Origin: an uncultured bacterium
GTDB lineage: Bacteria > Bacteroidota > Ignavibacteria > UBA10030 > BY39
Assembly: GCA_937967455.1 (NCBI GenBank)
Contig: CALCJK010000003.1
Coordinates: 1 to 64,000 of the forward strand
Direction of reading: 5' to 3'
Length of the DNA stretch: 64,000 nt
The position numbers and the translations under genes are program-made. The notes beneath the pieces were generated by a model. It worked only from the letters and a program-made list of their open reading frames with translations. It was not told where the DNA came from and ran no database searches. Below, piece after piece: positions 1-64,000 of this stretch (positions within the stretch are counted from its first letter, which is position 1; each line of letters opens with the position of its first letter).

Positions 1-84
1 AAGCGAAGGATCCCCTGAGCGCAAGCGAAGGACCTACCATTTATCCTTTAGCCAGATTCTTCGGTCATCCACTAATGTGGATGA
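1..84. repeat. Degenerate intergenic repeat and hairpin upstream of asnS
   Basis: The 10-mer AAGCGAAGGA occurs at 1-10 and again at 23-32, giving a 22-bp period with CCTGAGCGC between the copies. This resembles the short GC-richer intergenic repeats common in this group of bacteria. It is followed at 65-84 by a perfect inverted repeat, TCATCCAC / GTGGATGA, around a TAAT loop. The stretch is visibly richer in G+C than its surroundings and has no coding signal. The window border cuts it, so its full extent is unknown. Confidence 0.5.
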
Positions 85-95
85 TTTCGGAAAGA

Positions 96-127
96 TTTGA
101 AGATTAGGAGCACATTTTGTATATTCA
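96..127 (+). promoter_or_regulatory. Putative asnS promoter (TTTG-N20-TATATTCA)
   Basis: TTTG at 96-99 is followed after 20 bases by TATATTCA at 120-127, which sits 25 bases before the asnS start. The layout matches the Bacteroidota-type primary promoter (TTTG, 19-20 bases, TAnnTTTG), although the last two bases of the -7 element deviate. It belongs to a set of seven similar arrangements in this window. Confidence 0.4.
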
Positions 128-151
128 ATAAAATTTAAAAATTCGTGGAAT

Positions 152-1447
152 ATGACTAAATATTACATTGAAGAACTCTCAAAATACGAAGGACAGGAAG
201 TTGAAATAAAAGGCTGGGTTTATAATAAACGATCCAGTGGAAAGATTAAATTTTTACTCGTGCGAGATGGAACGGGTATTGTCCAGTGTGTAATTGTAAA
301 AAATTTGGTTCCAGAAGAGGTCTTCGAAAAATTTGATATCCTAACTCAGGAATCCTCGTTGATTTTGCGAGGGAAAGTTAGGAAGGAAGATCGAGCACCC
401 GGTGGTTACGAAATTGATACAAGTGATATTCAAATTGTTCACATTGCAAAGGATTACCCAATCACACCCAAGGAACACGGGATAGAGTTCCTTGCAGATA
501 TTCGACATCTTTGGCTTCGTTCAACACGTCAACACGCTATAATGCGAGTTCGGCATGAGATAATTCGTTCGATTCGGGAATTTTTTGATAATCGCGGTTT
601 CACATTAATTGATGCACCAATCTTTACACCAGCCGCCTGTGAAGGTACGAGCACTCTGTTTGAAACAGAATATTTTGACCTTGGGAAAGCATACTTAACT
701 CAATCAGGTCAGCTTTACGGTGAAGCCGGTGCAATGGCTTTCGGGAAAATTTATGTTTTCGGACCAACTTTTAGAGCAGAAAAATCCAAAACCAGACGAC
801 ACTTAACAGAATTCTGGATGGTTGAACCTGAAGTCGCCTGGAACGATCTGAACGATAATATGGAACTAGCAGAGGAGTTTCTTGAACATATTGTAGCTTC
901 AGTTCTAAAAAACCGTGAAAAAGAATTGAAGATTTTAGAAAGAGATATAACTTTACTTGAGAAAGTTAAAAAACCTCTTCCAAGAATTTCTTATTCGGAA
1001 GCTGTTGATATTTTAAAAAAGAACGGAATTGATTTCCAATGGGGTAATGATTTTGGTGGAACGGACGAAACAGTAATTTCAAGTCAGTTTGAAAAACCTG
1101 TTATCGTACACAGATATCCAGCAGAGGTTAAAGCATTTTATATGAAGCGCGATCCTGAAAATGAAAAGCTTGCACTTGCAATGGATATTCTCGCACCAGA
1201 AGGTTATGGTGAGATTATAGGTGGAAGTCAGAGGGAAGACGATTACGACATATTAGTAAAAAGAATTAAAGAACATAACCTCCCAATGGAAGCATTTGAA
1301 TGGTATCTAGATTTGAGAAGGTATGGTTCTGTTCCACATTCTGGCTTTGGACTTGGTGTCGAAAGGACTGTTGCATGGATATGTGGACTTGAACATGTTC
1401 GAGAAACAATTCCTTTCCCAAGAATGATATACAGGCTAACCCCGTAA
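152..1447 (+). CDS. asnS: Asparaginyl-tRNA synthetase
   Basis: Class IIb aminoacyl-tRNA synthetase that charges tRNA-Asn with asparagine in the cytoplasm. The first ~105 residues form the OB-fold anticodon-binding domain and the rest is the class II core. Motif 2 is seen as [16 protein letters not shown] near residue 207, with the KTRRH form typical of AsnRS rather than AspRS. Motif 3, [12 protein letters not shown], lies near residue 395. At 431 residues it is of normal length. The next gene begins 4 bases after the stop, so asnS and the ABC exporter genes are probably co-transcribed. Identification is firm. AspRS was considered and rejected on motif 2. Confidence 0.95.
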
Positions 1448-1451
1448 ATAT

Positions 1452-2366
1452 ATGTTATCAGTCCAAAATATCAGGAAAGAATATTCTACGGTAGTGGCTG
1501 TAGATGATGTATCTTTTGAAGTTAAACCGGGAGAGATATTTGGACTTTTAGGTCCAAACGGGGCAGGAAAAACAACAACAATCAGGATGATACTTGATAT
1601 TATAAAACCTGATCGGGGAAAAATTCTTTTCAATGGAAAAGTTATTGATGAAGAAATAAGAAATAAAATTGGTTATCTTCCAGAAGAAAGAGGGCTTTAC
1701 AGGAAAAATAAATTAATTAATACAATCATTTACTTTGCAACATTAAAAGGTTTAAGTCAATCCGAAGCTAGAAAACGGGCATATAATTTACTTAAGCGTC
1801 TGGATTTATTATCATATGCTGAAAGAAAAGTTGAAGAATTATCAAAAGGTAACCAGCAGAAGGTTCAATTCATAATATCTATAATTCATGATCCACAAAT
1901 TGTTATACTTGATGAACCTTTTTCAGGACTGGATCCGGTAAATCAGATTGTGCTTAAAGATTTGTTTATGGAGATGAAGGATAATGGGAAAGCCATAATT
2001 TTCTCAACTCATATGATGGAGCAGGCAGAGAAATTATCAGATAAGATTTGCTTGATCAATCAGGGCAAGGTAGTTTTAAATGGTACACTTTCGGAAGTGA
2101 AGAGTAAATTTGGACAAAATCATATTCATCTTGAGTTTGATGGTGATGCCAGCTTTTTAAAAACACTCGAAGGAATCGACAAATTATTACTTTATGAAAA
2201 CTATGCAGAGTTTGAGGTAAAAGATCATCAAGATATAGATAAAATATTTCCTGTGATTCTACAGGGTTTAAGAATTAAAAAATATGAAGTTGTAGAGCCT
2301 TCATTGCATTCTATATTTTTACAGCTTGTAGGTGGTGAAAAACTAACCCGTACGGAATCGAGATGA
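1452..2366 (+). CDS. ABC transporter ATP-binding protein, NatA-like
   Basis: ATPase subunit of an ABC-2 type exporter. Walker A (GPNGAGKTTT) is near residue 34, the signature LSKGNQQK near 130, Walker B (IVILDEP) near 152 and the H-loop FSTHMM further on. The last ~80 residues form the small C-terminal domain typical of NatA/YhaQ-type proteins. The stop overlaps the start of the permease gene by four bases (ATGA), so the two are translationally coupled. NatA proteins of Bacillus drive Na+ extrusion, but many relatives have unknown cargo, so the substrate here cannot be read from sequence. Confidence 0.9.
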   Translation: MLSVQNIRKEYSTVVAVDDVSFEVKPGEIFGLLGPNGAGKTTTIRMILDIIKPDRGKILFNGKVIDEEIRNKIGYLPEERGLYRKNKLINTIIYFATLKGLSQSEARKRAYNLLKRLDLLSYAERKVEELSKGNQQKVQFIISIIHDPQIVILDEPFSGLDPVNQIVLKDLFMEMKDNGKAIIFSTHMMEQAEKLSDKICLINQGKVVLNGTLSEVKSKFGQNHIHLEFDGDASFLKTLEGIDKLLLYENYAEFEVKDHQDIDKIFPVILQGLRIKKYEVVEPSLHSIFLQLVGGEKLTRTESR

Positions 2367-3610
2367 AGAAAGCCTTAGCAATAGCAAGATGGGAATTTGT
2401 TGAGAAAGTAAAAACAAAAGCATTTATAATTTCTTTGATACTTACACCAATATTTATGGTAGGTGCTGGTATCTTGCCAACCTTGCTGGTAACAAAAGCT
2501 GATACAGAGCCCCGAATAATTGGTGTGATAGATCAGACCAACGAATTAGCAGATATTCTGGCTCAAAAGTTAGATGAAAAGTATCGGCTTCCTGATGGAG
2601 CTCCAAATTATATTATCAGAAAAATATTCCTGGAATCTAAAGAGGATTTATCCACGGCAAAAAAAGTAGCAGATCAACTCATAACTGATGGGAATATTGA
2701 AGGTTATTTAATTCTGCCTGCAAGCGTTTATGAAGATTCTGTATTCGAATATCGTTCCAAAAATGTAGGTAACATAAAGTTAACTGAGAGGATAAATAGG
2801 ACAGTAAGAGACATCATTGTGGAAAAGAAACTTAAATCTCAGGGTTTTGATCCACGGTTAATAAAGAAATTAATTTCAGAGATTGAAATTAAGCTTGTAA
2901 AAGTCTCCGAAAAGGGTGAAGAAGAATCTGATTTTAAGAGTGTATTTTTCAGCGCTTACATTTTCATAATGGCAATATTCATTCTTATAGTTACAACGGG
3001 TCAATTGCTTGTTAGGAGTATGGTAGAAGAAAAATCCAACAGAATAATTGAAGTACTGATGTCTTCAAGTTCTGCAAATGATTTATTAGTTGGGAAAATA
3101 CTTGGATTGAGCGCTCTTGGATTTGTACAGATTGGCACCTTGGCAATAATTGGATTAGCATTAGCATTGAAATTTGGAACAATCATTATATCATTGTCCA
3201 ATGCATTGATTTTGTTACCTTATTTTGTGTTAGGATATTTGTTTTATGCGGCAATATTTGTAGGAATGGGAGCCCCGCTAACAACTGAACAAGAAGCTCA
3301 ACAGGTAACAGGTTATTTGGTTATGATTTTATTTATTCCACTATTACTTGCGATGTGGATAATGCAAAATCCGGGCTCACCTATCGTAAGTGTACTTTCT
3401 TATATTCCTTTTTTAACTCCTACAATGATGGCTGTAAGAATACCAATACAAATTCCATCATTAATTGAAATAATCAGTACGCTTATAGTTTTAATATTAT
3501 CGACTATCGCTGCAATGTGGACGGCTGCGAAAATATTTAGAACTGCGATTTTATCCTATGGTAAGAGACCCAATATGAAAGAACTCTGGATATTAATAAA
3601 ATCAAAATAA
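2363..3610 (+). CDS. ABC-2 type permease, NatB-like
   Basis: Membrane subunit paired with the preceding ATPase. One transmembrane helix (residues ~18-40) is followed by a large extracytoplasmic domain to about residue 190. Five or more helices then fill the C-terminal half. The cytoplasmic motif EEKSNRIIEVLMSS after the second helix is the hallmark of the NatB/ABC2_membrane_3 family. The 415-residue length is typical of the family. Its role is export with the NatA-like ATPase, and the substrate is unknown (Na+, a peptide or a lipid are all possible). Confidence 0.88.
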   Translation: MKKALAIARWEFVEKVKTKAFIISLILTPIFMVGAGILPTLLVTKADTEPRIIGVIDQTNELADILAQKLDEKYRLPDGAPNYIIRKIFLESKEDLSTAKKVADQLITDGNIEGYLILPASVYEDSVFEYRSKNVGNIKLTERINRTVRDIIVEKKLKSQGFDPRLIKKLISEIEIKLVKVSEKGEEESDFKSVFFSAYIFIMAIFILIVTTGQLLVRSMVEEKSNRIIEVLMSSSSANDLLVGKILGLSALGFVQIGTLAIIGLALALKFGTIIISLSNALILLPYFVLGYLFYAAIFVGMGAPLTTEQEAQQVTGYLVMILFIPLLLAMWIMQNPGSPIVSVLSYIPFLTPTMMAVRIPIQIPSLIEIISTLIVLILSTIAAMWTAAKIFRTAILSYGKRPNMKELWILIKSK

Positions 3611-3623
3611 AACTGGAGTGTCT

Positions 3624-4115
3624 ATGAAAATTTTTAAATTTATTATTTTGGTAATCTTAGCGGCGAGCTTAAGTTATTCACAAATTATAATTCCTGATAA
3701 AGATCGACCAACTGAACTTGGAAGAGATGTGTTTGGTTTGGGTGGTTATGTTGGACTTGGTACTGGAATGGGCTTGAGTTTTCGTCATCATCTGGCAAGT
3801 GTTTTTTCGTATCAATTCGCTGCAGGTATTATTAAGGATTCGCGAACTCTGCTTTTTGATGCAGGACTCGAATTGCAATTTGATTTGATGAGAAATGAAA
3901 ATTTGAGATTTTATGCAGGTGGAGGACTTGGATATTATTACAAAGGGAAGGATTCGAATGAATTAAAAGGACCACTTAGAATTGCATTAGGTATTGGTGC
4001 CGAAACAAAAGCTAAAAGCTCTGTTCATATATCTGGAAATCTTTATTTTACATATTTTACTGATGGTACAATTCTACCTCTACCACAGGTTGGAATTCAT
4101 TATTATTTCTTTTAA
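3624..4115 (+). CDS. Small exported outer-membrane-barrel-like protein
   Basis: A 163-residue protein with a signal peptide ending in LSYSQ. The mature part has alternating short amphipathic stretches, many glycines and a final ...IHYYFF, as in small 8-stranded outer-membrane barrels. No specific family is recognised. An upstream in-frame GTG at 3618 exists, but ATG 3624 is preferred because GGAG at 3615-3618 is properly spaced for it. It follows the ABC permease by 13 bases and could share its transcript. Function unknown. Confidence 0.7.
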   Translation: MKIFKFIILVILAASLSYSQIIIPDKDRPTELGRDVFGLGGYVGLGTGMGLSFRHHLASVFSYQFAAGIIKDSRTLLFDAGLELQFDLMRNENLRFYAGGGLGYYYKGKDSNELKGPLRIALGIGAETKAKSSVHISGNLYFTYFTDGTILPLPQVGIHYYFF

Positions 4116-4118
4116 AAA

Positions 4119-4150
4119 ATTGATTGTAATTACAATTTATCTTATATTTA
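4119..4150 (+). promoter_or_regulatory. Putative promoter of the Nuo/Mrp operon
   Basis: ATTG at 4119-4122, a 20-base spacer and TATATTTA at 4143-4150 place a Bacteroidota-type promoter 31 bases before nuoJ. The spacing to the gene is the same as for the rfaE1 promoter at 23890. It is the only sizeable gap before the 12-kb membrane operon, which supports a transcription start here. Confidence 0.45.
4123..4136. promoter_or_regulatory. Perfect 14-bp palindrome between promoter elements
   Basis: ATTGTAATTACAAT is a perfect palindrome lying wholly inside the spacer between the putative -33 and -7 elements of the nuoJ promoter. A repressor binding there would block RNA polymerase. No regulator gene is adjacent, and in AT-rich DNA such a palindrome could arise by chance. 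Confidence 0.3.
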
Positions 4151-4180
4151 AAACGATTTTTTTAACAACGATAATAGAAT

Positions 4181-4693
4181 ATGAATATTGATACTATAGT
4201 TTTCTTTATACTAGCGGGTGCAGCAGTTTTAAGCGCAATTTTAGTAGTTTCTCGCCGTAGTCCAATTATGAGCGTTGTATTCCTGATTGCAAATTTTGTT
4301 GTACTTGCAATTGTGTATCTAACTCTATATGCACAATTCATTGCCGTTATCCAAGTGATTGTATATGCTGGTGCTATTATGGTTTTGTTCCTCTTTGTTA
4401 TTATGCTCTTAAATTTAGCGAAAGAGGAACAATTGAAAGAGGAATTAAATTACAGGAAAAGAGTTGGAATAGGTTTAGTGATAGTTTTATTAGTCCAATT
4501 GGGAATTGGTTTGTTCATGAGTGTCGGAGAACTTCCAAATAAACTTGCACCAAATGCTGAGAAACTGGGAACAGTTGAATCAATTGGTAAAATTTTATTT
4601 ACTCAATATTTATTACCATTTGAAATTACTTCGATACTATTATTGGTAGGATTGATTGGTGCAATTGTATTAGCAAAAAAAAGAGTGGAGTAA
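4181..4693 (+). CDS. nuoJ: NADH-quinone oxidoreductase subunit J-like (NuoJ)
   Basis: Membrane subunit of the complex I family, 170 residues with five predicted helices. The conserved third-helix region reads VIVYAGAIMVLFLFVIMLLNL, with the broken helix (pi-bulge) glycine and tyrosine that couple quinone chemistry to pumping in true complex I. It opens the operon, 3 bases ahead of nuoK. NuoA-I and NuoH are not nearby, so this NuoJ is detached from the usual 14-gene order and may belong to a partial complex. Family assignment is firm; the role in this complex is inferred. Confidence 0.9.
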   Translation: MNIDTIVFFILAGAAVLSAILVVSRRSPIMSVVFLIANFVVLAIVYLTLYAQFIAVIQVIVYAGAIMVLFLFVIMLLNLAKEEQLKEELNYRKRVGIGLVIVLLVQLGIGLFMSVGELPNKLAPNAEKLGTVESIGKILFTQYLLPFEITSILLLVGLIGAIVLAKKRVE

Positions 4694-4696
4694 GAA

Positions 4697-4999
4697 ATGG
4701 TTCCATTAAGTTATTATCTGCTATTAAGTGCAATTTTGTTTTCAATTGGGGTGGTAGGAGTTTTAACACGAAGAAATGCAATTATCATTTTTATGAGTAT
4801 CGAATTAATGCTCAATTCTGTAAATCTCACACTTGTAGCCTTTTCAGCTTACCTTGGAAGTGCAACCGGACAAATGTTTGTATTCTTTGTGCTAACTGTT
4901 GCAGCAGCTGAAGCAGCAGTCGGACTTGCAATTATAATCGCTCTTTATCGAAATAAGATGAGTATAAACATAGATGAAATTAACATTATGAAGTGGTAA
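4697..4999 (+). CDS. nuoK: NADH-quinone oxidoreductase subunit K-like (NuoK)
   Basis: A 100-residue, three-helix subunit homologous to MrpC/MnhC. Glutamates sit at residues 36 (MSIELM) and 72 (AAAEAAVG), exactly the two positions needed for proton transfer in the E. coli protein, so the half-channel appears functional. The same operon also encodes an MnhC (10629-10997), so two K/C-type subunits coexist. It is preceded by nuoJ and followed by nuoL after 19 bases, with GAG-rich sequence before the nuoL start. Confidence 0.93.
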
Positions 5000-5018
5000 A
5001 ATTAAAGAGAGTTCAGGA

Positions 5019-6944
5019 ATGTACGATTATATTGGAATTGTTATTCTATTACCTTTCATTGGATTTATTATCAATGGTCTTTTAGGATCAAAAATTAAAT
5101 CTGAAAAAATTATTGGTATCATTGGTAGTTCTACTGTAGGTATCGCTTTTTTACTGGCAGCTGGAATATTCTTTCAGATGTTATCCTTGCCAATTGAAAA
5201 CAGATCACAAATTGTAAAATTTTTCACCTGGTTGCAGACTGGAAGATTTTCTGTAGATTTTGCATATCAGGTGGATCAACTTTCTATTGTGATGACGCTC
5301 GTGGTTACTGGTGTAGGTTTTCTTATCCATGTTTATGCAATTGGTTATATGCATGGGGATAGGGGATTTTTTAGATTTTTTGCTTATTTAAATTTGTTCA
5401 TCTTTATGATGCTAAATCTCGTTCTTGCCGATAATTTCTTACTTATGTTTCTTGGCTGGGAAGGAGTTGGGTTGTGCTCATATTTGTTAATTGGTTTTTG
5501 GTATGAGAAGAATTTTGAAAAAGGCACTACTAACGATGCTGCTATGAAAGCATTTGTAGTAAACAGAATAGGGGATTTTGGCTTTTTGATTGCAATGTTT
5601 TTGATATTTTTAAATTTTGAGAGTCTAAGATTTGAATCTGTATTTCCACGAGCAATTGCTTATCCAATTGGAGACAGCACAATTTTCTGGATATCCTTGC
5701 TTTTGTTTGTTGCGGCGACCGGTAAATCGGCGCAGATACCGCTATATGTTTGGTTACCAGATGCTATGGCGGGCCCAACCCCTGTAAGCGCCCTCATTCA
5801 TGCTGCAACAATGGTCACTGCAGGTGTTTATGTGGTTGCTCGAGCTTCTATCTTCTTCGCACTTGCCCCAACTGTTTTAACTATAGTAGCAGTTATTGGC
5901 GCATTTACAGCAATTATGGCTGCAAGCATTGGGCTTGTTCAAAATGGTATAAAAAAAGTTCTGGCTTATTCAACAATAAGTCAGTTAGGTTATATGTTCC
6001 TTGCAATGGGAGCTGGAGCATTTGCTGCAGGAATATTCCATGTTGTAACACATGCATTTTTTAAAGCTCTGTTGTTTCTTGGTGCTGGTGCTGTTATACA
6101 TGCAATGCATGAGGAAGAGGATATTCAAAAAATGGGTGGCTTGAAAAACCATTTACCAATTACTTACAAAACTTTTTTCATAGCTGCACTTGCAATTTCA
6201 GGAATTCCTCCACTCTCTGGATTTTTTAGTAAAGATGAAATTTTGTGGAAAGTTTTTTCCGCAGGTTATTTCCCACTCTGGTTGATTGCAGCGCTCGGTG
6301 CAGCACTTACAGCATTTTATATGTTCAGGCTTACAATCTTAACTTTCGAAGGTTCACCAAGATGGGAAAAAAGCCTACATCCTCACGAAGCACCACCAGT
6401 GATGACAATCCCACTTGTTATTTTAGCATTTTTATCTGTCGTTGGAGGATTTATTGGCATACCTCATACTCTTGGAGGTAATAATGCTATTGAAAAATTT
6501 CTTGAACCAATCTTCGAGAAATCTGAAATAATCCTTACAAAAGCAACCCCCAACACTGCTGTTGAATATTTATTAATGCTTCTCTCAATTTTTATCGCTG
6601 TAGCAGGTATCTTACTCGCACGATATTATTACCTCAAGCGTGGTGATTTGATCGAGAAAACTAAAGAAAAATATTCTAAAATTTATAGTGTGTTATGGAA
6701 TAAATATTATGTAGATGAGATATATGATGCAGCAGTAGTAAAACCTACAGTTAAGGGCTCCGAAAAATTGCTGTGGAAAATAATAGATATAAATTTGATA
6801 GATGGTGCTGTAAACGGTATAGCACAATTGATTGGCATTATAAGTTCGTATCTAAGAAAAATACAGGCAGGTTTAACACAATCGTATGCAATATATTTTA
6901 TTGCAGGTATTATAATAATTTTAGCAATACTAATATTCCAGTAA
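5019..6944 (+). CDS. nuoL: NADH-quinone oxidoreductase subunit L-like (NuoL)
   Basis: Large antiporter-type channel subunit, 641 residues and about 16 helices. The functional polar residues are intact: Glu148 in TM5 (LGWEGVG), Lys236 in TM7 (ATGKSAQIP) and Lys405 in TM12 (FSKDEI). The C-terminal ~120 residues carry the charged stretch and final helix that form the lateral arm in NuoL. MrpA N-terminal halves are homologous, but the C-terminal MbhD/MbhE parts of MrpA are encoded separately downstream, so this is NuoL in form and may occupy the MrpA position. It probably translocates H+ or Na+. Confidence 0.93.
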   Translation: MYDYIGIVILLPFIGFIINGLLGSKIKSEKIIGIIGSSTVGIAFLLAAGIFFQMLSLPIENRSQIVKFFTWLQTGRFSVDFAYQVDQLSIVMTLVVTGVGFLIHVYAIGYMHGDRGFFRFFAYLNLFIFMMLNLVLADNFLLMFLGWEGVGLCSYLLIGFWYEKNFEKGTTNDAAMKAFVVNRIGDFGFLIAMFLIFLNFESLRFESVFPRAIAYPIGDSTIFWISLLLFVAATGKSAQIPLYVWLPDAMAGPTPVSALIHAATMVTAGVYVVARASIFFALAPTVLTIVAVIGAFTAIMAASIGLVQNGIKKVLAYSTISQLGYMFLAMGAGAFAAGIFHVVTHAFFKALLFLGAGAVIHAMHEEEDIQKMGGLKNHLPITYKTFFIAALAISGIPPLSGFFSKDEILWKVFSAGYFPLWLIAALGAALTAFYMFRLTILTFEGSPRWEKSLHPHEAPPVMTIPLVILAFLSVVGGFIGIPHTLGGNNAIEKFLEPIFEKSEIILTKATPNTAVEYLLMLLSIFIAVAGILLARYYYLKRGDLIEKTKEKYSKIYSVLWNKYYVDEIYDAAVVKPTVKGSEKLLWKIIDINLIDGAVNGIAQLIGIISSYLRKIQAGLTQSYAIYFIAGIIIILAILIFQ

Positions 6945-6950
6945 AAAATT

Positions 6951-8492
6951 ATGAACCCAATCGAAAATATTCTCAACTTAATACTATTTACACCTTTGAT
7001 AGGTGTTCTAATACTATTTTTAATCAAAAAAGATAAACAAAATATTATCAAAGCTACTGGTTTGTTTTTCAGTATTGCTGCTTTCATTTTTTCGATAATT
7101 TTGTTTTTGAGATTTGATTCAAATGATCCAAATATGCAGTTTGTTTATAAATCGATTTGGATAGAGAGCCTAAATATCTCATATTATGTTGGAGTAGATG
7201 GCATTTCGCTATTGTTAGTAGTGCTTACCACATTTTTAACACCACTTGCATTGTTGTCATCCTGGAATTCAATTCAGAAGAGTATTCGTAACTACACAAT
7301 TATGATGTTGCTTTTAGAAGTAGGGATGATTGGGGTTTTTGTGTCTCTTGATATGTTCTTGTTTTATGTTTTTTGGGAAGCTATGTTGATACCGATGTAT
7401 TTTATAATTGGTATTTGGGGTGGAGAAAATAGGATTTATGCTGCTATAAAATTTTTTATTTATACAATGTTTGGAAGTTTGTTGATGCTTGTTGCAATAA
7501 TCTGGTTGGGTTATTATGCGTCTACGCTTCCAGGTGGCAAATTTACAACGGATTTATTGGAATTATATAAAATATCTCCACAAATCCCTGCAGCAATACA
7601 GGGTTGGATGTTTTTGGCGTTTACATTGAGTTTTGCGATCAAAGTACCGATATTTCCATTTCATACTTGGCTACCTGATGCTCACGTTGAAGCACCAACT
7701 GCTGGAAGTGTCATACTTGCAGGCATACTTTTGAAGATGGGTACATACGGACTTGTAAGGTTTTCGATACCACTTTTTCCAGCTGCTGCGCTTGAATATC
7801 TACCATATCTTGCAGCTCTTGGAATTGTGGGTATTATTTATGGTGCTCTTGTTTCTATGGTACAAACTGATATTAAAAAATTGGTTGCTTACTCTTCTGT
7901 TTCACATCTAGGGTTTGTAGTGCTCGGACTTTTTGCTCTAACTCAGGAAGGAGTTCAAGGGGGAATTATTCAAATGATTAACCATGGTCTATCAACAGGG
8001 GCTTTGTTTATTATTGTTGGTATGCTATACGACCGTCGACACACAAGATTAATCTCAGAGTATGGTGGAATTGCTAAAGTAATGCCTGTTTTTGCAACCA
8101 TTTTTATGATTGTTTCGCTTTCTTCAATAGGTTTACCAGGACTAAATGGTTTTATAGGTGAGTTTTTGATTTTGCTTGGCGCGTTTAAATCTGAATTCTT
8201 AAATTCACATGTTTATTCAATTCTCGCTGCTACTGGAGTTGTACTAGCAGCAGTTTATATTTTATGGATGTTTAAAAGAGTTGTTTTTGGTAAAATTACA
8301 AATCCCAAAAATCAGGAACTGAAAGATGTATCTTACAGAGAAATTTTTGTATTGATACCTATTGTAATTTTTATTATATGGATTGGTATATATCCTTCTA
8401 CATTTCTTATGAAATCTGAAAAATCAACCAAACAACTAATTGAAAGAATTGAAAATTACCGCACAGGTAAGTTTAATATAAATGTTAGATAA
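6951..8492 (+). CDS. nuoM: NADH-quinone oxidoreductase subunit M-like (NuoM)
   Basis: Second antiporter-type subunit, 513 residues with about 14 helices. Glu143 (VFWEAML), Lys231 (FAIKVPIFPFHTWLPDAH) and Glu404 in TM12 (GFIGEFL) are present. A TM12 glutamate instead of lysine is the NuoM signature. It starts 6 bases after nuoL, and its last 11 bases overlap the mnhE start, joining the complex I part to the Mrp part without a break. NuoN, which normally follows NuoM, is absent; Mrp genes follow instead. Confidence 0.93.
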   Translation: MNPIENILNLILFTPLIGVLILFLIKKDKQNIIKATGLFFSIAAFIFSIILFLRFDSNDPNMQFVYKSIWIESLNISYYVGVDGISLLLVVLTTFLTPLALLSSWNSIQKSIRNYTIMMLLLEVGMIGVFVSLDMFLFYVFWEAMLIPMYFIIGIWGGENRIYAAIKFFIYTMFGSLLMLVAIIWLGYYASTLPGGKFTTDLLELYKISPQIPAAIQGWMFLAFTLSFAIKVPIFPFHTWLPDAHVEAPTAGSVILAGILLKMGTYGLVRFSIPLFPAAALEYLPYLAALGIVGIIYGALVSMVQTDIKKLVAYSSVSHLGFVVLGLFALTQEGVQGGIIQMINHGLSTGALFIIVGMLYDRRHTRLISEYGGIAKVMPVFATIFMIVSLSSIGLPGLNGFIGEFLILLGAFKSEFLNSHVYSILAATGVVLAAVYILWMFKRVVFGKITNPKNQELKDVSYREIFVLIPIVIFIIWIGIYPSTFLMKSEKSTKQLIERIENYRTGKFNINVR

Positions 8493-9075
8493 TCAAACTA
8501 AAGTTCATAATAAATTTTATTATCGAATTAGAAATCTAATCCTACAAGCAGTAATATTATTTATTATCTGGCTTATATTTAGTGGGAAATATGATGTAAC
8601 ACATATCAGTTTTGGTGTAATTGCCGTAACTCTTGTTATTTTGATGAATTATAGATTATCTAAGATTAATCTCTTTCCCGAGAGAGGAGAACCCAATGTT
8701 CCTGTGAAGATTTATCGTTTGCCACGTTACATTCTTTGGATGATTAAAGAAATATTTCTTGCAAATTTGCAGGTTGCTTACCTTGTAATTCATCCCAAAA
8801 TGCCAATAAAACCCAAATTGCTTACATTTCAGACAAAATTACCGTCTGCATCTGCAAAAGTAATTCTTGGAAATTCTATTACTATCACACCTGGAACGCT
8901 CACGATTGATATTGAACATGATAAATTTCTTGTTCATTGTCTTGTTCCAGATAGTGCTTCTTCACTTGAAAACGGTGAAATGCAATCCAGAATTATGAGA
9001 TTATTCCAAGATGATTTAAAGGGTGCTGTTTATGAATTTAAATTTTTAAATAGTGATGAGGTTAATAATGAGTAG
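8482..9075 (+). CDS. mnhE: Na+/H+ antiporter subunit E (MnhE/MrpE, MbhA-type)
   Basis: Small Mrp subunit, 197 residues. Two hydrophobic helices are followed by a soluble domain with the conserved SNSITxTPGT-like segment, here LGNSITITPGTLTIDIE, and a short IHCLxxD-like end. The N-terminus carries ~20 extra residues compared with typical MnhE. It overlaps nuoM by 11 bases and is the first gene of the E-F-G-D-E-B-C-D order known from archaeal Mbh operons. It is needed for assembly of Mrp complexes in other bacteria. Confidence 0.88.
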   Translation: MLDNQTKVHNKFYYRIRNLILQAVILFIIWLIFSGKYDVTHISFGVIAVTLVILMNYRLSKINLFPERGEPNVPVKIYRLPRYILWMIKEIFLANLQVAYLVIHPKMPIKPKLLTFQTKLPSASAKVILGNSITITPGTLTIDIEHDKFLVHCLVPDSASSLENGEMQSRIMRLFQDDLKGAVYEFKFLNSDEVNNE

Positions 9076-9337
9076 TATTTTCTTCATTACGACAACGATA
9101 CTGGCTTTGGCGATAATTATTCCTTTTTATCGTGTTGCAGTCGGTCCAACAGTATATGATAGAATATTGGGTTCTGGTGTAATTGGAACAAAAACCATAG
9201 TTTTAATTTCTTTAGTTGGTTATTTATTTGATAGATTTGATATGTTTGTAGATATTGTTTTGGCTTATGCGTTACTTAACTTTATTGGTGTCATAGCAAT
9301 TGCAAAATATCTGGAAAGAAAGGAAGCACAGAAATAA
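9068..9337 (+). CDS. mnhF: Na+/H+ antiporter subunit F (MnhF/MrpF, MbhB-type)
   Basis: An 89-residue, three-helix subunit with the family motif VGPTVYDRILG near residue 25. ATG 9068 is chosen over the in-frame GTG 9053 and ATG 9056 because GATGAGG just upstream makes a good ribosome binding site and the resulting N-terminus matches the family. It overlaps the end of mnhE and ends immediately before the mnhG start. It works as part of the Mrp membrane assembly. Confidence 0.88.
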   Translation: MSSIFFITTTILALAIIIPFYRVAVGPTVYDRILGSGVIGTKTIVLISLVGYLFDRFDMFVDIVLAYALLNFIGVIAIAKYLERKEAQK

Positions 9338-9673
9338 ATGGGATTTCACGATGTAATTGGAAGTATTTTCTTATTGTCAGGTGCTTTTTTTGTTTTGATT
9401 GGCAGTATAGGAATTGTACGATTCCCAGATTTTTTTACACGAACACATGCATCAGGTAAATGTGATACTTTAGGTCTTGCACTTGTGTTGTTAGGACTTG
9501 CAATTCATGAAGGTGGAACATTGAATACAGCGAAATTAATTTTAATTGCTATTTTTATTGCAATTGCAAATCCCACTGCTACACATGCTCTTGCAAGAGC
9601 AGCATTCAAACTTGGAATTAAACCAATTTTATGGATATCAAAAGAAAAATCTCAGGATGATCTGGCAGATTGA
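9338..9673 (+). CDS. mnhG: Na+/H+ antiporter subunit G (MnhG/MrpG, MbhC-type)
   Basis: A 111-residue, three-helix subunit with the characteristic GSIGIVRFPDFFTRTHA segment near residue 25. The start codon immediately follows the mnhF stop. The 3' end overlaps the next gene by 17 bases. Length and hydrophobic pattern are normal for the family, and it is part of the Mrp module. Confidence 0.9.
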   Translation: MGFHDVIGSIFLLSGAFFVLIGSIGIVRFPDFFTRTHASGKCDTLGLALVLLGLAIHEGGTLNTAKLILIAIFIAIANPTATHALARAAFKLGIKPILWISKEKSQDDLAD

Positions 9674-9902
9674 ATTAATAATTTATCTCCTGCTAATTGC
9701 TTCGGCAATACTTGCATTGAAAGTAAAGGATTTATTAGCATCAGTTGTTGCACTCTCTGTCTATAGTTTTGGATCTGCATTTTTATTTGCAGTACTTGGT
9801 GCAGTAGATGTGGGCTTTACAGAAGCAGTTGTGGGTGCAGGTATAACAGGTGTGCTTTTCCTCGCTGCATTATATCATACAACAAGAAAATCAAGGGATT
9901 AG
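9657..9902 (+). CDS. MbhD-like subunit (DUF4040; MrpA C-terminal part 1)
   Basis: An 81-residue, three-helix protein matching the MbhD domain found inside the C-terminal half of MrpA (KVKDLLASVVALSVYSFG and GFTEAVVGAGITGVLFLAAL). The frame is open from 9546, but ATG 9657 is preferred because the upstream residues lie inside mnhG and look like shadow sequence. The ribosome binding site touches the start codon, so coupling to mnhG translation is likely. This polypeptide is the NuoJ-like half of MrpA supplied as a separate chain, as in archaeal Mbh and Mrp operons. Confidence 0.85.
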   Translation: MIWQIELIIYLLLIASAILALKVKDLLASVVALSVYSFGSAFLFAVLGAVDVGFTEAVVGAGITGVLFLAALYHTTRKSRD

Positions 9903-9903
9903 T

Positions 9904-10212
9904 ATGAAATTAATTTCGTACATAATACTCATAACTTTTGGAATCTTGTTGATAATAGCAGCAGGCGAGCTTCCAAGTCGTGGACATCCAGAGAATCCAA
10001 TAAATCGGGATACATCAATTGCTGGAACTCCAGGGGCTGCAGCACATTATATCCGTAATGCTGAGAAAGAAACTGCAACACCAAATATGGTAACCGCAAT
10101 TTTAGCAGATTATCGTGGTTATGATACACTCGGTGAAACTACTGTAATATTTTGTGCAGGAATTGTTGTGTTTTTAATTTTAAGGAAACAAAAGGATGGT
10201 ACAAAAATCTAA
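9904..10212 (+). CDS. MbhE-like subunit (MrpA C-terminal part 2)
   Basis: A 102-residue protein corresponding to the extreme C-terminus of MrpA and to MbhE. It has one N-terminal helix, a periplasmic-type loop, the diagnostic TAILADYRGYDTLGETTV segment, and a final helix. ATG 9904 follows the MbhD stop within two bases; the longer open frame from 9850 only reads back through MbhD in another frame. It stands next to MbhD, as expected for a split MrpA tail. The 3' end overlaps mnhB by 17 bases. Confidence 0.85.
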   Translation: MKLISYIILITFGILLIIAAGELPSRGHPENPINRDTSIAGTPGAAAHYIRNAEKETATPNMVTAILADYRGYDTLGETTVIFCAGIVVFLILRKQKDGTKI

Positions 10213-10636
10213 AAGTATAATAGTAGCACTTGTGAGTAGATTCATGGTGCCATTTATTCAGCTTTTTGCTATGTATGTAATTGCACATGGACACTATAGT
10301 CCTGGTGGAGGATTCCAAGGTGGTGCGCTTTTGGGTGCAAGTATTCTTTTATTACGACTTACTGTTGGTGAACAACCAAGTAATTTAGTATTCCACACAA
10401 AATATGGTACACAAATCAGTGGTTTCGGTGTTTTCATTTATGCAGCCGTAGGTGTTGCTGCTATAATAGGAGGGGGATTGTATCTTGACTATGCAAGTTT
10501 ACCTATTGCAGGTATTGAACCTGCAAAACTTCGTTCAATTGGTATACTCCTAGTTGAAATTGGTGTTGGAATTGGAGTTATGGCAACTATGATTGCAATA
10601 TTTGATGATCTAGCAAGAGGCCATTTCCATGACTGA
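10196..10636 (+). CDS. mnhB: Na+/H+ antiporter subunit B (MnhB/MrpB, MbhF-type)
   Basis: A 146-residue, four-helix Mrp subunit. The conserved YVIAHGHYSPGGGFQGGAL segment near residue 26 is the hallmark of MnhB. Its start overlaps the MbhE-like gene and its end overlaps mnhC by 8 bases. It is normal in length and an integral part of the Mrp module. Confidence 0.92.
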   Translation: MVQKSKSIIVALVSRFMVPFIQLFAMYVIAHGHYSPGGGFQGGALLGASILLLRLTVGEQPSNLVFHTKYGTQISGFGVFIYAAVGVAAIIGGGLYLDYASLPIAGIEPAKLRSIGILLVEIGVGIGVMATMIAIFDDLARGHFHD

Positions 10637-10997
10637 TTATTTCATCGGACATGTTGCATATTACTTCATCATTCTACTCCTAATAATTGGCTTGTGGGGA
10701 ATGTTATTTAAAAGAAATTTATTAAAAAAGCTTATTGGTATGAATATTCTCCAATCATCAATAATCCTTTTTTATGTAGTAAGTGCATCAAAATATAATG
10801 CAACGGTTCCAGTCCTGAATCCAAAATTGAAAGTAATTGAACCTTCACAATATATAAATCCACTACCACATACACTCATGCTAACAGCTATAGTTGTAAG
10901 TGTTGCAACTACTGGTGTAGCTTTAGCTCTATTGATAGTGATTTATAAAAGATTTAATACACTTGATGAGAATGAACTTCTGGAAAAAATGAAATGA
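10629..10997 (+). CDS. mnhC: Na+/H+ antiporter subunit C (MnhC/MrpC, MbhG-type)
   Basis: A 122-residue, three-helix NuoK homologue. It carries the Mrp-type GMNILQSSIILFYV second helix and a loop with the repeated PLPHTLMLTAIVVS sequence typical of MnhC. It is the second K/C-type protein of the operon, along with nuoK. It overlaps mnhB and, by 4 bases (ATGA), the following MnhD-like gene. Confidence 0.9.
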   Translation: MTDYFIGHVAYYFIILLLIIGLWGMLFKRNLLKKLIGMNILQSSIILFYVVSASKYNATVPVLNPKLKVIEPSQYINPLPHTLMLTAIVVSVATTGVALALLIVIYKRFNTLDENELLEKMK

Positions 10998-12484
10998 TTT
11001 TTGAACATTTTCCAATCCTTATTCCAATATCACTGCTCTTAGGCGCAATGGTTTCTGCACCGGTAGGAATCTGGAAAAGAAAGTTAACATATCCAATTGC
11101 TCTCTTAGCTAGCTCTGTTGCTCTTTTCTTTTCAGCTATCGGATTGGTTTATGTTTTAAATACAGGTACTCATCACTATTATCTTGGGAATTGGATACCG
11201 CCAATTGGTATCGAATATGTTGTTGACTCTCTTTCGGCTTTTGTAGTTCTTATAGTGAATGGGATTGGTTTCTTTGTGATGATATATTCACATAAATCAT
11301 TAGAAAGAGAAATGCCTGGTAAAGAAGTACCGTTTCACACAGTTGCGCTTTTATTCCTTGCTGGTTTAAGTGGTATGGTGGTTACAGGCGACCTTTTTAA
11401 TTTGTATGTATTCCTTGAAATATCATCACTCTCTGCATATGCACTTGTATCAGTAGGTCAAAAGCGAGCACCAGTAGCTGCTTTTAGATATTTAATGCTT
11501 GGAACGATTGGTGCTTCATTTTATCTTCTGGGAATTGGATTTTTATATCTTGATACCGGCTCATTAAATATGCTTGATAATGCCAAAATTATTCCATTAC
11601 TCAGTGAAAAAGGTTTGGTTCTGGTTTCACTTACATTGATTATAGTGGGTATAGGACTTAAAATGGCAATGTTTCCACTACATCTCTGGTTACCTGATGC
11701 ATACACTTATGCACCTTCGGTTGGTAGCGCTTATCTCGCACCAATTGCAACGAAAGTATCAGCATATGTAATGATTCGTATTTTATTTGCTGTATTTAAT
11801 CCGGAATTTGTTAGTAAATATTATAATTTTACAGATGTTATTGCCTGGTTATCGGCAGTTGGAATTCTTTGGGGCTCAATTATGGCAATTGCACAAAATG
11901 ATTATAAAAGAATGTTAGCATACAGTTCTATCAGTCAGATTGGTTATATAGGACTTGGAATCGGACTTGCAAATCCGCTTGGATTCATTGGTGCAGTTTT
12001 GCATATTTTAAATCATGCACTAATGAAGGCTACACTATTTTTAGTCAATGGAAATATTTTCTATAGGTTTGGTACTACATCCATACCAATGTTTGATGAA
12101 AAACTCAGAAAAAAACTACCATATACAACTGCTGCTTTTACTATAGCAGCGCTTTCGATGATTGGTATTCCCCCAACTGCCGGATTCTTCAGTAAATGGT
12201 ACCTGGTGCTTGCAAGTGTGGATAAGAATAATTGGATTTTTGTAATTGTTATCGGTCTATCAAGCTTATTAAACTTGATTTACTTCTTTCGAATCATTGA
12301 GAAATTGTATATAACAAAAAAATCCGATATAACCACAAACGAAGATGTTAGAATGAATGAGGTTCCAATTTCTATGTTAGTTCCGACTTTATGGTTTTCT
12401 ATATTAGTGATAGTTTTGGGTATTTTTAACGCATATATAGTTGATTATATTCTTAAGTTAGCAATTCCATCTGGTATGATATGA
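10994..12484 (+). CDS. mnhD: MnhD-like antiporter subunit 1 (MbhH-type)
   Basis: Large channel subunit, 496 residues, homologous to NuoM/NuoN and MrpD. Glu142 (FLEISSLS), Lys223 (GLKMAMFPLHLWLPDAY) and Lys401 in TM12 (FFSKWY) are intact, so the ion path looks functional. Position after mnhC makes it the counterpart of MrpD/MbhH. Four-base overlaps join it to both neighbours. It is the best candidate for the canonical D subunit of the three D-like genes here. Confidence 0.9.
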   Translation: MIFEHFPILIPISLLLGAMVSAPVGIWKRKLTYPIALLASSVALFFSAIGLVYVLNTGTHHYYLGNWIPPIGIEYVVDSLSAFVVLIVNGIGFFVMIYSHKSLEREMPGKEVPFHTVALLFLAGLSGMVVTGDLFNLYVFLEISSLSAYALVSVGQKRAPVAAFRYLMLGTIGASFYLLGIGFLYLDTGSLNMLDNAKIIPLLSEKGLVLVSLTLIIVGIGLKMAMFPLHLWLPDAYTYAPSVGSAYLAPIATKVSAYVMIRILFAVFNPEFVSKYYNFTDVIAWLSAVGILWGSIMAIAQNDYKRMLAYSSISQIGYIGLGIGLANPLGFIGAVLHILNHALMKATLFLVNGNIFYRFGTTSIPMFDEKLRKKLPYTTAAFTIAALSMIGIPPTAGFFSKWYLVLASVDKNNWIFVIVIGLSSLLNLIYFFRIIEKLYITKKSDITTNEDVRMNEVPISMLVPTLWFSILVIVLGIFNAYIVDYILKLAIPSGMI

Positions 12485-14004
12485 ACTCTTATTATTCTTT
12501 AATACCTTTTTATGCAGTAATTGTTTCTTTGGTGGGGGCGATATTAATTTTAATAAGTTCAAGGAAACCAAATTTAAGAGAATTCTGGACAATTGGAGCT
12601 GCAATTATCAAGTTTGTTTTGGTGTTATCGCTTATCCCAGAATTTTTAAAAGGTAATTTAGCTCAATGCGACATCCTGTCAATAGCTTCAGGTATAAGTT
12701 TAGCATTCCGTGTGGACGGTCTCGGATTATTTTTTGCTACAGTTGCAAGCGGACTATGGATTGTGACCTCGTTTTATTCTATAGGATATATGCGCGGACT
12801 TTCAGAAAAAAAACAAACTCGATATTTTGCAAGTTTTGCAGTTGCACTTTCAGCAACAATGGGTGTGGCTTTTGCAGCTAATTTGGTAACGTTTGTTCTA
12901 TTCTATGAAATTCTGACTATCTCAACTTATCCTCTTGTTATTCATAAAGAAACTCCAGAAGCTATATCGGCTGGAAGAAAATATCTTGCTTATACGCTAT
13001 CTGCTGGTGTAATTCTAATTATTGCAATTGGATGGATTTATATATTAACAGGTAATGTTGAATTTCATGTTAATGGGATACTAAAAACAGCTAACATTTC
13101 GTCCACTCAATTAACAACTCTTTTTATTCTTTTGATAATTGGTACCGGCGTAAAAGCTGCAATTATACCACTTCATAGCTGGCTGCCATCTGCTATGGTT
13201 GCACCAACACCAGTTAGCGCCCTTTTACATGCTGTGGCAGTTGTTAAAGCTGGTGTGTTTGGTGTTTTAAGAGTAGTTGTTTACGTCTTGGGCTTTGATT
13301 TACTGCAAACCTCAGGGCTCTGGAAAATATTGGCTGGATTTTCGGCTACAACAATAATTATTGCATCATTAATTGCATTCACACAGGATAATTTGAAAAG
13401 AAGGCTCGCTTATTCAACCATTGCACATTTATCCTATATTGTGCTTGGAGTAGCTCTATTGAACCAGACAGCATTTTTAGGTGGCATTCTACATCTTGCT
13501 GCCCATGCCACATTAAAAATTACACTCTTTTTTGTGGCAGGAGCAATCTATGTTAAAACTCATATCGAAAACATTAGCGAAATGGATGGAATAGGATATC
13601 AAATGCCAATTACAATGGGAGCATTTACAATTGGAGCATTAGGTCTTGCTGGCATACCACCATTAAATGGATTTGTTAGTAAATTTATGCTTATAAATGG
13701 TACAATTAATTCAGGAAGCTGGATGTTTATCATAATTTTCTTAATAAGTGGTTTATTAAATGCTGGATATTTTTTCCCAATAATCTACAGGGCTTTTTTC
13801 ATCAGATCTGGAAAATTTTGTACAATTAAGGAGGCATCTTTATATATGTTGGTTCCAATAATGGTAACTGCAGGACTTTCTTTATTATTTGGATTATTCC
13901 CTGATATTTTCTTCAATTTGTATCATATTGCTCAGATTACATCCAGCGAAGTGGTAAATAAAATCGTTGTAAATATCAATCAAGTTTTGAGTATAGGATT
14001 ATGA
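12481..14004 (+). CDS. MnhD-like antiporter subunit 2
   Basis: Second D-type channel subunit, 507 residues and about 14 helices. Glu143 (LFYEILT), Lys225 (GVKAAIIPLHSWLPSAM), Lys256 in TM8 (VVKAGVF) and Lys401 (FVSKFML) are present. The ALLHAVAVVKAG form resembles MrpA/NuoL-like and Mbx-type subunits more than MrpD proper, so it may be a specialised paralogue. It overlaps the preceding D gene and the next small gene by 4 bases each. Ion specificity cannot be read from sequence. Confidence 0.88.
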   Translation: MNSYYSLIPFYAVIVSLVGAILILISSRKPNLREFWTIGAAIIKFVLVLSLIPEFLKGNLAQCDILSIASGISLAFRVDGLGLFFATVASGLWIVTSFYSIGYMRGLSEKKQTRYFASFAVALSATMGVAFAANLVTFVLFYEILTISTYPLVIHKETPEAISAGRKYLAYTLSAGVILIIAIGWIYILTGNVEFHVNGILKTANISSTQLTTLFILLIIGTGVKAAIIPLHSWLPSAMVAPTPVSALLHAVAVVKAGVFGVLRVVVYVLGFDLLQTSGLWKILAGFSATTIIIASLIAFTQDNLKRRLAYSTIAHLSYIVLGVALLNQTAFLGGILHLAAHATLKITLFFVAGAIYVKTHIENISEMDGIGYQMPITMGAFTIGALGLAGIPPLNGFVSKFMLINGTINSGSWMFIIIFLISGLLNAGYFFPIIYRAFFIRSGKFCTIKEASLYMLVPIMVTAGLSLLFGLFPDIFFNLYHIAQITSSEVVNKIVVNINQVLSIGL

Positions 14005-14252
14005 AGTATATTAAAATTACTTTTTTGATATTACTTATTTTTACGATTATTCTTGAATTAAAAATCCCCGGTATTGTAAATCAACACCGGAGTATAACTG
14101 ATCCTAATGAGCATTCAGTGTATGAATATTTTTGGTATGATTGGAATGGGTTTTGGGCTTTATTTGGTTTTATAGGATGCATCGTTCTGATTTTTTTTGC
14201 AAAAGTAGTTATCAATAAAATTATAAAAAGGGATGAAAATTATTATGTATAA
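14001..14252 (+). CDS. Uncharacterised 83-residue two-helix protein in Nuo/Mrp operon
   Basis: Small membrane protein with an N-terminal helix (residues ~5-22), an extracytoplasmic loop rich in H, D, E, Y and W, and a second helix reading GFWALFGFIGCIVLIFFAK. The end is positively charged and closes with RDENYY. From memory, proteins of similar layout (second helix G-F-x-A-x-x-G-F followed by K/R and an E/D-x-YY end) sit beside MnhD-like genes in other bacteria, but I cannot verify this here. It overlaps both flanking D-like genes, so it is surely part of the operon. Function unknown; an assembly or linker subunit is plausible. Confidence 0.8.
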   Translation: MKYIKITFLILLIFTIILELKIPGIVNQHRSITDPNEHSVYEYFWYDWNGFWALFGFIGCIVLIFFAKVVINKIIKRDENYYV

Positions 14253-16005
14253 TCTTTCCAATCCCTCATTCTTTTTGATAATCGGAGCTATTCTATTATC
14301 AATGATTCCTAAAAATTTACGTTCATCATTCTTCCTGCTTGTTACACTGATCGGATTAATTTTAATTTGGACTTTACCTAATGGTTTATATTTTCATACA
14401 AAGTTTTTAGATTATGATTTGATATTATTGAATGTTGATCCATTATCCAGAATTTTTGCAACGATTTTTGCATTGATAACATTTCTTGGTGGAATTTATG
14501 CATTTCATATTAAAGATACATTACAACAGGTTTCAACTCTGATCTATAGTGCATCTGCAATTGGCGCTACCTTCGCAGGGGATTTTATTACATTATTTAT
14601 TTATTGGGAATTGATGGCAATATCATCAGTGATATTGGTATGGGCACGAAGAGATTCTCAATCCTGTAATGCTGGTTTTAGATATCTTTTTGTACATATT
14701 TTTGGTGGTAGTATTCTTCTGGCAGGAATTGTACTTCATATATTTGAGTCGAATTCAACTCTTGTAGTTGCACTAAGTTCCCGAAGTTCTATCGCAAATT
14801 GGTTGATACTGATAGGTTTTGGTTTAAATGCTGCTATTCCTCCTCTTAATGCCTGGTTGCCAGATGCCTATCCTAAAGCTTCAATAACTGGTGCAGTATT
14901 TATGAGCGCATTAACAACAAAAACTGCAGTTTATGCTCTGGCAAGAGTTTTCCCAGGATGGGAAATATTACTGATTCTTGGTACAATGATGACCGTGTTT
15001 GGTGTTGTTTATGCTTTACTCACAAATGATATCAGAGAATTATTAGCATATCATATCATAAGTCAAGTTGGTTATATGGTTGCTGGTGTTGGTATAGGTA
15101 CACAATTATCAATTAATGGTAGCACAGCTCATGCTTTTTCACATATTCTTTATAAAGCTCTTTTGTTTATGGGTGCCGGCGTTGTTATTTATTCGACTGG
15201 TACATCAAAATTGAGTCAACTTGGAGGTCTAATAAAATTATTACCCATAACTTTTATTCTCTATTTAATAGGTGGTTTTTCAATTTCTAGCGTTCCACTT
15301 TTTAATGGGTTTATAAGTAAATCGATCATTGTTCATGCTGCATTAGAAAAAGGAACAATCGTTTCTTCCTCGGAGATGAATGTCTTATTAATTGCAGTTT
15401 TTCTTATGAATCTCGCAATGATTGGAACTTTTTTGAGTACAACTTTAAAACTTCCTTATTTTGTTTGGTTCCATAAAAACGCACCAGATCAACAATTACA
15501 AAGTAATCCTGTACCTTTCAATATGCACTTGGGTATGGCTTTTACTGCTATATTGTGTATTATATTTGGTATAAAGCCTTCGTTGCTTTACAATTACCTG
15601 CCTTTTAATATGGAGTATCATCCGTTTGAGATAACTCACTTATCCGAAACTTTAGAAATATTGCTTGCCACATTTGTTATATTCTGGATATATAGGTTAA
15701 AGTTAAAACCAGAACCTTTAATTTTATTAGATTTTGATTGGTTTTATAGAAAACCAAAGAAGTATTTAAAGTTAGTGTTTATTGATTATATTTTAATTGT
15801 ATTTGATTTTACTGATAAAATTTTAAGAGAACTAATAGAAAAGTTGGTAACTTTCGGTAAGAATCCTGTCAGAATTTTTAATAATATCTTAATTACATCA
15901 CCTGAAATTCAGGAGTATGAACCAGATATATATAGGATTTCAACTGGTTTGATAATTAGTTTTATTCTTTTCGTTTTTCTGGGAATATTTTTAATGAATC
16001 TTTAG
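14245..16005 (+). CDS. MnhD-like antiporter subunit 3 (TM7 Lys replaced by Asn)
   Basis: Third D-type subunit, 586 residues, longer than its siblings because of a ~90-residue C-terminal extension ending in a last helix. Glu122 (IYWELMA) and Lys359 in TM12 (FISKSII) are conserved. At the TM7 lysine position there is Asn195 (GLNAAIPPLNAWLPDAY), and a lysine in TM8 (TTKTAVY) may compensate. ATG 14245 is preferred over ATG 14233 because AAGGG abuts 14233 directly, but either is possible. Its last 15 bases overlap the convergent dctM gene. Confidence 0.85.
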   Translation: MYNLSNPSFFLIIGAILLSMIPKNLRSSFFLLVTLIGLILIWTLPNGLYFHTKFLDYDLILLNVDPLSRIFATIFALITFLGGIYAFHIKDTLQQVSTLIYSASAIGATFAGDFITLFIYWELMAISSVILVWARRDSQSCNAGFRYLFVHIFGGSILLAGIVLHIFESNSTLVVALSSRSSIANWLILIGFGLNAAIPPLNAWLPDAYPKASITGAVFMSALTTKTAVYALARVFPGWEILLILGTMMTVFGVVYALLTNDIRELLAYHIISQVGYMVAGVGIGTQLSINGSTAHAFSHILYKALLFMGAGVVIYSTGTSKLSQLGGLIKLLPITFILYLIGGFSISSVPLFNGFISKSIIVHAALEKGTIVSSSEMNVLLIAVFLMNLAMIGTFLSTTLKLPYFVWFHKNAPDQQLQSNPVPFNMHLGMAFTAILCIIFGIKPSLLYNYLPFNMEYHPFEITHLSETLEILLATFVIFWIYRLKLKPEPLILLDFDWFYRKPKKYLKLVFIDYILIVFDFTDKILRELIEKLVTFGKNPVRIFNNILITSPEIQEYEPDIYRISTGLIISFILFVFLGIFLMNL

Positions 16006-17271
16006 TAAATTTACAAGAAATAAACTCAACTGTGGGATGTAGGTAACTAATATTAGAATGATAAGTCTTATTAAAATGAATGGTAGTGTTGATCGATAAA
16101 CTTGTGCTATTGGCTTTTCGAATCTATAGCTGGATATAAAAAGATTTAAACCAACAGGAGGAGTTACATAACCAATTTCAAGATTTACAAGGAAAATTAT
16201 TCCTAAATGAATTGGATCCACACCAAATGCTAAGGCAATCGGTATAATTAAAGGTACAACAACAATTGTTGCTGAAAAAATATCCATTAACATTCCAACT
16301 ATTAAAAGGAAAATATTTAGGAGAATTAAGAATAGCGTTTTGCTAGTGATGAATTCTCGTATTAGTTCAAAAAGCTTCATTGGGATTTCGGCATCTATGA
16401 GATAATTTGTTAAGCCGAGCGCAGTCCCGAGTATAATCAGTATCGCTCCCACTAGGGTCATGCTGTCCAGCATTATTTTTGGGACATTCTTAAAGATGTG
16501 TAGATCCTTATAAATAAATACTTCGACGAGGAATACATAAAATGCAGTAATTGCCGCTGCTTCAGTAACAGTAAATAGACCACCATAAATTCCCAGTATA
16601 ACAATAAAAGGAAGTGGAATTTCCCAGATTGCTTGTTTTACTGAAAGTTTTATGTTCTCGTAAGTGAATTTTGTTTTTTCAATCTGAATTTTTTGCCCAT
16701 GTTTAAAGCTATATATTGAAAGTGCACCAAGAAGTATAATGCCTGGTATGAAACCTGCTGCAAATAATTGATCGATATTAATTTTGGCAATCATTCCGTA
16801 TAGAATAATTGGTAAGCTGGGAGGAAACAACAAACCGAGCGAACCTGAAGTTGTAAGTAAACCAAGTGAAAATTTTTCTGGATAATTTTCTTTTAAAAGA
16901 ATTGGATATAATAATCCCCCAAGTGCTATAATAGTAACACCAGATGCTCCTGTGAAAGCTGTGAAGATTGCACATGATACGAGAGCAACAACTGCCAAAC
17001 CTCCAGGTAACCAGCCGATAATTGCCTTGGTAAGTTGAACAATTCTTTTGGGAGAATTACTCTCAGCTAAGAGATAACCTGCAAAAGTAAAAAGTGGAAT
17101 TGCAAGTAAAGTTGGGGAGTTCGCAAGTCTGTAAAGTTCAACAATAACAGCCGATGAATCGATTAATGCAGTATTAAAAGCCACCAGTGCAATTATACCA
17201 ATTATAATAAAAAGTGGCGTCCCAAATAGAGCTAGCAGCAGAATAAGTGTAATGAATATAAAGGTTTCCAT
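15991..17271 (-). CDS. dctM: TRAP transporter large permease (DctM)
   Basis: Main transmembrane subunit of a tripartite ATP-independent periplasmic transporter, 426 residues with about 12 helices. The family motifs are present, with GxxGSLGLLFPPSLPIILYG near residue 145 and a second LEIGYVTPPVGLNLF motif near residue 365. TRAP permeases normally couple uptake to a Na+ gradient. It is last in the tatT-dctP-dctQ-dctM operon, 7 bases after dctQ. The 3' end overlaps the convergent MnhD-like gene by 15 bases, with no terminator visible between them. Confidence 0.93.
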   Translation of the reverse strand: METFIFITLILLLALFGTPLFIIIGIIALVAFNTALIDSSAVIVELYRLANSPTLLAIPLFTFAGYLLAESNSPKRIVQLTKAIIGWLPGGLAVVALVSCAIFTAFTGASGVTIIALGGLLYPILLKENYPEKFSLGLLTTSGSLGLLFPPSLPIILYGMIAKINIDQLFAAGFIPGIILLGALSIYSFKHGQKIQIEKTKFTYENIKLSVKQAIWEIPLPFIVILGIYGGLFTVTEAAAITAFYVFLVEVFIYKDLHIFKNVPKIMLDSMTLVGAILIILGTALGLTNYLIDAEIPMKLFELIREFITSKTLFLILLNIFLLIVGMLMDIFSATIVVVPLIIPIALAFGVDPIHLGIIFLVNLEIGYVTPPVGLNLFISSYRFEKPIAQVYRSTLPFILIRLIILILVTYIPQLSLFLVNLLKIH

Positions 17272-17278
17272 ATGGGAC

Positions 17279-17785
17279 TTATTTTTTCCTGATTTCTGAG
17301 AATATTACAAAATTATTGATTGCTGAAATGATAAATCGGAAAAACATCAATGCGAAACCTACAGGAATGATTATCTGCATGTGGTAAGATTTTATTTCAA
17401 AGCTTGATATCGTGAATATCGTAGTCTGGGCGTCCAGTTCGTCAAAAATGAATTTTACTGATGCATAAAATAATAACAACGCAACAACTGCGGCAAAAAT
17501 TTGATTAATGATTTTGGATATGTGTTTATTCTTTTGTGATAAAAAACGACTCAATATATCAATATTAATGTGTTTATCATTTTGAGTTGCCAGTGAGGCA
17601 CCAAGGAATGCTATCCAGAGTACTAAGTGTCTTAAAAAAGGGTCAAGCCAAAGTATACCTGTATCAAAGAAATTTCTTAAAATTACTTGTAAAAAGGATA
17701 ATAAAACCATTAAACTTAAGATAAGGATCAGGATAAATTTTTCTGCATAAGAAATATATTTGCTTATCCTTAAGAGGAAAGTCAT
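17279..17785 (-). CDS. dctQ: TRAP transporter small permease (DctQ)
   Basis: A 168-residue, four-helix subunit that partners DctM. The segment FLRHLVLWIAFLGASLATQN, with W/F-L-G-A followed by the short polar N-D-K-H-I-N-I-D stretch, is typical of DctQ. It overlaps dctP by 4 bases and precedes dctM by 7. The N-terminus is charged and cytoplasmic. Confidence 0.9.
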   Translation of the reverse strand: MTFLLRISKYISYAEKFILILILSLMVLLSFLQVILRNFFDTGILWLDPFLRHLVLWIAFLGASLATQNDKHINIDILSRFLSQKNKHISKIINQIFAAVVALLLFYASVKFIFDELDAQTTIFTISSFEIKSYHMQIIIPVGFALMFFRFIISAINNFVIFSEIRKK

Positions 17786-18789
17786 TTTGTTGTATTATTC
17801 TGTGAGTTTCGGTAATCTATTAGTGCTTGTTCAATTCGGTTTAGGAATTCGGCTGAGTAGAGTTTATTAACAAGAGATTGTCTGGCTTTACGACCAATTT
17901 CTTCGTATTCAAGTATTTGTTTTTCAGATTGTGGGGAGTTAAAAATCAAACCCTGTTTTTTAAAGGTTTGTAAAGCTTTTTCGTTATCAATTCTGCTTAA
18001 TTCTGTAAGTTTCGTCATGTATTTTTTCCCGTTGCGTAAAAGTATTTCTTTTAAATCGGGAGGTAACTGATCATACATTTTTTTTGAAATTACAACAGCT
18101 CCACAAGCATCCGCAAGTGGAAGTGTAAAAATGTATTTAACCCGTGTCCACCACTGTAGACCCAGGGCTGCAAGTGGAGAGGTGTATACACCATCTATTA
18201 ATTTTGTTTGAAGTGAAGTTAACACATCTGTTACTGATAATGGTATAGGTGTAATCCCGAGTGATTTGAAAGTAGCTTCAGCAATAGGATCGCCTTCCCA
18301 TGCCCACATTTTAACATTTTTCATATCTTCTTTTTTAGTAACTGGTGTATTTGTAAATACATAAACAAATCCGACTTCTGCCCAGCCAAGTAGGATATAT
18401 CCACCTTGTTCAAAAGCTGTGTTAAATTCTTTATCAAATTTCTGATAAATGTAATCTACTTCATCATAGCCTCTAAATAAGAATGGAGAATCAAGTATAC
18501 GTACTTGTGGTGCTATTTCACCTATACCAACGCCAGTAATACCAGCGCTGTGTAGCTGACCTAATCGAATTTTTCTTAAAACATCTTTTTCATCACCCTG
18601 TACACCACCAGCGTAGATTTTAAAACCAAGCTTGCCATTGCTTTCTTTTCTGATTGCTGCATCATATTCTTTCATAATGTTCATCCAGGTAGTTCCATCA
18701 GGTGCTAAAGTAGCAAATTTAATAATATACTGTTGAGAATAGCTAATTGAGCTAATCAAAATCAGAAAAAGTAATTTTATAATATTCAA
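17782..18789 (-). CDS. dctP: TRAP transporter substrate-binding protein (DctP/TatP type)
   Basis: Periplasmic solute receptor, 335 residues, with a signal peptide ending ISYSQ. The mature start IIKFATLAPDGTTW is typical of the DctP family. Around residue 163 the segment KMWAWEGDPIAEATF replaces the usual arginine-bearing strand that grips the substrate carboxylate in sialic-acid and dicarboxylate receptors, so the ligand may not be a simple organic acid. The LQTKLIDGVYTSPLAAL segment is conserved. Pairing with TatT next door suggests the TPAT variant described in Treponema, in which the receptor joins a TPR lipoprotein. Confidence 0.9.
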   Translation of the reverse strand: MNIIKLLFLILISSISYSQQYIIKFATLAPDGTTWMNIMKEYDAAIRKESNGKLGFKIYAGGVQGDEKDVLRKIRLGQLHSAGITGVGIGEIAPQVRILDSPFLFRGYDEVDYIYQKFDKEFNTAFEQGGYILLGWAEVGFVYVFTNTPVTKKEDMKNVKMWAWEGDPIAEATFKSLGITPIPLSVTDVLTSLQTKLIDGVYTSPLAALGLQWWTRVKYIFTLPLADACGAVVISKKMYDQLPPDLKEILLRNGKKYMTKLTELSRIDNEKALQTFKKQGLIFNSPQSEKQILEYEEIGRKARQSLVNKLYSAEFLNRIEQALIDYRNSQNNTTK

Positions 18790-18801
18790 GAATGGTCTCC
18801 T

Positions 18802-19653
18802 TTAAAATAGTTCATCAAATTTGTTTCTTAATATTTCAGCTTTTTTCTTTGCAATTGCATTAGAGAGTTTAGCTTCAGGCAGAATATCCAAATTGGTCTC
18901 ATCGATTTTACTAAGAAGGTCCTGGTATAATACTGGATCTTGGATTTGCACTGCATAGGTTTTAGCATAATAAACATAAGTCATTAAAAATTTACCGGAA
19001 TTGATAGATAGACATTTTTCGAAATGTTTTTTTGATTCTTCTGGATTTCCACCAAATATTTTTGGGCGACCCCCATAAAGTGCACCTAAAAAGAAATGTG
19101 CCCCACCGTAATAATATTTTTCATCAACTTTGATGATGTATTTCATTATAGCTTCTACTTTTGGAAGGTCTGCCAATGCATCAGGTTGTGTTAAGTTTAA
19201 ATTAATATAACTTCCCCAAGCTACTGCAGTCCAGAAAAGTGCTGGTATGTCTGATTTACCAAAAGAGAGGAGGGAATTTTCAAAACTATTGAGATTTGCA
19301 TTATCGTCGAAATGCTTGTTTTTTTTTAGTAATTTAATTCCATATTCTTTAGCTCTTAAATAAAATGTTTTGGCTCTATCGACATCAATGTCTTCTACAA
19401 ATCCAAGTGCATAACTTGAATATCCAGTGCAGAGCAGTTGTAATATTTCGGAATTATTTGGATCTGATTTAATCATTGCTTCAAGTAGTTTTAGATTTGA
19501 AGCTATACTTTTTTCTGCAAGCTCGAGGTCAGATTCTTCGTTTAATACCGCAAATCCGTTGTTCATAATATCACCCATCGAACGAACGGCTAATTTTTGA
19601 ATGCTACAACCTGAAATTAAAATTATTAATAAAATTGATAATTTGATTCTCAT
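18802..19653 (-). CDS. tatT: TRAP-associated TatT lipoprotein
   Basis: A 283-residue lipoprotein (lipobox LISGCS) with helical TPR-like repeats, including the PALFWTAVAWGSYINL segment of the TatT family. In Treponema TatT forms a trimer that binds the TRAP receptor and has been suggested to help pass hydrophobic ligands. Here it is the first gene of the TRAP operon, 12 bases ahead of dctP. A strong promoter lies 12 bases upstream of the start. The ligand is unknown. Confidence 0.85.
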   Translation of the reverse strand: MRIKLSILLIILISGCSIQKLAVRSMGDIMNNGFAVLNEESDLELAEKSIASNLKLLEAMIKSDPNNSEILQLLCTGYSSYALGFVEDIDVDRAKTFYLRAKEYGIKLLKKNKHFDDNANLNSFENSLLSFGKSDIPALFWTAVAWGSYINLNLTQPDALADLPKVEAIMKYIIKVDEKYYYGGAHFFLGALYGGRPKIFGGNPEESKKHFEKCLSINSGKFLMTYVYYAKTYAVQIQDPVLYQDLLSKIDETNLDILPEAKLSNAIAKKKAEILRNKFDELF

Positions 19654-19664
19654 ATTAATCGTTT

Positions 19665-19695
19665 CAAATATAATTAATGATTTTGAATATTCAAA
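19665..19695 (-). promoter_or_regulatory. Promoter of the TRAP operon (TTTG-N19-TATATTTG)
   Basis: On the minus strand TTTG (complement of 19692-19695) is followed after 19 bases by TATATTTG (complement of 19665-19672), a perfect match to the Bacteroidota consensus TAnnTTTG. It lies 12 bases from the tatT start codon, so the leader would be very short. Confidence 0.6.
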
Positions 19696-19696
19696 A
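19681..19696. promoter_or_regulatory. Perfect 16-bp palindrome over the -33 element
   Basis: TTTTGAATATTCAAAA is a perfect palindrome that covers the -33 TTTG of the TRAP promoter. It is a plausible operator for a dimeric regulator, although no regulator gene is adjacent and AT-rich sequence raises the chance expectation. Confidence 0.35.
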
Positions 19697-19789
19697 ATAA
19701 CCGAATTAATTTAGAGATTGTGACTAAAAACACAGCGTAGATAAAATATCTTTTTTAAATTTAAACTGTAAAAAAATTTAAGTATTATT

Positions 19790-19912
19790 ATGAATAAAAA
19801 TATTATTGATTTTAAAGATAGAATATTCAATCTATCAATGTATGTAGCTGGAGTATTATTTTTATTAATTGTCGTAATTTTTGCCGTAAGGATGCTGATA
19901 CAAACTTTTTAG
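19790..19912 (+). CDS. Possible 40-residue single-helix membrane protein
   Basis: An ATG-initiated frame encodes a 40-residue product. It has a charged N-terminus (KNIIDFKDRIFN) followed by one clean hydrophobic helix (YVAGVLFLLIVVIFAV) and a short basic end. The layout is that of genuine small membrane proteins. The frame runs 4 bases into the 3' end of the convergent large gene. No convincing ribosome binding site or promoter is seen, so it remains a candidate. The rest of this gap (19697-19789) shows nothing else. Confidence 0.35.
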   Translation: MNKNIIDFKDRIFNLSMYVAGVLFLLIVVIFAVRMLIQTF

Positions 19913-22900
19913 AAATCAGTACCCAGTGAAATGTAGTATTTTGGTCTTGAAGTTGCCTGTAAATCAAACCACCAAGCGACATCCAATTTTACCAAAAATC
20001 CTAAAAATATGAATCTTATACCGTAGCCTGTGCCACCCAGCAAGTCTTTCATATATGTGCCATTTTCGTTTTTAGCAAAGGCTTGAAAATCTTTTTTACT
20101 ATACCAGGCAGATCCTAAATCAAGGAAGAACACACCCGTAAGAGTTTGCCAGAAAACTGGCAATGGTCCTGCTGATAAATAACCGAGTAGAGGGAATCTA
20201 AATTCTGTGTTGATTAAAAAATATTTTGTTCCAATTTTAGTATTGTAAATATATCCACGAAGTGGAACACCTGAAGTCAAAAATAGAAAGTCCTCTGCAT
20301 TCTCGAAAGGAATGCTGTTATTTGTGAATTTGCGATTAATCCAATTATCGACTCCACCAACGATAAATCTTTGTGGATCTTTTCCATAACTACCACCAAA
20401 TGCAAATCTCTGAACAAGAATGTAATTTTTCCATATTTTAAAATAAGTGCGATAATCTGCTAAAATTGAAACGAAACTTAATCCATCGGAGGTAACTTTT
20501 GGAGTGCCATAAGTCGTGAAATTGTACCTGGTTCCATTAGCGGGTGATGTGTAACCCCACAAAGTATTATCATGAATATAACTTAAAGAAGTAAGCAATA
20601 AGTTTCTTCTCTGAATTGGTTCGAATGGATTATCTAAATTTTCTTTTGTTATAACGAAGTAATTTAATCCAAGATCAATTCTGTTAAATTTTGTAATTGG
20701 ATATGATCCACCAACCGATGCACCATAAGTTCTAAATCTGTATAGATCTCCATAATATGAATCACCCAAAATTATGAATCTTGCACTATGAAAAGCTTGG
20801 AACATATAATCAATTCGATGTGGTAGATTATAGTAAGCAAGAATATAATCGCTATTTTTTAAATCACCATTTAAATTTGTTAAGAAGAAAATTTGATGAT
20901 CACCCATCATATCACTAAAAGCCATTATGGTAGAACCAAGGACACCATAATATGTATTGAAACCTGCAGTTCCATATATTATATCGGGAGAAAAATTTAG
21001 TTTGTATTTATTAATAATGTAATTTCCTTCTTCATCCAGATTATTTAGCAAGGTAAATGTAGTTGTCGTATCTATTTTATTCACTAAATTGGTTTCAGGA
21101 ATTGAAGGTGTGAATATATAGTTTCTGAAATCTACTTTTATATCTTTTCCGTATAATTCAGTAGTGTCTTCAATAATTGTGGATATGAGTATGTCGTCAC
21201 TAACTTTTAATGTGTCTGATTTTTTCTCTAATTCAGATATATGGTATTTTTGTGATTTTTGTTTTATGAATTCAGTTGGTTCTAAATTTTCGGTTATAAG
21301 TTTTCTTTCGAGAGGTGTACGCATCAGAAATATATCAAATCCACCCTTTATTAGTGAGGCAAAGGTTAATTTATTTTTATCCTTTGTAATGGAAATTTGA
21401 TAAACACCTGAAATAGAGTTTGTTAATGGTATATATTTTTTTGTATCAAGATTTAATGAATAAATATTGTTAATTCCATTTAAATCTGAAACGAAAAGTA
21501 ATGTGTTTGAATCGGCTGCAACGGGGGAGGTTTCATCACTTCCTGGTATTGTTAGAACACTTACTATTTGCTTTGATTCAATTTGAATACAAAATAAATC
21601 CTTATCAAAATCTTTCACATTTTCAATATTATGCTTATAAAATGGTTTATCTAATGTAAAATTGTGTCGATCAGATATGAAATAAATAGATTTCCCATCA
21701 GATGAAAATGCTGGATCTGAATCGCTATAGATATCATTAGTTAGATTTTCTGCTTTGTCTGTGTTGAGATCATAAATGTAAATATCGGATTGTTTATGGT
21801 TATGTCCAACAAATGCAAGTTTATCACCGTAAGGTGACCAGTCTATTGAGCTAATTCCGTCAAGATTTATTTTAAGTTTATTTTGCTTTCCTGTGGCTAT
21901 ATCAATCAATATGATTGCATCCTGTCCCTTGCTTTTTGCTGATAATGCAATCTGTTTTCCATCAGGAGACCATGCCATGCCCGGAGTTAGTAGATGTAAT
22001 TCCTCAAAATCTGCTGTTCTTTGACCTTTTACAAGTTTCTTTTCAATCTTACCATCTATTGCATCCATAATGAAAACGTCAAAGTAATCATCCCGATTTG
22101 AAATAAAAGCGATTCTATCCCCTTGAGGAGAAATAGTTGGACTTGTGTTATAAAAGCTACCATCTTTTGTATGGTTAGTTAATTGTCGTGCAAAATCAGT
22201 GGGGTCTTCTCTCTTTGCAATGTCAGGCCAGTACTGAACTTTCATATCCTTTTGCCACTTTTCATTTAACTCTTTTAAACCAAGTCCAATTGTTGATCTG
22301 AAACCCTGTTCAACACTTCTGGTGGCTTTAATTCTATTTAATATTTCACCAATTTTTTGTTCGCCATATTTATTTGCAATCCAGTTCCATATTGCCTGAC
22401 CTCCTCTATATGCAAAATATCCATAAAGGTAATCTATTGGTGGGAGATTTTCATGTATAACAGCATCTCGAATAAACATATCTGAATTTACATCCCACTT
22501 GAGGGCTTCATATTCTGAGAGTCCTTCATTAAACCACAGTGGAAGTTGTAACATAATATTATTTGCTATAATAGATTGCAATGAACCACCATAGAACATA
22601 TCATTAATAACTGCATGAACAAGTTCATGATGAATTACATGCCTGAATTTCTTATAATCACCTTCAAATGGAATCACAATACGATTTTTAAACAATTCTG
22701 TAACACCACCTATACCTTCCTCAAGGTATTCGTATATAACATTTGTTTGTTGAAAGTCGTTATGCGAATTGTAAACAATAATTGGGATTCTATTTGTTAT
22801 CTGATAACGAAAGTTTTTACTAATTGAACGATATGCTGCTTCAGCCGCATCTGCTGTAAATTCAGCAATTGAATAGCCATCATCAAAAAAGTAAACATCA

Positions 22901-23034
22901 AAATGTGAAGATTGTATGAAGTATGTATTAAATTTTTTGTATTGTACTTTATTCTTCCCAAAAATGTTCTCTTGTGAATAAACATTGATTGAGAATATTA
23001 ATATTAAAATAAAATAAAATGTTCTGTATTTCAT
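19909..23034 (-). CDS. Metallopeptidase-MA / TolB-propeller / outer-membrane-barrel fusion
   Basis: A 1041-residue exported protein with three parts. Residues ~1-250 follow a signal peptide (INVYSQ) and carry the zincin motif HHELVHAV near residue 135 with NEGLSEYEAL about 30 residues later, as in peptidase-MA-like gluzincins. Residues ~280-580 contain PD40/TolB-type propeller repeats (ISPQGDRIAFISNRDD, SWSPYGDKLAFVG, FSSDGKSIYFISD). Residues ~670-1041 resemble an Omp85/surface-antigen barrel, with FIVGGVDNW and GYGIRF near the end and a terminal F. It overlaps the upstream methyltransferase gene by 4 bases. Its substrate is unknown; an outer-membrane protease with the barrel as anchor is inferred. 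Confidence 0.75.
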   Translation of the reverse strand: MKYRTFYFILILIFSINVYSQENIFGKNKVQYKKFNTYFIQSSHFDVYFFDDGYSIAEFTADAAEAAYRSISKNFRYQITNRIPIIVYNSHNDFQQTNVIYEYLEEGIGGVTELFKNRIVIPFEGDYKKFRHVIHHELVHAVINDMFYGGSLQSIIANNIMLQLPLWFNEGLSEYEALKWDVNSDMFIRDAVIHENLPPIDYLYGYFAYRGGQAIWNWIANKYGEQKIGEILNRIKATRSVEQGFRSTIGLGLKELNEKWQKDMKVQYWPDIAKREDPTDFARQLTNHTKDGSFYNTSPTISPQGDRIAFISNRDDYFDVFIMDAIDGKIEKKLVKGQRTADFEELHLLTPGMAWSPDGKQIALSAKSKGQDAIILIDIATGKQNKLKINLDGISSIDWSPYGDKLAFVGHNHKQSDIYIYDLNTDKAENLTNDIYSDSDPAFSSDGKSIYFISDRHNFTLDKPFYKHNIENVKDFDKDLFCIQIESKQIVSVLTIPGSDETSPVAADSNTLLFVSDLNGINNIYSLNLDTKKYIPLTNSISGVYQISITKDKNKLTFASLIKGGFDIFLMRTPLERKLITENLEPTEFIKQKSQKYHISELEKKSDTLKVSDDILISTIIEDTTELYGKDIKVDFRNYIFTPSIPETNLVNKIDTTTTFTLLNNLDEEGNYIINKYKLNFSPDIIYGTAGFNTYYGVLGSTIMAFSDMMGDHQIFFLTNLNGDLKNSDYILAYYNLPHRIDYMFQAFHSARFIILGDSYYGDLYRFRTYGASVGGSYPITKFNRIDLGLNYFVITKENLDNPFEPIQRRNLLLTSLSYIHDNTLWGYTSPANGTRYNFTTYGTPKVTSDGLSFVSILADYRTYFKIWKNYILVQRFAFGGSYGKDPQRFIVGGVDNWINRKFTNNSIPFENAEDFLFLTSGVPLRGYIYNTKIGTKYFLINTEFRFPLLGYLSAGPLPVFWQTLTGVFFLDLGSAWYSKKDFQAFAKNENGTYMKDLLGGTGYGIRFIFLGFLVKLDVAWWFDLQATSRPKYYISLGTDF

Positions 23035-23840
23035 TTTACACCTAATTTTTTTGTTTTATAATTTGCTAAGATAATAGCACATGCTGATGCTACATTCAAA
23101 GATTCAGCTTTTCCATATCTTGGTATCGTAATTTTTTCATCAGATGCCTGAATTAATTCACCTGAGATGCCATCAGCTTCACTACCAAATATAATCAATG
23201 TCTTATTATGAAATATGGTTTTTTCCAAACTTATTCCATCTAAGGTAGTAGAATATATTTTATAACCATTGTTCCTGAGATTATTTATTACTGACAAAAG
23301 CTCTAAATTATCAATAATTGTTAAATGGAAAATTGAACCCATTGAAGCCCGTAAAACTTTAGGATTGTACAAGTCAGCGCTTTCCTTGCTTATCAATACT
23401 GCATCTACTGCAAACCAGTCACATATTCTAAGTATCGTTCCTAAATTTCCAGGATCAGATATCCTATCAAGTGCTACCATTACCGATGATTGGATATTTT
23501 TGTTACAGATATGGTTTAAATTTGAAGATTTTTTTTTAATGACTGCCATAATACCTTGAGATGTGACTGTATCGCACAATTTTTCAAACTCTTTGGTTTT
23601 TACTAAAAAGCAAGGGATTTCTTTCTTATTTGCTATTAGTATTTGATTTTTTATCTGGGAATCGGTTTCGGAGTTATCCCTTATTAGTAAATATTCAATT
23701 TGCCAGTCGGAATTTAAAGCTTCTGAAACTAATCTTTTACCTTCAATTATGAATTTTTTTTCTAAATCTCTGTATTTTTTTGCTTTTAGCTTTGATATAT
23801 TAGTTATTATTGATCTGGATATTTTTGCAACTTGCATCAT
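23031..23840 (-). CDS. RNA 2'-O-methyltransferase, TrmH/SpoU family
   Basis: A 269-residue SAM-dependent methyltransferase of rRNA or tRNA ribose. The N-terminal ~95 residues form the RNA-binding substrate domain. The SpoU knot domain follows with DRISDPGNLGTILRICDWF near residue 130, FGSEADGISGEL near 217 and IPRYGKAESLNVASACAII near the C-terminus. The target (such as 23S rRNA G2251) cannot be fixed from sequence. A promoter lies just upstream, and the stop overlaps the start of the large fusion gene, so both are read from one transcript. Confidence 0.9.
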   Translation of the reverse strand: MMQVAKISRSIITNISKLKAKKYRDLEKKFIIEGKRLVSEALNSDWQIEYLLIRDNSETDSQIKNQILIANKKEIPCFLVKTKEFEKLCDTVTSQGIMAVIKKKSSNLNHICNKNIQSSVMVALDRISDPGNLGTILRICDWFAVDAVLISKESADLYNPKVLRASMGSIFHLTIIDNLELLSVINNLRNNGYKIYSTTLDGISLEKTIFHNKTLIIFGSEADGISGELIQASDEKITIPRYGKAESLNVASACAIILANYKTKKLGVK

Positions 23841-23845
23841 CGTTA

Positions 23846-23876
23846 GAAATATAGATAATTAAGTTTTTAATTCAAA
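23846..23876 (-). promoter_or_regulatory. Putative promoter of the methyltransferase/fusion gene pair
   Basis: On the minus strand TTTG (complement of 23873-23876), 19 bases and TATATTTC (complement of 23846-23853) end 6 bases before the ATG at 23840. The last base departs from the TAnnTTTG consensus. It is divergent to the rfaE1 promoter in the same gap. The short leader would make this a near-leaderless message. Confidence 0.4.
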
Positions 23877-23889
23877 ATTATTTAACTTA

Positions 23890-23921
23890 TTTGAAAGTAA
23901 ATGAGTTTATGCATATATTTA
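23890..23921 (+). promoter_or_regulatory. Putative promoter of the rfaE1 operon
   Basis: TTTG at 23890-23893, a 20-base spacer and TATATTTA at 23914-23921 lie 31 bases before rfaE1. This is the same layout as the nuoJ promoter. Confidence 0.45.
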
Positions 23922-23951
23922 AATTAAAATGTTAAACAAAATATACGTTTT

Positions 23952-24962
23952 ATGCAAATACCAGAAAAAAGGCTTGAAGAAATTTTCAACAATTTTAAAA
24001 ATAAGAATATTGGAATAATTGGTGATTTAATGTTAGATCGGTATTTGTGGGGAAATATTAGTCGTATTTCTCCGGAGGCACCTGTTCCAATAGTTGAAAT
24101 TAATAATGAATCCAATAGATTAGGAGGTGCTGCTAATGTAGCTAACAATATAAAATCTTTAGGTGGCATAGCACAAATTTTGGGAGTTATTGGTGATGAT
24201 GAAGACGGTAAAATTTTGTATAAAATTTTGAAAAATACAGGTTTTGAAATTGAAGGAGTGGTTTTTGATCGAACAAGACCTACAACCGTAAAGACAAGAG
24301 TTATTGCGCACAAGCAACATGTTGTGCGTGTAGATAAGGAAGATAGAAGGGATATATCAGATGAGATTGAAGAGAAAATTTTAGATAATTTAAGAAACAA
24401 AATTAAAAATCTTCATGCTGTTATTATTGAAGATTACAACAAGGGTTTAATAACAAAAAGTTTAATATATGGTATAATCGAAATTTGCAATAAAAATGGA
24501 GTAATAGTAAATGTAGATCCAAAGTATAATAATTTTTTTGAGTTTAAAAATGTAACAGTATTTAAGCCCAATCGCAAAGAAACTGAAGATGCACTTGGGA
24601 TTAAATTGGCCGATGAAGAATCCTATAAACAAGCTACTGAGAGGATCTCTGAACTTTTAAATGCAAATGCTGTAATTATTACACGTGGTGAAGAGGGAAT
24701 GAGCATCAGGATTAAACATGATGAGTTTTATACCATACCAACTACTGCTCGTAAGGTTGCAGATGTATCTGGTGCTGGAGATACAGTAATTTCAACTCTC
24801 ACTATCGCAATGGCAGCAGGGGCAAACATCCACGAAGCTGCAATTATGGCAAACACAGCAGGTGGAATTGTATGTGGCGAAGTGGGTATTGTTCCAATTG
24901 ATAAAAATGAGCTCTATGAGGTTTTACTGGAAGATATGAATCATAGAAAGAGAAGAAAATGA
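23952..24962 (+). CDS. rfaE1: D-glycero-beta-D-manno-heptose-7-phosphate kinase (RfaE domain I)
   Basis: Carbohydrate kinase of the PfkB/ribokinase fold, 336 residues, which phosphorylates heptose 7-phosphate on the way to ADP-heptose for the LPS core. Conserved stretches are GDLMLDRYLWG near residue 22, RLGGAANVANNI near 57, and the C-terminal anion hole and catalytic base DVSGAGDTVISTL near 272. In E. coli this domain is fused to the adenylyltransferase as HldE; here the two are separate and 8 bases apart. Confidence 0.93.
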   Translation: MQIPEKRLEEIFNNFKNKNIGIIGDLMLDRYLWGNISRISPEAPVPIVEINNESNRLGGAANVANNIKSLGGIAQILGVIGDDEDGKILYKILKNTGFEIEGVVFDRTRPTTVKTRVIAHKQHVVRVDKEDRRDISDEIEEKILDNLRNKIKNLHAVIIEDYNKGLITKSLIYGIIEICNKNGVIVNVDPKYNNFFEFKNVTVFKPNRKETEDALGIKLADEESYKQATERISELLNANAVIITRGEEGMSIRIKHDEFYTIPTTARKVADVSGAGDTVISTLTIAMAAGANIHEAAIMANTAGGIVCGEVGIVPIDKNELYEVLLEDMNHRKRRK

Positions 24963-24970
24963 GATGATTT

Positions 24971-25462
24971 ATGGGACAAATTGTAGAAATAAAAGAAATT
25001 AAAATATTAAGTGAAAAATTCAGAAAAAATAACCAAAAAATTGTTTTTACAAATGGCGTCTTTGATATTTTACACCGTGGTCATATAGAGTATTTGATAA
25101 AAGCAAAAAACTTGGGGGATATATTAATTGTTGGAATCAATTCTGACGACTCTGTTAAAAAAATTAAAGGTAACAAGAGACCTATTGTCCAACAAGAAGA
25201 TAGAGCTTATTTACTTTCTAATATCTCTTGTGTTGATTATGTTTGTATCTTTAATGAAGAAACACCATTAAATCTGATTAGTGAAATAATTCCTGATGTT
25301 TTAGTAAAAGGTGCAGATTGGGATAAAAATAATATAGTCGGAAAGGATATTGTTGAAAGTCATGGGGGTAAGGTGGAAACTATAGAATTCATACCACAGC
25401 GCTCAACAAGTGACATAATTGATATAATAATCAAGAGATATTGTAAACAGATAGATAAATGA
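24971..25462 (+). CDS. rfaE2: Heptose-1-phosphate adenylyltransferase (RfaE domain II)
   Basis: A 163-residue nucleotidyltransferase that joins AMP to heptose 1-phosphate. It has the TNGVFDILHRGHIEYL motif near residue 27 (HxGH-type nucleotide site) and RSTSDIIDII near the C-terminus. It follows the kinase gene directly and completes the split HldE pair. Four bases overlap with the TamB-like gene, linking LPS precursor supply to envelope assembly in one operon. Confidence 0.93.
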   Translation: MGQIVEIKEIKILSEKFRKNNQKIVFTNGVFDILHRGHIEYLIKAKNLGDILIVGINSDDSVKKIKGNKRPIVQQEDRAYLLSNISCVDYVCIFNEETPLNLISEIIPDVLVKGADWDKNNIVGKDIVESHGGKVETIEFIPQRSTSDIIDIIIKRYCKQIDK

Positions 25463-28400
25463 TCAAAAAGATTCTTAAAATATTAGCATATATATTAGTA
25501 ATATTTTGTTTGGTTGTAATAGGTATTTTTGGTTTTACTCAATCAAAATTTTTTAAGGAACGCTTGAGGGTTATAATCATTTCCGAGCTTTCACAATCCT
25601 TAAAATCAGAATTTTATCTGGGGGAAATTAAAGGAAATTTTATTACAGGTTTTTCTATTGATTCACTTTCGATATATAACGAAAAAGAAAAATTTTTATC
25701 CATTAAAGGTATAAAACTTTCTCATGATCCACTAACAATAGCCGGCAAAAAGATAACATTAAAGAAAATATCGATCGATAATATTGATTTAAATATAGTT
25801 CGGGGAACAGACTCTATCTGGAATTTTAAAAATATATTGCAACCCAGTTCTAAAGAATCGAAACCATTAAACTGGACAATTGACATTCGAGATTTGAAAA
25901 TAAATTCTGGACGGTTTTCTGTTTACGATTCATTAAAGAACTTATATATTCATCCACACGATTCCAACTCAAGATATTTTGATTATAAACATTTTTATAT
26001 TCAGAATTTCAAATTAGCCCTCTCAGCTCAAATAAAAGATAAAGATTATAAGCTAAAAGTTAAGGAAATTCAATTTTCCATACCATCGATAAATTTTAAT
26101 TTAAATACGCTTTCTACTGATATAATATTAAATAAAAAGAACATAGAAGTTAGTAACCTTTTAATAGAAACTGATAACACATCTCTAAGAGCTGAGGCTT
26201 CATTGAAAGAATTAAATCTTTTTGAGAAACTTGATCTCAAGGAATTTGAAGAAAAACCAGTTAAATTGAAATTGTTATCAAACAGATTTGATCTAAATGA
26301 GTTTAAGAAGTTTTTGCCTGCTGTTTATTTTTTAAATGGGTTGGTCTATGCAGATATTGAAGCAGAAGGGAATTTTGGCAATGTAAAAGTAAATCATATC
26401 AATCTGAAAACAAATAACTCTTATTTACAATTAAGTGGCAATATTCTGAATTTACACCATCCTCAAAATCTTTTTCTGGATGTGAAAATCTTTAATTCAC
26501 AGGTTACGCCAAGCGATGTTAGTAAATTGTTACCTGTTTTCAAGATACCTAAATTTCAAGCAGTAAAAACTGTTTTTTTGAACGCAACATACAACGGAAC
26601 TCCTTTAGATTTCTCATCAAAAATTGATATATATTCAAGTGATTTGGGTAATGCGACCGCCTTTTTGAAACTTAATCTCCAGGACACTATTATGCGATAT
26701 AGAGCAGAATTCAATACGAAACATCTGGATTTAGATTCCTTTACACAGAACAAAATTTTCAAAACAAAGCTAAATTGTTCAGGTTTTATTGAAGGTGAGG
26801 GAATAAAACTTAATAATTTGAATTCTAAATTCTCACTTAAGATTGATACATCTGTTGTAAACGACATAAATTACGAAACTGTAAATGTCGATATCGGATT
26901 AAGAAATCAAGTGATGGATGCGAACATTTCAATTAGTTCAGATGCAGGATTTGCAACAATTAAATCCAAATTCAATTTCATGAATTCTGAAAACCCAATA
27001 TATGAATTCAACACAGGTTTCTCGAAATTTAACATTGGAAAAATTATCAATGATGCTCATTGGTTAAGTGATATGAATATTAATATTAATGCATTAATAT
27101 CAGGAGCCGATTTAGATAAGATGAATGGATCGGCAGAACTTCGTATTTTACATTCGGTAATTGCAAATAAAATATTAGATGAGGAGACAATTAATTTAAG
27201 ATTGGATCAGACCAGACCAGTTGACAGAGAACTATCTATTCGTTCCAAAAACTTTGATCTTGCTATAAATGGTAATTTTAGTTTAATTTCAACATTTAAA
27301 ATATTTGAAAATATATTTAGTAACGTATCAACAGAAATAAATAAGAAGTTGGGAAAAACTGATTTAGTATATCTAGGAACTGATAAAACTGAGATAAAAG
27401 AAAAGTATGAAGATTTTGAGTTTTCCTATCATTTTAAGATTACAGATATAAATTTATTTACCAAGCTATTTTTAAATATTCCTTTCAATTTTAATGGTGA
27501 TATATCTGGAGAATTTAAATATGAACAGAATCAATTAATTGGGAAATCATATTTTCAGATTATCGACTATTTTGTAGGAACAGAGTCAAAGGGTATCCTT
27601 ATAAGTAATGCGAATCTAAACATAATAATAGGTTCAATAAGCAACCAGAATGTATTAGAAAATTCTAAAATTCAAATAAAATTTTCAGCTGAACAGATTA
27701 ATTTTGGTAAAATAAAATTATATGATGCCAGTTTAGATTTTAATTACATAAATTCAGTGGGATTTTTTGCTCTTAAAAACAGGTTTGAATGGGGTATGTT
27801 ATTTGATATAAAGATGACATTGTACAACAGAAAAGATTATTTTCAATTCGATATGACTCAGTGTAATTTAATCTTAAAAGATTATCATGTTCGTGCAGAT
27901 ACCGTTACAACCTTAGCATTGGATAAAAATGGTTTTAAAATAGATAATTTGCGTTTTATAAGTTCATTGGGAGAAAAATTGTATTTTAATGGATCATTGG
28001 ATGATAAAAACAATTTAAGTATTAATACACAAATAGATAGGTTATTAATTGAAAACATAAAATTATTCAAAGCAAATAATTCAACAGTGAGTAAAATAAG
28101 GGGTAATACATTTTTAAGACTTAATATAAACGGTACGCTGGAACAGCCATTATTTACCTGTCAGTTTACTCTTGATTCAATAATGTATAAAAATAGTAAT
28201 TTTGGTAAAATAAGTGGTTTGCTTACATATAAAGAAAAACAATTAAGTCTTTCTATCTCGGCTGTCAACCCTGTAAAAGATAATGAGAAAATGTTATCTG
28301 TTTTTGGCTTTTTGCCAGTTGACCTATCTTTAACTCCAGTTGAAAACAGATTTCCAGAAGAAGATGTTTCAATAATAATGAAAACAGATGGATTCCCGTT

Positions 28401-29952
28401 AGAAATTTTCAATCCATTAATACCTTTTATTGATGACTTATCTGGAATATTGGTTTGTGATTTAAATATTGGTGGAACTACCATGAATCCGATTTATTTT
28501 GGTAAAATTAATTTTGATGATGTTAGATTTCAACTATTATCAAATTATATATATTATAATTTAAATGGTTCTCTTTTAGCGGATAAAGATAGAATTTATT
28601 TTTCTGATTTTTATGTTAAGAATGAGAAATCGGATTTTAGTGCTGGAATTGTAAATATATCTGGATACTTTACCATTCGAGAATATAAATTTGAAAAGTT
28701 CGATTTAAATGCTAAGGGCCAATTGTTGTTATTGAAGGAAGGTGTACGAAAGAAGATGCAGAATGTATACGGTAAATTAATTGCAACCACGGAAGAAGAA
28801 GGAATTAGTTTTAAAGGATCTATACAAAGTTCAAATATTGCTGGGACAATTGTTATTAAAGAAGCTAACTTGGTTTTTCCCCCAGCTCAAACACAGACCT
28901 ATGTTGAAGGAGATAATTTAATCAAATATGTTGCAATAAATGATACAATGATTGTTTCAGCTCAAAAAGATATTAAAACAGAGTTTTATTATCCTGATGC
29001 AATTAGTGGAAATAAATATTGGGTAGAAGAAACTCCAACCAGTAACAGATTTTTGGATGGTTTAACTTATGATTTGGTTTTGTATACCAAAGGGACAACC
29101 AATATAAGGATGATTTTTAATCCAGCCACGAATGAGGAGTTATATGCAGAATTAGATGGCAGAGTTAACTTACAAAGGTTCTCGAATAAGAATTATTTTA
29201 TAGGTGAGATTTTAATTTCGGAGAGGTCTTATTATAATTTCTTCAAACGCTTTGAGGCTTCTGGAAAATTAAAATTTATTGGTGATCCCAATAATCCAGA
29301 ATTAGAAATAAACGCTACATATACAGGGATACGACAGATAGCTGGAGCTTTGCAAGATACTGCTTTAATTGAACAAAAAGTAGTTATTGGACTTGATATT
29401 ACAGGTACCCGTTTAGAACCGAAATTAAAAATGTCGATAAAAATTGATGACAAAGATTATAATGATGTAATACAAAATGGTGATCTACAGAGTGATGCTA
29501 TCTCATTTTTGTTTACTAATAAGTTTAGAGATGACTTATCTACAAGGGAAAAATCTGATATCATATCAGGTATAGGTACAACTGCAGGTAAATCTCTAAT
29601 AGCTGGAGCAACATCTACAATGTTGTCGGGAATTCTAACAGATTTTTTGAGGAAAGAATTTGGCTTTATACGTTCTGCAGAAGTAACATATGCTGGAGGT
29701 AGTTTGCAGGAGTCAGCTGATCTTAGACTTAGTGGACAGATATTTAATGCTTACTGGCGTTTTGGAGGAAGAATTTTTGATGACATAAATAATGCAAATG
29801 TTAGCTTTATACTCAATTTTGGTGATATTTTTGAATCACAGAAGGTAAAAAATTTTTACCTTGAACTTGAAAGAAGAGTAGATGGTAGGGAATATGGTCT
29901 GGACAGGAAATTAACTAATAGTGCAAAAATTTATTACAAATGGTCGTTTTAA
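25459..29952 (+). CDS. TamB-like AsmA-superfamily envelope protein
   Basis: A 1497-residue inner-membrane-anchored periplasmic protein. One N-terminal helix (residues ~8-27) precedes a long run of beta-rich repeats. The C-terminal ~350 residues form the TamB/DUF490 domain, with GEILISERSYYNFFKRF, then the region around SDAISFLFTNKF, and an aromatic end KWSF. Such proteins bridge the envelope as hydrophobic grooves that move phospholipids or help outer-membrane protein assembly. It sits between LPS heptose genes and rnr. No tamA-like partner is adjacent. The length is within the usual range (1100-1600). Confidence 0.85.
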   Translation: MIKKILKILAYILVIFCLVVIGIFGFTQSKFFKERLRVIIISELSQSLKSEFYLGEIKGNFITGFSIDSLSIYNEKEKFLSIKGIKLSHDPLTIAGKKITLKKISIDNIDLNIVRGTDSIWNFKNILQPSSKESKPLNWTIDIRDLKINSGRFSVYDSLKNLYIHPHDSNSRYFDYKHFYIQNFKLALSAQIKDKDYKLKVKEIQFSIPSINFNLNTLSTDIILNKKNIEVSNLLIETDNTSLRAEASLKELNLFEKLDLKEFEEKPVKLKLLSNRFDLNEFKKFLPAVYFLNGLVYADIEAEGNFGNVKVNHINLKTNNSYLQLSGNILNLHHPQNLFLDVKIFNSQVTPSDVSKLLPVFKIPKFQAVKTVFLNATYNGTPLDFSSKIDIYSSDLGNATAFLKLNLQDTIMRYRAEFNTKHLDLDSFTQNKIFKTKLNCSGFIEGEGIKLNNLNSKFSLKIDTSVVNDINYETVNVDIGLRNQVMDANISISSDAGFATIKSKFNFMNSENPIYEFNTGFSKFNIGKIINDAHWLSDMNININALISGADLDKMNGSAELRILHSVIANKILDEETINLRLDQTRPVDRELSIRSKNFDLAINGNFSLISTFKIFENIFSNVSTEINKKLGKTDLVYLGTDKTEIKEKYEDFEFSYHFKITDINLFTKLFLNIPFNFNGDISGEFKYEQNQLIGKSYFQIIDYFVGTESKGILISNANLNIIIGSISNQNVLENSKIQIKFSAEQINFGKIKLYDASLDFNYINSVGFFALKNRFEWGMLFDIKMTLYNRKDYFQFDMTQCNLILKDYHVRADTVTTLALDKNGFKIDNLRFISSLGEKLYFNGSLDDKNNLSINTQIDRLLIENIKLFKANNSTVSKIRGNTFLRLNINGTLEQPLFTCQFTLDSIMYKNSNFGKISGLLTYKEKQLSLSISAVNPVKDNEKMLSVFGFLPVDLSLTPVENRFPEEDVSIIMKTDGFPLEIFNPLIPFIDDLSGILVCDLNIGGTTMNPIYFGKINFDDVRFQLLSNYIYYNLNGSLLADKDRIYFSDFYVKNEKSDFSAGIVNISGYFTIREYKFEKFDLNAKGQLLLLKEGVRKKMQNVYGKLIATTEEEGISFKGSIQSSNIAGTIVIKEANLVFPPAQTQTYVEGDNLIKYVAINDTMIVSAQKDIKTEFYYPDAISGNKYWVEETPTSNRFLDGLTYDLVLYTKGTTNIRMIFNPATNEELYAELDGRVNLQRFSNKNYFIGEILISERSYYNFFKRFEASGKLKFIGDPNNPELEINATYTGIRQIAGALQDTALIEQKVVIGLDITGTRLEPKLKMSIKIDDKDYNDVIQNGDLQSDAISFLFTNKFRDDLSTREKSDIISGIGTTAGKSLIAGATSTMLSGILTDFLRKEFGFIRSAEVTYAGGSLQESADLRLSGQIFNAYWRFGGRIFDDINNANVSFILNFGDIFESQKVKNFYLELERRVDGREYGLDRKLTNSAKIYYKWSF

Positions 29953-29955
29953 AAT

Positions 29956-32076
29956 ATGGCAAACACTTTAATCGAAAACAAACTTCTTGAATTTTTTATT
30001 AAAAACCCTAACTCCGCTTTCAGATTAAATCAAATTGCAAGAAGGATATCGACTAAAGAAGAAGTTGATATTGCTTTGTTGAGAAGCACTTTACAAGGAC
30101 TGGTGAAACAAAAAAAAATTAAACAGGTGTCCAGAAAAAAATATGGTTATGCAACACCTCCCAAAAGTTCTCGTCTTAAAGGTGTTTTTACAAGGTTGAA
30201 ATCTGGAGCTGGTATTGTGAAATTGCTTCCACCTAACGAAGGTACAGTTTTTATCCCCTCAATGTTCACCAATACTGCTTTAGATGAGGATCTGGTTCTT
30301 GTTGCTCTCTTTCCAGTTAACAAAGATAATGATGTTGATGTTGAACTTACTGGAGAAGTAACGGAAATCCTTAAAAGAGGTAAAAAGGTTTATACTGGAA
30401 TATTTCAAAAGAGTAAAAACTTTTTCTTCATTATTCCGGATACATTGAATATTGGTATGGATATCTTTATCCCACATGGTAAAACTAATGGTGCGAGACC
30501 AGATGAAAAAGTTGCATTTGTTATTGAAGAGTGGAAAAATATAAATATTCACCCTGAAGGAAAAGTAATAAACAGAATTGGGAAATCTGGTGAAATAAAT
30601 AGTGAATTGCTTTCTTTAATTTATTCTTATGGGTTAATTTCTGAATTTCCCAGAAAAGTGATGGATGAAGCTAATAAATTCTCGGATCAGATTGAAAAAA
30701 GCGAAATTGAAAATAGAATTGATCTTCGAGAAATTGTATGCTTTACAATCGATCCTGAAGATGCAAAGGATTTTGATGATGCAGTATCAATTGAACAAAT
30801 TGATGGAAATACATATGAATTAGGGATCCATATTGCCGATGTAAGCCATTATGTGAAAGAATCCTCCGAATTAGATAAAGAAGCATATAAACGTGGTACA
30901 AGTGTTTATTTTGCTGATAGTGTTATACCTATGCTTCCAGAAAAATTATCCAATAACATTTGTAGCTTAATACCAAATCGGGATAGGCTTGCATATTCGG
31001 TAATTATAGAAATAACAAAAGATGCAGTTGTAAAAAAATACAGAATCTTTAAAAGTATTATCAAAAGTAAAATGAGATTTACTTATGAAGAAGTGCAGGA
31101 TATTATAGATTCAAAACAGGGCCCTTTTGTAGAAAAACTGCTTTCTATGCACGAGTTAAGTAAAAAATTGTATATCAAAAGAAGGAAAATGGGAAGTATA
31201 GATTTTGAAACATCTGAAATAAAGTTTAAATTCGACAAGGATAAAAAACCAGTTGAAATTTATAAAAAGGAAAGAAAAGATTCAAACAGAATGATTGAAG
31301 AATTTATGTTATTAGCAAACAAAGTTATTGCAGAACATATTGCTAAAAGTAAAAAACCTTTTATATATAGGGTCCACGATAAACCTGAACCTACAAAAAT
31401 AAAAGAAGTTGCAGAATTTGTTTCTCAATTTGGTTATGATTTAAAAATTGATAGAGTTATTAATTCAAAAAGTATCCAAAAATTACTCGATCAGGTAAAA
31501 GGTAAAGAGGAAGAAGCTGTGATTAATGACATAACAATTAGAGCAATGGCAAAGGCAATTTATTCTAATGAGAATATTGGACATTTTGGATTAGGTTTTA
31601 AGTATTATACACATTTTACATCTCCAATAAGAAGATATCCTGATCTTGTAGTTCATCGTCTTTTGAATGAATATTCACAGGGAGTATCCAGCAAGAGAAT
31701 TCAGCAACTGAATGATCTTTTACCTGATATTTGTGAGCAATCAACTATTCGCGAGAGAATTGCTATGGATGCTGAGAGAGATTCGGTAAAAGTATTGCAA
31801 ATTGAGTATATGAAACGTCATATAGGAGATGTCTATAAAGCTGTAATTTCAGGAATTTTGAATTTTGGAATTTTCGTTGAAATAATTGATTTGCTGGTTG
31901 AAGGGTTAGTTAGAATAAGAGATTTAAAGGATGATTATTATGTTTATGATGAAAAAAATTATTGTTTCATAGGAAGGAAAACTAAAAAAAGATATAGATT
32001 AGGTGACAGGGTAAAAGTACAGGTTGTCAGAGTGGATTTAAAGGATAAGGAAATAGATTTTAAAATAATTGACTAA
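29956..32076 (+). CDS. rnr: Ribonuclease R
   Basis: A 706-residue processive 3'-5' exoribonuclease of the RNB family. A winged-helix-like region occupies residues 1-70, cold-shock domains follow to ~240, and the RNB core starts near 265 with the metal-binding TIDPEDAKDFDDAVSI motif. HFTSPIRRYPDLVVHRLL lies near residue 552, and a C-terminal S1 domain spans ~620-706. It starts 3 bases after the TamB-like gene. RNase II was rejected because of the N-terminal helix-turn-helix and the length. Confidence 0.93.
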   Translation: MANTLIENKLLEFFIKNPNSAFRLNQIARRISTKEEVDIALLRSTLQGLVKQKKIKQVSRKKYGYATPPKSSRLKGVFTRLKSGAGIVKLLPPNEGTVFIPSMFTNTALDEDLVLVALFPVNKDNDVDVELTGEVTEILKRGKKVYTGIFQKSKNFFFIIPDTLNIGMDIFIPHGKTNGARPDEKVAFVIEEWKNINIHPEGKVINRIGKSGEINSELLSLIYSYGLISEFPRKVMDEANKFSDQIEKSEIENRIDLREIVCFTIDPEDAKDFDDAVSIEQIDGNTYELGIHIADVSHYVKESSELDKEAYKRGTSVYFADSVIPMLPEKLSNNICSLIPNRDRLAYSVIIEITKDAVVKKYRIFKSIIKSKMRFTYEEVQDIIDSKQGPFVEKLLSMHELSKKLYIKRRKMGSIDFETSEIKFKFDKDKKPVEIYKKERKDSNRMIEEFMLLANKVIAEHIAKSKKPFIYRVHDKPEPTKIKEVAEFVSQFGYDLKIDRVINSKSIQKLLDQVKGKEEEAVINDITIRAMAKAIYSNENIGHFGLGFKYYTHFTSPIRRYPDLVVHRLLNEYSQGVSSKRIQQLNDLLPDICEQSTIRERIAMDAERDSVKVLQIEYMKRHIGDVYKAVISGILNFGIFVEIIDLLVEGLVRIRDLKDDYYVYDEKNYCFIGRKTKKRYRLGDRVKVQVVRVDLKDKEIDFKIID

Positions 32077-32078
32077 CA

Positions 32079-32351
32079 ATGGAAGTTGGTGCCAATATAA
32101 TAGTAAAAGGTTTAGTACAGGGTGTTGGATTTAGATATTTTGTTTATAATCGTGCAATGAAATTAAATTTAAGAGGTTATGTAAAGAATCTTCTCAATGG
32201 AGATGTAGAAATAGATGTTGAAGGTGATCGTTCGGCAATTGAGACATTAATAGATGAGGTTAAAGTTGGACCGCGGCTGGCAATTGTTAAAGATCTTATT
32301 ATTAAATGGAAAAATGTGGAACAATTTTATAAAGGATTTAAAATATTATGA
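32079..32351 (+). CDS. acyP: Acylphosphatase
   Basis: A 90-residue enzyme that hydrolyses acyl phosphates. The motif KGLVQGVGFRYFVYNRA carries the phosphate-binding arginine (residue ~22), and VKNLLNGDVEI supplies the catalytic asparagine (~40). It is of normal length. It starts 2 bases after the rnr stop and overlaps ispF by 4 bases. Confidence 0.92.
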   Translation: MEVGANIIVKGLVQGVGFRYFVYNRAMKLNLRGYVKNLLNGDVEIDVEGDRSAIETLIDEVKVGPRLAIVKDLIIKWKNVEQFYKGFKIL

Positions 32352-32833
32352 ATCTTAGAGTTGGATTTGGTTATGATGTACATCAATTTAAAAATGGTAG
32401 AAGGTTAATTCTTGGAGGAGTTGATATACCATTTGATAAAGGATTAGATGGCCATTCTGATGCTGATGTGGTTTGTCATTCAATTGCCGATGCTATGTTA
32501 GGTGCAGCTGCACTTGGTGATATAGGTGTACATTTTCCGGATACAGATCCAGTATATAAAAATATATCAAGTTTAATTTTATTAAAAGAAACCAATAGTA
32601 TTTTAAATAAAAACGGATTTGTAGTTAACAATGTGGATGTTACTATTTTGGCTGAAAGACCAAAAATTTCAAATTATTATAGCGAAATGGTCAGTAAAAT
32701 TTCTGAATCTTTGATGATTGAAAAGAAATTTATTTCCATTAAAGCCACAACTTCAGAAAGAATGGGATTTGTTGGAAGAATGGAAGGTATAGCTTCTTAT
32801 GCAGTTGTAACAATCAAAGAATTAGAAAAATAG
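32348..32833 (+). CDS. ispF: 2-C-methyl-D-erythritol 2,4-cyclodiphosphate synthase
   Basis: A 161-residue MEP-pathway enzyme that cyclises CDP-methylerythritol 2-phosphate. Metal ligands sit in GFGYDVHQF (Asp and His near residues 9 and 11) and in GHSDADVVCHSIADAMLGAAALGDIGxHFPD. The substrate-binding KATTSERMGFVGR segment is near residue 136. It overlaps acylphosphatase by 4 bases. Another MEP gene, ispE, is at 51213-52058 on the other strand. Confidence 0.96.
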   Translation: MNLRVGFGYDVHQFKNGRRLILGGVDIPFDKGLDGHSDADVVCHSIADAMLGAAALGDIGVHFPDTDPVYKNISSLILLKETNSILNKNGFVVNNVDVTILAERPKISNYYSEMVSKISESLMIEKKFISIKATTSERMGFVGRMEGIASYAVVTIKELEK

Positions 32834-32841
32834 GTTTTTCA

Positions 32842-33459
32842 ATGGAACTGGAAACAATAGTTGAATTTCTATCAACAGTAAATCCTTTTTTGATATATAT
32901 TACGGTTTTCTTTATTGCATATATTGAAAATATTTTTCCACCTTCACCAAGTGATCTAGTTATTGCGTTTGCTGGTTCACTGGCTGCTGTCGCAAAAACT
33001 ACATTTCTGGGTACATTGATCTTTGCGACTCTTGGTAGTGCTTCAGGATTTATCACAATGTTTTGGATTGGTAAGTGGTTCGGATTACGGATTTTTGAAA
33101 GCGGTAAAATCAAATTTATTCCTATTGAACAAATCCACAAAGTTGAGAGGTGGTTTAATAAATATGGTTATATAATTATTGTAATAAACAGATTTCTCGC
33201 TGGTACACGGGCTGTGGTGGCTTTCTTTGCAGGGATGTCCAATATGAAGGTAAAAAAAACTTTCTCACTTTCATTTGTAAGTGCTTTGATGTGGAATCTA
33301 ATTCTTGTCTATGGTGGCTATACATTAGGAAAAAATTGGAAAAAGATTTCAGAATACTTGGAAACTTACTGGATAATAGTTACAACTATAATAGTAGTTG
33401 TTTTAGTGTTTTGGTTTTTAGTTTATCTTATGGCTAAAAAGAAAAAAGATAATGTCTGA
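32842..33459 (+). CDS. DedA family membrane protein
   Basis: A 205-residue membrane protein of the DedA/VTT (SNARE-associated) superfamily. The motif YIENIFPPSPSDLVIAFAG near residue 26 and the later NRFLAGTRAVVAFFAGMSNM with its conserved arginines near 115 are diagnostic. Members flip lipids such as undecaprenyl phosphate or phosphatidylethanolamine across the inner membrane. It overlaps the following PAP2 phosphatase by 8 bases, a pairing consistent with polyprenyl phosphate recycling (inference). Confidence 0.9.
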   Translation: MELETIVEFLSTVNPFLIYITVFFIAYIENIFPPSPSDLVIAFAGSLAAVAKTTFLGTLIFATLGSASGFITMFWIGKWFGLRIFESGKIKFIPIEQIHKVERWFNKYGYIIIVINRFLAGTRAVVAFFAGMSNMKVKKTFSLSFVSALMWNLILVYGGYTLGKNWKKISEYLETYWIIVTTIIVVVLVFWFLVYLMAKKKKDNV

Positions 33460-34033
33460 ATTTTTTATTCAAATCGATAAAGTTCTGTTTATATTCTTCA
33501 ACTCGTCAATCGCAAATCCTATATTTGATTATATAATGCCAATTATAACAGATTGGGATAAATTTTTAGTATCAAGGATAATTCTGGGGATCATTTTTAT
33601 TTACTTACTTTTTTTCCAGGGCACCAAAGGTAGAAAATTGGTATTATTGCTATTTTTAACAATTTTGATAGCTGATCAATTGAGTAGTTCGGTTATAAAA
33701 CAACTTGTTGCTCGTCCAAGACCCTGTCACCTAAATAACGGCAGATATATAGTAGAGAACCTTCGCCTTTTAGTATCTTGTGGATCTGGTTTTTCCTTTC
33801 CTTCATCTCATGCGGTGAATCATTTTGCAGTAGCAGTGATTTTATCTTATAATTATCGTAATTTTAAAATATTTTTCTATTTATTCGCTACAATCATTGC
33901 ATTTACCAGAGTATACAACGGCGTTCACTATCCATTTGATGTTGTATTTGGTGCGATAATTGGATGCTTAATAGCAGTTGTTCTCTATAATGTTTCCATT
34001 TTCATAAATAGAAAATTCTTCAACAAATCATAA
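33452..34033 (+). CDS. PAP2-family membrane phosphatase
   Basis: A 193-residue integral membrane phosphatase. The three catalytic motifs are visible: KQLVARPRPC near residue 84, SFPSSHAVNHFA near 114, and RVYNGVHYPFDVVFGA near 153. It likely removes phosphate from lipid or polyprenyl pyrophosphates (BacA/YbjG-like or LpxE-like); sequence alone does not decide. Genes on both sides act on envelope lipids: DedA before, lnt 2 bases after. Confidence 0.9.
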   Translation: MSEFFIQIDKVLFIFFNSSIANPIFDYIMPIITDWDKFLVSRIILGIIFIYLLFFQGTKGRKLVLLLFLTILIADQLSSSVIKQLVARPRPCHLNNGRYIVENLRLLVSCGSGFSFPSSHAVNHFAVAVILSYNYRNFKIFFYLFATIIAFTRVYNGVHYPFDVVFGAIIGCLIAVVLYNVSIFINRKFFNKS

Positions 34034-34034
34034 A

Positions 34035-35681
34035 ATGTTATTTAATAAATTTAACATTAAAAAATTTTTTCTTTTGACCTTATCAGGGATTTTGTTTGGG
34101 TTTTCATTTCCACCTTTTGAAACTGGAATATTTTCATTATTTGCATTTGTTCCACTCTTTTTTGTGCTATCTGATGTAAATGGGAGAAATTTTTTAAATG
34201 CGTATTATACATTTTTTGTTTTTAATCTGATCTCAATTTCGTGGGTGGGTGGTTTCAATCATGCCAAAGATACATATCTTATGCTGGCAGGTAGTGCTTT
34301 ACTCATCATACACCCATTTATATTATCAATTCCAATTGCTGTGTTCAACTTTATTCACAGGAATCTTAATTTTAAAACTGCTATTTATTCTTTCCCATTT
34401 TTATGGGTGTCATTCGAATATTTGCATTCGATAACTGAGTTTGCCTTCCCTTGGTTAACACTGGGTAATACACTAACTTATGATTTACCTTTGATTCAAA
34501 TGTCTGAATTTGTAGGTGTTTATGGATTGTCGTTATGGATTGTGTTAATGAATGTTTTGATTTTTATATTAATAGTCAAATATATTTTAAAGGAATTTTC
34601 TTTCAGAGATCTAAATAATTTAGCACTTATTGGGTTAATTCTATTTTTTTATTTTCTCCCTAAATTATACGGTAATTATATATTGACTCAACAGAATTTA
34701 GGATATGCTGGAAAGTTAGTCAGAATTGGAATTATACAACCTAATATTGATCCATGGGAAAAATGGAATACAATTCAGGAAGTAAAACAGATAGAAATTC
34801 AACTGAATATGTCGAATGAAATTGCGGATAGCTCCGATTTGATTATTTGGCCGGAGACAGGAATACCTTTTTATATATTTTTACCACAATATGAAGTATA
34901 TCTGAATGAGTTAAGAGATTCAGTAAATCGGAAGAGATTTTCTTTATTAACTGGATTTCCAGATATACAATTTTTTAATCGAATAGATGAGAAAGTACCA
35001 AAGACTGCTAAGAAATCAAAAATTAATGGAAATATATACACTACATACAATAGTTCATTTTTAATTACACCTAACTCGAAAGAAATACAAAAGTATTCGA
35101 AAATTCGTTTGGTGCCTTTTTCAGAAAGAGTCCCATATGCTGAAATTTTGAATTTTTTAAATTTTCCCGAATGGGACGTTGGTATTAGTGGGTGGGAAAT
35201 AGGTAAAGATACAACAGTATTTATTTTGCCTTTAAAAAATTCCGACACGGTAAAGTTCTCAAATTTAATTTGTTATGAATCAATTTATCCTACTTTTGTT
35301 AAAGATTTTGTAAGAAAGGGAGCAGAATTTTTAACGATTATTACAAATGATAGTTGGTGGGGCGATACTTTTGGACCATATCAACATGATAGATATGCTA
35401 TTCTCCGAGCAATTGAAAATAGACGATGGATTGCAAGATGTGCAAATGGCGGTATATCATGCTTTATCGATCCTTATGGTAAGGTTTATAATCCTACTTC
35501 AATGTTTGAACAAGCTTCAATTCATATGGGTATTTATACAAATGGGAAGTTGACTTTTTATACAGAAAAAGGGGATTTGATTCCGGAATTTTCGCTTTTA
35601 ATTATAATGTTTGTAATTTCTGCAATTTTAAGTAAAAAAGTTTATCTTCATATAAGGAGAAAAAATGAACAAATACATTGA
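34035..35681 (+). CDS. lnt: Apolipoprotein N-acyltransferase
   Basis: A 548-residue inner-membrane enzyme adding the third acyl chain to lipoproteins. About seven N-terminal helices precede the nitrilase-type domain from residue ~230. The catalytic triad is seen as Glu in WPETGIPF, Lys in [14 protein letters not shown] and Cys in [10 protein letters not shown]. An insertion of roughly 20 polar residues lies between the Glu and Lys motifs. It overlaps the threonine aldolase gene by 17 bases. The window contains several lipoproteins that would be its substrates. Confidence 0.93.
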
Positions 35682-36696
35682 CCTCAGAAGCGATACAGTT
35701 ACAAAACCTACACCAGAAATGCGACAAATGATGATTGAAGCACAAGTGGGTGATGACGTGTACGGGGAGGATCCAACAGTTAATCTATTACAGAATAGAG
35801 TTGCTCAAATGTTTGGTAAGGAAGCAGCACTATTTGTACCAAGTGGTGTAATGGGAAATCAGATATGTATTAAAACCCATACCAATCCTGGTGACGAAAT
35901 TATTACAGATGTTGATGCACATATTTTTGTTTATGAAAATGCAGCCCCAGCTGTATTGTCAGGTGTAAGTGTTAAAACATTAAATAATCAGAATGGTGTT
36001 ATAACTTCCGAGCAAATTAGAGATGCTATACGACCTAAAGCATATTATCTTCCAATCACTCGATTAATCTGTCTTGAAAATACTCATGGTAGATCAGGTG
36101 GAACAATTTTTCCAATTGAGGAGATCAGAAATATTCATAATTTAGCAAAGGAGACAGGTATTAAAATGCACTTAGATGGTGCTCGTTTATGGAATGCCTC
36201 AGTTGCATCGGGAATATCTTTTAAAGAATATGCAAAATATTTTGATTCAATACTTGTATGTTTGTCTAAAGGATTAGGTGCACCAATTGGCTCATTGATA
36301 TTAGGTGATTTTGAATTCATTGAAAGAGCAAGAGTGTATAGGAAAATGTTTGGTGGTGGGATGCGTCAGGTTGGAATCTTAGCTGCAGCAGGAATTTATG
36401 CAATAGAAAATAATATTCAGCGATTAAAAGAAGATCATCTCAAAGCAAAACTAATTGCTGAAAATTTACAGGATTTAAAAACATTTGATATAAATCTTAA
36501 AAATGTTCAAACAAATATGGTGATCTTCAAAATTGTTAAAAATATTTCACAGAAGGAAGTATTGGAAAAGCTTAAGGATAATGGTATACTGCTGACACCA
36601 GAATATCATAACTCAATTAGAGCAGTTACACATCTTGATGTAACATTTGAGGATATTGAGAATACAATCAGAATTTTTAAGAAAATTTTTAATTAG
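35665..36696 (+). CDS. ltaE: Low-specificity L-threonine aldolase
   Basis: A 343-residue PLP enzyme that splits L-threonine and L-allo-threonine to glycine and acetaldehyde. The N-terminal [15 protein letters not shown] is diagnostic. The PLP lysine lies in [14 protein letters not shown] near residue 200, and [10 protein letters not shown] near 168 holds the cofactor aspartate. ATG 35665 has AGGAG about 7 bases upstream, inside the end of lnt. Confidence 0.95.
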
Positions 36697-36700
36697 AGTT

Positions 36701-37138
36701 ATGAATTTAAAAAAGTTTAAATTTAAACATCAACTTAGAGTACGAAGTTATGAAGTAGATTGGGTTGGAATAGTACATAATTCAGTTTATCTCCAGTATT
36801 TTGAAGTAGCTAGAATTGAATATTTAAAGCATATTGGTATTGAGGTAAGCTATAAAAATATAAATACTAAATCTAAAGTTGTTATTGTAAGGAATGAAAT
36901 TAATTATAATCATCCAGCAAAATTTGATGACCTACTTGATATTTATGTGAGAATTTCGGAAATTGGCACAACAAGCTTTACTTTTGAGTCGATTATTTTA
37001 AATTCTATATCAAAAGAATATATATCAGATAATATATCAATTCATGTTTGGTTGGATGAAAAAACGGGACAACCAGTAAATGTTGATAATAGGTTTATAG
37101 AAATTGTTCAAAATTTCGAGGGATTAAAATTCAAATAA
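36701..37138 (+). CDS. Acyl-CoA thioesterase, 4HBT/YbgC family
   Basis: A 145-residue hot-dog-fold thioesterase. The motif EVDWVGIVHNSVYLQYFEVARIEYL near residue 17 contains the catalytic aspartate and the tyrosine-rich helix of the 4-hydroxybenzoyl-CoA thioesterase family. The open frame begins at 36647, but ATG 36701 is preferred because it follows the ltaE stop and matches the family's N-terminus. The substrate is unknown. It is last in the run before a terminator. Confidence 0.87.
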   Translation: MNLKKFKFKHQLRVRSYEVDWVGIVHNSVYLQYFEVARIEYLKHIGIEVSYKNINTKSKVVIVRNEINYNHPAKFDDLLDIYVRISEIGTTSFTFESIILNSISKEYISDNISIHVWLDEKTGQPVNVDNRFIEIVQNFEGLKFK

Positions 37139-37187
37139 AAATTTGCATTTCAATGGATTTTTATGTATATATAATCATCCTGTTGAT

Positions 37188-37214
37188 AGTCCCGATTTAT
37201 GGGACTTTTTTTTT
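37188..37214 (+). terminator. Rho-independent terminator
   Basis: AGTCCC and GGGACT form a 6-bp stem around a 7-base loop, followed by an unbroken run of nine T at 37206-37214. It closes the rfaE1-to-thioesterase run and separates it from the rimP operon. It is the clearest intrinsic terminator in the window. Confidence 0.85.
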
Positions 37215-37260
37215 GGTTAAGTAATAAATTTTATAATTGCTTGAATTAGAATAAGTTATA

Positions 37261-37713
37261 ATGGTAAATTTAGAAAAAATCCAGGAAGCCATAAAACCAG
37301 TTTTACAGAAATATTCTGTTATACTGATTGATATGGTTATAAGAGGTGAACGCGGTAGAAAAGTAGTCGAAATTTTTGTGGATAATTATAGTGGTATAAC
37401 TACTGATTTATGTGCAGAAATAAGTCGTGATGTTGCTCTTGTTTTTGACAACGAAGATCTAATTAATGGAAATTATACACTTAATATTTCTTCACCTGGA
37501 TTGAATCGACCGTTGAAATATCCATTACAGTATCACAAGCATATAGGTTATTTATTAGAAATCAGTTTAATGGATGGTGATCAATTAAAGAAAGTTCAAG
37601 GTAACTTAAAGGCAGTTAATTTAGAAACTATTACTCTAACGGATCAGACTCAAACTGATTATCAGATAAAATTTAGTGATATAATTAAAGCTATAGTTAA
37701 AACACCTTGGTGA
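37261..37713 (+). CDS. rimP: Ribosome maturation factor RimP
   Basis: A 150-residue 30S maturation factor. It has the N-terminal alpha/beta domain with VEIFVDNYSGITTDLCAEISRDV near residue 38 and NISSPGLNRPLKYPLQY near residue 77, then the Sm-like C-terminal domain. It opens the conserved rimP-nusA-infB-rbfA-truB-ribF-rpsO-pnp cluster. The promoter is not clear: TATAATTG at 37232 lacks a properly spaced -33 element. Confidence 0.93.
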   Translation: MVNLEKIQEAIKPVLQKYSVILIDMVIRGERGRKVVEIFVDNYSGITTDLCAEISRDVALVFDNEDLINGNYTLNISSPGLNRPLKYPLQYHKHIGYLLEISLMDGDQLKKVQGNLKAVNLETITLTDQTQTDYQIKFSDIIKAIVKTPW

Positions 37714-37738
37714 AAATAAAGTATAATGGAGATAATAA

Positions 37739-39049
37739 ATGAATTATGAGATAGTAGAATCGTTTACACAGATGATGCGCGAAAAGGGTATTGATAAGGA
37801 TATCCTTGTGAGCATCATTGAAGATGTTTTTGCTACGATAGCAAGAAAAAAATTTGGACAAGATGCTCGTTTTGATATTATTGTAAATATGGATAAGGGT
37901 GATATCGAGATATTTTTAGAGAAGGAAATAGTTGAGCAAGTAACCGATCCCACAACACAGATAGATATTGAAACGGTGAGAAAATTGACAGACGAGCCGC
38001 TTGAAATTGGCGATAATTTTGTAGAAATTGTAGATATAAAAAGCTTTGGCAGAAGATTAATTTCAACTGCGCGCCAAACATTAAATCAAAAAATTAATGA
38101 GGTTGTAAAAGAACTTGTTTATAATGAGTATACAAATTCAATTGGTGAAATTGTTGTAGGTGAAATTTACCAGGTGAGAAAATCAGAAGTTCTTATAATG
38201 CACAATAAAAATGAGCTCATATTACCAAGACATGAGCAGATTCCACGGGAAAAGTATAGAAAAGGTGAAACAATAAGGGTTTTGGTAAAAGAAGTTAAAA
38301 AGACATCCAATGGTGCATATGTGATTGTTTCAAGAGCTGATGAAAAATTTCTTGCAAAATTGTTTGAACTTGAAATACCTGAAATTTATGACGGTATTAT
38401 AGAAATAAAAGCAATAGCTCGTGATCCAGGTGAAAGAGCAAAAATTGCAGTAGAATCTCATGACGATAGAATTGATGCTGTTGGTGCATGTGTTGGTATG
38501 AAAGGAGTCAGGATTCATTCAATAGTTCGTGAACTTGGTAGTGAAAATATTGATGTAATTAATTACTCAGATGATCCTGTACAATTTATAACACGAGCTC
38601 TTGCCCCAGCTAAATTAAAAGAAATAAAAATTGATAAAGAAAATAAGAAAGCTACTGTTGTAGTTAGTAAGGATCAGATAGCCTTGGTTATTGGTAAAAA
38701 TGGTCAGAACATTCAACTCGCTTCAAAGCTTGTAGGAATGGATATCGAGGTTGAAAAAGAAGTCGTCGAAGAAGAGTATGATATCGATATTACAGAATTC
38801 CAGGCTGAATTAGGTCTACCTTTAATTGAACGTTTATTAGAAGAAGGTTATGAAACAGCTAAAGATGTTATAGAAGCCGATGTAAAAGAACTTTTAAAAA
38901 TTGAAGGTTTAACCAAATCAAAAATTAAACAAATTAAGGAAATATTGAGCAAAGAATTGGAAGAAGCTGAAATTGAAAATGAAGAAGAAGAAAAAACTCT
39001 ACTTGAATCTCGAAAAATCGATATATCAACAAACAATAAAAATAAATAA
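37739..39049 (+). CDS. nusA: Transcription termination/antitermination factor NusA
   Basis: A 436-residue RNA polymerase partner. It has an N-terminal RNAP-binding domain (1-125), S1 (~135-200), two KH domains (with ACVGMKGVRIHSIVRELG near 240 and ALVIGKNGQNIQLASKL near 315), and one helix-hairpin-helix-like repeat near 365-405. A short acidic tail ends the protein. The second C-terminal repeat of E. coli NusA is lacking, as is usual outside proteobacteria. Confidence 0.95.
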   Translation: MNYEIVESFTQMMREKGIDKDILVSIIEDVFATIARKKFGQDARFDIIVNMDKGDIEIFLEKEIVEQVTDPTTQIDIETVRKLTDEPLEIGDNFVEIVDIKSFGRRLISTARQTLNQKINEVVKELVYNEYTNSIGEIVVGEIYQVRKSEVLIMHNKNELILPRHEQIPREKYRKGETIRVLVKEVKKTSNGAYVIVSRADEKFLAKLFELEIPEIYDGIIEIKAIARDPGERAKIAVESHDDRIDAVGACVGMKGVRIHSIVRELGSENIDVINYSDDPVQFITRALAPAKLKEIKIDKENKKATVVVSKDQIALVIGKNGQNIQLASKLVGMDIEVEKEVVEEEYDIDITEFQAELGLPLIERLLEEGYETAKDVIEADVKELLKIEGLTKSKIKQIKEILSKELEEAEIENEEEEKTLLESRKIDISTNNKNK

Positions 39050-39057
39050 AGCATATT

Positions 39058-41739
39058 GTGGTTAAAGGAAAAAGAATATTTCAAATAGCTAAAGAATTTA
39101 ACATATCCCATGAAACAATTATTAATTTTTTGAATAAAAAGGGATATGAAATCAAGAGCCATATGACTCTGGTGACTGATGACATGTATGATGCAATAAT
39201 GCATCATTTTAAAAAAGAGAAAGAAAGCGTTGAAAAACATCAGAAAAAGATTGAAACGCTCAAAAAACCAAAGATCAGTGAGACGAGTTCTGTAATAGAA
39301 AATAAAATTTCTAAACCAAAAACTGAAAGTAAATTACCTGGAAAGAAAAAAACCACAGCAGTTACTGAAGAAAAAAAACCTGTAGAGGAATCACCACTTC
39401 CACAGACAACAGAAATTGATACCGAAGTAGAAGTTGAAAAAGAAATAGTTGTAACTCCACCATCAAATGTTCCTGAACAACCTCAAGTGCCTACTCCAGA
39501 AACTTCAGAAGAAATATTAGAACCAATTGGTGTAGAACAAGAAGAAAAAAAGGGAAAAACAAGTGATGAGGTAATAGGTAAGGATGAAATTGTGACTCAA
39601 AAGCCTCCTAAGCGAGGGTTGGTGATTAAAGGAAGAATATCTCTCGACAACAAAACTATTATAGAAGCACCTACTGATGAAACAGCTACAGTTGGAGAGG
39701 AACAAAAAGCTAAGAAAAAGAAAAGAAAACGGAAGAAAAAAAAGGAAGAGATAAAAAAAGTTGAGCCTGAGGAACTTGATCTTTTAGATAGAAAAAAGAA
39801 AAAGAAAAAGAAAATTAGACATATTGAAATAGATCAGGAAGAAGTTGAAATTGCCGTTCGCCGGACAATTGCTGAAATGGATGAAAATACATTAAGTGTA
39901 CGTGCTCAGATGCGTAAGAAAAAGAAAAAAGAGCGAATGGAAGAAGCAGCAAAATTACAAGAACAACTGGCAAAGGAAAAAAATAAACTCAGAATTACAG
40001 AGTTTGTTTCAGTAAATGAACTTGCAAATCTGATGCAGGTTAATGTAGCTGATGTGATAAAAAAGTGCATTGAACTTGGGTTAATGGTTTCTATCAATCA
40101 ACGACTTGATAAGGACACAATCACATTAGTTGCAGCTGAATATGGATATGATGTAAGTTTCTTAACTGATTTTGAAGAAAAGTTACTTGAAGAAGAAGAG
40201 GCAGAAGAAATTAAGGAAAATTTAGAACCACGTCCACCTGTGGTTACTATAATGGGACATGTAGATCACGGAAAAACATCCTTATTGGATTATATAAGGC
40301 AAACAAATGTTGTAGCAGGAGAATCTGGTGGTATAACACAACATATCGGCGCATATACAGTTACACTAGATGGTGATAGGAGTATAACATTTCTTGATAC
40401 ACCTGGACACGAAGCATTTACAGCTATGAGGGCTCGTGGGGCTCAACTAACAGATATTGTTGTCCTTGTAGTGGCGGCTGATGATGCAGTTATGCCTCAA
40501 ACTGTAGAAGCCATTAGTCATGCTCAAGCAGCAAATGTACCAATAATTATAGCTATAAATAAAATTGACAAGCCAAATTCAAATCCTGAAAAAATCAGAC
40601 AACAACTAGCTGAAAGAAATATTTTAGTCGAGGAATGGGGTGGAAAATATCAGTGTGTAGAACTTTCCGCTAAAACAGGAAAAAATGTGGATCTATTACT
40701 TGAAAAAATATTACTCGAAGCTGAATTACTGAATTTAAAAGCGGATCCAAAAGCAAAAGCTCGTGGTGCAATCATTGAAGCAAAGTTAGATAAAGGTAAA
40801 GGAATAGTCGCAACTGTTTTGGTTAAAAAAGGTACATTGAAGATAGGTGATCCATTTATTGCTGGGTTTTCATACGGTAGAGTGCGGGCGATGTTTGATG
40901 AGCGCGAACGTCGTGTTGAAATTGCTAAGCCTTCCACACCAGTACAGGTTATTGGATTTGATTCAATACCACAAGCTGGCGATTTGTTAGTAGTTGTGGA
41001 TTCCGAACGCGAAGCTCGCGAGATTAGCATAAGAAGGCAACAATTAAAAAGAGAGCAGGATTTAAGAGAAATTCGCACAATAACACTTGATAATTTTTCT
41101 CAAAAAGTGAAAGAAGGATCAGTTAAAGAATTAAAAATTATAATTAAAGGTGATGTTGATGGTTCGGTTGGAGCAATTTCCGATGCTTTAATGAAAATAT
41201 CTAATCCTGAAGTAAGGGTTAATGTAATACATAAAGGTGTGGGTGCAATTTCTGAAGGTGATGTATTACTTGCTGCAGCCTCAAATGCAATTATTATTGG
41301 ATTTCATGTCCGACCAAATGTTAACGCCCGTAACTTAGCAGAAACTGAAAAAGTGGAAATACGCTTCTACACAATTATTTATGATGTTATTAACGATGTT
41401 AAAAAAGCTATCGAAGGAATGCTAACACCCGAAAAGAAAGAGGAAGTTCTGGGTTCGGTAGAAGTTAGAGATGTGTTTAAAATTCCAAAAGTCGGAACTG
41501 TGGCAGGTTGCTACGTATTGAATGGAAGAATTGTTAGAAATAACCGTGTGCGACTAATTAGAGATGGTCTTGTGCTGTTTGATGGTAACATCGCATCATT
41601 AAAAAGATTTAAAGATGATGTGAGAGAAGTTGAACAGGGTTATGAATGTGGAATTGCACTCGAAGGATATAACGATATTAAAGTAGGCGATATCATTGAA
41701 CCATATAGAATTGTTGAACTAAAGAGGAAATTGTCATAA
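39058..41739 (+). CDS. infB: Translation initiation factor IF-2
   Basis: An 893-residue GTPase that brings initiator tRNA to the 30S subunit. It starts at GTG with the conserved N-terminal subdomain (RIFQIAKEFNISHETIINFL). A low-complexity linker to residue ~300 contains dense lysine runs (KKKKRKRKKKK near 220). G motifs follow: GHVDHGKTSL near 401, DTPGHEAF near 447, NKID near 501 and SAKTG near 539. The poly-A tracts that encode the lysine runs are unusual in density but in frame. Confidence 0.96.
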   Translation: MVKGKRIFQIAKEFNISHETIINFLNKKGYEIKSHMTLVTDDMYDAIMHHFKKEKESVEKHQKKIETLKKPKISETSSVIENKISKPKTESKLPGKKKTTAVTEEKKPVEESPLPQTTEIDTEVEVEKEIVVTPPSNVPEQPQVPTPETSEEILEPIGVEQEEKKGKTSDEVIGKDEIVTQKPPKRGLVIKGRISLDNKTIIEAPTDETATVGEEQKAKKKKRKRKKKKEEIKKVEPEELDLLDRKKKKKKKIRHIEIDQEEVEIAVRRTIAEMDENTLSVRAQMRKKKKKERMEEAAKLQEQLAKEKNKLRITEFVSVNELANLMQVNVADVIKKCIELGLMVSINQRLDKDTITLVAAEYGYDVSFLTDFEEKLLEEEEAEEIKENLEPRPPVVTIMGHVDHGKTSLLDYIRQTNVVAGESGGITQHIGAYTVTLDGDRSITFLDTPGHEAFTAMRARGAQLTDIVVLVVAADDAVMPQTVEAISHAQAANVPIIIAINKIDKPNSNPEKIRQQLAERNILVEEWGGKYQCVELSAKTGKNVDLLLEKILLEAELLNLKADPKAKARGAIIEAKLDKGKGIVATVLVKKGTLKIGDPFIAGFSYGRVRAMFDERERRVEIAKPSTPVQVIGFDSIPQAGDLLVVVDSEREAREISIRRQQLKREQDLREIRTITLDNFSQKVKEGSVKELKIIIKGDVDGSVGAISDALMKISNPEVRVNVIHKGVGAISEGDVLLAAASNAIIIGFHVRPNVNARNLAETEKVEIRFYTIIYDVINDVKKAIEGMLTPEKKEEVLGSVEVRDVFKIPKVGTVAGCYVLNGRIVRNNRVRLIRDGLVLFDGNIASLKRFKDDVREVEQGYECGIALEGYNDIKVGDIIEPYRIVELKRKLS

Positions 41740-41740
41740 T

Positions 41741-42103
41741 ATGACTGTGAGAATGGAAAAAGTTTCATCAGTTGTTAAACATGAAATAAGTGGAATCATT
41801 TCAAGAGAATATAATTCAAAAGAATATGGTTTCATTACTGTTACAGATGTTAAAATGTCCGCCGATTTAAAAATTGCAAAAATTTTTGTAAGTATACTAG
41901 ATAAAGGTGAAGTTAGAGAAAAAACTCTCAGAATGCTCGAAAATGAAAAAGGACACATTAGAGCATTATTAGGATCAAATGTTCACTTAAAATATACACC
42001 TGTATTACAATTTTTTATTGATGATACACTCGACAGAGTCGAATCAATAAATAATATAATTAAAAAAATACACGAAAAAGACACAGGTGCTGATAATAGA
42101 TAA
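41741..42103 (+). CDS. rbfA: Ribosome-binding factor A
   Basis: A 120-residue KH-fold protein for 16S rRNA maturation and cold adaptation. It shows MEKVSSVVKHEISGII at the N-terminus, VTDVKMSADLKIAKIFVSIL near residue 35 and LKYTPVLQFFIDDTLDRVESI near the end. It starts 1 base after the infB stop and overlaps truB by 17 bases. Confidence 0.94.
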   Translation: MTVRMEKVSSVVKHEISGIISREYNSKEYGFITVTDVKMSADLKIAKIFVSILDKGEVREKTLRMLENEKGHIRALLGSNVHLKYTPVLQFFIDDTLDRVESINNIIKKIHEKDTGADNR

Positions 42104-42809
42104 ACAGAATATAAAATTACTGCAAACTCAAAGCATTGATTCAGAAGGACTGATTATTTTAATTAATAAACCGAAAGATTGGACATCATTTGATGTAGTA
42201 AAAAAAGTGAGAACTTTACTTAAATTAAAAAAAGTTGGCCATTCGGGTACTCTTGATCCAAAGGCTGAGGGTTTAATGGTTGTTGCAACAAATAAAATGA
42301 CCAAACAATTAGAAAATTACTCACAACTTGAAAAGGAATATATTGGTAAAATGATATTAGGTGCAAGAACCCCAAGCTATGATGCAGAAACCGAGATATC
42401 TGAAATAAGTGATTATTCAAATATAAATAAGAATGATCTGGAAAAAGTTTTTTTACAGTTTACTGGTAACATTACTCAGATACCACCAATGTATTCTGCT
42501 GTTAAATATCGTGGCAAGCCTTTATATAAATATGCCAGAAAAGGCAGAAAATTAGATTTAACCCAGAGGGGTATTACAATATCCGAGTTAAAACTGATAG
42601 ATTTCCAACCACCAGAGGTAACATTTAGAGTAACCTGTTCAAAAGGCACATATATTCGTTCGCTTGTAAATGATATTGGAAATTCATTAGGTTGTGGTGC
42701 GTATCTGCTTGAACTTGTTCGTACAAGAATTGGCTCATATAAACTTGAAAATGCTCTTACAATAGAAGAATTGACGAAGAAGATTGAAATTTTGAATGCA
42801 GTTAATTAA
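42087..42809 (+). CDS. truB: tRNA pseudouridine-55 synthase TruB
   Basis: A 240-residue enzyme that makes pseudouridine 55 in tRNA. The catalytic aspartate is in GHSGTLDPKAEGLMVVA near residue 55. YSAVKYRGKPLYKYARKG near 138 and CSKGTYIRSLVNDIG near 183 are also typical. GTG 42087, with CAGG touching it, is the likely start inside rbfA. The N-terminal ~20 residues are not conserved, so a later start is possible. Confidence 0.93.
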   Translation: MLIIDKQNIKLLQTQSIDSEGLIILINKPKDWTSFDVVKKVRTLLKLKKVGHSGTLDPKAEGLMVVATNKMTKQLENYSQLEKEYIGKMILGARTPSYDAETEISEISDYSNINKNDLEKVFLQFTGNITQIPPMYSAVKYRGKPLYKYARKGRKLDLTQRGITISELKLIDFQPPEVTFRVTCSKGTYIRSLVNDIGNSLGCGAYLLELVRTRIGSYKLENALTIEELTKKIEILNAVN

Positions 42810-43731
42810 AAGTAGCTCAGAAATAAATTTTGATAAAAATACAATAATTACAATCGGTACTTTTGACGGTGTCCATATAGGACATCAGAAAATAATAAAT
42901 CAGTTGATTGAAGATTCGAAAAATAAGAAATATAGAAGCTTATTGATTACTTTTGATCCTCATCCAAGAGAAGTAGTTGGTAGAGGACCAACTAAACTTC
43001 TCACAACTCTTGAAGAAAGAATAGAGATTTTATCTAAATTTAATATCGATTACATATACATAATTAATTTCACCTACGAATTCTCTAGATTACATTATTA
43101 TGACTTTTACAAAGAATATATACACGATAAAATTGGAGTTAAAGAGGTAATCATTGGCTATGATCATATGTTTGGTAGAGATCGTGAAGCTACATTTGAG
43201 GAGTTGAAGGAATTGGGTAGTAAATTTGATTTTACGGTTAAGCGACTTAGACCGGTTTCAGTAGACGGCCAGGTCGTAAGCAGTTCTATGATTCGTGAAA
43301 TAATATTTCGAGGAGATGTGTGCAAGGCAGAGAAGTTTCTCGGAAGATTTTATTCAATAAAAGGATTTGTCGTTGAAGGGGACGGTAGAGGAAAATTATT
43401 GGGTTTTCCTACTGCAAATATTAAACCTCTATCAGAAAAAAAACTCATACCTGCAGAAGGTGTCTATTTTGTACAAATTAAATTACAGAACAAGTTTTAT
43501 TATGGAATGTTAAATATAGGAGTTAGACCGACATTTGATGTAGAAAGGAAAAAAGTAATTGAGGTACATATATTCGATTTTGATTATGAGATATATGCAG
43601 ATGAGATAGATTTGTATTTTATTCGTCGATTAAGGAGTGAAATAAAGTTTAACTCAAAAGAGGAACTAATAGAGCAACTTAAGAAAGATAAATTACAATG
43701 CGAAAGATATATTAAGGAAATAAACAAATAA
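42796..43731 (+). CDS. ribF: Bifunctional riboflavin kinase/FAD synthetase
   Basis: A 311-residue enzyme converting riboflavin to FMN and FAD. The N-terminal adenylyltransferase has [15 protein letters not shown] near residue 20 and [14 protein letters not shown] near 155. The C-terminal kinase begins near 180 with [15 protein letters not shown]. It overlaps truB by 14 bases. Position in the truB-ribF-rpsO series is the common bacterial arrangement. Confidence 0.95.
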
Positions 43732-43748
43732 CAGGAAAGGAAAGAAAA

Positions 43749-44018
43749 ATGCCATTAACAAAAGAACAGAAAAAAGATATTATTAGAAAGTACGGAAAAT
43801 CTGAAAAAGATTCGGGTACACCTGAAGTTCAGATAGCAATTTTGACTGAACGAATTAATGAACTAACAAAGCATCTCGAATCAAACAAATTTGATCATCA
43901 TTCGAGACGTGGTTTGTTACTAATGGTTGGAAAAAGACGTCGTTTATTAGATTATCTGGCAAAAAAGAACATTGAAAGATATAGAAAAATAATTCAAGAA
44001 TTAAATATAAGAAAGTAA
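43749..44018 (+). CDS. rpsO: 30S ribosomal protein S15
   Basis: An 89-residue 16S rRNA-binding protein. [20 protein letters not shown] near residue 25 and [22 protein letters not shown] near 50 are the family core. A strong purine-rich ribosome binding site (GGAAAGGAAAG) precedes the start, as expected for a highly expressed gene. Confidence 0.97.
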
Positions 44019-44022
44019 AAAA

Positions 44023-46194
44023 ATGATTTATAGAAAAGAAATTGAAATAGGTGGAAGGATTTTTTCCATCGAAACAGGATTACTTGCAAAACAGGCAGAT
44101 GCCGCTGTTGTTGCCCAATACGGGGAAACAATAGTCCTCGCAACTGTTGTTGCTGCTAAAGAGCCGGTTGAAGATCAGGATTTTTTCCCTCTACAGGTTG
44201 AATATAGAGAGAAAACAGCAGCAGCTGGAAAAATTCCAGGTGGATTTATCAAAAGAGAAGGTAGACCTACTGAAAAAGAAATCCTCTCTGCAAGGTTGAT
44301 AGATAGACCCATAAGACCTATGTTCCCTGAAAACTTCAGGAATGAAACACAAATTATGGTAACAGTTTATTCTTCCGATCAAGAACATGATGGCGATACA
44401 ATAGGAGCTGTTGCTGCTTCTGCAGCTTTGATGATTTCAGATATACCGTTTGATGGACCCATAGCTGAAGTGAGAGTTGGCAGAATTAACGGTGAATTTA
44501 TTATTCATCCTACGTTTAAACAGCTTGAAAGTAGCGATCTGGACATTACAGTTGCTGGTACAATCGATTCTATCGTGATGGTTGAGGGAGAAGCAAAGGA
44601 AGTTTCTGAAGAGGTTTTCCTGGATTCTTTAAAATTTGCTCACCAGTATATAAAACAACTTTGCGAATTGCAAATTGAATTCAGGAAAGAAATCGGTAAA
44701 CCAAAACGAGAAATCGAAATAAAACCAATAGACCCTGAACTTGTTAAAGAAATTAATAATTTATTCTTACCAAAGATAAAAGAACTGAATAGAACTATCC
44801 TATCTAAGGATGAAAGAAGTAATAAAAGAGCAGCTATAGAGGAAGAGATTCAGAACTTGCTTGTTGAGAGATTCCCGGAACAACAAAAAGTTATCTCAGA
44901 ATTGATGTATGAACTTGAAAAACAGGATATGCGACAGATGATACTTCAAGAAGGAAGACGTCTCGATGGAAGAGGTGTAAAAGATATCAGACCTATAAGT
45001 ATTAAAATTGGAATTTTACCTCGTACTCATGGATCTGCATTGTTTACAAGGGGAGAAACTCAATCTCTTACAACCACAACATTAGGAACTAAGACTGATG
45101 AACAAATTCTTGAGGGATTATTACCTGAAACTACCAAGCGATTTATGTTGCATTATAATTTTCCGCCATTCAGTGTAGGAGAGATTGGAAAACTTGGTTC
45201 TGTCAGTAGAAGAGAAATTGGCCATGGAAATTTAGCTGAAAGATCATTGAAAAATCTTATTCCTCCAGAATCTGAATTTCCATATACAATCAGAGTTGTA
45301 TCCGATATACTGGAATCAAATGGTTCTTCTTCTATGGCGACGGTTTGTGCAGGATCTTTAGCCTTGATGGACGCAGGTGTACCAATCAAAAAAGCTGTTG
45401 CAGGTATCGCTATGGGCTTAATTAAGGAAGAAAATGGAATAGCTATTCTGAGTGATATTCTTGGTAATGAAGATCATTTAGGGGATATGGACTTTAAAGT
45501 TGCTGGTACGATAGATGGAATTACAGGTCTGCAAATGGATATTAAAGTAAAAGGAATAAGTTTTGATATAATGGCAGCTGCACTTGAACAAGCTCGTGAA
45601 GGAAGAATACATATATTAAAATTAATGAATGAGGTTATCTCCGAGCCTAAAAAAGAGTTGTCGCCATATGCACCAAGATTGACTTCAATTAAAATACCTG
45701 TCGATATGATCGGAGCTGTAATTGGTCCAGGTGGAAAAACAATTAAACATATTATAAAAGAGACAGAAACTGAAATAAATATTGAAGAAGACGGAACAGT
45801 AATGATAGCAGCAGTCTCAGGCGAAAATAGTCAAAAAGCTATTGAAATGATTAGTAGAATCACTGAATTGCCAGAGGTTGGAAAAAACTATAAAGGTAGA
45901 GTCACACGAATTCTTGACTTTGGCGCATTTGTGGAATTTCTACCAGGTAAAGAAGGCCTTGTTCACATATCACACCTTGACACAAATCGTGTTAATAAAG
46001 TTAGTGATATTGTGAAAGTTGGTGATGAAATTGAAGTTAAGCTTATTAATATCGATGATGAGGGTAGATTTAATTTAAGCCGAAAAGCCGTTTTGTTTGA
46101 GAATGGACAGGGTGGTAAAGAGATTGATAAGAACAAACATAGCGATAAAAAATTTCAATCTGATCGCCATAAAGATTCAAAATATCATAAGTAA
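44023..46194 (+). CDS. pnp: Polyribonucleotide nucleotidyltransferase (PNPase)
   Basis: A 723-residue phosphorolytic 3'-5' exoribonuclease. It has two RNase PH domains (the first ~10-145, the second ~320-550 with GRRLDGRGVKDIRPI near 312 and DILGNEDHLGDMDFK near 485). A KH domain follows (IPVDMIGAVIGPGGKTIKHI near 562), then S1 (YKGRVTRILDFGAFVEFLPG near 625) and a basic His/Lys tail. It starts 4 bases after rpsO, the classic rpsO-pnp pair. Confidence 0.96.
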   Translation: MIYRKEIEIGGRIFSIETGLLAKQADAAVVAQYGETIVLATVVAAKEPVEDQDFFPLQVEYREKTAAAGKIPGGFIKREGRPTEKEILSARLIDRPIRPMFPENFRNETQIMVTVYSSDQEHDGDTIGAVAASAALMISDIPFDGPIAEVRVGRINGEFIIHPTFKQLESSDLDITVAGTIDSIVMVEGEAKEVSEEVFLDSLKFAHQYIKQLCELQIEFRKEIGKPKREIEIKPIDPELVKEINNLFLPKIKELNRTILSKDERSNKRAAIEEEIQNLLVERFPEQQKVISELMYELEKQDMRQMILQEGRRLDGRGVKDIRPISIKIGILPRTHGSALFTRGETQSLTTTTLGTKTDEQILEGLLPETTKRFMLHYNFPPFSVGEIGKLGSVSRREIGHGNLAERSLKNLIPPESEFPYTIRVVSDILESNGSSSMATVCAGSLALMDAGVPIKKAVAGIAMGLIKEENGIAILSDILGNEDHLGDMDFKVAGTIDGITGLQMDIKVKGISFDIMAAALEQAREGRIHILKLMNEVISEPKKELSPYAPRLTSIKIPVDMIGAVIGPGGKTIKHIIKETETEINIEEDGTVMIAAVSGENSQKAIEMISRITELPEVGKNYKGRVTRILDFGAFVEFLPGKEGLVHISHLDTNRVNKVSDIVKVGDEIEVKLINIDDEGRFNLSRKAVLFENGQGGKEIDKNKHSDKKFQSDRHKDSKYHK

Positions 46195-46210
46195 GGACTA
46201 AATTGACAGT

Positions 46211-47749
46211 ATGAATATAAAACAGAAAGTAATTTTAATTATATTGGATGGTTTTGGTTTAGGAGAAAATCCTAAAACGGATGCAATTGCTCAGGCAAAT
46301 AAACCGTTCATCGATAAATTGTTTAGAGAAAACAAATGGACTAAACTTAAAACTTCAGGAGAAGATGTTGGGTTACCAGAAGGACAGATGGGTAATTCAG
46401 AAGTTGGCCATATGAATATTGGTGCCGGTAGAATCGTTTATCAAGATATTACAAGAATTAATCGTTCAATCAGGCTGGGTGATTTTTTCAATAATCCAGC
46501 ATTCTTACAGGCAATTGAAAATGTTAAAAAGCATAATTCAGCATTACATCTTGTTGGACTTGTTTCAGACGGTGGTGTTCATAGTCTTAATACTCACCTC
46601 TATGCTTTTTTGGAATTGGCAAAAAGACACAACATCGATAAAGTCTATATACACGCTCTGCTTGATGGAAGAGACACACCACCAGAGTCAGGTGTCACTT
46701 ATCTGAAAGAATTACAAAATAAGATTAAAGAAATAGGTGTTGGTAAAATTGCTACTGTTATGGGCAGATATTATGGAATGGATAGGGATAATAGATGGGA
46801 GAGAACTGAAGCTGCTTATAGGGCGATGACAATAGGTGTCGGGGAGAAATGCAAAGATCCTATAGAAGCAGTTACAGCTTCATATAATTCAGGTGTAACT
46901 GATGAGTTCGTTAAGCCAATTGTTTGTTATAGGAATGGTGTACCAATCGGAAACATCAAATCAGGAGATTCATTTATTTTCTTCAACTTTAGAGCTGATC
47001 GTACCAGACAGTTAACTAGAGCTTTTATTGATCCAGATTTTAATAAATTTCCAAGAGAGAAAATTGACCTGACCTTTGTTACAATGACTCATTATCATGA
47101 TGATTTTAAGTGCCATGTTGCATTTAAACCAGTAACATTAGATAATACATTAGGTGAAATAATTTCAAATCATGGTTTAAAACAACTACGAATTGCTGAA
47201 ACTGAAAAATATGCACATGTAACATTTTTTTTCAACGGCGGCAGGGAAAAGGTGTTCGATGGTGAAGATAGAATACTTGTACCTTCGCCTCGTGGTGTAG
47301 CTACTTATGATCAAAAACCTGAAATGAGTGCATATGAAGTTACAGATAAGTTAATTGATGCTATAAAATCTGACAAATATGATTTTATACTTGTTAATTA
47401 CGCAAATTGTGATATGGTAGGGCATTCAGGAATTATGTCCGCTGCTATTAAAGCAGTTGAAACTGTAGACGTTTGTTTGAGTCGTTTAATTCCTGTAGCA
47501 TTAGAATATAAATTTTTACCCTTAGTTACATCAGATCATGGGAATGCTGATAAAATGGCTGATGAAAATGGAGAACCTTTTACTGCTCATACAATGAATA
47601 TGGTGCCATTCATTTTTGTCAAAAATCCAGCACCAAAACAAATTATGAAAGAAGGAATACTTGCTAATATGGCACCAACTATATTACAATTCATGGGAAT
47701 TTCGAAACCTTCCGAAATGGATGCCAGTTCCTTAATAGAGCTTGAATAA
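46211..47749 (+). CDS. gpmI: 2,3-bisphosphoglycerate-independent phosphoglycerate mutase
   Basis: A 512-residue glycolytic mutase of the alkaline-phosphatase superfamily. The N-terminal ILDGFGLGENP gives the first metal aspartate. The phosphoserine site is GQMGNSEVGHMNIGAGR near residue 60. HALLDGRDTPPES near 150 and TSDHGNADKM near 436 are conserved. It lies 16 bases after pnp and converges with the peptidase gene with only 4 bases between stops. Confidence 0.96.
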   Translation: MNIKQKVILIILDGFGLGENPKTDAIAQANKPFIDKLFRENKWTKLKTSGEDVGLPEGQMGNSEVGHMNIGAGRIVYQDITRINRSIRLGDFFNNPAFLQAIENVKKHNSALHLVGLVSDGGVHSLNTHLYAFLELAKRHNIDKVYIHALLDGRDTPPESGVTYLKELQNKIKEIGVGKIATVMGRYYGMDRDNRWERTEAAYRAMTIGVGEKCKDPIEAVTASYNSGVTDEFVKPIVCYRNGVPIGNIKSGDSFIFFNFRADRTRQLTRAFIDPDFNKFPREKIDLTFVTMTHYHDDFKCHVAFKPVTLDNTLGEIISNHGLKQLRIAETEKYAHVTFFFNGGREKVFDGEDRILVPSPRGVATYDQKPEMSAYEVTDKLIDAIKSDKYDFILVNYANCDMVGHSGIMSAAIKAVETVDVCLSRLIPVALEYKFLPLVTSDHGNADKMADENGEPFTAHTMNMVPFIFVKNPAPKQIMKEGILANMAPTILQFMGISKPSEMDASSLIELE

Positions 47750-47753
47750 AATT

Positions 47754-49559
47754 TTAACGGGCTTGTAATATGGCTTTAAATGTTAAAGTTTCTTCTCCTC
47801 TTAATACCACTACTTCAACTTCGTCACCTGGTTTATAATCACCAAGTAAGGAGGTCAAATCATAGATATTTTTGACAGATTTGCCACCGAATTTTACTAT
47901 AATATCATTTGCTTTTAGCCCGGCTTTTTCTGCTGCTGAACCAGCTCTTGTTCCACTAATTCTTAAACCTTTGGCGTCATCTCCAAAATCTGGCATTATT
48001 CCAAAGGAAACTCTAAATCCACGCATTCCTTCACGTTGATTATTGCTTAAAGCAACTTTTGTATACTCAGGTTTATTATATACTGTATCAAGATCTAATG
48101 CAATTTTAGCTACGAAATCAACAACCATTTTTTGTCCATCATAATTTATTAAATTCCAATCATCGGATGGTTTATGATAATCGGAGTGAAGACCAGTAAA
48201 GAAAAACAAAACGGGAATTTCTTTGGCATTAAAACTGGCATGATCGCTGGATCCAAACCCATCTTGACCTAATTTGAGTTTAAAAATTGAATCTGAATTT
48301 TGCCTCTCTATTATTTGATTCCATATAGGTGAAGTTCCAACACCTTGAACTGTAAGTGTACTATCTCTTAACCTACCTATCATGTCCATATTTAACATTG
48401 CCACAGCATTTTTTAATTCAAATGGCGGATTTTTAACAAAATGTGATGAACCTAATAATCCTAGTTCTTCAGCAGAAAATGCTACAAATACAAATGAACG
48501 GTTTATATCTTTACTCCTGGTTGATATGTATTGGGCAATTTCCAGTAATCCTGCAGTGCCTGACGCATTATCGTCGGCACCATTGTGTATTGCTATAGTG
48601 TCAGGAACAAGTGAACCTGAACCGGGTCCACCAAAGCCAAGGTGGTCAAAGTGTGCACCGATTATAATATACTGGTTTTTTAGTTCAGGGTGACTCCCTT
48701 CAACAAATCCTATTACATTTCTGGTTTTTGAATAAATTTTTTCAATATGAGTTTGAAGTTTAACCTCCAGGTTTGGGAATTCAAATGACAAAGGTTTCTT
48801 GTTAGTATTTATAGATTTTTGAATTGAATCCAAATTTTTACCGTAGGATGTAAAAATGTACTCTGCGATGTCACATTTTAAATTTATTACTGCAATACCA
48901 GAATTCATCGATCCTCTTTCAATCCGTAAAGGAATTAACTGATTTTTGTTTTCATTTTGTGGACCGGTAATGAATATTATTCCAGTAGCGCCTTTATCAC
49001 GTGCGTTGATTATTTTCTTTTGAAATGTTGAGTATTCAAAAAAAGGACTTCCTGAGCTATCTCCATCTGGTGAATATCTCATCATCAGCACAATTTTGTT
49101 TTTTACATCTAAGCCTTCATAATCATCGTATTTTAATGAATCGGAACTTATACCATATCCAGCGAATACTAAACTTCCAGTAATTGATGTATCCTCAGAA
49201 AAATTCATGGGTGTGAAATCTATTCCTGGTTCATAAGAATACAATTTATCTTTGATTATCAAGGTTAGTGAGTTGTTTTTTCCAACCTTTAGATCCGAAA
49301 CAAATGTAAAGTATTGAAAATATGAGTTATTATCTCCAAGTGGTTTTAATCCATATTCAGCAAATTCATTGGCAATGTATTCAGAAGCAAGATTATTACC
49401 TACTAAACCTGCCCTTCTACCTTCAAGTGCATCAGATGCTAGGTATTTCACATGGTATTTTAAGTCATCTGGTGTGATTAATGGAGATTTGGTTATATTT
49501 TGTGTTAGACTACAACCAATAATTAATGAAAGAACTATTAAAAATGATTTACTTTTCAT
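47754..49559 (-). CDS. M28 family zinc peptidase with PDZ domain, lipoprotein
   Basis: A 601-residue lipoprotein (lipobox LIIGCS). A PA-type insert (~100-250) precedes the M28 aminopeptidase core. Zinc ligands appear in IIGAHFDHLGFGG near residue 300, HNGADDNASGTAGLLEIA near 328, FSAEELGLLGSSHF near 362 and DMIGR near 394. Residues ~515-600 form a PDZ domain (AGSAAEKAGLKANDIIVKFGG). It probably trims peptides in the periplasm or at the cell surface. The neighbouring PD40 gene lies 18 bases upstream and is likely in the same transcript. Confidence 0.9.
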   Translation of the reverse strand: MKSKSFLIVLSLIIGCSLTQNITKSPLITPDDLKYHVKYLASDALEGRRAGLVGNNLASEYIANEFAEYGLKPLGDNNSYFQYFTFVSDLKVGKNNSLTLIIKDKLYSYEPGIDFTPMNFSEDTSITGSLVFAGYGISSDSLKYDDYEGLDVKNKIVLMMRYSPDGDSSGSPFFEYSTFQKKIINARDKGATGIIFITGPQNENKNQLIPLRIERGSMNSGIAVINLKCDIAEYIFTSYGKNLDSIQKSINTNKKPLSFEFPNLEVKLQTHIEKIYSKTRNVIGFVEGSHPELKNQYIIIGAHFDHLGFGGPGSGSLVPDTIAIHNGADDNASGTAGLLEIAQYISTRSKDINRSFVFVAFSAEELGLLGSSHFVKNPPFELKNAVAMLNMDMIGRLRDSTLTVQGVGTSPIWNQIIERQNSDSIFKLKLGQDGFGSSDHASFNAKEIPVLFFFTGLHSDYHKPSDDWNLINYDGQKMVVDFVAKIALDLDTVYNKPEYTKVALSNNQREGMRGFRVSFGIMPDFGDDAKGLRISGTRAGSAAEKAGLKANDIIVKFGGKSVKNIYDLTSLLGDYKPGDEVEVVVLRGEETLTFKAILQAR

Positions 49560-49577
49560 AATGTTATTAATTTGAAA

Positions 49578-50633
49578 TTATTTTTTCTTTTTAATTGGGA
49601 AATGGAAATCAGCGATAAATACATTTGTTTCGCCTCTAACTTTTGCATTTCTATTTGATGCAAAAATTAGTTTTTTCCCATCATGGGTAAACATAGGAAA
49701 ACTTTCAAAGACGGGGGAATATGTTATTCGTTGAAGTTTTTTTGTTTCAATATTTATGATATAGAGATCAAAGTTCATTGGAATGCGGGATGTATCAGCC
49801 ATATTTGATGAGAATATAATATGTTTTCCATCGGGGTGCCAAAAAGGAGCAAAGTTTGCAGCATTATTATTTGTAATTTGTTGTTTGTTTGAACCATCAG
49901 CATCCATAATCATAATTTGCAGGTTCATTGGTTTTATCATCTGTTCTTTTATAAGTTCTTTGTATTCGGCGATTTCCTGTTCTGTTTTTGGATGGTATGC
50001 ACGGTATACAATTTTCTTTCCATCCCAGGAGAAAAATGGTCCACCATCATATCCCAGTTCATTTGTAAGTTGTTTTACATCACTTCCATCTAAATTCATC
50101 GTGTAAATATCCAGGTCTCCATTTCTAATTGAAGTAAATACAATTTTATCACCTAATGGCGAAACTACTGCTTCTGCATCATAACCTGGAGTATCTGTAA
50201 GTTGCCTGATGATTTTACCATTTGTATCAGCTACAAAAATATCGTATGTAGGAAATAATCCCCATACATATCCCTTTTTTCGATCTGGTTCAGGTGGACA
50301 CTCATCGCCACCCAAATGTGTTGATGCATACAATACATGTTTTCCATCTGGTAGAAAATATGAACAGGTGGTTCGTCCCTTTCCTGTTGAAATAAGTTTT
50401 TTATTTGATCCATCCAGGTTCATCATAAATATCTGGTCGCATTTAAACTCATCGGTTGTAGCTTGAAATACTATACGTTTTTCGTCAAATGAAAAGTAAG
50501 CTTCTGCATTTTGCCCACCAAAAGTAAGTTGTTTAATATTTTTTAAATAAACTTCTCCTGGATATTTAAGATTATCTGTATTATTATTTAAAATTGAAGA
50601 TATGAAGAATAAAATTATAGTTACTAAATTCAT
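49578..50633 (-). CDS. Exported PD40/TolB-like beta-propeller protein
   Basis: A 351-residue protein with a short hydrophobic leader and about six PD40 repeats, for example YFSFDEKRIVFQATTDE, VSPLGDKIVFTSIRNGDLDIY, FWHPDGKHIIFSSN and MFTHDGKKLIFASNRN. The Cys-containing loop GGDECPPEPDRKKG near residue 105 interrupts one blade. No enzyme domain is attached. TolB of the Tol-Pal system is related only in fold. It stands between a peroxiredoxin and a peptidase gene. Function unknown. Confidence 0.8.
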   Translation of the reverse strand: MNLVTIILFFISSILNNNTDNLKYPGEVYLKNIKQLTFGGQNAEAYFSFDEKRIVFQATTDEFKCDQIFMMNLDGSNKKLISTGKGRTTCSYFLPDGKHVLYASTHLGGDECPPEPDRKKGYVWGLFPTYDIFVADTNGKIIRQLTDTPGYDAEAVVSPLGDKIVFTSIRNGDLDIYTMNLDGSDVKQLTNELGYDGGPFFSWDGKKIVYRAYHPKTEQEIAEYKELIKEQMIKPMNLQIMIMDADGSNKQQITNNNAANFAPFWHPDGKHIIFSSNMADTSRIPMNFDLYIINIETKKLQRITYSPVFESFPMFTHDGKKLIFASNRNAKVRGETNVFIADFHFPIKKKK

Positions 50634-50639
50634 ATTTGC

Positions 50640-51179
50640 TCACTTTAATTTATTTAAATCATTTAAAATTGTTTTAAGCTTTTCGAATGAAATACTATTT
50701 GTTGTAGAATATTTCCAATCAATATATACAATTTTTCCGATTTTATCAATAACAAATATAGTTCGTTTATTGTATCCAGTTGTGGGATTATAACTATTGT
50801 ATAATTGTGCAACTTGATGATTATGATCACTTAATAGTTTAAATTGGTAATTTTGACTTTTTGCCCAGTTGTGATGAGACCAAACATAATCACCGCTAAT
50901 TCCCAAAACTTCAGCATTTAAATTATTAAAGTTTTCGTATTCATCACGGAAGCTACACATCTGATTCGTGCATCCTGGACTCCAATCAGCTGGATAAAAT
51001 GCTAGAACAATGATTTTTTTACCAATTAAATCAGATAATTGAATCCCATTATTGTCAATAGTGTCTTTTGTCGCATAAGGTAATCTAAAATCTGGTGCAT
51101 TGTTTCCCACGTTTAGCTCTTGTGACCAGAAATTTCCTGTTATTAATAATACCATTATATAAAGTAATATTATTTTCAT
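50640..51179 (-). CDS. Exported peroxiredoxin (AhpC/TSA, PrxQ-like)
   Basis: A 179-residue thiol peroxidase with a signal peptide (VLLITGNFWSQ), so it acts outside the cytoplasm. The active-site segment FYPADWSPGCTNQMCSFRDEY carries the peroxidatic cysteine and a second cysteine five residues on, the spacing of PrxQ/BCP enzymes. The reductant is unknown. The gene lies 6 bases ahead of the PD40 gene. Confidence 0.88.
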   Translation of the reverse strand: MKIILLYIMVLLITGNFWSQELNVGNNAPDFRLPYATKDTIDNNGIQLSDLIGKKIIVLAFYPADWSPGCTNQMCSFRDEYENFNNLNAEVLGISGDYVWSHHNWAKSQNYQFKLLSDHNHQVAQLYNSYNPTTGYNKRTIFVIDKIGKIVYIDWKYSTTNSISFEKLKTILNDLNKLK

Positions 51180-51212
51180 ATTATTATCCCTTCAAAAATT
51201 ATGTGTATTATT

Positions 51213-52058
51213 TTAAATTTCAAAGTATGGTTCTGTAATCGAAACAAAATTATTTACTTTAAATGTTTCGTATAGTTTTTTTATAAGTTGTTCATCTTTA
51301 CAAAAAGCAAATACTGTTGATCCACTGCCAGATAGTAAAGCAAAATCAGCGCCATAATGATATAGTTTTTCCTTAATCGATTTTATCTCAGGATATTCTT
51401 GAAATATTAGTTGCTCGAAGTCATTTATGATGTTCTCTCTCAAAAAATTATTATTGTTTATGTTGTTTAATAATAGATATTTTAGGTTATTATTACCTTC
51501 ATGAATGGTATTTTTAAGATTTTCATATGCCCATTTTGTTGAAATGTGTATCGGTGGTGTAATGGTGATTATCCAATAGGGGAGTTTTAGCGTGAAATAT
51601 TCTAATTTATTACCAATTTCAGTTGCATATGCACTACCGTTTTCTAAAAAATAAGGAACATCTGCACCAAGTTGTTGAGCAATTTTTTTTAAATCATCAT
51701 TATGTACCTCAATATGAAAGAACTCGGGTAATGCCTTTAGTAATACAGCAGCATCAGAGCTCCCACCACCTAAACCTGCTCCGATAGGAATATTTTTTAT
51801 AAGTTTAATTTTAATACCTAAGTGAATACCAAAAGAATTTTGGAAAAGTTTTAATGTCTTAGTGCAGATATTTCTATCATCACTCGGTAAGTTGGCGTTT
51901 TCAATTTCTAAATCTAATTTGTCGTATTCGTATAATTCCAATGTGTCGCATAGGTTAACTCTGTGAAAAATTGTCTCAATATTGTGATATCCATCTGGTC
52001 TTTTATTTAAAATTTTAAGACCAATATTAATTTTTGCGAATGCTTTTAATACCACCAT
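51213..52058 (-). CDS. ispE: 4-diphosphocytidyl-2-C-methyl-D-erythritol kinase
   Basis: A 281-residue GHMP kinase of the MEP isoprenoid pathway. AKINIGLKILNKRPDGYHNI at the N-terminus gives the catalytic lysine, IPIGAGLGGGSSDAAVLL near residue 90 is the ATP loop, and LLSGSGSTVFAF near 241 is the third GHMP motif. It is 4 bases downstream of copA, so it may be read through from the metal operon. Confidence 0.95.
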   Translation of the reverse strand: MVVLKAFAKINIGLKILNKRPDGYHNIETIFHRVNLCDTLELYEYDKLDLEIENANLPSDDRNICTKTLKLFQNSFGIHLGIKIKLIKNIPIGAGLGGGSSDAAVLLKALPEFFHIEVHNDDLKKIAQQLGADVPYFLENGSAYATEIGNKLEYFTLKLPYWIITITPPIHISTKWAYENLKNTIHEGNNNLKYLLLNNINNNNFLRENIINDFEQLIFQEYPEIKSIKEKLYHYGADFALLSGSGSTVFAFCKDEQLIKKLYETFKVNNFVSITEPYFEI

Positions 52059-52062
52059 TTTA

Positions 52063-54486
52063 TTAGATTTTTATTTTTCTTAGACGTAATGAATTTGAAA
52101 CCACAGATAGAGAACTCAAAGCCATTGCACCAGCAGCAAGCATAGGATGTAGATATCCAAAAGCTGCCAATGGGATTAAAATTATATTATAAATAAATGC
52201 CCAGAACAGATTTTGTTTTAATATAGTTATGGTTTTTTTTGAAAGTTTTAATAAAGATATAATTCCATTCAGATCTCCCTTAGAAATCACAACATCGGCA
52301 GTTTCTATAGCTACATCGATTCCTGTTCCCATTGCAATTCCTACATCAGCTTGAGCTAAAGCAGGAGCATCATTGATTCCATCCCCTATCATAGCAACTC
52401 TTGCTCCCGACTGTTGCAATTTAATTATTTCCATTATTTTATTTTCTGGGAGCATAGAAGCAAGAATATTATCCATCTTAAGAATTGAATTTATTTGATT
52501 CGCCATCTCAAGCCTGTCACCAGTCATCATTATTGTTCTATAACCCATATTTCTTAATCTTTTTATTACTACTGGAGCTTCAGCTTTTAATGAGTCAGAA
52601 AATGTTAGCATACCAACAAGCTTGTTGTTTATTAATACAAAGACCCTTATCACAACATCTTTATTAAAATTGTGATTCGGGATTCTAAGGTCAGTTGAAA
52701 TTCCTCGTTCCATTAATAATTCTTCACTACCGATGGTTATAATTTTATTGTCTATTACACATTCAACTCCATAGCCGGGAAGAGACTTAAAATTTTTAAC
52801 ATCATCGAGGAATTTAATGTTATTATTTTTTGCATAATCTCTGATTGCAATTCCCAGTGGATGTTCGGAAAAATATTCGATAGATGCAATAAGTTTTAAC
52901 AATTCGTCCTTTGAATATTTTTCAAGTGGTATGATATCTTTTAATTCCAGACTTCCCCTGGTAAGTGTTCCTGTCTTATCAAAAACAATTGTATCAATAT
53001 CTTTAAGCTTTTCAAGTGCTATGGCATTTTTTATAAGGATTCCATTCTGGACTCCATGACCTATGCCGGTAATTATTGCAGTAGGTGTTGCTAAACCTAA
53101 GGCACAAGGACATGCAACGATCATAACTGCCACAAAATTTATTATACCTGTTGCCAAGTTACCCCAAAAAAATGTCCAGATCAAAAAAGTAATAAAAGCA
53201 ATCAATATTACAATTGGTACAAAGATAGATGCGATTTTATCAACAAAATTTTGTATAGGTGCTTTTGAACTCTGGGCTTCATTGATAAGTTGAATAATCT
53301 TTGCTAAAACTGTTTCGTTACCAATTCTTGTGGCTCTAATTTTTAAACTTCCAAATTTGTTGATCGTACCACCAATTACTTCATTATTAACTCGCTTTTC
53401 TACTGGTAAACTTTCACCTGTAATCATACTTTCATCTACACTTGAATTTCCTTCAATCACAATACCATCAACAGGAATGATTTCTCCTGGTCTAACCACA
53501 ATAACATCATTAATTCTAATCTGATTTATTGGAGTAAGTACTTCACCTCCTGATTTGATTACTGTTGCAAATTTTTGTTGCCTTTGAATTAGTTTTTTTA
53601 TAGAGTCTGATGTTTTGTTTAAAGATCTATTTTCAAGTAGCTTTCCTAATAAAATAAGTGTAATTATAACTGCAGTTGTGTCGAAATAAACATTAGATCC
53701 TATTTGTTCAGGTAGAAGGATAACAAGGATACTATAGATGTAAGCAGATGAACTTCCAATTGCAACTAATGTGTTCATATCTGCTTTAAAGTGTTTTATT
53801 GTTTTCAAAAAACCTTTTAAGAAAGATTCACCGCACCATAAAAGTACAGGAGTTGTAAGTAACATTAAAATAATGTTCCAGGTTTGGTGATCCAAAATTT
53901 TATGCAAAATCTTACCATCTACAGTCAGCATATTGATGATAACTATAGGTATCGACAGTATTAAACTAACAATAAATTTTTGTTTTAACCTGATGTAATT
54001 ATGTTTATTTAAATTTTCTACTGTCTGTTCAAGATTTTCATCAGAGATATCTATAACATCGTAACCAATAGATTGAATTGCTTTTTTGAAAGCTGTAACG
54101 TTGGTTTTTGAGCGGTCAAACTCAATAAAAGCAGATTGTGTGGCTAAATTAACGGTAGAATTTATAACTCCATCTAAGCTATTTAATTTATTTTGTACTT
54201 TAAGAACGCAACTTGCACAAGACATTCCCCGGATAGGTAATTTTATTTTTGCAATATTTTGAGAATAAAAATTACCTATTTTCGTATGAGTTTCTTTGAA
54301 TTCAGTTTTGGTCGGTTGCTGGTTCACTTTAGCTAAATACTTTTCTGGAGCTTGATCAAATTTTTCCTTACAAGATAATGCACAAAAATAATAATCACTT
54401 CCATTGTAATTACTTATTAGTAAATTATTTTCTACATTAACTTGCATCCCACAAACAGGATCTCTGCTAAACGATTTATTCATCAA
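52063..54486 (-). CDS. copA: Copper-exporting P1B-type ATPase with YHS domain
   Basis: An 807-residue P-type ATPase that pumps Cu+ or Ag+ out of the cytoplasm. Residues ~8-55 form a YHS domain ([11 protein letters not shown]) and ~78-145 an HMA domain with the GMSCASC metal site. Eight helices follow, with CPC in [14 protein letters not shown] near residue 460, phosphorylation loop DKTGTLTRG near 505, HP in SEHPLGIAI and [16 protein letters not shown] near 700. The YHS-HMA head is common in this phylum. It lies downstream of the cus genes in a coherent metal-efflux cluster. Confidence 0.93.
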
Positions 54487-54535
54487 AAGACCTTAAATCT
54501 ATACTTATTGATATTGAATGTTATTAGCTTATGTC

Positions 54536-54889
54536 TCATTTTCCATCTTTGCAACAAGCTGGAAGTTGATTATATGAATCTCGATTTCGTGGGATATCAT
54601 CTGCATCATAACCTGCCTGAGATATCAGATTTTTAATACTATCTGCGTTTATTGATTCATTTAGATATTCCACAAATGTTAATTTCCTGTTTAAATCAAC
54701 TTCAACACTCTTAATTGCATCATTACTCAATAGTGTCTTTTGAATAGTGTTTACACACATATTACACATTACTGAAGGTGTATGGATCTGAACTTTTTTT
54801 AAACCTATTATTTCACTTTCGTTATTTTTTTTTGCTGAACATCCATTTATAATAAAAAGAACAGTAATTATGATAATAAATTTATTCAT
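54536..54889 (-). CDS. HMA-domain lipoprotein, copper chaperone-like
   Basis: A 117-residue lipoprotein (lipobox FIINGCS). The mature part is a ferredoxin-like HMA domain in which CNMC (VMCNMCVNTIQKTLL) stands in for the usual CxxC loop near residue 41. A second cysteine pair, PACCKDG, closes the protein. A membrane-anchored, extracytoplasmic HMA protein is unusual, as most chaperones of this family are cytoplasmic. Genomic context (CusA-CusB-CopA) suggests periplasmic Cu/Ag or Hg-type metal capture. Confidence 0.8.
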   Translation of the reverse strand: MNKFIIIITVLFIINGCSAKKNNESEIIGLKKVQIHTPSVMCNMCVNTIQKTLLSNDAIKSVEVDLNRKLTFVEYLNESINADSIKNLISQAGYDADDIPRNRDSYNQLPACCKDGK

Positions 54890-54905
54890 TTTGATTTATC
54901 CATTT

Positions 54906-55292
54906 TTAGTTTTTAGAATTTTTATTTTTTTCCGATTCAAAAAATTCTTTCTCAGATTTCATATTACAACATTCTTTTTGAGGTATATTTTTGTCCGAAT
55001 CTTTATTTTGTTTTATAATATTATCAACATTCTTTCTTAAGCAACAATCAGATGCTTCGGATTGATCTTTTTTCTGATGTAATTGGGTGTGTTGGTTTTT
55101 TGTTTCCTTTGTAGAAGATGAGGATTTATCGCAATTGTTATTTATAGATGTTTGAGTTTTGGATTTTTCGCAACAGTTGGATGTTGATTTATTTTCTTGT
55201 TCTTTTTGTGTTCTTTCGTTTTGTGCAAGTATGATTGAAATTGATAATAAAGTTATTATCATTGATGTTGATAAATATTTAATTATTTTCAT
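54906..55292 (-). CDS. Exported Cys-Cys-rich hypothetical protein
   Basis: A 128-residue protein with a signal peptide (IISIILAQ). The mature chain is hydrophilic, rich in K, N, S, Q and D, and probably disordered. It has repeated cysteine motifs: NCCEKSK, NNCDKSS, DCCLRKN and ECCNMKS. This pattern suggests a soft-metal sponge. No family is recognised. It lies between cusA and the HMA lipoprotein with 17- and 63-base gaps, so it is likely transcribed with them. Confidence 0.7.
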   Translation of the reverse strand: MKIIKYLSTSMIITLLSISIILAQNERTQKEQENKSTSNCCEKSKTQTSINNNCDKSSSSTKETKNQHTQLHQKKDQSEASDCCLRKNVDNIIKQNKDSDKNIPQKECCNMKSEKEFFESEKNKNSKN

Positions 55293-55354
55293 TTTATTAC
55301 TCCTTTGTTATTGGTTTTATTGTTAATTATAATGCTTTTTTACGCATAATTCAA

Positions 55355-58300
55355 TTATTTCATCCAGGTTGTCATTTTGGATAGATTCAGTTTTCCTTTC
55401 TTAAGGGCTCTTTCTTTCATATATATAAAAAGAACAGGTGTAACAATTAAAACGTGGATAGCCGAAGTTATAAGGCCACCAATAATAGGTGCTGCAATTG
55501 GACGCATTACATCTGAGCCAACTCCAGAACTCCACATAATAGGTAATAATGCGATTAAAGATGTTCCTACGGTCATAATTTTTGGTCTAAGACGCATAAC
55601 GGAGCCTTCTATTGTTGCTTCTGCAATATCATTCTCTGTAATTGTTCCTTGATTTTTATTTTTATAATTTAATATTCTTTTATCGAGAGCTTCATGTAAA
55701 TAAACAACCATAATTACTCCAGTTTCAACTGCGAGTCCATAAAGTGCAATGAATCCTATCCATACTGCTACTGAAAAGTTATATCCTAATATATAAATTA
55801 AATAGATTCCGCCAATTAGTGCAAATGGAACGGATAACATTACAATAATGGCTTCCTTAACATCCTTTGTTACAAAGTAAAGTATTATAAAGATGATAAA
55901 TAAAACCATAGGTATCAATAATTGCAGTCGATTTTTTGCTCTGATTTGATTTTCCCATTGACCGCTCCATTGTAATGTGTAGCCAGTCGGGAGTTTTAAC
56001 TCTTTGTTTAAAACTTCTTTTGCTTCGTTCACAAAACTTCCCATGTCTCGTCCGCGAACGTTTAGATAAACAATTGATCGTAACTGGGCATTCTCACTCG
56101 ATATCATTGGAGGACCGGGAACGATTTCAATTTTCGCAAGCTGGGACAATGGAATGTAACCACGTGAAGAAACAGATAAAGATTGGGGATTGTAAATAGG
56201 AGACTGCATACTGCCAACTGCAGATTGAAGATTTCGGATTTTATTTGGTGTGTTCATGGAATTATCAGCTTTTACGCCACTCATTGTGGAAACAGAACTC
56301 ATTGATTGAGTACCAGATTCACTCATTCCTTTTGTGTTAATCGGCACCAGTAGATTATTAATTGCATCTAAATCGCTTCGCCAATCTTTAAATAATCGAA
56401 CACGAATAGGGAAGCGTTGTCGACCTTCTAGCACAGTTCCAATATTCTCGCCTCCAATTGCGGTTTCTATCACATCTTGAACATCACCAATATTAATTCC
56501 GTAACGAGCAACTGTTTCTCTATCAATTTTTATATCGAGGAAAAGTCCACCCTGAACTCGCTCAGCATACAAATCAGCGGCACCGGGAACTTTACGCAAA
56601 ATATTCTCTGCTTTTATTGCCAATTGTTCGAGCGTGTCTAAATCTTTACCGAATATTTTTATGCCAAGGTCTGTTCGTACACCAGTTGAAAGCATGTTTA
56701 TTCTATTAATAATTGGTTGAGTCCAGCCATTTCTAACGCCGGGGATTTGAAGCTTAGCATCTAGCTCAGCTATTATATCATTTTTTGTAATTCCGGGGCG
56801 CCATTCTTTTTTTGGTTTGAGTATTATAATTGTCTCAATCATACTTACGGGTGCATTATCAGTTGAAGTTTCTGCCTTTCCCGCTTTACCAAGTACTAAC
56901 TCAACTTCTGGAACCGATTTGATGATAGCATCCTGAACTTGTAATATTCTATTTACTTCAGTAATTGAAGCAGAAGGAAGAGTGACAGGCATAAAAAGCA
57001 AGCTTTGTTCGTCGAGCGGTGGCATGAATTCAGAACCAATGTTTTTCATCATCGGAATTGTTATGAGAAGAGCAATTAGGTTGAGAGCGATTGTTGTCTT
57101 GCGATGTTTTAAAACCCATCTAATTACGGGAGCGTAAATTTTATTTAAAAATTTACTGATTGAATGCTCTTCTTCGCTTTTGAATTTGCCACGCGTTAGC
57201 ATCGTCATCAACATCGGGACGAGTGTGATAGCTATTATAGCCGAACCTACCATTACAAATGTTTTAGTAAATGCGAGTGGACGGAAGAGTTTTCCTTCCT
57301 GACCTTCCAACAAGAAAACTGGGAGAAACGAAATAACCATAATTGCGACCGAAAAGAAAATTGCTGGCCCAACCTGCTTTGCCGATCTTATCGAAATCTC
57401 TATATATTCTTCTTTTGTTAAATTTTTTTTCTCTTTCTGTGCTATAGCAACATGTCTATAAGCATTTTCCACGAGCACAATCGATGCGTCTATAATAACA
57501 CCGATAGCAATTGCAATTCCTCCAAGCGACATAATGTTTGAAGTAATCCCAAAAGTTTTCATCATTATGAACGCTATTAACACTGCTATAGGAATTTCTA
57601 TTATTACTCTTATAACACTTCTAAAATGGAGTAAGAATAAAAATACAACAATACTTACCACGATTGCTTCTTCGAGTAGAGTATCTTTTAAATTATTGAC
57701 TGCTGCCATAATGATATCTGTTCGGTCGTATGCTGGTTTAATTTCTACACCTTTTGGAAGACCAGGAGATATTTCAGCAATCTTTGCTTTCACCCGGTCG
57801 ATTACATCTTTTGCATTTTCACCATAACGCATTACTACTATACCACCGACTACTTGTCCTTCGCCATTTTTTTCCAGCGAGCCGCGTCTAATATCCCCGC
57901 CAATTTGAACATTTCCTAAATTCTTAATATAAATTGGTATTCCATTCGAATTTGTTGCAACGACTATATTTTCAATATCTCTTATTGATTGGATATAACC
58001 TTGTCCGCGAACGAAATATTCAGCATCCGAAATTTCTAATATTTTACCTCCAACATCGTTGTTGGAACGCATTATAGCATTACGTATTTCGCTCATACTT
58101 ACGTTATAAGCCTTTATCTTGTTGGGGTCTATATCAACCTGGTACTGTTTCACAAAACCACCTATTGAAGCAACTTCTGCCACTCCAGCTACACCTTGCA
58201 GGTTTAGCTTAATGTACCAATCCTGAATTGCACGCAAGGTACCCAAATCGTATTTACCTTCTACTGTATACCAGAAAACGTGCCCAACTCCAGTACCATC

Positions 58301-58693
58301 TGGACCGAGCTGTATTTTTGCGCCCTGCGGCATAAGCGGTTGAACAACTGAAAGTTTTTCGAGCACGCGACTGCGAGCCCAGTACAAATCGGTTTTTTCT
58401 TCAAAAATTATAAAGATAAATGACATACCGAACATTGATTGTGCTCGTATTGCATGCACTTCTGGTATTCCCTGAAGCGCAGTCGTTAGTGGAAAAGTAA
58501 TTTGATCTTCAACTAATTGTGGCGAACGACCCATCCACTCTGCAAATACAATCACTTGATTTTCGGATAAGTCTGGTATTGCGTCCAGCGGTGTGTGAAC
58601 GACAGCCCATATTCCCCAGACAATTATGATGAGAAATGTTAGTATAACTATAAATTTATTTCTGGCACAGTAGTCTATTATTTTTTCTATCAT
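55355..58693 (-). CDS. cusA: Cu/Ag efflux RND pump, CusA-like
   Basis: A 1112-residue heavy-metal RND transporter. N-terminal TM1 and the AEWMGRSPQLVEDQITFPL region are typical of the HME family. The inner-membrane relay includes GIAIAIGVIIDASIVLVENAYR near residue 395. Methionines matching the CusA metal path are seen in FMPPLDEQSLLFMP, NAPVSMIETI and INRINMLSTGV. A Ser/Met-rich insertion at residues ~783-843 is not part of the family (see finding). It is coupled by ATGA to a small ORF upstream. Confidence 0.93.
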   Translation of the reverse strand: MIEKIIDYCARNKFIVILTFLIIIVWGIWAVVHTPLDAIPDLSENQVIVFAEWMGRSPQLVEDQITFPLTTALQGIPEVHAIRAQSMFGMSFIFIIFEEKTDLYWARSRVLEKLSVVQPLMPQGAKIQLGPDGTGVGHVFWYTVEGKYDLGTLRAIQDWYIKLNLQGVAGVAEVASIGGFVKQYQVDIDPNKIKAYNVSMSEIRNAIMRSNNDVGGKILEISDAEYFVRGQGYIQSIRDIENIVVATNSNGIPIYIKNLGNVQIGGDIRRGSLEKNGEGQVVGGIVVMRYGENAKDVIDRVKAKIAEISPGLPKGVEIKPAYDRTDIIMAAVNNLKDTLLEEAIVVSIVVFLFLLHFRSVIRVIIEIPIAVLIAFIMMKTFGITSNIMSLGGIAIAIGVIIDASIVLVENAYRHVAIAQKEKKNLTKEEYIEISIRSAKQVGPAIFFSVAIMVISFLPVFLLEGQEGKLFRPLAFTKTFVMVGSAIIAITLVPMLMTMLTRGKFKSEEEHSISKFLNKIYAPVIRWVLKHRKTTIALNLIALLITIPMMKNIGSEFMPPLDEQSLLFMPVTLPSASITEVNRILQVQDAIIKSVPEVELVLGKAGKAETSTDNAPVSMIETIIILKPKKEWRPGITKNDIIAELDAKLQIPGVRNGWTQPIINRINMLSTGVRTDLGIKIFGKDLDTLEQLAIKAENILRKVPGAADLYAERVQGGLFLDIKIDRETVARYGINIGDVQDVIETAIGGENIGTVLEGRQRFPIRVRLFKDWRSDLDAINNLLVPINTKGMSESGTQSMSSVSTMSGVKADNSMNTPNKIRNLQSAVGSMQSPIYNPQSLSVSSRGYIPLSQLAKIEIVPGPPMISSENAQLRSIVYLNVRGRDMGSFVNEAKEVLNKELKLPTGYTLQWSGQWENQIRAKNRLQLLIPMVLFIIFIILYFVTKDVKEAIIVMLSVPFALIGGIYLIYILGYNFSVAVWIGFIALYGLAVETGVIMVVYLHEALDKRILNYKNKNQGTITENDIAEATIEGSVMRLRPKIMTVGTSLIALLPIMWSSGVGSDVMRPIAAPIIGGLITSAIHVLIVTPVLFIYMKERALKKGKLNLSKMTTWMK
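56163..56345 (-). repeat. In-frame repeat-like insertion within cusA
   Basis: This ~180-bp stretch encodes a Ser/Met/Asn-rich segment (ESGTQSMSSVSTMSGV, then IRNLQSAVGSMQSPIYNPQ). The plus strand reads as imperfect GATTG-type units (GATTGGGGATTG, CAGATTGAAGATTTCGGATT), like dispersed short repeats of intergenic DNA in related genomes. It keeps the frame and falls between the porter-domain segment LLVPI and the next strand GYIPLSQL. Confidence 0.5.
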
Positions 58694-58881
58694 CTTAGTA
58701 TCAAAGCTCCTATATCGATTTGCAAATGATTTAAAAAGCTACCAAAGAAAAATACTATGGTCTTGATACTTTGATTGGTGCTTGCTTGTGAATTTATCAC
58801 CTGAGTGTTAAAAAAGGAAAACAATATTATACTAAGATTCACTAAATTTTTTTTTGAAATCATATTTGTATATTTATTCAT
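58690..58881 (-). CDS. Possible small exported protein between cusB and cusA
   Basis: A 63-codon frame that starts 8 bases inside the cusB end and stops in an ATGA overlap with the cusA start, the arrangement expected for a translated, coupled gene. The product has a signal-peptide-like N-terminus (LVNLSIILFSFFNTQVINSQ) and a short hydrophobic tail. It has no recognisable domain or metal motif. It could be a degenerate leftover of a larger gene, so confidence is low. Confidence 0.35.
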   Translation of the reverse strand: MNKYTNMISKKNLVNLSIILFSFFNTQVINSQASTNQSIKTIVFFFGSFLNHLQIDIGALILR

Positions 58882-60385
58882 TAACTAATACCTTTCCTTC
58901 AAGCATATCCATTCCACAGTGGAAGCGATATTCACCTGAGTTCTTTGGTGTTATTTCTATCGTTGTTATTTTATGTGGTGTTAAATATTTTTTGATATTA
59001 AAATCAGGAAAAACAATTTCATCCGTGCATTTAATATCATCGTGTCGCTCAAAGTGAATTTTTAACTTCTTACCTTTCTGTGCTGTTATTGTAGATGGAG
59101 AATAACCACCATTAACAATAATAGTAACCTCGTTTGATGTATCATTATTTTCAGTATTTGCGACTTCCTTTTTTGAAGTTTCATGTTGATGTGGTGTTAC
59201 TGAGGATGGATTTTGAAGCTGACTTTCAGAGTCGAGCAAATATCCTCCACTTATTACAACAACATCTCCAGGGTTGAGTCCACTTATTATTTCGACTTTA
59301 TCTTCACTTTGGATACCAGTTACTACATCGCGAGGTTCGAACGTATTCTCCTTAACCTCAACCCAAACAACTTTCCGCTTCCCTGTATAGAGGATTGCTG
59401 AACTCGGAACAACGAGAGCATTTTTAATTTGTGTGATTATTTGAGCAGAAACATACATTTGTGGTTTTAATTTACCTGATGGATTTGAGAACTCGGTTCG
59501 AACTCGCAAGGTTCGTGTTTCACTGTTAACTATGGGATCGATAAAAAATATAATGCCTTTGAATATTTCACTTCCAAATGCTTCACTTGTTAACTGAACA
59601 GGAGAGCCAACTTTTACAAAAGGAATATCCTTTTCATAAACATCTAAATAAACCCATACTTTAGAAAGGTCGGCAATTCGGTAGAGGATTATACCTTCGT
59701 CTACATATTGACCTTCTTGAATTTCCTTAGAAATAACAGTGCCTGATATCGGTGAGTGAAACGGAATTGAGTAAAGAATTTTATTACTTTTTTCGATTTC
59801 AGATATTTGTTGCTCAGACAAACCAAAGTGGGTATTCAGTCGAATGCGTGCAACCTGGAGTAACATTTCTTGTTTGTTTTTTGCAGCGAGTAGAAGCTCA
59901 TTTTGTGCAGATATTAAATCGGGGCTATAAAGTTCAAATAGTTCTTGACCTTTTTTAACAATTTCGCCCGTGTAGTTTACAAAAAGTTTTTCAACTCTTC
60001 CACTAAATCGCGCTGTAATTGTTGCGAGGTTTGGCTCTGCAAAATCTACTACACCAACCGCGTTGATCGTCTGTTTAATTGTTTGTTGTTTGACCGTTTC
60101 GGTTGCCACATTCGCTATTACTCGCTGAGTAGGAGAGAGGCTTACCGATTGCAATATGGTTAATTCGTCACTAGATACATTTTTTTGATTTGTTTTTTTT
60201 ACGAGAGCCATCCCGCAAACCGGGCAAGCACCTGGCTTATCAGAAATAACTGATGGATGCATTGGACAGGTATAGATTTCTTTCGCCTGCTCAGATTTTT
60301 TATCAGTACAAGCTGTAAGGAAGATTGATAAAATTGCAATGATTGTAATGAGTTCTATAATTCGAATAAAATTTTTTGTTTTCAT
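58874..60385 (-). CDS. cusB: CusB-type RND periplasmic adaptor fused to a cupredoxin domain
   Basis: A 503-residue lipoprotein (lipobox FLTACT). Residues ~37-63 form a heavy-metal-binding domain (YTCPMHPSV...CPVCGMALV). The adaptor body (~80-390) has the biotinyl-lipoyl-like and barrel domains (FELYSPDLISAQNELL, VVISGGYLLDSES). After a His-rich linker (TPHQHETSKK), residues ~415-503 resemble a cupredoxin: HFERHDDIKCTDEIVFPDF and YRFHCGMDMLEGKV supply His, Cys and Met ligands. Two metal-binding ends on one adaptor would capture periplasmic Cu or Ag for CusA. Confidence 0.88.
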   Translation of the reverse strand: MKTKNFIRIIELITIIAILSIFLTACTDKKSEQAKEIYTCPMHPSVISDKPGACPVCGMALVKKTNQKNVSSDELTILQSVSLSPTQRVIANVATETVKQQTIKQTINAVGVVDFAEPNLATITARFSGRVEKLFVNYTGEIVKKGQELFELYSPDLISAQNELLLAAKNKQEMLLQVARIRLNTHFGLSEQQISEIEKSNKILYSIPFHSPISGTVISKEIQEGQYVDEGIILYRIADLSKVWVYLDVYEKDIPFVKVGSPVQLTSEAFGSEIFKGIIFFIDPIVNSETRTLRVRTEFSNPSGKLKPQMYVSAQIITQIKNALVVPSSAILYTGKRKVVWVEVKENTFEPRDVVTGIQSEDKVEIISGLNPGDVVVISGGYLLDSESQLQNPSSVTPHQHETSKKEVANTENNDTSNEVTIIVNGGYSPSTITAQKGKKLKIHFERHDDIKCTDEIVFPDFNIKKYLTPHKITTIEITPKNSGEYRFHCGMDMLEGKVLVNE

Positions 60386-60453
60386 ATTTATATCCTTGAA
60401 ATATCTTTGTTTATGGATTCGTCAATAAATGATACAACGATTTTACGAGACAA

Positions 60454-61704
60454 TCATAAAATCTCTTCTATATCTCTGCATCCGATTTCCTTTTCTAATT
60501 CAGCAAGTGTTTGTTCAAACTTCTTCCGTGTCATTATTAATTCCATTTTTTCCATCACCAACATTCTATATGTATCTAAAAGCATGAGAAAATCTGTTTG
60601 ACCGGTTTGATAATTCATTAATGCAACCTGAAGCGATTGTTCTGCGAGCGGAATGATTCTTTTGTAATAAATGTCCCATTGATTCTTTAACGAGTTTGCC
60701 TTGGCAAAGTACTCACGAACTTTAGAAAGAAGCATACTTCGTTCGTTGCTGTACATTGTTTTCGATTTTGAGATATTTGCTTCAGCTTCCTGTACGCGTG
60801 AATTAGCTTTAGTTAGAGTCCAGGGTGAGAATGGTAATGTTATAGTCGCAGTTAAACTCCAACCACGAAATCCAGTCATTGGTGAACTTGTATACTCAAT
60901 TCCGAACTTGAAATCTGGGAAATATTCTAATTTAGCAATTTGGTGCATAGCTTTTTCTTTTTCCACCATAAGAGAATCACTGCGTAATTTGGAACAATTC
61001 CGTAATGCATATTCTTGAATTTTTGAGATATCTGGATTGAAAATAATAGTATCTGGTGCATAAGCCGTACCGGTAAACTCATTGACATTTTTGTTTAAGA
61101 GAAATCCAAGCATAGCAAGTGCGGATTGTTCCATTTCGATGTAAGTAAGCCGTTCTTTTTGTAGCCTTGCTATTTCTACTTCTGTTCTGAGCACATCTTG
61201 ATTTGAAGTCTTGCCAACTGCATAAAGTGTTTGTGCAATCTGTAGGAACTGTTGCATTAACTCGAGGTTTGTTTGATTAAGTTTTAAATTTTGTTGAGCC
61301 ATCCAGAGCTCATAGAATGCTGATTTCACACGCATTATAATTTCAACCGATTTCTCATTATAGTTCTGTTGTAATCTTTTCGATTCAATTTCCGCAACTT
61401 TGCCCATTGAAGAAAGCTTACCAGGAAATGGTAACATTTGCATAAGCTCAATGTTTGACCACATTGCTTTATTTGGGTTAAAACCCGGTAGCTCCATCAG
61501 GCGATATGTTAACTCGGGATTGCTGAAAGATTTTTCCTGTGGTATCTTAGCTTTAGCTGCCTCGATGCTATGGTTTAAAGCTTTTAACTCTAAATTGTTT
61601 TCAAGTGCTTCATCAATTAATTCATCTAGATTAAGTATTGTGTTGTTTTGGCTATAAGAGAACCAACAAAGAATTAAATTGATAAGAAATATTTTAAAAT
61701 TCAT
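60454..61704 (-). CDS. cusC: TolC-family outer-membrane efflux protein, CusC-like
   Basis: A 416-residue outer-membrane channel with a signal peptide (ILCWFSYSQ) and two copies of the long helical hairpin characteristic of TolC (LNLDELIDEALENNLEL near the start; LYAVGKTSNQDVLRTEVEIARL near 165; NYQTGQTDFLMLLDTYRMLV near 365). The order cusC-cusB-cusA gives a complete tripartite pump. It is not a lipoprotein, unlike E. coli CusC. Confidence 0.9.
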   Translation of the reverse strand: MNFKIFLINLILCWFSYSQNNTILNLDELIDEALENNLELKALNHSIEAAKAKIPQEKSFSNPELTYRLMELPGFNPNKAMWSNIELMQMLPFPGKLSSMGKVAEIESKRLQQNYNEKSVEIIMRVKSAFYELWMAQQNLKLNQTNLELMQQFLQIAQTLYAVGKTSNQDVLRTEVEIARLQKERLTYIEMEQSALAMLGFLLNKNVNEFTGTAYAPDTIIFNPDISKIQEYALRNCSKLRSDSLMVEKEKAMHQIAKLEYFPDFKFGIEYTSSPMTGFRGWSLTATITLPFSPWTLTKANSRVQEAEANISKSKTMYSNERSMLLSKVREYFAKANSLKNQWDIYYKRIIPLAEQSLQVALMNYQTGQTDFLMLLDTYRMLVMEKMELIMTRKKFEQTLAELEKEIGCRDIEEIL

Positions 61705-61803
61705 ATTATTTTTTTCTTAATTTTTTGTAAAGTAATCTAAGTAGTATTCGTAAGAGAGAACTACGCGCTAGGGAAAAATAGCGCTGTCTATATATATAGT
61801 TGG

Positions 61804-62214
61804 CTAAATTAAAAGAGTGGAGTTGAAAATGGGTATGTTAGTTTCGAATTGTGTAAATAGTACTGTCTTTAAATTGTAGAATTTTGTAAAATTGTTGGTT
61901 TTGATGTTACAAAAATTTGGCGTGAGTAATAATAATTGATTGAAATTTAAAAGATTTTCTTTTGGCTGGTTTTTTATAAAGTTGTTTTTATTAGCTTGAA
62001 CAACAATAAAACTTATGCAGCATCGTTCTATAATTTGGGAAAATTTCTGCTCCCCTTTCTGAGTGCCCTCCTTATGACACATTGTACATTGCTCTGATGA
62101 GAAGGAATGCATCATTTTGCAATAATGGAGAACAACTGGTAGTCCAGAATTAAAAATAGTGAAAAATATAATTACTGTGATGAAGATAAGTTTTAATTTT
62201 GTTATTGTTTTCAT
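61804..62214 (-). CDS. Small membrane-anchored HYC/CC-type protein
   Basis: A 136-residue protein with one N-terminal hydrophobic segment (LIFITVIIFFTIFNSGLPV), directly followed by LHYCKMM, then CTMCHKEG and later IERCCISF. This matches the small HYC_CC-type proteins often found beside copper and silver efflux genes in Bacteroidota, although the PP motif of that family is not seen. Its role is unknown; metal sensing or sequestration is a guess. It precedes cusC by 100 bases. Confidence 0.7.
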   Translation of the reverse strand: MKTITKLKLIFITVIIFFTIFNSGLPVVLHYCKMMHSFSSEQCTMCHKEGTQKGEQKFSQIIERCCISFIVVQANKNNFIKNQPKENLLNFNQLLLLTPNFCNIKTNNFTKFYNLKTVLFTQFETNIPIFNSTLLI

Positions 62215-62277
62215 ACTACCATCATTAACATAGCAAATATTTATTAAGTTTCAAAATTCATTAGTTTAAGAATATTG

Positions 62278-63006
62278 TTATCTATATAAAAATTTTAAAT
62301 CAAATAAGTTTGAAACACCAAGAGGTTTAGGTGAATACAATGGTTCTCCATATTCAACTCCAATCAAATTTCCGTAATATTTAGCCCGAATATCTAAGAA
62401 TTCTAGAAAAGATTTTTTGCTTAAAAGTGTTTCAGGATCTTCGGATTTTGGATTATAAAATTGAGATTTATATGCTTTAACAGCTTTTTGACGTATATGA
62501 TAGACATCGCTAATGTCAATTATTATGCTTGGTATAAATTCTAATTTCATCATAAAGTTGAAGTATGTGAGAGGCCTCCATGCTTCTTGAACTTTAGTGT
62601 TCTCAGTGGTTTTAATGTTTGCAAGACCTGAGTAATACCATGCCTCCTTGCATAATTGATGTGCTTTTGTATGATCTGGATGTCTATCATGCCAGTGTGG
62701 AAATAATAAGATTTCTGGTTTATATTTTCTTATTACTTTAATTAACTTTAGAAGATTGATTCGGTTGTTTTCAATTTCTGTATCTTGTAAATTAAGATTT
62801 AAACGTGTTTTTACACCCAGAATTTTTGCTGCTAAAGCGGCTTCCCTGGATCTTATTTCTTTTGTGCCTCTTGTTCCAAGTTCACCTTCAGTGAGATCAA
62901 CTATAACAACTTTATAACCTAATTTTATCAATTTTGCGACGGTACCAGCACATCCAAGTTCAACATCATCAGGATGTGCTCCAACTGCAAGAACATCAAT
63001 TTTCAT
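62278..63006 (-). CDS. bshB1: Bacillithiol biosynthesis deacetylase BshB1
   Basis: A 242-residue zinc deacetylase of the PIG-L/LmbE family, which deacetylates N-acetylglucosaminyl malate on the way to bacillithiol. VGAHPDDVELGCAGT near residue 9 gives the metal His/Asp, GELGTRGTKEIRSREA near 42 is typical of BshB1, and FPHWHDRHPDHTKAHQL near 101 supplies further ligands. bshA and bshC are not in view, though the truncated gene at the far end cannot be identified. Bacillithiol would act as thiol buffer and metal ligand, fitting the nearby copper genes. Confidence 0.92.
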   Translation of the reverse strand: MKIDVLAVGAHPDDVELGCAGTVAKLIKLGYKVVIVDLTEGELGTRGTKEIRSREAALAAKILGVKTRLNLNLQDTEIENNRINLLKLIKVIRKYKPEILLFPHWHDRHPDHTKAHQLCKEAWYYSGLANIKTTENTKVQEAWRPLTYFNFMMKLEFIPSIIIDISDVYHIRQKAVKAYKSQFYNPKSEDPETLLSKKSFLEFLDIRAKYYGNLIGVEYGEPLYSPKPLGVSNLFDLKFLYR

Positions 63007-63032
63007 TGTTTAAATTCCGTATTTGTTTTTGT

Positions 63033-63064
63033 CAAATATAAGTATCATGCTTAATTATTTCAAA
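63033..63064 (-). promoter_or_regulatory. Promoter of bshB1 (TTTG-N20-TATATTTG)
   Basis: On the minus strand TTTG (complement of 63061-63064), 20 bases and a perfect TATATTTG (complement of 63033-63040) lie 27 bases before the bshB1 ATG. It may also serve the downstream cus genes, since no good promoter was found between bshB1 and the HYC gene. Confidence 0.6.
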
Positions 63065-63075
63065 TTTTTATCCTG

Positions 63076-63107
63076 ATTGTATTTATGAATAATTTTTAAT
63101 ATATTTT
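63076..63107 (+). promoter_or_regulatory. Promoter of the alpha/beta hydrolase gene
   Basis: ATTG at 63076-63079 and TATATTTT at 63100-63107, separated by 20 bases, lie 22 bases ahead of the start codon. It is divergent to the bshB1 promoter. Confidence 0.45.
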
Positions 63108-63128
63108 GAAAGATTTATTTTTTATTCC

Positions 63129-63968
63129 ATGAAATATGAAGAAATTTTAGTAAAGAACTCAAATGGTGAACCATTTGGAGTTGATTTAAGATACAAAGGT
63201 AGAAAAGATTTCTTTGAATATAAAAATTTCATTTTGATATGTCCAGGTTTTATGGCGTTTAAAGATTGGGGACCATTCCCTTATCTTGCAGAACGATTGT
63301 GTGATGATTTATTTGCTACAATTGTAATGAATTATTCACACAATGGTATAAGTGATAATCGATATAAGATTACGGATTTTAAAAAGTTCTTTGAAAATAC
63401 TATATCAAAAGAATTAAATGATATTGCTTCTGTATTAAATTGGTTATTTAAAATACATGGTGATCGAATTATCAATATAGTTTTGGTAGGGCATTCTCGT
63501 GGAGCGGCAAACAGCATTTTAATTGCTTCAAATTATATAATAAATGGTTTAATAACGATTTCACCAATTGCAAATTATGATCGCTGGAATGACCACCAAA
63601 AATCTTTGTGGCAAAAAAAAGGTTATCTTCCAGTCTCCAATGAAACTTCTAATCCTGCCCTCAAGATTGGTATAGAGTATTTGATTGACCTTGAAAAAAA
63701 TAGAAATGTGTATAATCTTGAATCGGCTATTAAAAAATTAAAGATACCATGGCTTATAATTCATGGTGGGAATGATATTGTTGCAAAACCTGATGAAGCT
63801 AAAAAATTATATGAATTATCTAATAAAAGTACTACAGAGTTAAATTTTATTCCCGATATGGGCCATTTGTTAGGTTATAATCAGAATTCTAATAATGAAA
63901 AAAATATTTTCTTAAATAAAATAATACTTATCATTAAAGAGTGGTTAAATAAAAATTTTAGGAGCTGA
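63129..63968 (+). CDS. Alpha/beta hydrolase
   Basis: A 279-residue cytoplasmic hydrolase. The nucleophile elbow is GHSRGAANS near residue 122. The acid and histidine are probably in IIHGGNDIVAKPDEA near 213 and MGHLLGY near 254. The oxyanion region ICPGFMAFKDWGPF near residue 38 resembles dienelactone-hydrolase or acyl-ester hydrolase types. The substrate is unknown. It is divergent from bshB1, and the next gene starts 2 bases after its stop. Confidence 0.85.
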   Translation: MKYEEILVKNSNGEPFGVDLRYKGRKDFFEYKNFILICPGFMAFKDWGPFPYLAERLCDDLFATIVMNYSHNGISDNRYKITDFKKFFENTISKELNDIASVLNWLFKIHGDRIINIVLVGHSRGAANSILIASNYIINGLITISPIANYDRWNDHQKSLWQKKGYLPVSNETSNPALKIGIEYLIDLEKNRNVYNLESAIKKLKIPWLIIHGGNDIVAKPDEAKKLYELSNKSTTELNFIPDMGHLLGYNQNSNNEKNIFLNKIILIIKEWLNKNFRS

Positions 63969-63969
63969 A

Positions 63970-64000
63970 ATGAATAATGACAACATAATAATTAAGGAAA
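63970..64000 (+). CDS. 5' end of a gene cut by the window
   Basis: ATG 63970 follows a good ribosome binding site (AGGAGC ending 5 bases upstream) and opens a frame reading MNNDNIIIKE to the window edge. It starts one base after the hydrolase stop, so it is co-transcribed. Ten residues are too few to identify it. Confidence 0.6.
   Translation, partial: MNNDNIIIKE

Follow-up and report, generated by a model that had tools for sequence, protein, structure and literature searches.

We describe a protein from an uncultured member of the Ignavibacteria (Bacteroidota) in which, according to domain searches and structure prediction, a gluzincin peptidase domain and a TolB-like propeller precede an Omp85 barrel in the absence of any POTRA domain. 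We tentatively propose, giving the idea slightly less than an even chance, that this protease-bearing Omp85 works with TamB in the assembly or lipid supply of the outer membrane. The subfamily to which it belongs was found in the majority of the genomes sampled from the phylum, often near tamB, and represents a testable candidate for the outer-membrane partner of TamB where the canonical TamA or TamL is absent. Moreover, those lineages in which the protease appears to have been lost and the scaffold kept constitute a natural experiment that separates the catalytic role from the role in assembly. The window to which all positions refer is the whole stretch of 64,000 nucleotides that was analyzed.

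Table 1. Features of the gene, its product and its surroundings in the window; the positions of HELVH, E170, FGKNKVQY and PLRGY were verified in the DNA
Feature	Positions	Strand	Basis
Whole gene (1041 aa: signal peptide, zincin, propeller, linker, Omp85 barrel)	19909..23034	-	ORF, domain searches, model
Signal peptide, residues 1-21	22972..23034	-	end estimated from sequence
FGKNKVQY, residues 25-32, near mature N-terminus	22939..22962	-	read back from DNA
Gluzincin (Peptidase MA) domain, residues 38-281	22192..22923	-	PF13485, 4e-14; model
HELVH zinc-binding motif, residues 136-140	22615..22629	-	verified in DNA
E170, putative third zinc ligand, in LWFNEG	22525..22527	-	role assigned from gluzincin fold
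TolB-like six-bladed propeller, residues 295-572	21319..22152	-	Pfam, NCBIfam, model
Linker, residues 573-676, poorly conserved, without POTRA	21007..21318	-	conservation, model
16-strand Omp85 barrel, residues 681-1041, C-terminal Phe	19912..20994	-	family profile, model, Foldseek
PLRGY, the Omp85 loop-6 (V/L)RGF/Y motif	20251..20265	-	verified in DNA
SpoU-type RNA methylase, 4-nt overlap of its stop with the start of the gene	23031..23840	-	domain search
Two hldE-type heptose genes	23952..25462	+	domain searches
tamB	25459..29952	+	PF04357, E 1.2e-20 and 2.8e-20; conserved neighbor in relatives
rnr (RNase R type)	29956..32076	+	RNB, 7e-121
TRAP transporter cluster (DctM, DctQ, DctP) and TRAP T-component (TAtT) gene, directly downstream	15991-19653

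Domain architecture and known relatives

Inspection of the signal peptide revealed no lipobox cysteine. The FGKNKVQY motif that follows it is directly preceded by a hydrophobic stretch in the relatives too and, in the form FGKN[KR]VQY, is among the best-conserved elements of the family, pseudoproteases included; the AlphaFold2 model is of low confidence at this site. The zincin domain matches Peptidase_MA_2 over residues 73-264 (E 4e-14, Pfam) and is helical in the full-length model. When modeled alone (pLDDT 85), it matches the catalytic domains of M9 collagenases and M1 aminopeptidases (best match about 1e-4), with which it shares the gluzincin fold and an HExxH motif with a downstream Glu, but the identity in these structural matches is just about 10-16% and the partner domains differ. 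By sequence and model, the domain is thus a gluzincin, and peptidase activity can be predicted for it; H136, E137 and H140 are invariant in 81 core catalytic sequences.

The propeller is matched by PD40 (5e-16, Pfam) and by the NCBIfam TolB model (6e-36), exhibits about six four-stranded blades (counted from the listed elements of the AlphaFold2 model), and is superimposed on TolB by Foldseek (5e-11). A six-bladed propeller is common to both proteins; however, TolB is a soluble subunit of Tol-Pal, which has an N-terminal domain of its own and lacks a barrel, and the whole protein scores 124 bits, below the cut-off of 343 for the TolB equivalog. In the linker, pLDDT is low over residues 598-663.

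The sequence of the protein alone yields no barrel match in Pfam. Nonetheless, of 24 C-terminal regions taken from the family, 16 match PF01103 (best 9e-15), and a profile made from such regions retrieves BamA from the PDB from E 2.7e-6, the sole non-BamA match being one unrelated chain at E 0.47. In the full-length AlphaFold2 model (pLDDT 78, pTM 0.76), built from a 24-row alignment, 16 barrel strands can be counted from the listed elements, and PLRGY sits in the long loop that connects strand 11 with strand 12, which makes the protein a member of the Omp85 superfamily; R926 of this loop is invariant in the core sequence set. Foldseek aligns the modeled barrel with BamA (6e-10) and TamA (5e-9); its TamA/TamL scores are weak. 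A Pfam scan matched no POTRA in the protein, which a strict definition of Omp85 demanding at least one POTRA would leave out, but POTRA-less subfamilies are admitted within the superfamily (PMC4104836).

The sequence-only reading had given the coordinates and length of this open reading frame exactly and had proposed a three-part chain, and all three parts are borne out by Pfam/NCBIfam, the family profile, AlphaFold2 and Foldseek: the HELVH zincin by the Peptidase_MA_2 match, E170 and the M9/M1-like fold, the propeller by the PD40 and TolB matches, and the barrel by full-length structure prediction, in which 16 barrel strands are present.

The propeller-Omp85 class as such is known. In the WD40-Omp85 subfamily, described in 2014 (Heinz and Lithgow, PMC4104836), a TolB-like propeller precedes a POTRA-less Omp85 barrel, and by this order of domains our protein is, on sequence and model, a member. 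The available text of that paper mentions neither a zincin ahead of the propeller nor linkage to tamB, and in the literature searched (mostly open-access journal papers) we found no description of the zincin-propeller-Omp85 order, of the zincin loss or of the tamB linkage. Another source names those subfamilies of Omp85 that carry metalloprotease and WD40-like domains as not well characterized (PMC11116518). The literature found agrees with the earlier statement that no functional characterization was known. PlpD and the patatin-Omp85 proteins likewise carry an enzyme domain N-terminal to an Omp85 barrel, but theirs is a patatin lipase accompanied by POTRA rather than a zincin and a propeller. 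The TAM system (TamA or TamL with TamB) shares with our protein the Omp85 barrel and the frequent linkage to tamB, found in many, not all, genomes; on the other hand, our protein lacks the POTRAs that define TamA and TamL and the lipoprotein signal of TamL, and possesses the extra zincin and propeller. Two further candidates were rejected: Metallo-Omp85, as the Pfam scan found Peptidase_MA_2 instead of PF00149, and the Flavobacterium BAM subunits BamG, H, M and P, which are different proteins, with no metalloprotease, propeller or TolB in the available text of PMC12611786. The genome of the window also encodes a 900-aa patatin-POTRA-Omp85 protein of the PlpD type (L156:1125-3827), followed by a gene for a BatA/VWA protein.

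Distribution and decay of the zinc site

Matches at 1e-10 were obtained in 273 of the 297 sampled genomes of the phylum; they are full length in most families and short or restricted to the propeller in several others. A scan of genome contigs yielded 27 loci from Ignavibacteria, other Bacteroidota, Zixibacteriota, Marinimicrobia, Krumholzibacteriota and Aminicenantes, together with a single record from Chitinophaga. Relatives occur in four phyla besides Bacteroidota, the coverage of which corresponds to the genomes reached through these loci. The three-part order, for which the sequence-only reading had recommended a search, is conserved full length in dozens of genomes and therefore is not due to chance. 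Two more proteins with a zincin, a propeller and a barrel-like C-terminus are encoded in the genome of the window. A paralogue of 937 aa with zincin and propeller (L032:2611-5424) exhibits FGRNKVQY and HELVH, and is adjoined by a gene for a BamB-like PQQ propeller (L032:5412-6578).

H136, E137, H140 and E170 are all kept in 95 of 112 aligned sequences. The other 17, none of which retains H136 or H140, form two separate starred groups in the tree: one of fifteen sequences, the Chitinophaga locus included, and one of two sequences from another family of the class to which the window belongs. Because this tree was built rapidly, gave composition warnings and contains long branches, two changes are the fewest that the starred branches force; we infer at least two losses of the zinc site, with the direction of change deduced from the zincin fold and not from the tree. 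The 17 pseudoproteases keep G26, N28, Q31, Trp167, several propeller residues, the RG of loop 6 (R926) and the barrel glycines. Since FGKN[KR]VQY, the propeller and the barrel were retained in spite of the loss of the zinc site, the protein is not conserved for its catalysis alone. Loss of the zinc ligands in homologues, which the sequence-only reading had named as evidence against itself, is thus borne out in part, in two branches. Its suggestion of proteolysis tied to an outer-membrane channel is only partly supported: it accords with the 95 sequences that have all the ligands and is weakened by these branches, which keep the N-terminal motif, propeller and barrel. Several pseudoprotease loci (L029:5279-5974, L192-L195, L197, L199) have in common a neighboring gene for a protein of about 231 aa, which by eye resembles MBL-fold hydrolases.

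Genomic neighborhood

Among 54 loci from related genomes, tamB and rnr are each found near the gene at 22, while the next commonest neighbor is found at 9; the contrast with all other neighbors served as the control, and the counts are not independent because the genomes are related. Usually the three lie on the same strand in the order tamB-rnr-gene, separated by less than about 230 nt and with rnr in the middle in most linked relatives, and this order extends over Ignavibacteria and four further families of the phylum. At a Krumholzibacteria locus, tamB (PF04357, 7e-24) alone directly precedes the gene, ending about 150 nt upstream. Many genomes retain the gene without an adjacent tamB, among them all nine pseudoprotease genomes for which wide flanks were inspected and those with the Zixibacteria, Marinimicrobia and Aminicenantes loci.

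In the window, tamB (the sole match in the genome to PF04357, a model that misses some TamB relatives) lies 2.4 kb from the gene on the opposite strand. The plus strand carries hldE-hldE-tamB-rnr, and the gene is situated on the minus strand just past hldE, an arrangement suggestive of a move from the end of this cluster; hldE genes are found near tamB in five relatives as well. At one related locus (L025) a POTRA-Omp85 gene flanks tamB on its other side, and the genome of the window encodes several further Omp85 proteins, one of which is TamL-like, scores below the TamL cut-off and is encoded on a different contig; TamB may therefore have more than one partner. In other bacteria TamB is encoded together with TamA, TamL or BamA (PMC4494059), and the linkage to tamB, which the sequence-only reading had not brought up, points to envelope biogenesis. 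The idea that TamL replaces the catalytic role carries little weight: the seven genomes with TamL above the cut-off all encode pseudoproteases, but they come from a single branch and hence are not independent. The SpoU methylase was rejected as a functional partner, as it adjoins the gene in the nearest relative only, and so were the downstream TRAP genes, which are common to few relatives.

Possible function and alternatives

The N-terminal domains of Omp85 proteins face the periplasm. In PlpD, an enzyme-bearing Omp85 protein, the enzyme domain was once thought to be secreted and was shown to be periplasmic (PMC11116518). By virtue of this topology and precedent, the zincin and propeller probably reside on the periplasmic (inner) side of the outer membrane, which narrows the earlier view that they are held at this membrane on an unknown side. 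The long, poorly ordered linker ahead of the barrel might be taken to suggest a surface protease, with both domains exported through the barrel in the manner of autotransporters, but the same topology and precedent, as well as the resemblance of the propeller to the periplasmic TolB, render this highly improbable.

We propose that the protein, after export by its signal peptide and insertion into the outer membrane, would serve as a barrel-based assembly factor with the propeller and gluzincin in place of POTRA domains. Probably it either forms the outer-membrane end of the TamB bridge or cooperates with that end, and thereby assists the assembly of barrel proteins or the supply of lipids. Partners or substrates would be bound by the propeller, and stalled substrates may be trimmed or cleared by the zincin, by analogy with BepA, a periplasmic HExxH protease of E. 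coli that is tied to outer-membrane protein assembly and probably acts on such substrates; BepA, unlike our protein, is a soluble M48 protease with TPRs and has no barrel fused to it. The zinc site would have decayed in a branch of the phylum and in an additional family, where the scaffold role remained. The PlpD precedent, the co-encoding of TamB with Omp85 proteins, the linkage to tamB and the existence of pseudoprotease branches together suggest a periplasm-facing factor for assembly or lipid supply in which the protease is an accessory dispensable in some lineages, and the building of the outer membrane looks likelier than plain protein digestion. Whereas the domain matches, the modeled fold, the loss of zinc ligands and the proximity to tamB are observed, we infer the topology, the substrates, the peptidase activity and a physical partnership with TamB. 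Against such a partnership speak the many genomes in which tamB is not adjacent, the opposite strands in the window, the fact that linkage does not equal interaction, the other Omp85 proteins that could be TamB's partner, and the POTRAs of TamA and TamL, which our protein lacks.

It is tempting to go further and consider a new type of TAM, where TamB docks on a POTRA-less Omp85, the propeller and protease replace the POTRAs, proteolysis is coupled to barrel assembly or lipid transfer, and the protease later became a pseudoenzyme in the branch with a canonical TamL; we regard this scenario as possible but somewhat doubtful. Alternatively, the protein could be a periplasmic quality-control or processing protease for which the barrel chiefly provides anchorage, with the linkage to tamB reflecting shared envelope regulation only. 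The strict invariance of the zinc ligands in the catalytic branch and the M9/M1-like gluzincin fold are in line with this possibility; nonetheless, a mere anchor would not need the RGY of loop 6, and two lineages without the zinc site keep the N-terminal motif as well as the residues that are hallmarks of Omp85, hence we consider it unlikely. A second BAM-like insertase, namely a BamA-BamB-like fusion that serves some of the barrels without involvement of TamB, would agree with the fusion proposed for the WD40-Omp85 class (PMC4104836), with the closeness of the barrel to BamA and with the BamB-like gene beside the L032 paralogue. However, no neighbors are as frequent as tamB and rnr, and no bamA/bamD linkage was seen among the conserved neighbors, making such an insertase quite unlikely.

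Elsewhere in the window, an M28 peptidase with a PDZ domain is encoded beside a separate PD40 propeller protein (47754-50633), and a likely copper or heavy-metal export cluster (52063-60385) comprises a P-type ATPase with YHS and HMA domains, an AcrB-type pump and an HlyD protein with a cupredoxin domain.
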